IMG/VR virus record: IMGVR_UViG_3300010297_000090
Location: 1 to 22,929 of that record
Strand: one strand, 5' to 3'
Length of the DNA stretch: 22,929 nucleotides
From: a virus
In this document: piece after piece, positions 1 through 22,929 of the stretch
Layout of the letters: the number at the start of each line of letters is the position of its first letter
Position numbering within the stretch: position 1 is the first letter of the stretch
The notes under the pieces: model-generated
Told to the model about the DNA's origin: nothing
The model's input: the letters and a program-made list of their open reading frames with translations, nothing else
Database searches by the model: none
Made by a program: the position numbers and the translations under genes

Positions 1-157
1 GTTTCTTATAGCGCGGCGCGGCGTTGCGGTTGATGGGGGTCCGTATAAAAATCGATAACTACCCTAACCTACACTGTATGTCTTTTTCGACCTTTCTATC
101 GCTTTAATATAAAAAATTTTTCCGAATAAAAAATGCTACAAGACCCATTTTTATAAA
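1..157. other. Left edge, no supported gene
   Basis: I see no gene here that I can support. The first 45 or so bases are strikingly GC-rich (GCGCGGCGCGGCG at 11-23) compared with the AT-rich remainder. Frame 2 is open from the window edge to a TAA at 56-58 and could be the last 18 codons of a gene entering from the left, but the peptide is too short to recognise. A 24-codon ORF at 33-107 has no ribosome binding site or recognisable product. The rest is AT-rich, with a TATAAAAAA-type run near 108-116 that could be a promoter element or chance. Confidence 0.5.
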
Positions 158-307
158 ATGAAATATAAGAAATCTCGAAGTCCTTATTGGAATTTCTGGA
201 AGGTTATTTTTGCAGGGTGGTTAATACGATATCCTCGGCAGTGCTTTAGATTTTTTGGAGGTACTATCGGATTCTTAATTGTCTTGATATATAATGCATT
301 GAGATAA
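158..307 (+). CDS. Small single-pass membrane protein (49 aa), function unknown
   Basis: This short gene encodes 49 residues. The N-terminal part is basic (MKYKKSRSPYW) and rich in Trp and aromatic residues. Residues about 33-46 (FFGGTIGFLIVLIY) form a hydrophobic segment long enough for one short membrane span, so the product is probably an inner-membrane peptide with its positive end in the cytoplasm. No Shine-Dalgarno sequence is visible; the ATG follows a TATAAA-like run. The next gene starts 19 bases after the stop. Marine T4-like phages carry many such small membrane peptides of unknown role. Calling it a gene is inferred from the coding character, the membrane segment and its tight fit in a same-strand cluster; I cannot assign a function. 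A role in lysis or membrane remodelling is only a possibility. Confidence 0.65.
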   Translation: MKYKKSRSPYWNFWKVIFAGWLIRYPRQCFRFFGGTIGFLIVLIYNALR

Positions 308-326
308 AAAATTCCGGAAAAAATTT

Positions 327-665
327 ATGCCTACAGAAGTTCGCCCATGGGGAGTATTTGAAACACTATTAGATGAGATTGATTATAAAGTAAAACGAAT
401 CATTATTTCTCCAAACCACTCAATATCTCTCCAATATCACTTCCATAGGGAAGAATATTGGACAGTTGTTGAGGGTGATGGAGAATTAACTTTAGAAGAT
501 ACTGTGAAAAATGTAGAAGTTGGTAGCACAATTTTTATAGGAAAAAAAGAAACACATCGTCTCAAAGCGGGTAAAAATGGAATCTCAATAATTGAAGTTC
601 AACTTGGTATATGTGATGAAGAAGATATTGTGCGTTTAGAAGATAACTATGGGAGAATAGAGTAA
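327..665 (+). CDS. Cupin-fold mannose-6-phosphate isomerase-like protein
   Basis: This is a 112-aa single-domain cupin resembling the C-terminal isomerase domain of bifunctional ManC/type II phosphomannose isomerases, which interconvert mannose-6-phosphate and fructose-6-phosphate. Visible family marks are RPWG at residues 6-9, SLQYHFHREEYW at 34-45 with metal ligands H38, H40 and a Glu at 42/43, the partner histidine H77 in ETHRL, and the C-terminal IEVQLG (89-94), EEDIVR and YGR motifs. The metal-binding set looks complete. The full ManC is far longer and carries a nucleotidyltransferase domain, which is absent here, so this is a stand-alone cupin. Its stop overlaps the next start (TAATG), suggesting coupled translation. 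The nearby glycosyltransferase-like gene fits a sugar role. Fold and family are well supported; the actual substrate is inferred, and another sugar-phosphate isomerase or epimerase is possible. Confidence 0.88.
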   Translation: MPTEVRPWGVFETLLDEIDYKVKRIIISPNHSISLQYHFHREEYWTVVEGDGELTLEDTVKNVEVGSTIFIGKKETHRLKAGKNGISIIEVQLGICDEEDIVRLEDNYGRIE

Positions 666-856
666 TGGAAAAGATTTATCACATATATGCAAAGGACCGC
701 TGCATATTTCACTCGATCAAAGAAGATGATTTTGAAGTAACTTGGAAAACCTTAAATAACATGATTGATCTTATAAACACAGACTATAAAATTTCTGATT
801 TATCTTATGAGGAACTTATGGTGAACCGGAATGTCTCTCTGGATAGTTCCTATTGA
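665..856 (+). CDS. Conserved hypothetical small protein (63 aa)
   Basis: The 63-aa product is acidic, with no signal peptide or membrane segment. Its ATG shares a base with the stop of the cupin gene (TAATG), and GGGAG at 651-655 inside that gene is a well-spaced ribosome binding site, so this start is secure. The pattern IYxKxxCI near residues 7-14, followed by an acidic patch, a TWKTL segment and a C-terminal DLSYEEL, resembles small proteins I recall from marine T4-like phages, none with a known function. The 48-aa gene at 1744 shares a looser version of the same pattern. The -35 box of a promoter for the next gene overlaps its last codons. Function unknown. Confidence 0.85.
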   Translation: MEKIYHIYAKDRCIFHSIKEDDFEVTWKTLNNMIDLINTDYKISDLSYEELMVNRNVSLDSSY

Positions 857-881
857 CAATGCATATATATACTGTTAAAAT
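853..881 (+). promoter_or_regulatory. Sigma70-type promoter before the glycosyltransferase-like gene
   Basis: A consensus -35 hexamer TTGACA (853-858) is followed, after exactly 17 bases, by TAAAAT (876-881), one mismatch from the TATAAT -10 box. The spacer includes a TATATATA run. It lies 22 bases before the ATG at 904, so a transcript would start near 888 with a short leader. It resembles host-sigma (early/middle) promoters rather than the T4-type late octamers ahead of gp25 and gp8. The TGA stop of the preceding gene lies within the -35 box. Activity is inferred from sequence only. Confidence 0.7.
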
Positions 882-903
882 GAACTGAAGGATTTTTTTT
901 CTT

Positions 904-1737
904 ATGGCAAAAGGATTTACTGTTAAAGCAGCAGCACCAAAACCCAGTGAAGTTGACTGGGATTATGATGCAATTAAACAAAGAATGAAAGGCAAGAGTA
1001 TTGTATTTTGCCTTCCTGGCCGCGGATGCTCTTTTACTTTCCTTAAAGCATTTGTTCAACTTTGTTTTGATCTAGTGCAAAATGGAATGAGCATTCAAAT
1101 TTCTCAAGACTATTCATCAATGGTAAACTTTGCACGATGCAAATGTCTTGGTGCAAATGTTCTAAGAGGACCTAAACAAATTCCCTGGGATGGAAAACTA
1201 AATTATGACTATCAACTCTGGATTGATAGTGATATTGTATTCAATACAGAAAAATTCTGGCAACTCTGTGATCTTGCTTTCCCCGAAGAAGCAATTGTTG
1301 AAGAAACAATTGAACTGGAAGATGGAACCACTCAAACCAACTATGCAGTTGATGAATCAAAGCAAAGAAGCGTCGTTGCTGGTTGGTATGCTACAGAAGA
1401 TGGACGTACAACCTCTGTAGCTCACTGGTTGGAAGAAGATGACTTCCGTAAGAATGGTGGAGTTATGAATCACGAAACCGTAGAATCGATCAGTAAGCGT
1501 CGTAAACCGTTTACTGTTGATTACACCGGATTTGGATGGGTTCTAATCAAGAAAGGAGTATTTGAAAACCTCGAATATCCTTGGTTTGCTCCTAAAATGC
1601 AAGTCTTTGAATCTGGAAACGTTCAAGATATGTGCGGCGAAGACGTATCATTCTGTCTTGATGCAAAAGAAGAAGGATTTGATATCTGGTGCGATCCACG
1701 TATTCGAGTTGGTCACGAAAAAACTCGTGTAATTTAA
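904..1737 (+). CDS. Glycosyltransferase-like protein, GT-A type
   Basis: This 277-aa protein has the marks of a nucleotide-sugar-dependent GT-A glycosyltransferase: a conserved SSMVNFARC segment near residues 66-74, then YDYQLWIDSDIVF with the DxD-type metal and nucleotide-sugar motif at D108-S109-D110, and a C-terminal half with YTGFGWVLIKKGVFE, the EDVSF motif at 246-250 (a typical catalytic-base region) and a late GH at 270-271. It has no signal peptide or membrane helix, so it should act in the infected cytoplasm. The sugar donor and acceptor cannot be read from sequence; virion proteins, modified DNA bases or host glycans are all possible. The start at 904 is supported by GAAGGA at 887-892, although the 11-base gap across a T-run is long. 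It has its own promoter-like sequence and is visibly less AT-rich than the tail genes. Some related phage proteins are annotated only as hypothetical. Confidence 0.72.
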   Translation: MAKGFTVKAAAPKPSEVDWDYDAIKQRMKGKSIVFCLPGRGCSFTFLKAFVQLCFDLVQNGMSIQISQDYSSMVNFARCKCLGANVLRGPKQIPWDGKLNYDYQLWIDSDIVFNTEKFWQLCDLAFPEEAIVEETIELEDGTTQTNYAVDESKQRSVVAGWYATEDGRTTSVAHWLEEDDFRKNGGVMNHETVESISKRRKPFTVDYTGFGWVLIKKGVFENLEYPWFAPKMQVFESGNVQDMCGEDVSFCLDAKEEGFDIWCDPRIRVGHEKTRVI

Positions 1738-1743
1738 TCTTAA

Positions 1744-1890
1744 ATGAAGTTTAATATCTTATATAAAGGTCGTAAGATATACCAGAACCTCACCCATGAA
1801 GAATGTGCTGAGGTTCTTGACGAAATTTCATTTAAATACTATAATGATGAAGAATTTGATATTACATTACTTGAACTGGAGGAAATCTAA
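1744..1890 (+). CDS. Small acidic hypothetical protein (48 aa)
   Basis: The gene encodes 48 residues beginning MKFNILYKGRKIYQNLTHEE and ending in an acidic LLELEEI. No membrane segment or known motif is present. It starts six bases after the stop of the glycosyltransferase-like gene, and its own stop overlaps the next ATG (TAATG), so it is probably cotranscribed and translationally coupled. Residues 5-20 and the C-terminus resemble, position by position, parts of the 63-aa protein encoded at 665-856 (shared I, K, R, I pattern and a closing L-x-x-EE), suggesting a common family. No clear ribosome binding site is seen before the ATG. Function unknown. Confidence 0.72.
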   Translation: MKFNILYKGRKIYQNLTHEECAEVLDEISFKYYNDEEFDITLLELEEI

Positions 1891-2021
1891 TGGCATTAAA
1901 TAAAACCGTTTTCGAAAAAGGACCTCCGAAAAAGACAAGGCAAGGTCGTTCTTCACGAACACTTCTTTCTGCAACTGCCCGTAATGGTCCAAAAAAGAAG
2001 TATAGAGGTCAAGGTAAATAA
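1890..2021 (+). CDS. Small basic protein (43 aa), conserved in marine T4-like phages
   Basis: The 43-aa product is strongly basic, with KGPPKKTRQGRSSRT in the middle and KKKYRGQGK at the end, and no predicted hydrophobic segment. The composition suggests nucleic-acid or ribosome binding, but no known domain is visible. Its ATG overlaps the previous stop (TAATG), and GGAGG at 1878-1882, inside the upstream gene and 7 bases from the ATG, is the best Shine-Dalgarno in this cluster. The stop at 2019-2021 lies just before a strong terminator, making this the last gene of the block. From memory, near-identical small proteins recur in marine T4-like cyanophages; that recollection is unchecked. Function unknown. 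Confidence 0.82.
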   Translation: MALNKTVFEKGPPKKTRQGRSSRTLLSATARNGPKKKYRGQGK

Positions 2022-2026
2022 TTTAT

Positions 2027-2060
2027 AGAGTGCTTAAATAGAAATAAGCACTCTTTTTTT
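2027..2060 (+). terminator. Rho-independent terminator
   Basis: A perfect 10-bp stem (AGAGTGCTTA at 2027-2036 pairing with TAAGCACTCT at 2045-2054) with an 8-base loop leads into seven consecutive T (2054-2060). It begins five bases after the stop of the small basic gene and should end that transcript. The T-run ends on the base immediately before the ATG at 2061, so the terminator occupies the whole upstream region of the next gene. Confidence 0.93.
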
Positions 2061-2531
2061 ATGTCTTCAGAAAAAGAACTTTATATATTAAACTGGATAG
2101 AAGAAGTTTCCAAATCGAGAAAAGAATTAAATGGATTTTCTATATGTCCTTTTGCAAAAAAATCAAAATTTAAAATTATAGAGTGTTCTGTAGAAGATAT
2201 TGCACCAATTGAAGGATACCAAGTTGTTATTTTCATAGTAGAAGATTATTTTGATTTGGATGCTATTCTACTTTGGGTTGAATTTTACAATTCAAAATAT
2301 AAAAAATGGAAATTTTTTGAAGATTGTTCAAATTATGCTACATATATTAATGGTATTAAAACAAATAACGGAAAATATAATCTTATTTTGTCCCAACCAA
2401 CTGATGAATTGAAAAAATTTAGAGAAAATCTAGCAAAAACTTCATATTATAGCATGTGGGATAAAGAATATTTGAAAGAAATTCTAGAAGATGACTACAA
2501 TATAATAAAAAACGGGATAGCAACCCCGTAA
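2061..2531 (+). CDS. Hypothetical protein (156 aa) with an ICPFAKK motif
   Basis: I cannot assign a function. The 156-aa protein is rich in aromatic and charged residues and has no signal peptide or clear membrane helix. Residues 24-34 read NGFSICPFAKK, with C29 the conspicuous cysteine; a similar CPFAK motif occurs near the start of the DUF1415 family, but the rest does not convincingly match. A hydrophobic VVIFIV stretch near 55-60 looks like a buried beta strand. The start is odd: ATG comes directly after the terminator T-run with no Shine-Dalgarno, and the next in-frame Met is far downstream near the C-terminus. It must be translated from read-through message, from a leaderless transcript, or through U-rich leader recognition. 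Composition is AT-rich like the tail genes. Confidence 0.82.
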   Translation: MSSEKELYILNWIEEVSKSRKELNGFSICPFAKKSKFKIIECSVEDIAPIEGYQVVIFIVEDYFDLDAILLWVEFYNSKYKKWKFFEDCSNYATYINGIKTNNGKYNLILSQPTDELKKFRENLAKTSYYSMWDKEYLKEILEDDYNIIKNGIATP

Positions 2532-2537
2532 AAAGTT

Positions 2538-2557
2538 CTGATTTTAATAATCAGGAG
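2538..2557 (+). promoter_or_regulatory. Ribosome binding site partly inside a small hairpin
   Basis: The good Shine-Dalgarno AGGAG (2553-2557), 6 bases before the ATG at 2564, begins inside the right arm of a 6-bp hairpin: CTGATT (2538-2543), loop TTAAT, AATCAG (2549-2554). The stem would hide the first two bases of the site and could modestly slow initiation. A second short hairpin (ACGGG/CCCGT, 2512-2529) lies just upstream without a T-run, so it is not a terminator for this strand. Confidence 0.4.
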
Positions 2558-2563
2558 CTAAAA

Positions 2564-2821
2564 ATGACCAAAAAAGTAGACAAAGATCAAAATTTTATGA
2601 AAAATGAGTGGGGAACTCAATATTTGTCAAGTGAATATGGTTGGGATAATCAAATCTCCAAGCAAAAAATGCTTAGGGAAATTTCGAATGATGATTTAAC
2701 ACCAAAAAAGCATGATTTTTACCATCAAAATGAAATTCATGAGAAAATTCGTAATGATGACGATTATGATGATTGGGAGTATGGCACAGAACCTCTCTAC
2801 GAATATAAAAAACTAAGATAA
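2564..2821 (+). CDS. Hypothetical acidic, charged protein (85 aa)
   Basis: The 85-aa product is hydrophilic and unusually rich in Asp, Glu, Lys and Asn, with an acidic cluster (RNDDDYDDWEYG) near residues 63-74 and no hydrophobic segment, so it is probably soluble and perhaps partly disordered. It has no motif I recognise. AGGAG at 2553-2557 fixes the start. It is the last gene before the baseplate block, and its TAA stop (2819-2821) is embedded in the late promoter of gp25. It could be a small structural or assembly protein because of this location, but nothing in the sequence proves that. Confidence 0.8.
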   Translation: MTKKVDKDQNFMKNEWGTQYLSSEYGWDNQISKQKMLREISNDDLTPKKHDFYHQNEIHEKIRNDDDYDDWEYGTEPLYEYKKLR

Positions 2822-2824
2822 ATA
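2817..2824 (+). promoter_or_regulatory. T4-type late promoter ahead of gp25
   Basis: GATAAATA at 2817-2824 matches seven of eight positions of the T4 late promoter octamer TATAAATA, recognised in T4 by gp55 (late sigma) with the gp45 sliding clamp. It lies 20 bases before the gp25 ATG and contains the stop codon of the upstream gene. A transcript starting roughly 5-7 bases downstream would have a leader of about 15 bases with no Shine-Dalgarno. The second copy before gp8 strengthens the call. Confidence 0.72.
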
Positions 2825-2844
2825 ATACAGTTTTTACACATTTT

Positions 2845-3246
2845 ATGCCTTTAGAGCGAGTCAGTAAAGGTTTTAAAGACCTAAGTATGACTTTTCAAGT
2901 CAATCCACTAAAATATGACTTAATTTCACTTAATAACGAAAGTGCAATTGCTCGCTCTATTCGCAATTTAGTACTTACGTATCCCGGAGAAAGATTTTTT
3001 GATGAAGATCTGGGATCTAGAGTAAGTCGATCTCTTTTTGAAAATATTGATGAAATAACAGCATCAATAGTTAAAGATGAAATTGAAAATACTATTCGAA
3101 ATTATGAACCAAGAGTAGATCTTATTGAAGTAAGAGTTTTTCCAAATTATAGTGAGGATGAGTTTAATGTAACTATAATTTACAATATAGTAGGGATTGA
3201 TGTTTTGCCCCAACAATTATCATTTGCACTTCAGCCAACAAGATAA
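2845..3246 (+). CDS. 25: Baseplate wedge subunit gp25
   Basis: This is the gp25-like (GPW/gp25 family) lysozyme-related fold protein that links baseplate wedges to the sheath and helps start sheath polymerisation. The length (133 aa) matches T4 gp25 (132 aa). Residues 46-66 (YPGERFFDEDLGSRVSRSLFE) and the conserved EPR core at E88-P89-R90 in NYEPRVDL are family hallmarks; the C-terminal half is the usual beta-strand pattern. The start has no Shine-Dalgarno but sits just downstream of a late promoter. The stop is directly followed by the gp6 start (TAAATG). In T4, genes 25 and 6 are separated; in marine T4-like phages they are adjacent, as here. Confidence 0.96.
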   Translation: MPLERVSKGFKDLSMTFQVNPLKYDLISLNNESAIARSIRNLVLTYPGERFFDEDLGSRVSRSLFENIDEITASIVKDEIENTIRNYEPRVDLIEVRVFPNYSEDEFNVTIIYNIVGIDVLPQQLSFALQPTR

Positions 3247-5154
3247 ATGGCATTAGTTAATTTTACAAATTTAGACTTCGATCAAATAAAAAGTTCTCTT
3301 CGTGAATACTTGAGAGCGAATTCAAATTTTACTGACTATGATTTTGCAGGATCAAATCTTTCATATATAATAGATCTTTTAGCATATAATACATATATTT
3401 CCTCATACAATGCTAATATGATTAGCAATGAGGTTTTTATTGATAGTGCTACTTTAAGAGAAAATGTAGTTTCTCTTGCGAGAAATATTGGATATGTTCC
3501 ACATTCTCGTTCTGCAGCAAAGGCAAATATATCTTTTTTTGTTGATACAACAGGATTTTCCACTAATCCAATTATACTAACGCTTAAAAATGGGGTACTT
3601 TGTACCACAAATACTACTTTTGGAAATCAAAGTTATTCTTTTATTATTCCGCAAGATATATCAACTCCAGTTGTAAATGGAATTGCACTATTTGAAAATA
3701 TAGACATTTATGAGGGAACATTTGTAACTAATAACTTTACGGTTGATGCGAATAACACTAATCAAAAATTTATTTTAAATAATGCAAATATTGATGTAGA
3801 TTCTATCAGAGTTTTTGTGAGAAATACACAATCAAGTACTGTAAAAAATACCTATAATCTTGCAAAAAATTTATTTGAAATTGATTCAGAATCTAAAGTT
3901 TTCTTTATACAGGAAATAGAAGATCAAAGATATGAGTTAATTTTTGGCGATGGGGTATTTGGAAAAAAACTAGAAAACTTAAATTATATCGAAGTTTCTT
4001 ATAATGTTACGAATGGAGAAAATGGAAATGGAATATCCTCATTTAATTTTAGCGGACGTATCATAGATGATCTTAACCGCGTTATAACCTCTGGAATATC
4101 CCTTATTACTACCAATTCTCCTTCGCAAAATGGTAGAGAAATAGAGTCGGTTGAATCCATTAAAAAATATGCACCTAGAAAATATGCATCACAAAACCGT
4201 GCCGTTACAGCAACAGATTATGAAACTATTGTACCAAAGATATATCCAGAAACAGAATCAGTATCTGTTTTTGGGGGAGAGGACTTAAACCCACCAAAAT
4301 ATGGAAGAGTTTTTATAAGCATTAAACCAATCAATGGTCCATTTGTTTCAAATCAAGTCAAAGAAAATATTAAAAGAGATTTAAGAAAATATTCTGTTGC
4401 TGGAATAGTTCCGGAAATTATAGATTTGAAATATCTTTACTTGGAAACAGATACTACAGCATATTATAATTCAAACACAACTTTAGATCCAAATTTTCTT
4501 AAAGATAAAATATTTAATAATATTAAAAATTACTCCAACTCTAAAGAATTAAATAAATATGGAGCAAGATTCAAGTATAGCAAGTATTTAAAAATAATTG
4601 ATGATTCTGATTCTTCTATTACATCAAATATTACTAAAGTTCAAATGAGACGTGACTTGGGAGTTCTATTAAATTCTTTTGCCGATTATGAAATTTGTTT
4701 TGGTAATGAATTTTACATAAAAAATTTAAATGGGTATAATGTAAAATCATCGGGGTTTAATATATCTGGATTAACTGATACTTTATACATTGGAGATATT
4801 CCAAGTTCTGATGGAATTAATGGTAATATTTTCTTTTTCAAGTTAGTAAATTCTCAACCAATAATTGCAAAAAGAAATGCTGGACAAATAAATTACTTAA
4901 AAGGTGAAATAAAATTATATCCGGTAAATATAAGTTCTACTAATAAAGTATTATTTGAGCAACCAATAATTGAAATTTCTGCTATCCCCAAATCAAATGA
5001 TGTAATCGGATTGCAGGATTTATATTTACAACTAGATATTAGTAGTATTAAATTAAATATGCTTTCGGATGTAATTTCTTCTGGTTCAGATGTATCTGGA
5101 TCTTCTTATAAATTTACATCAAGTTATATTAACGGAGACCTTGTAAGAATATAA
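3247..5154 (+). CDS. 6: Baseplate wedge protein gp6 (baseplate J-like)
   Basis: The 635-aa product is the T4 gp6 homologue (T4 gp6: 660 aa), which forms dimers that build the continuous inner ring of the baseplate and hold the wedges together. The N-terminal region (residues about 4-93) carries the typical pattern with LSYIIDLLAYNTYISSYNAN and LARNIGYVPHSRSAAKA. A baseplate-J core is seen around residues 225-370, including IFGDGVFGKKL and KKYAPRKYASQNRAVTATDY (306 onward), followed by KYGRVFISIKP. The C-terminal third is less conserved. The ATG begins on the base after the gp25 stop, with no separate Shine-Dalgarno, so translation is probably coupled. The giant gene follows 4 bases after the stop. 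Confidence 0.95.
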   Translation: MALVNFTNLDFDQIKSSLREYLRANSNFTDYDFAGSNLSYIIDLLAYNTYISSYNANMISNEVFIDSATLRENVVSLARNIGYVPHSRSAAKANISFFVDTTGFSTNPIILTLKNGVLCTTNTTFGNQSYSFIIPQDISTPVVNGIALFENIDIYEGTFVTNNFTVDANNTNQKFILNNANIDVDSIRVFVRNTQSSTVKNTYNLAKNLFEIDSESKVFFIQEIEDQRYELIFGDGVFGKKLENLNYIEVSYNVTNGENGNGISSFNFSGRIIDDLNRVITSGISLITTNSPSQNGREIESVESIKKYAPRKYASQNRAVTATDYETIVPKIYPETESVSVFGGEDLNPPKYGRVFISIKPINGPFVSNQVKENIKRDLRKYSVAGIVPEIIDLKYLYLETDTTAYYNSNTTLDPNFLKDKIFNNIKNYSNSKELNKYGARFKYSKYLKIIDDSDSSITSNITKVQMRRDLGVLLNSFADYEICFGNEFYIKNLNGYNVKSSGFNISGLTDTLYIGDIPSSDGINGNIFFFKLVNSQPIIAKRNAGQINYLKGEIKLYPVNISSTNKVLFEQPIIEISAIPKSNDVIGLQDLYLQLDISSIKLNMLSDVISSGSDVSGSSYKFTSSYINGDLVRI

Positions 5155-5158
5155 TAAA

Positions 5159-8100
5159 ATGAAAGAAACCAGAATCAAAATTAATTCAGTTATTGAAAAT
5201 CAACTTCCACAGTTTATTAGGGAAGAATTTCCTTTAGCATCTGAATTTTTATCACAATATTATACTTCTTTAGAAAATCAAGGTGGAACTATTGACATAC
5301 TTGAAAATATTGATCAATATATTAAAGTTGATAATCTAACAAATTTAATTGACTCAACGATTTTAAGTTCTGATTTAACTTTTTTTGATTCTACTATTAG
5401 AGTAGAATCAACTGCAGGATTTCCTGATAAATTTGGTTTACTTTTAATTGATTCTGAAATAATCACATATTCTTCAAAAACTTCAACGACATTTGAAGGT
5501 TGTGTTAGAGGATTTAGTGGAGTTACTTCATATAAAGAATTGGTATTTAATGAATCGGAATCTCAAGAACACAATTCTACAACAACCGTAGTAAATTTGA
5601 GTGTTCTTTTTCTAAAAGAATTTTTTATAAAAGTAAAAAAACAAATTACACCTGGACTTGAAAATAGACAACTATATTCTAATTTAAATGAAAGATTGTT
5701 TGCAAAGCAAGCAATAGATTTTTATTCATCTAAAGGAACTGACAATTCATTTAAAATTTTATTTTCTGCATTATATGGTGAGAAAGTTGATATAATTAGG
5801 CCTAGAGATTATTTAATCATTCCATCGGGTGCAGAATATAGAATTACATCAGATTTAGTTGTAGAAAAAATTGAAGGAGATCCTGAGCAATTTGTTAATG
5901 GAACTCTTTATCAATATACTGATTCGAATGAAAATTTAAACTTAGCACAGGGAACAATAACTAAAATCGAAAAAATCAAAAGAAATCTAAAAGAATATTA
6001 CATTATTAGTTTGGATTATGATTATGATAAGGATATCCAACCAAAAGGATCTACATATGGAGAATTTAAAATACATCCAAAAACAAAAACTTTAATAGAA
6101 ACAAAATCTGGGTCAACAACAATTGAAGTAGATTCTACTGTAGGTTTTCCAATTTTAAATGGTTTGGTTAATATTATTTTACCAAATGGGACCTCATTAA
6201 GTGTCGGTTATACATCAAAAACATTAAATCAATTTTTAGGTTGTACTCAAATTGATCAAAACATTCCCGAAGGAACTGAAGTTAAATATGACTATTTTAC
6301 ATATGCTTATTCAAATTTAGATGATGAAAAAATAAAAGTTAGAATTCTTGGTGTTTTATCTGACTTGGAAACAGAGTCATTAAATAATTTAGAATCATAT
6401 TTTTATTCTCCTGGAGATATTGTAAAAATAAAAAATCTTGGAAGTGATTCAAAAGATTATAAAGCAAATAATTGGTTCTTTAATATTCCGGTAAAGTATA
6501 ATGTCAGATCAATCAGACTTTTAGATAGTTCAGACAAATCTTATAGTATTGATTTAATTGAAAATCATTTTTTTAAAATAGGTGATATAATATCTTTAAT
6601 ATCTTCATCTGGTTTTGAGCAGCCTGGAAATGTTGTTTTTATTAATGATCAAAATTCTTTTACAATTCAATTTGGTTCAGAAGCACTCATATTAAAGGAA
6701 TCGGAAATCTATATTGCCAAAAAGAATATTAATAAAGTAATATCTAACAATTATCCATCAGTTAATAAGTATACATCGAATGTACAAAATGTTTATTTGG
6801 ATGATGATGGGTCAATATATGTTTCTTCGCCATCTCTTCCATCATATTTAAATATTCCATTAAATATCAATGATTACTCCATTCAATTTAGCGGTACTTT
6901 TAATGGTACAGTATTGAAAATTGGAAAACATGGATTTTATACGGGAGACTCTATAGTATATAAACCAACTCAGCAAAATTCATTAGGAATTTCTACGGGA
7001 GTTTATTTTATTAAAAAAGTTAGTGAAACTGAAGTAAAATTGGCAAGAAGTAGAAATAATATTTTTACAGAAAACTTTGTACAGGTAAATGGTTCTGTCA
7101 CTAATGCTAAGTTTGAACTTACCAATTTCACATTTAAAGATTTAAGCACGCAGTTACTAGAGTCCCAAAAAATAATTAGAAAAATTTCAGAACCAGAAAC
7201 TGATGGAAATTTATACGAAACAAAACCCGGGTTAATAGGAATTTTTGCAAATGGAGTTGAAATTCTTAACTACAAATCTAATGATAATATTTACTATGGA
7301 TCTATTGAAAATATTATCCCTACTGCATCAGGATCTGGATATGATATAATTAATCCTCCAGTATTATCAATATTCGATAAAAATGGTTCTGGAGCAAATG
7401 GTTATTGCTCAGTAATAGGAGGTCTTGAAAGAATTGATATTATAGATCCGGGATTTGATTACATTGAGGAACCAAAAATTGAAATTACCGGAGGAAATGG
7501 ATTTGGAGCATCAGCTAAAGTAAATCTAACTTCTTTTGATTATAATATTTCTTTTAACTCAATTAATTCTGCAGGATTAGTAAAATTAGATCCAATCAAT
7601 CAAATAGGATTTTCAAGTTATCATAAGTTTAGGAATACTGAAGAAGTTACTTATATAACAGATACTCAGACTGCAGTTGGCGGTTTATCAACAAACTCAA
7701 CTTATTTTGTTTCCGTTAAAGATGCATTTAATATAAATCTTCATAAATCTTTAGAGGATGCTGTTGTTGGAATAAACACAATTAAGTTAACTTCTTATGG
7801 TATAGGAAATCATTCTTTTAAATCTAAAAATAAAAAGAAAATAATTAGCTCAATTGTTGTCGAGTCACAGGGAAAAAACTATCAAAATAAATTAGTTACT
7901 ACCGGAGCAAGTGGAATTAATACTGCTTCAAATACAATCTCAATTAAAAATCATGGATACAATAGTGGAGAAATAGTTGTATATAACTCAACAAGCATTC
8001 CAATAGGAGGTCTATCCACTTCCCAATCGTATTATGTAACTAAAATTGATGATGATACTTTTAAATTATCACAATTGGGTATTGGAAGTTTTGGGGAAGA

Positions 8101-11100
8101 TGCTTCTTTTTACTATGATACTAAGAGATACGTTAATTTAACCACTAATGGTAGTGGAATCCACGAGTTCAATTATCCTAAAATTAAAGTAAATATTAAA
8201 GGTAGAACAGGAGTCTCAACACTTTCTGATCAAAATTTTGAGGCTTCAATTGTACCTATTTTTAGAGGAGGAATTCAATCTATATTTGTAAATAGCGGAG
8301 GTTCAAATTATGGATCTACCGAAATTATTAATTATAATGCTCAACCACAAATAAATCTAAATTCTGGATCAGGATGTCAATTAAAACCAATCATTTTAAA
8401 TGGACAGATCAAAGAAGTTTTAATATTAAATCCAGGAACAGGATTTAATTCACCACCAGATATTATAATTGATGGAATAGGAGTGGGTGCGGTATTAACT
8501 CCAATATTGTCAAATGGCACTTTGATTAGTGTTAAAGTGATTTATGGTGGATTTGGATATGATTCAAAAAATACATCGATCATAGTAGTCCCTGCAGGAT
8601 CTGGAGCAAAATTTGAAGTAAAAATTAAATCTTGGAAAATTAATCTAGTTGAAAGACTAATAAAAAGTGAAAAAATAAATGATGATGATGGCATTTTATT
8701 TGCCGGATTTAAAGATGTTTATGGACTTCAATATACACATGCATATGCCCCAAGAAATTTAAGATCTTCTGTACAAGCAACTACAATTGAAGATGGGAAC
8801 ATAAAATTTGTTTCAGATTTAAATATTTTAGATGGAAAGGAAGTAAACCCAGACTCTGATGCATCAGAGTCTGACCCAGACTCTGATGGTGGATCTAACG
8901 CTCACTCTCCAATTATTGGTTGGGCATATGATGGAAATCCAATTTACGGGCCCAATGGTTTTTCTTCAAAAAATGGTGGTAAAGTTATAACTTTAAAATC
9001 TGGTTATAAGTTAAGAACCGATTTAAATCTTCTGATTAATTCTAATCAAAGACCCAATTATCCAGATGGTTTTTTTATTGAAGATTATATTTATAGTGGA
9101 GATGGTGATTTAGATGAGCATAATGGAAGATTTTGCATAACTCCAGATTATCCTAATGGAATCTACGCATATTTTACAACAATTAACACAGAAAATGCTG
9201 AAGAATCGGGTTCATTTAAAAACTATAAAAAACCAATATTTCCATATGTAGTAGGAAAATCATATAAATCTAAACCAATTGAATTTAATTTTTCAATTGG
9301 ATCAAATCAAGATGATATTGATATAAACAAAACGAATTGGAAAAGAAATATTTCACCATACAATATTACTTCATATCAATATCTATTAAATCCTAATGAG
9401 ATAAATCAAAATACTTCTATAATAAAAAATAGTTCAAAAGGATCTATAAGTTCTATAAAAGTAGAAAGTAGTGGAGAAGACTATAAGATAGGAGATGAAT
9501 TAATTTTTGATGCTAAAACTGGATTTGGAGCGAAGGCAAAAATTTCTTCAATAAAAGGTAAAAAAGTTTCTCAAATTAAAGTTTCTACAACATCATTTGA
9601 TGATGTTATATTTTTTCCGTATAATAATAAATTTATTGGATTTACAACTATTCCACATGGTTACCTTAATAATGATCCGATAACATTTACAGGAAACTAT
9701 GATTACAAAAAATCAGGAAATATATTAGTAGAAAATAATAAATTAGTTTTATATGTTGGGGTTGGATCTGCACAATATACTGGAATTGTTACCTATTTTG
9801 ACGTATCTGGTAATTTAAATTATCCAAAAATTAGAGAAAATGATATTTATCAAATTGGAAATGAGCAGATTAAAATTTTAAGTATTGATAAAACATCATC
9901 AAGAATTAAAGTCCTTCGCAACCAAAATGAAACTATTGGTTTAACTTCTTATAGTGCTGGATTTGCACTTACAGAAAGACCTAGAAAATTAGAACTTAAT
10001 TTTGGTATTTCAACTTCATATAATTTTAATATCGATAGAGAATTTTATTTTGATCCTAAAGAATCAATTGGTTTAGGAACGATTTCTGGAGTTGGAATTG
10101 TTAGCACCATTTATTTTTCAAATCCTGGAGTTGGCGATACTCAACTTACAATTCCAACAAAGTCTATCTATATCAAAGATCATAATTTAATTACTGGAAA
10201 TTCTTTAACATATTCCTCAAATGGAGGAACTCAAATTTCAGTTTCAACCGATGGAACTTCTAGTTTCTCACTTTTAAATAATTCTATAGTTTATGTTAAA
10301 AAGATTTCTAATGATCTTATTGGAATATCAACTACTAGAATTGCATTAGAATCAACACTTCAAGATGATATTTTATATTTCAATTCTGTTGGTATAGGGG
10401 ATATTCATAGTTTTAAAACAAATTATGAAAATATTTTTTCAGGACAAATTACTAACAATAAAGTAATAGTTACTACAGAAGAATCTCACGAACTATCTTT
10501 GTTTGATAATATTGATATTGAAGTAAAACCTTCTATTTCGACTAGTTTTACAGTTAAATATAATGACTTTAACAGAAGATTAGTTATCAATCCAATAAGT
10601 TTTTCTTCAGTAAATACTGCAACAGGAACTATTACAATTGATAATCACAAATATAAAACAGGACAAAAAGTTATATATACAGCAGAAACTCCCTCGATTG
10701 GATTAGTTAATAATCAAATTTATTATGTTGTAGTAATAGATTCGAATAAAATTAGATTATCCGATAGTTACTATCAAGCAATAAAAAGTATCCCAGAAAC
10801 TATTAATATCACAACATCCGAGTCGGGAACTTTATCTTTGATTAATCCTCCATTAGATTTTATAAAAAATAGAACAATAGTATTTGATCTATCAGATTCT
10901 TCGTTAGCTTTTACAAAAAATAATGTAAAATATTCAGCATTTGACTTCAAGTTATATCGAGATAGTAAATTTATTGATGAATTTGATTCTACAAAATCAT
11001 CACAAATTTTTGAAGTAGAAAAAACAGGAAAAGTTGGAATTGATTCTACAGCAAATGTTACTATAAGATTAAATGATAAAATTGCAAATGAATTATTCTA

Positions 11101-14100
11101 TAATTTAGTACCTATTAATTTGGAACTAAACACAGATGTTAAAAAAGGCATTTTTATTGATAATGAAATTCCAGGATTTAATAAAATTTCATTAATTAAT
11201 AGTTCATATAATGGTAATTATTCTATTGTTGGAATCTCTTCAAATACTTTTGAGTTTAATATCTTAGATTTGCCCGAAGAAACTTCCTACGAAGAAGGTA
11301 TCGAATATACTATCAATAAATCATCAACTGCAAAGGGTGCCATTAGTAAAGTTTCTCTTTTAAGTGGAGGTAGAAATTATACATTATTACCATCTATTAG
11401 CGTAAAATCTGACTTTGGTAAAAAATCAATATTAAAACCGGAAACGAATAGTATTGGAAAAATTCTATCTACAGAAATATTAGATATTGGTTTTGATTAT
11501 CCAATAGACTATAGTGTTAGACCTACAGCAAAGTTGCCAACTATTTTAACATTAAAATCTTTAGCATCACTAGACTATATTGGAATTACATCTTTTGGAA
11601 AAAATTATATTTCCGAACCATCACTTTTAATTATTGATGGACTAACAAATGAGATAATTAATGATGTTGAATTATCTTACAATTTTGGAGATTCTAAAGT
11701 TAGTATAATTAAAAATAGTAGTTTAATTAATGATGTAACACCTAAAATTATACCAATAAATAACTCAAATGGATTTAAAATTGATAATATTACATTCAAT
11801 AATACATCTAAAGATGTAACAGTAACTTTGGGGTCAAGTTTTAGCGATCCTGGAGATTATCCATTTGAAGTTGGCAGCAAAGTATTGATCGAGGGGGTTA
11901 ATATAGGTGTAAATACAGAAAAAGGATATAACTCTAAAGATTATAATTATGAATTGTTTACTCTTACTGAAATTGATCCAAACATTGGAGGAACTATAGG
12001 AACTGTAACATTTAATCTTTCTTCTTATTTAAAAAATGAAGATGTTTTGGGAACTTTTGATAAGATAAGGTCCAATGCAAGAATAATACCAGAATCACAT
12101 TTTCCAATTTTCAATACTGTTTTAAAAACAAATAATTTTTATAAGGGAGAAGTGGTTACAAATTCTTTCTCATCGAATGGAAATGTTTTGAATTGGAATT
12201 CAAATAGTAGACAACTAAAGATTTCAACAACAGATGATTTCAATACAAGTGATATTATAGTAGGCAAAACTTCTGGATCTGCTGCTATTGTAGAGAAAGT
12301 ATTAGATTTTGAAACAAATTATAAAATAAGTGGGCAGTCTAATTCCAGAAAAGGTTGGAATACAGAAACTGGATTTTTAAATAATGATTTTCAAAGAGTT
12401 CATGATAGTGATTATTACCAATATTTTTCGTATGCAATAAAAACGAAAAAAGATTTTGATACTTGGAATGATGTTGTAAATAATTTAAATCATACAGCAG
12501 GTTTTAAAAAATTTGGAAATTTAATAGTAGAATCTGTCCCAGAAAATATTGGTATTTCCACAGAGCAAAATCAAGGAGATTTTAATCGCATCGCAAATTT
12601 ATCAAGATTTGTCGATTTAAATTGTGTTTATGATTTTGATCTTGCCAGCGAGAATAATATTAGCGTAGATGGGAAAATCGGATCAAGTGAAATCAAATTC
12701 AATTTTAGAATTATTCAAGATTATATAGAATCTATTGGAAATAGAGTTTTAAAAATTGATGATCTTTCAGAGCAATTTAATAGTAATCCAAGACCTACAA
12801 AATTCTCTATTGCAGATTCCTTTATCTTAAGTGAATATAGAACTATAAAGTATTTTACTATAATTGAAAATCAAAGATTTGAAAATATAAAACAATTTAG
12901 TTTAATATCACTTGTACATGATGATAATAGTATTGGATTTATTAATCAATATGGATTGTCTACTTATGAAGATTTAGGATTTTTTGATTTTAATGTTTCC
13001 GGAAATTTCGGCAATTTACTATTTTACCCAAATAAATCTAGGTTTGATGATTATTATTTACAATCAGTTTCTTTCTCTCTTAACGATATAGTGAGTGGGA
13101 TTGGATCGATCAATTTGGGAAACTCTGTAATTATTAATACAAATTCCATAATAATTCCTGAAGGTACTGAAAGTTCAACTACAATTGTTGGAATTGCCTC
13201 CACCTATAGATCTTCGAAAATTTTAGTTCAAATTGGATCTACAGATTTTTCTTATTATGAAACTAATGAAATTACAATTATAAATGATGGAAATAATGTT
13301 CATTTATTAGAATATGGACAGCTTACTACAAATAATTCGCTATCACAGGCATCATCTGGTATAGGAACATATAGTGCCTACTTAGATGGATCCCAAGTAA
13401 AGATTAATTTAAAACCAAATAATTCAACTACTATTGATTATGTTGTTAATACATTCAATGTTTCTTTAGCAAATACAATTTCTTCTGGAATTGGAACTGA
13501 AATTATAAGTGGAAGTGCAGTTTCTTCTTCATCTGTAGAAATTTCTTCAAGTATTTCTCCATCATCAAACGTCATAACTTCATATTCAAATAATTCATAT
13601 GATGGATCATATTTAATTGTTAGTATTGAAGATAAATCAAATTCACAATATCAAGCATCGGAATTTTTATCATTAACAAATCTTAGTGAAAATAAATGCT
13701 ATACAACAGAATTTGGAATTCTTCAAACAGGGAATAATCTTGGCATAATAACTGCCGGTATTTTTGGAACAGATACCGTAATTTATTTTACACCTAATCC
13801 AAATATTGAAGTTGATGTTAAAGTATTTTCTATTAGTTTGGGTTTAAAAAGTGATTCTGATCGAATTTCGCTGATAAATGGATTTATTGACTATGCTCAG
13901 TCCGTTTATACCGGAACAGATAACGATGTTAAAAAACAATTTGATTTGACTAGTGATAATTTCCCAATATTCCAGAGATATTTTGATGCAAGTGATTCAA
14001 ATATTGTGGATTTGGAAAATAATATTATTCGTATTCCAAATAATTTTTATGTTAGTGGAGAAGAAGTAATTTATTCTTATCCTGGAGTTGGAACTACACA

Positions 14101-17100
14101 AGCAATTGGCATAGCTACGACATCTATTTTGGGAATAGGAATAACGGATAAACTTCCACAATCCTTATATATTATAAAAGTGGATGATTCAAATATAAGG
14201 GTTGCATCTTCTGCATCTGAAGCACTTAAATCTATTCCAAATTTTATAAATTTATCATCTTTAGGAATTGGAAATTCTCATATATTTACATCAAAAAATC
14301 AAAACAAAAAAGTTATTATTGGGATTGATAATACAATTCAAAGTCCAATAGTATCATCTGCGGTTACTACAATTTTATCTTCCGATCTTCAATTTTTTGA
14401 CTTTGAAATTTATGTAGACAATACAGAATTTATATATGGAGGAGATTTAATTAAGATTGATGATGAAATTATGAAAGTAAATTCTGTAGGTCTTGGAAGC
14501 ACAAATTCTATAGGAGTATATAGGGGATGGTTAGGTACAGGAATATCTTCTCATTCTTCTTCGAGTTTAGTGACTAAAGTTTATGGTCAATACAATATTA
14601 TTGAGAATAAAATTTATTTTACCGAACCTCCTTTTGGAAAAGTTCCTTTTCCAAATCCATCATCTAGGTTTGATGAGATAGATTATATTGGAATTTCAAC
14701 AAGTTCTTCATTTAGTGGAAGAGTATTTTTAAGATCTGCGATCCCTGATAGTGTTGATGATCCTTATTCAAATAATTATATTTTTGACGATATTTCCCAC
14801 AATTTTAATGGAATTGATAAAAGTTTCGAATTAAAATCAAATGGGCTTAGTATATCAGGAATATCTACCGACAATTCAATTGTTCTAATTAATAATATCG
14901 CACAAAGTCCCAGCACAAGTCCACTACAAATTACAAATGATTATTATTTAGCCGAAAGTTCTGGAATTACTACAATAACATTTACAGGTGCAGGAGGAGC
15001 AATTACTTCAGATTATGATACTAATACATCAGGATTGCCTAGAGGTGGTATTATTATTTCTGTTGGATCTACCGAAGGATTTGGATATCAACCACTAATA
15101 TCGGCAGGAGGAACTGCTATTGTTTCTGTTGCGGGAACAATTGAGTCTATTAGTATAGGTAATAGTGGATCTGGATATAGATCGGGAATTCAATCTATAG
15201 TAAATGTTGGAGTCGCAACTTCAAGCACAGGTATTCCAAATATAGAATTTATTGGAACTGCTGCAGTAAGCAATGGAAATATTGTAAGCGTATCAATAAC
15301 AAATCCTGGTTCCGGATATACATCATCAAACCCACCCGTTGTATTTTTTGATGATCCATTATCATATTCAAATATTCCATTAGTTTATAGTTCTCAGTCA
15401 GTTTCTGGTATTGGAACTAATGCAAGCATAGATGTTGTTGTTGGACAAGGATCTAGTATAATTTCATTTGAATTGAAAAATCTTGGTTATGGGTATAAGG
15501 TTGGTGAAATATTGACTTTACCGATCGGAGGAACTATGGGAATTGCTACCGATAGTTCATCAACTTTTTCAGAATTTCAAATTACAATTGATAGGACATA
15601 TTCGGATCAATTTGCATCTTGGACTATTGGTTCTCTTAAGATTATTGACCCTATAGATCCATTATTTGATGGCGTCAGAACAACTTTCCCAATCAATATT
15701 AACGGAAATCAAGTAACAATTAGATCTAGACCAGGATCAAATATAAAAGTTAAAAATACATTACTCATTTTTATTAATAATGTTTTACAAGTCCCGGATA
15801 TTGCATATATTTTTAATGGGGGAAGTATTATAAGATTTACGGAACCTCCAAAAGAGGGAGATTTGTGCAAAATTATGTTTTATGCTGGAACTGAAGGTAT
15901 AGATACACAAATTTCTGATATTCTAGAAACGGTTAAAGTAGGAGATAAACTAACATTATTGGATGATAAAATAGAATTTACAGAAGAAAATAGATCTTCT
16001 ATAGAAATAATTTCTTCAGATATTGTAAATACGAATGTTTATCTTGGTCCAGGGATAGTTGGAGATGAAAGTTTGTTGAGACCTTTAATATGGTGTAGAC
16101 AAACTGAGGATTTAGTTATAAATGGACAACAAATAGGAAAAGATAGAACAATTTATGAACCTTATATTCAACCAAGCACAAATATTATACAAAATATCAA
16201 TATAGAATCTGATGAAATTTTTGTCGAAAGTGTTAAAGCATTTTTTGACAGCGAAAAGGAATATTTTCATAATGGAACTATGGAATTGCCGCAGAATAAA
16301 ATTTTAATAATTTCTCAAGATTCAATAGTTTCTGCATCTGCAACAGCACTTGTATCATCTTCAGGTACAATTTCATCCATAATCATTTCCGATGGAGGTA
16401 TGGGGTACTCCATATCCCCTACCGTCTCTATTGCAGCGCCGGTTGGATTTGGAACAACCGCAGTACAAAATACTGCAATATCAACAGCGATTATTTCCGA
16501 TGGAGTGGTAACTGGTATTTCAGTAACATTTGGTGGATCTGGATATCTTCAATCTCAACCACCTTCCGTTTTAATCGAATCTCCAACAATAACTTATGAA
16601 TCTATAGATCTTGTTTCATATGAGGGAGATTTTGGGATTATTACTGGCGTTCAAACTACTTCCATTGGTATTGCCTCTACGGGAATTATATTTGACTTTT
16701 TCATTCCAAATGATTCAATATTAAGAAATTCTGATATAGTAAAAGTTGGAAGTGCTACTACTGGAATTAGTGGAATTCAAACTGGTTATTATTTTACCAT
16801 TAAAAATTCAAATATTGGCAATGGTCTTACCTCTTTGGATTTTGATAATAATATTGTTGGGATTGGGACATCTTTTATGGATAATATTTACCATGTATCT
16901 GCAGTTTCAATTGCACAAACTGCAGTTTCTGGAGTGGGGATTACTAATGTGGCTAAAGTGACTATAAGCGTGGCAGACTATAATGAACTAACTGGTATTG
17001 GATTTAGCGGTTTTTATGGGGAATATAGTTGGGGTAGAATTTCTGTTCCAATTAGACCCAATCCACAACAATTTAATACATATGCAAATATAGGAGGTAT

Positions 17101-17161
17101 TTCATCCTCTCCCATTGTTCAAAGATTTAATCGCTTAAAATATTTAAACTATAATACATAA
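5159..17161 (+). CDS. Giant modular tail/baseplate protein (4000 aa) with YHYH domain
   Basis: One uninterrupted 4000-codon frame encodes a virion structural protein in the position of T4 gene 7 (between 6 and 8; T4 gp7 is 1032 aa). The N-terminus (IKINSVIENQLPQFIREEFP) looks like the conserved anchor of marine-phage wedge proteins, sometimes labelled VrlC-like. Beyond it are repeated beta-rich modules: GFPxxxGxxxI-type (from about residue 80 and again near 325), HGF/NHGY-x-x-G-x-x-V-Y units near H591, H932, H1675 and H1830, and GSGY/GxGY units from about G725 to residue 3830. A YHYH domain spans about 1245-1345 (GWAYDGNPIYG at 1254-1264; DLDEHNGRFCITPDYPNG from 1317), preceded by an acidic Asp/Ser linker (1230-1246). 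A YYQYFSY motif lies near 2419-2425. INNV-type strands occur near 3240 and 3535, and the last 64 residues (GEYSWGRI) form a distinct C-terminal unit. No signal peptide or transmembrane helix. The start lacks a good ribosome binding site. Direct homology to gp7 is not shown; the position and N-terminus support a wedge or tail role. Confidence 0.9.
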   Translation: MKETRIKINSVIENQLPQFIREEFPLASEFLSQYYTSLENQGGTIDILENIDQYIKVDNLTNLIDSTILSSDLTFFDSTIRVESTAGFPDKFGLLLIDSEIITYSSKTSTTFEGCVRGFSGVTSYKELVFNESESQEHNSTTTVVNLSVLFLKEFFIKVKKQITPGLENRQLYSNLNERLFAKQAIDFYSSKGTDNSFKILFSALYGEKVDIIRPRDYLIIPSGAEYRITSDLVVEKIEGDPEQFVNGTLYQYTDSNENLNLAQGTITKIEKIKRNLKEYYIISLDYDYDKDIQPKGSTYGEFKIHPKTKTLIETKSGSTTIEVDSTVGFPILNGLVNIILPNGTSLSVGYTSKTLNQFLGCTQIDQNIPEGTEVKYDYFTYAYSNLDDEKIKVRILGVLSDLETESLNNLESYFYSPGDIVKIKNLGSDSKDYKANNWFFNIPVKYNVRSIRLLDSSDKSYSIDLIENHFFKIGDIISLISSSGFEQPGNVVFINDQNSFTIQFGSEALILKESEIYIAKKNINKVISNNYPSVNKYTSNVQNVYLDDDGSIYVSSPSLPSYLNIPLNINDYSIQFSGTFNGTVLKIGKHGFYTGDSIVYKPTQQNSLGISTGVYFIKKVSETEVKLARSRNNIFTENFVQVNGSVTNAKFELTNFTFKDLSTQLLESQKIIRKISEPETDGNLYETKPGLIGIFANGVEILNYKSNDNIYYGSIENIIPTASGSGYDIINPPVLSIFDKNGSGANGYCSVIGGLERIDIIDPGFDYIEEPKIEITGGNGFGASAKVNLTSFDYNISFNSINSAGLVKLDPINQIGFSSYHKFRNTEEVTYITDTQTAVGGLSTNSTYFVSVKDAFNINLHKSLEDAVVGINTIKLTSYGIGNHSFKSKNKKKIISSIVVESQGKNYQNKLVTTGASGINTASNTISIKNHGYNSGEIVVYNSTSIPIGGLSTSQSYYVTKIDDDTFKLSQLGIGSFGEDASFYYDTKRYVNLTTNGSGIHEFNYPKIKVNIKGRTGVSTLSDQNFEASIVPIFRGGIQSIFVNSGGSNYGSTEIINYNAQPQINLNSGSGCQLKPIILNGQIKEVLILNPGTGFNSPPDIIIDGIGVGAVLTPILSNGTLISVKVIYGGFGYDSKNTSIIVVPAGSGAKFEVKIKSWKINLVERLIKSEKINDDDGILFAGFKDVYGLQYTHAYAPRNLRSSVQATTIEDGNIKFVSDLNILDGKEVNPDSDASESDPDSDGGSNAHSPIIGWAYDGNPIYGPNGFSSKNGGKVITLKSGYKLRTDLNLLINSNQRPNYPDGFFIEDYIYSGDGDLDEHNGRFCITPDYPNGIYAYFTTINTENAEESGSFKNYKKPIFPYVVGKSYKSKPIEFNFSIGSNQDDIDINKTNWKRNISPYNITSYQYLLNPNEINQNTSIIKNSSKGSISSIKVESSGEDYKIGDELIFDAKTGFGAKAKISSIKGKKVSQIKVSTTSFDDVIFFPYNNKFIGFTTIPHGYLNNDPITFTGNYDYKKSGNILVENNKLVLYVGVGSAQYTGIVTYFDVSGNLNYPKIRENDIYQIGNEQIKILSIDKTSSRIKVLRNQNETIGLTSYSAGFALTERPRKLELNFGISTSYNFNIDREFYFDPKESIGLGTISGVGIVSTIYFSNPGVGDTQLTIPTKSIYIKDHNLITGNSLTYSSNGGTQISVSTDGTSSFSLLNNSIVYVKKISNDLIGISTTRIALESTLQDDILYFNSVGIGDIHSFKTNYENIFSGQITNNKVIVTTEESHELSLFDNIDIEVKPSISTSFTVKYNDFNRRLVINPISFSSVNTATGTITIDNHKYKTGQKVIYTAETPSIGLVNNQIYYVVVIDSNKIRLSDSYYQAIKSIPETINITTSESGTLSLINPPLDFIKNRTIVFDLSDSSLAFTKNNVKYSAFDFKLYRDSKFIDEFDSTKSSQIFEVEKTGKVGIDSTANVTIRLNDKIANELFYNLVPINLELNTDVKKGIFIDNEIPGFNKISLINSSYNGNYSIVGISSNTFEFNILDLPEETSYEEGIEYTINKSSTAKGAISKVSLLSGGRNYTLLPSISVKSDFGKKSILKPETNSIGKILSTEILDIGFDYPIDYSVRPTAKLPTILTLKSLASLDYIGITSFGKNYISEPSLLIIDGLTNEIINDVELSYNFGDSKVSIIKNSSLINDVTPKIIPINNSNGFKIDNITFNNTSKDVTVTLGSSFSDPGDYPFEVGSKVLIEGVNIGVNTEKGYNSKDYNYELFTLTEIDPNIGGTIGTVTFNLSSYLKNEDVLGTFDKIRSNARIIPESHFPIFNTVLKTNNFYKGEVVTNSFSSNGNVLNWNSNSRQLKISTTDDFNTSDIIVGKTSGSAAIVEKVLDFETNYKISGQSNSRKGWNTETGFLNNDFQRVHDSDYYQYFSYAIKTKKDFDTWNDVVNNLNHTAGFKKFGNLIVESVPENIGISTEQNQGDFNRIANLSRFVDLNCVYDFDLASENNISVDGKIGSSEIKFNFRIIQDYIESIGNRVLKIDDLSEQFNSNPRPTKFSIADSFILSEYRTIKYFTIIENQRFENIKQFSLISLVHDDNSIGFINQYGLSTYEDLGFFDFNVSGNFGNLLFYPNKSRFDDYYLQSVSFSLNDIVSGIGSINLGNSVIINTNSIIIPEGTESSTTIVGIASTYRSSKILVQIGSTDFSYYETNEITIINDGNNVHLLEYGQLTTNNSLSQASSGIGTYSAYLDGSQVKINLKPNNSTTIDYVVNTFNVSLANTISSGIGTEIISGSAVSSSSVEISSSISPSSNVITSYSNNSYDGSYLIVSIEDKSNSQYQASEFLSLTNLSENKCYTTEFGILQTGNNLGIITAGIFGTDTVIYFTPNPNIEVDVKVFSISLGLKSDSDRISLINGFIDYAQSVYTGTDNDVKKQFDLTSDNFPIFQRYFDASDSNIVDLENNIIRIPNNFYVSGEEVIYSYPGVGTTQAIGIATTSILGIGITDKLPQSLYIIKVDDSNIRVASSASEALKSIPNFINLSSLGIGNSHIFTSKNQNKKVIIGIDNTIQSPIVSSAVTTILSSDLQFFDFEIYVDNTEFIYGGDLIKIDDEIMKVNSVGLGSTNSIGVYRGWLGTGISSHSSSSLVTKVYGQYNIIENKIYFTEPPFGKVPFPNPSSRFDEIDYIGISTSSSFSGRVFLRSAIPDSVDDPYSNNYIFDDISHNFNGIDKSFELKSNGLSISGISTDNSIVLINNIAQSPSTSPLQITNDYYLAESSGITTITFTGAGGAITSDYDTNTSGLPRGGIIISVGSTEGFGYQPLISAGGTAIVSVAGTIESISIGNSGSGYRSGIQSIVNVGVATSSTGIPNIEFIGTAAVSNGNIVSVSITNPGSGYTSSNPPVVFFDDPLSYSNIPLVYSSQSVSGIGTNASIDVVVGQGSSIISFELKNLGYGYKVGEILTLPIGGTMGIATDSSSTFSEFQITIDRTYSDQFASWTIGSLKIIDPIDPLFDGVRTTFPININGNQVTIRSRPGSNIKVKNTLLIFINNVLQVPDIAYIFNGGSIIRFTEPPKEGDLCKIMFYAGTEGIDTQISDILETVKVGDKLTLLDDKIEFTEENRSSIEIISSDIVNTNVYLGPGIVGDESLLRPLIWCRQTEDLVINGQQIGKDRTIYEPYIQPSTNIIQNINIESDEIFVESVKAFFDSEKEYFHNGTMELPQNKILIISQDSIVSASATALVSSSGTISSIIISDGGMGYSISPTVSIAAPVGFGTTAVQNTAISTAIISDGVVTGISVTFGGSGYLQSQPPSVLIESPTITYESIDLVSYEGDFGIITGVQTTSIGIASTGIIFDFFIPNDSILRNSDIVKVGSATTGISGIQTGYYFTIKNSNIGNGLTSLDFDNNIVGIGTSFMDNIYHVSAVSIAQTAVSGVGITNVAKVTISVADYNELTGIGFSGFYGEYSWGRISVPIRPNPQQFNTYANIGGISSSPIVQRFNRLKYLNYNT
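8847..8888. repeat. 24-bp perfect palindrome and 15-bp direct repeat inside the giant gene
   Basis: Positions 8850-8873 are a perfect 24-bp palindrome (half-site CAGACTCTGATG). A 15-bp sequence, ACCCAGACTCTGATG, occurs at 8847-8861 and again at 8874-8888, so the block is one copy, its inverse, then a second direct copy. It is visibly richer in G+C than the flanks and encodes the acidic linker NPDSDASESDPDSDGG (residues 1230-1245) right before the YHYH domain. The pattern is typical of local duplication by hairpin or template switching. Confidence 0.9.
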
Positions 17162-17164
17162 ATA
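17157..17164 (+). promoter_or_regulatory. T4-type late promoter ahead of gp8
   Basis: CATAAATA at 17157-17164 matches seven of eight positions of the T4 late octamer and ends 16 bases before the gp8 ATG. The TAA stop of the giant gene (17159-17161) lies inside it, exactly the layout seen before gp25. The leader would be only about 11 bases and lacks a Shine-Dalgarno. It would restore late transcription of gp8 and downstream genes after the 12-kb gene. Confidence 0.72.
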
Positions 17165-17180
17165 GATAAAAAACTGCAAA

Positions 17181-18728
17181 ATGTCTGCAATTATAACTGA
17201 TCAATTAAGAATATTGAATGCAAAGAACTTTGTTGCTGCCGCAACTTCTTCTTCAAACTCTTATTATTCTTTCGTTGGTTTAACTAATGCAACCGATTAC
17301 TTATCTTCTTGGGAAGTAAATCCACCATCACCCAAGGATTCATTTGAGCAAGAAAATGATTACTGGGATACTATGGTTGCTTTGAAAAAAATTAAAGAAA
17401 GTGATGTAAATCAAGTTATTCGAAAAAATACTTGGTCTTCTGGCACAACTTATGATATGTATCGCCATGATATTAGTAGAACAAATACTTCTACCTTAGG
17501 ATCGACAAGTTTATATTCTTCAAATTACTACGTAATTAATAGTGACTATAGGGTTTATATTTGTCTTCAAAATGGAACTGATCCAGAAAATCCCGCAGGA
17601 AAACCATCATTGGATGAACCAACCTTCACTGATTTAGAACCAAAATCTGCTGGATCGAGTGGTGATGGATATATTTGGAAATATCTTTATACAATTAAAC
17701 CAAGTGAAATTATAAAATTCGATACGGTTAATTTTATACCAGTACCAAAAGATTGGCAAAATTCTTCCGAAAGTTTAGCAATAAGATCAAATTCCGCTAT
17801 AAAAAACAATCAACTTAAAATAATAACAATCACAAATCGCGGAGAAAATTTAGGGCAACCAAATAAAATATATACAAATGTTCCAATTAAAGGAGATGGT
17901 AATGGTGCAAAGGCAACAATTGTGGTTAATAATGATTCCAAAGTAGAATCTATTACAGTTTCCATAGGTGGATCTGGATATACTTACGGAACTGTAGATT
18001 TAATAGGAGGAAATGTACCGACTGGAAGTACATCTCCGACTTTTGATGTTATCATTCCACCAAAAGGAGGACATGGGGCAGATATTTATAGAGAACTTGG
18101 AGCTTATAATGTTTTAATTTTTTCTAGAATTGAAAATGATTTAGAAAATCCAGATTTTATTACTGGTAATAAAGTTGCTAGAGTTGGAATCATAGAAAAC
18201 CCAGAAGCATACAATTCAACATCACTACTTGATATTGATAAAGTTAGTGCAGTATATGCATTAAAACTTTCCGGAAATGATTACCAAACTACATCATTTA
18301 TTCCAAATTCTAGATTTACTCAAACAATAGGGACCGGAATTACTGCAGTTGGTAGAGTTATTTCTTATGATCAAAAAACTGGTGTTTTAAAGTATTGGCA
18401 GGATAAATCTCTTGTTGGATTTAATACCAATGGATCTCCAAATCCATCTCCAACTTATGGAATAGAACTACAAAGATTTACTAGTTCGGTGGGGATTGGT
18501 GGAACTGTATTTATTGATAATACAAATTTATATATCGATACTGACTTTACGGGCATAACTACTACAATAAATAATAGAACATATAATCTTGGACAATATT
18601 TTATTAATGGTGTATCAAATCCTGAAGTCAAAAAATACTCAGGAAATATCATTTATGTAGATAATAGACCATCTATTACTAGATCTCCGAATCAAAAAGA
18701 AGATATTAAAGTTATTTTGCAATTCTAA
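17181..18728 (+). CDS. 8: Baseplate wedge protein gp8
   Basis: This is the T4 gp8 homologue, a dimeric wedge component that contacts gp6, gp7 and gp10. The N-terminal part shows the family pattern (PPSPKDS, then YWDTMVALKKI, then VIRKNTW), the middle has DGYIWKYLYTIKPSE from residue 162, as in T4 DGYVWEYLFEIPP, and the last 29 residues (SGNIIYVDNRPSI...EDIKVILQF) align closely with the T4 C-terminus (SGEMIYMENRPPI...EEINILFTF). At 515 aa it is much longer than T4 gp8 (334 aa). Part of the extra length is a glycine-rich GGSGYTYG unit at residues 263-270, of the same type found repeatedly in the giant neighbour. It is expressed from its own late promoter; the next gene starts 6 bases after the stop. 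Confidence 0.95.
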   Translation: MSAIITDQLRILNAKNFVAAATSSSNSYYSFVGLTNATDYLSSWEVNPPSPKDSFEQENDYWDTMVALKKIKESDVNQVIRKNTWSSGTTYDMYRHDISRTNTSTLGSTSLYSSNYYVINSDYRVYICLQNGTDPENPAGKPSLDEPTFTDLEPKSAGSSGDGYIWKYLYTIKPSEIIKFDTVNFIPVPKDWQNSSESLAIRSNSAIKNNQLKIITITNRGENLGQPNKIYTNVPIKGDGNGAKATIVVNNDSKVESITVSIGGSGYTYGTVDLIGGNVPTGSTSPTFDVIIPPKGGHGADIYRELGAYNVLIFSRIENDLENPDFITGNKVARVGIIENPEAYNSTSLLDIDKVSAVYALKLSGNDYQTTSFIPNSRFTQTIGTGITAVGRVISYDQKTGVLKYWQDKSLVGFNTNGSPNPSPTYGIELQRFTSSVGIGGTVFIDNTNLYIDTDFTGITTTINNRTYNLGQYFINGVSNPEVKKYSGNIIYVDNRPSITRSPNQKEDIKVILQF

Positions 18729-18734
18729 AGAATT

Positions 18735-21700
18735 ATGCCACAGGAAACTAATCTCAACGTCTCTCCATATTTTGACAATTTTGACCCGCAAAAAGACTAT
18801 TATAAAGTTTTATTTAAACCTGGATATCCAATACAAGCAAGAGAATTGAACACTATTCAATCAATTCTTCAAAATCAAATTGAAAGATTTGGAACTAATA
18901 TTTTCAAAGAAGGATCAGTTGTAATTCCGGGACAACTAAAATACGATTCTCCCCTCTATGCTGTTCAAATCGAATCTCAATATAATGGGATTCCAATTTC
19001 ACTATATTTTGATCAATTATTAGGTAAAAAAATTAGGGGTCAAAACAGCAACGTAACTGCTGAAGTGGTATATCTTTTGAGAGATACAGAATCTGAAAGG
19101 AATAATTATACTCTTTATATTAAGTATCTTCAAAGTGGTGGTGAGGATTTTGATATAAAGATTTTTAGAGATGGAGAAACTCTTTTACTAGAAAATGCTT
19201 TAACATATAAAGGATTAACAATACAATCCGGACAAGGATTTGCAAATACACTTTCTCAGAATGCAACAGCAGAAGGTTCTTCGGTTTCTGTAGCTCCTGG
19301 CATTTATTTTGTAAGGGGAATTTTTGCAAGTGTTAGCGAACAAGTGATTTTATTAGATCAATATGGCATAAATCCTTCATATAAAGTTGGATTTGAAGTC
19401 GTAGAAACTATTGTTAATTCGGACCAAGATGAAACACTTTTCGATAATGCTCAAGGATTTTTAAATTACTCAGCTCCCGGAGCAGATCGATTAAAATTAG
19501 AGTTGTTTCTCTCAAAGAGAGAAATTGATGATAACGATACAGATTCTTTTGTCGAAATTTTAAGAGTTAAGGGAGGAATTCCTCAGTTTTTTGAGGTAAA
19601 TCCTCAATATAATATTTTAAGAGATCAACTAGCAAGAAGAACTTTTGATGAATCGGGAGATTATTATGTAAAACCATTTACTCTATTTGTAAGAGATTCT
19701 TTGAATGATAGAACTCTATCGGATGGAATGTTTTTTGAGAATCAAAGAACAGCACAAGGAAATACTCCATCAGAAGATTTAATGGTTTATGAGATTGGAC
19801 CGGGGAAAGCATATGTGCAGGGGTATGATGTAGAAACTATTGCAGCTACTTTATTGGATGTTCCGAAAGCAAGAACTACCAAAAAATCAGATACCCAATC
19901 TTTATCATATGACTCCGGTTCTTTGTGTGTAGTTAATAATGTTTATGGATCAGCAACTCCAGGACTGGGAACGGATTCTGTTGTTAGTCTGATGGATTCT
20001 AGAGTTGGTTCCGTCCCATATGTTGCTGCCGGCACTACGATTGGATACGCAAGAGTTTATGATTTTGTCCCAGAGACTAGTTATATTGATTATACAAGTA
20101 GATTTGAACTAAGATTATTTGATATTCAAACATACACAACTATAGGATTAACAACTTCATTTACGGATACACTATCTACCCCTGCGTTCGTCGAAGGAAA
20201 GAGAAGCAATGCCTCGGGTTATCTTGTATCAGATACTGCTGCGGGAGTAGACTCTTTAACATTATATCAAGTTAGTGGAAAATTCTTAGAAAATGAACCA
20301 ATATCGATAAATGGAATTGATGATTCCAGATTAATTAATTCGGTAACAGATTATTCAATAAGAGATATTAAGTCGATATATTCTCAAACTGGAATATCTA
20401 CATTTAATGCAGACTTGTTACTAAGTAGAAAATCTTATATTGCAAGTCCAGGAACTACGTTCAATATAACTGCTTCTAGTGGAGGAATTAGTACAGTTTC
20501 TGCAGGATTGGAAAAGAATTTTGTAAAATTAATAAAACCTGGAGACATTATTTCATATTCTTCAATTGGAAGTGACCCAATCTACAATAAAGTAACCAAT
20601 GTGAGTCTTGGTGGAACTTATTTTGAAATTCAGGGGATTACTCCAGTAACTGGAGTTTGTAATGGTGCTTTATCGGATAATGAACAAAATATAACAAATA
20701 TTTTTAAAATTGAATCTAATATTTCTGGAACTAAGTCTTTAATGACTTTACTTGGTGATAAAAATATTGCTACGTTAGATTTTGCGGAGAACGAAGTAGT
20801 TCAAAGAAGATCGTTTAGTGATTCTTTTTCCAATAATACCGTTTCAGTTACGATTCCGACGGAAGACATTGATATTTTCTTTGAATCTTTTGATGAAGAT
20901 CGATATGTTCTTTCATACCCAGATGGAACTTACGAATCTTTAAGACGTGACCAATTCTTATTATCCACTACAGGAAAAACAATAACACTTTCAAATCTTT
21001 CAAAAAGTTCTGGAAATTATGAACTTATTGCAACTGTAAAAAATATCGGAGCAAGTTCAAAATCTAAGAAATTTAACAAAACCTCTTCGGTTGTAATTTC
21101 CAACTCAAAACTTACATCATCGGGAATTGGAACTACAACTCTTAATGACGGACTTACTTATAGCAAAATCTATGGAACAAGAGTTCAAGATAAACAAATA
21201 AGTCTTGGTGTGCCGGATGTTGCTAGATTTTTGGCTATTTTTGAATCTGAAGATATTTCCGATCCTGTTCTTCCAACTTTAACACTAAGCGGTTTTAGTG
21301 GACCCTCAAACAGTAACGTAGATTTTGTTGTTGGGGAGCAGATTAAGGGTCAGTCCTCTGGTGCTGTTGCTATAATAGTCAATAAAAAAGATTCAAACAA
21401 GTTAGAATACGTCAATCTAAACACCTTTAAATTCAGCATTGGAGAAGTCATTGTTGGTGATGAATCATCTATTCAAGCCATAGTTTCTTCAAAACTAAGG
21501 GGAAGTAAAAATGTTTCAAATAACTATTCATTAGATGACGGACAAAGATCAACATATTACGACTATTCCAGAATTGTAAGAAAAAGAAACGTAGCAGAAC
21601 CAAAAGGTAAACTTAGAGTTATATTTCAAAATTACACCATTGATCCTTCGGATACTGGAGAATTTATAACAGTTAACAGTTATAACCAAGAAAACTTTAA

Positions 21701-22929
21701 GTATGATGTTCCTTATTATGGTAATGTACGATTAACGGATTTTGTTGATATAAGACCAAGAGTTGGTTCTTTCACTTCATCAACTAGATCTCCATTTGAG
21801 TTTGATTCAAGAAACTTTGCAGTTGATGGGCAATATTCAGAATATATTCTTGCTCCAGGAGAAAATATTACATTAAATTACACTTACTACGTAGGAAGAA
21901 TTGATAAAGTTATTCTAAAATCGGATGGACTATTTGAAATTATTCAAGGTGAACCGGATAATATTCCAGTTGAACCCAAAAATAAATCAAATACTTTAGA
22001 TATTGCAACAATTTACGTTCCACCTTACACATATAATGTAAAAAACGTTGCAGTGGATATGAGTATTCATAAGAGATATCGTATGTCAGATATCTCTAAA
22101 CTTGAAGATAGAATTCAAAGACTTGAAAAATATACTACTCTCACAATGCTAGAAACTAAGACTGAAAACTTAGTTATTAAAGATGCTGAAACTGGACTTG
22201 ATAGATTTAAGTGTGGATTCTTTGTTGATAACTTTATGACTCAACAATATCAAGATGTTTCAAATCTATCATTTAGATCTGCAATTGATACAAGTAAAGC
22301 AGCTCTTAGACCAAGACATTATACTACACTGATAGATTTACAACTTGGTTCTGAAGCAATCTCAGGAATTGGTCAGACATTTAATCCCAATGTAGACCAG
22401 AGTTATGTTACTGATCTCGGGTCTCCTGGAATTAGAAAAACTGGAGATTTAATTACTCTTGATTACAATGAGGTTCTATATTATGAACAACCGTATGCAA
22501 CGAAGACTGAGAGTGTAACTCCATTTTTGGTTAGATACTGGGAAGGTATTATTCAACTAAATCCACCTATTGATTCTTGGATTGAGGAAGAATTCAGAAC
22601 CGTCAATAATATGGTCGAGAATGAAGTTACTTTAGTTCTTCCCGATGAAAATGTGACAGTAACCGAAGATGTTATTGTAGATGAAAGAATTAGTCAAGAT
22701 GAAGCAAATGCTCAATTTGGAGTAGATGGAACTATTTGGATTGACACGGTAAGAAACATTCTTTCCGATGTAAAAACTATTGGTGGAGTTCCTGTCAATT
22801 TAGATAATAATAACCTAAGAGGAAGACCGGCACGTTCTAGGGAAAGTGGATTCTATGCAGGAACTAATAAATTACGTTTAGAGGTTAATTATGGTCAAGT
22901 GACAACTGAAGATAGAGATATTATAAACA
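18735..22929 (+). CDS. DUF4815-type tail/baseplate structural protein, 3' end missing
   Basis: The frame is open from ATG 18735 to the right edge (1398 codons), so the product is truncated only by the window. Residues 10-53 (YFDNFDPQKDYYKVLFK, then GYPIQARELNTIQSILQNQIERFG) match the N-terminal DUF4815 domain of phage tail proteins. The central part includes paired F-x-x-GE-x-I-x-G units at about 864-915 (VVGEQIKGQSSGAVAIIV; FSIGEVIVGDESS), related to a unit in the giant protein near residue 2370. Further on come a likely coiled stretch (DISKLEDRIQRLEKYTTLTMLE) and a conserved-looking YWEGIIQLNPPIDSW segment near the window edge. By position (after gp8) it corresponds to the T4 gp9/gp10 region, consistent with a fibre-attachment or wedge-tip role. 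Sequence homology to gp9 or gp10 is not evident. The start follows the gp8 stop by 6 bases; a ribosome binding site is weak. Confidence 0.92.
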   Translation, partial: MPQETNLNVSPYFDNFDPQKDYYKVLFKPGYPIQARELNTIQSILQNQIERFGTNIFKEGSVVIPGQLKYDSPLYAVQIESQYNGIPISLYFDQLLGKKIRGQNSNVTAEVVYLLRDTESERNNYTLYIKYLQSGGEDFDIKIFRDGETLLLENALTYKGLTIQSGQGFANTLSQNATAEGSSVSVAPGIYFVRGIFASVSEQVILLDQYGINPSYKVGFEVVETIVNSDQDETLFDNAQGFLNYSAPGADRLKLELFLSKREIDDNDTDSFVEILRVKGGIPQFFEVNPQYNILRDQLARRTFDESGDYYVKPFTLFVRDSLNDRTLSDGMFFENQRTAQGNTPSEDLMVYEIGPGKAYVQGYDVETIAATLLDVPKARTTKKSDTQSLSYDSGSLCVVNNVYGSATPGLGTDSVVSLMDSRVGSVPYVAAGTTIGYARVYDFVPETSYIDYTSRFELRLFDIQTYTTIGLTTSFTDTLSTPAFVEGKRSNASGYLVSDTAAGVDSLTLYQVSGKFLENEPISINGIDDSRLINSVTDYSIRDIKSIYSQTGISTFNADLLLSRKSYIASPGTTFNITASSGGISTVSAGLEKNFVKLIKPGDIISYSSIGSDPIYNKVTNVSLGGTYFEIQGITPVTGVCNGALSDNEQNITNIFKIESNISGTKSLMTLLGDKNIATLDFAENEVVQRRSFSDSFSNNTVSVTIPTEDIDIFFESFDEDRYVLSYPDGTYESLRRDQFLLSTTGKTITLSNLSKSSGNYELIATVKNIGASSKSKKFNKTSSVVISNSKLTSSGIGTTTLNDGLTYSKIYGTRVQDKQISLGVPDVARFLAIFESEDISDPVLPTLTLSGFSGPSNSNVDFVVGEQIKGQSSGAVAIIVNKKDSNKLEYVNLNTFKFSIGEVIVGDESSIQAIVSSKLRGSKNVSNNYSLDDGQRSTYYDYSRIVRKRNVAEPKGKLRVIFQNYTIDPSDTGEFITVNSYNQENFKYDVPYYGNVRLTDFVDIRPRVGSFTSSTRSPFEFDSRNFAVDGQYSEYILAPGENITLNYTYYVGRIDKVILKSDGLFEIIQGEPDNIPVEPKNKSNTLDIATIYVPPYTYNVKNVAVDMSIHKRYRMSDISKLEDRIQRLEKYTTLTMLETKTENLVIKDAETGLDRFKCGFFVDNFMTQQYQDVSNLSFRSAIDTSKAALRPRHYTTLIDLQLGSEAISGIGQTFNPNVDQSYVTDLGSPGIRKTGDLITLDYNEVLYYEQPYATKTESVTPFLVRYWEGIIQLNPPIDSWIEEEFRTVNNMVENEVTLVLPDENVTVTEDVIVDERISQDEANAQFGVDGTIWIDTVRNILSDVKTIGGVPVNLDNNNLRGRPARSRESGFYAGTNKLRLEVNYGQVTTEDRDIIN

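Follow-up and report, generated by a model that had tools for sequence, protein, structure and literature searches.

Among the closest described systems is gp7 of T4 (phrog_964; PDB 5hx2, 5iv5; 9f4a), which is present in six copies and contacts gp10, gp8, gp9 and gp6 (PMC3004832). The T4 gp7 orthologue of XM1, gp17, has only 242 aa; it shares a core bundle with two copies of gp16, and binds the tail spikes via an internal loop and its C-terminus (PMC10457771). XM1 gp17 is a wedge arm, and the segments that bind the receptor-binding spikes lie outside its resolved core. Marine T4-like phages rank with the most abundant of known viruses. Their baseplates are described as being without gp7: according to one published account, cyano- and pelagimyophages have no gp7, and VrlC is its substitute (PMC7029224). 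Cyanomyoviruses have also been reported to be without g10, g11 and g12 (PMC2984593). The described members of family phrog_2885, including P-TIM68 gp086 (4,307 aa), S-SCSM1_15 (4,120 aa) and the pair gp257+258 of phage B23, are found in the slot between gp6 and gp8 in cyanophages.

The window analysed here is the whole of a 22,929-base virus record (29% GC). On its + strand, the genes for gp25, gp6, a 4,000-aa protein, gp8 and a VrlC/DUF4815 protein follow one another in that order (Table 1), placing the 4,000-aa gene between gp6 and gp8, where T4 gp7 is also located. The gp8 protein has 515 aa, compared with 334 in T4. Upstream of the wedge genes are a mannose-6-phosphate isomerase/cupin-like gene (327-665, PF01050) and a gene whose phrog_1574 product weakly matches glycosyltransferases (904-1737).

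Table 1. Positions of the baseplate genes in the window and of the parts assigned within the 4,000-aa protein
Feature	Position	Strand	Basis or remark
gp25 (wedge)	2845..3246	+	PF04965
gp6 (wedge; expected partner of gp7 core)	3247..5154	+	PF21379/phrog_219
4,000-aa gp7-family baseplate wedge gene	5159..17161	+	one ORF; phrog_2885 match; colinear homologues
First half of gp7 core, part a (aa 1-60)	5159..5338	+	'LPxFIxxxxPLxxxFLxxYY' segment
Insertion site 1 (aa 61-148)	5339..5602	+	one TILSS repeat, aa 67-121
First half of gp7 core, part b (aa 149-226)	5603..5836	+	'FYSSKGTDNSFKILFSALYGEKVDIIRPRDYLIIPSG' motif = T4 gp7 724-770
Insertion site 2 (aa 227-2404, 2,178 aa)	5837..12370	+	interrupts gp7 core
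6 HGD repeats, span	6917..14206	+	iterated HMMs
10 GxGY repeats, span	7268..16588	+	iterated HMMs
YHYH module (aa 1030-1490), inside site 2	8246..9628	+	GxGY repeat pair plus YHYH-like domain
YHYH-like domain (aa 1246-1344)	8894..9190	+	PF14240, 79.6 bits, cut-off 25
Second half of gp7 core (aa 2405-2461)	12371..12541	+	'DSDYYQYFSYAIKTKKDFDTWNDVVNNLNHTAGF' = T4 gp7 849-892
C-terminal extension (aa 2462-4000, 1,539 aa)	12542..17158	+	from aa ~2928 separate gene in B23
gp8 (wedge)	17181..18728	+	PF09215/phrog_438; one GxGY repeat, aa 237-283
VrlC / DUF4815 protein	18735..22928	+	runs off contig

The 4,000-aa gene belongs to a family that is already known and annotated. An hmmscan search matches its product to phrog_2885, 'baseplate wedge subunit', with E=0 (aa 2-3358 on positions 6-3359 of the 4179-position profile), and comparison with the cyanophage members named above reveals no essential difference: the slot, full-length colinearity (37-46% identity), the YHYH domain, the repeats and a similar length are all shared. 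The YHYH domain (PF14240) is the sole Pfam domain in the protein, and an NCBIfam search gave no match. When the first 600 aa were used in a tblastn search, 484 phage records were matched, mostly Synechococcus and Prochlorococcus phages. In annotated records, the slot protein has 3,032 aa in S-CAM1, 3,048 (+175) in S-PM2, 2,845+1,081 in B23, 4,120 in S-SCSM1, 4,225 in ACG-2014f, 4,307 in P-TIM68, 4,314 in S-CAM7, 4,458 in MED4-213, 4,749 in S-T4, 5,195 in P-SSM2, 6,076 in Syn9, 6,619 in S-SZBM1 and 7,312 in P-SSM4. The preliminary description correctly put the protein at about four times the length of T4 gp7 (1032 aa), but 4,000 aa is an ordinary length for this group, in which the slot holds 3,032-7,312 aa in isolated cyanophages, and the size is no surprise. 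Individual copies have already been annotated as 'T4-like gp7' or 'baseplate wedge initiator' (B23, ACG-2014f), and bare equivalence to gp7 is therefore not new.

The single frame of about 12 kb noted earlier is intact, with an ATG start, a TAA stop and a predicted product of 438 kDa. At the given base composition, the chance of an open frame of 4,000 codons is minute (log10 P about -157), and each of the other five frames contains 193-528 stops across the same interval. Phage B23, in which the equivalent protein is made by two overlapping genes (L004:16004-27783) split at ~2905/2928 in the numbering of the 4,000-aa protein, raises the question of whether the assembly has wrongly joined or fused separate genes. 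However, the two B23 genes overlap at ATGA, as is typical of real adjacent genes, and the GC content of third codon positions is low and uniform along the whole 4,000-aa gene (0.10-0.16), as in one real gene. The phrog_2885 profile also spans most of the frame. Above all, isolate genomes carry full-length colinear homologues of 4,120-5,195 aa, and many metagenomic contigs are colinear as well; the S-SCSM1 protein (1-4108) aligns end to end with residues 1-3989 at 39% identity, and the P-TIM68 homologue aligns over aa 1-3885. This colinearity reduces the likelihood of a false join to practically nothing.

The relationship to gp7, which the preliminary description drew from gene order, was examined with several sequence searches. 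A single-sequence phmmer search with aa 1-290 matched T4-family gp7 proteins (best E 1.5e-7), with all matches falling on one motif, FYSSKGTDNSFKILFSALYGEKVDI in the 4,000-aa protein and FYSTKGIEASYKFLFKVLYNEEVEI in T4. Profile-profile comparison with hhalign placed aa 180-283 on T4 gp7 726-811 (96.7%, score 84, E 3.4e-10), and a second region, aa ~2359-2451, on T4 gp7 818-890 (73%, score 45). As controls, 30 column-shuffled profiles and the T4 gp6, gp8, gp9 and gp10 proteins were used; the best shuffled profile scored 25 against the 84 of the first region and 31 against the 45 of the second, and the four T4 proteins scored at most 18.3. Taken alone, the match of the second half to T4 gp7 is modest, and its assignment leans on colinearity and on the compact homologues described below.

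A profile of the core, built from 61 sequences and fragments with a compact homologue placed first, was then compared with 177,635 distinct PDB sequences. Apart from two T4-like gp7 proteins (E 1.5e-11 and 8.3e-11), nothing was matched with an E better than 0.42, and the T4 alignment covers gp7 647-892, through both halves. XM1 gp17 is not among the matches of this profile to PDB sequences. A phmmer search of the PDB sequences with the complete 4,000-aa protein gave no match. Conversely, an HMM built only from T4-family gp7 641-1032 matches the 4,000-aa protein (E 9.7e-8). The same HMM matches 27 further slot proteins at E below 1e-3; a few of these are near-duplicates, and several are matched in two colinear pieces. 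An HMM of T4 gp7 1-640 has no match in the 4,000-aa protein or in any giant, and none better than E 0.1 among the slot proteins. A fold search with an AlphaFold2 model of a compact homologue returned T4-like gp7 chains (9f4a, 5iv5) as top matches; since this model is weak (pLDDT 58, TM ~0.29), the result only corroborates the assignment. These searches agree, and the gp7 identity of the conserved core is well supported by them; the predicted equivalence to gp7 now has a basis in sequence beyond gene order.

The conserved core amounts to about 195 residues and is present in three pieces (Table 1). The counterpart of the first piece is helical in the compact-homologue model. Both core halves are colinear with T4 gp7, where the same order is seen (646-759, then 849-892). 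However, the two halves are 90 aa apart in T4 gp7 and about 2,178 aa apart in the 4,000-aa protein; the C-terminal extension that follows the core is 1,539 aa long, versus about 140 aa in T4 gp7; and the 640-aa N-terminal part of T4 gp7 is absent. Searches of the open-access literature turned up no description of gp7 as split or giant, and a gp7 core cut in two within a giant slot protein is apparently unreported in the literature searched.

The same core is found in slot proteins of very different sizes. Compact metagenomic forms of 291-314 aa (L188, L192, L193 and L197) have just 13 aa between the halves, and L188 and L192 (291-295 aa) share the core with the 4,000-aa protein but differ in this tiny insert and a short C-terminus. 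The Mendera type (503-542 aa) has an insert of 257-265 aa, or about 260 versus 2,178, and HTVC008M (1,016 aa) one of 520 versus 2,178; both share the core and have a short C-terminus. The insert measures 388 aa in Melnitz, 523-614 in proteins of 818-847 aa, 1,330 in L200, 1,584 in S-PM2 and 2,719-2,810 in Syn9, S-SZBM1 and P-SSM4, and site 1 is also larger by about 500 aa in these last three. Slot proteins of 500-1,500 aa bridge the compact forms and the giants. The gene order around the 4,000-aa gene recurs for L188, L174, Mendera and HTVC008M.

When compact and long homologues were aligned with plain MAFFT, the second half of the core was misplaced; alignment of the halves as fragments placed it correctly. 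In a core tree (187 columns, 26 sequences), proteins of at least 2,845 aa cluster together (support 73), and HTVC008M and Melnitz (896-1,016 aa) are sister to these giants (support of the joint group 82). The 4,000-aa protein is placed beside B23, with a support below 70 for the pair. The simplest reading is that a small wedge protein was enlarged stepwise at fixed sites, a direction that we infer; loss from a large ancestor is also compatible with the core tree.

These observations bear on the published view that VrlC has taken the place of gp7. In L188, the order is identical (gp25-gp6-x-gp8-VrlC), with the compact gp7-slot gene accompanied by a VrlC-type gene, and VrlC is therefore not in gp7's place. 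The occurrence of the gp7 core next to VrlC in the window, in pelagiphage HTVC008M and in the compact form argues against an absence of gp7, and the published view of marine T4-like phages without gp7 looks wrong. This view is related to a different reading of the giant, in which the protein serves mainly as a fibre or adhesin without relation to gp7, and gp7 itself was lost and replaced by VrlC. The reported absence of T4 gp7 and the proposed substitution (PMC7029224) would fit such a protein, as would the annotation of the Syn9 copy as 'putative fiber' and the large part of the sequence that lies outside the core, much of it repeats. Against this, both core halves are present, only T4-like gp7 is matched in the PDB, and the 291-aa compact homologues are little more than the gp7 core. 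The fibre reading is already largely refuted, and we regard it as highly improbable.

Homologues of the 4,000-aa protein have been detected in virions. In CsCl-purified particles of S-SZBM1, S-SZBM1_208 (6,619 aa) was detected as one entry with 71 peptides and 13.5% coverage (PMC9146016). This protein is a verified homologue with a split core, and its gene adjoins gp6 and gp25, so a protein of the gp6-gp8 slot is present in purified particles. In S-CREM2, ORF122 (1,937 aa from its coordinates) was found with 91 unique peptides and is listed between two baseplate wedge proteins (PMC10665884). S-PM2d081, the slot gene of S-PM2 (3,048 aa), is among the ORFs with early non-synonymous mutations during host-phage coexistence (PMC9910659); these mutations are one among many virion changes, and contact with the host is not proven by them.

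It could also be imagined that the giant is synthesised as a single polypeptide and then cleaved to give several proteins of the virion. In B23, a separate gene encodes the C-terminal ~1,080 aa, and this two-gene encoding indicates that they are able to exist as a separate chain. However, neither a protease nor a cleavage signal came to light, and the S-SZBM1 homologue is a single proteomics entry, although bottom-up data of this kind would also be compatible with cleavage. Processing of the chain is accordingly considered improbable, and a single polypeptide is preferred.

A self-BLAST of the 4,000-aa protein found no internal repeats, but iterated HMMs detected three repeat families: GxGY (10 copies), HGD (6) and TILSS (3). 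All three types are found in both the site-2 insert and the C-terminal extension, and TILSS also in site 1. The GxGY repeats occupy aa 704-745, 742-783, 1065-1110, 1106-1149, 1417-1457, 2043-2088, 3314-3352, 3363-3401, 3724-3765 and 3771-3810, and the HGD repeats aa 587-629, 820-862, 927-971, 1670-1724, 1825-1868 and 2957-3016. The compact fold of GxGY is matched repeatedly in BFVD. GxGY repeats, which form part of the insert of the 4,000-aa protein, are also found between the halves of the Mendera protein (3 copies) and reach 22 copies in P-SSM4 and Syn9; none were found in T4 gp7. The single copy in gp8 makes this a second wedge protein entered by the repeat. The label 'head closure Hc2' is attached to the gp7-slot protein of HTVC008M (YP_007517921.1, L102:33435-36485) and to phrog_460 and phrog_3465; it has probably spread via the GxGY repeats common to gp7-slot and gp8 proteins.

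The YHYH-like domain is kept across the giants. The PF14240 match covers only positions 90-184 of the 193-position profile, and the domain's motif reads YAYF, so that neither the eponymous YHYH nor the predicted metal-binding His triad is retained; in a 50-sequence alignment of the domain, one His is invariant and one more nearly so. Cellular relatives are proteins of 412-454 aa from Bacteroidota, Planctomycetota and Acidobacteria, mostly at 40-48% identity. A phage-specific change from YHYH to YAYF was considered and rejected, as YAYF is likewise the motif in most of the close bacterial relatives (9 of the 11 cellular relatives aligned). Because phages and bacteria have both the domain and its YAYF motif in common, the domain is either shared or borrowed. 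MAGs named Planctomycetaceae, Euryarchaeota and Woesearchaeota (L206, L207 and L208) also contain sequences closely related to the YHYH region of the giant, in a 1,852-aa open frame in the case of L206; these are probably phage contigs binned into cellular genomes. In P-SSM4, a second baseplate gene, PSSM4_082 (L098:23246-27577; 1,443 aa), adjoins gp8 and encodes a YAYY-type YHYH domain with 7 GxGY repeats, which indicates that modules move between baseplate genes.

A model of the YHYH module has a pLDDT of 69 overall, with about 90 over the GxGY pair and 80-90 over much of the YHYH part. It matches many phage proteins in BFVD (YHYH, baseplate and the Mendera slot protein), but has no counterpart among solved structures (best E 2.0). 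YHYH domains have been predicted to be metal-dependent hydrolases on the basis of the His triad (PMC7824862), and the insert might thus be chiefly enzymatic, with this domain opening the cell envelope. A PF14240 score far over the cut-off, conservation in the giants and the existence of related proteins in three bacterial groups could be taken in this sense. The triad is not present, however, there being one invariant and one nearly invariant His; the domain makes up about 100 of 4,000 residues; and it matches no solved structure. A mainly enzymatic role is unlikely.

We therefore favor, as the likely explanation, a gp7-family wedge protein from a marine T4-like phage belonging to the cyanophage group, in which the split core assembles the wedge with gp6 and the inserts form peripheral and host-contact parts. 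In this reading, everything outside the core was added at site 1, at site 2 and at the C-terminus. By analogy with T4 and XM1, the two core halves would fold together as in T4 gp7, and the core would join the gp6 dimer, nucleating each of six wedges. The site-2 insert and the C-terminal extension would reach outward and make up most of the baseplate periphery, where they may offer docking sites for fibres or contact the cell surface. XM1 gp17, which is tied to the 4,000-aa protein through T4 gp7 alone, offers a possible analogy between its spike-binding loop and site 2. The projecting parts may replace the N-terminal part of T4 gp7, and perhaps the absent gp10-gp12. If the copy number of T4 is assumed, six copies of the 438-kDa protein would amount to about 2.6 MDa, versus 0.7 MDa for T4 gp7. 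The earlier suggestion that the protein forms an extended periphery and so substitutes for several T4 proteins is plausible in view of the missing counterpart of T4 gp7 1-640 and the reported lack of g10-g12, whereas the fibre-like skirt proposed with it gained no direct support.

The location of the split gp7 core provides a defined start for building or fitting a model of the cyanophage baseplate, and corrects annotations, including 'head closure Hc2'. Growth of a baseplate by insertion into a wedge protein becomes testable, and natural slot proteins ranging from 291 to 7,312 aa are already available for comparison. We tentatively raise the broader possibility, which is less probable than the assignment of the protein itself, that the periphery of the Kyanoviridae baseplate is built largely by one polypeptide per wedge, in which a loop in a ~200-residue core has grown by stepwise insertion. 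If so, core assembly and peripheral or host-contact functions would be covalently one in the Kyanoviridae; one giant polypeptide would stand in for the separate N-terminal part of T4 gp7, gp10, gp11 and gp12; and repeats and borrowed domains would have brought a loop of the gp7 core to thousands of residues.
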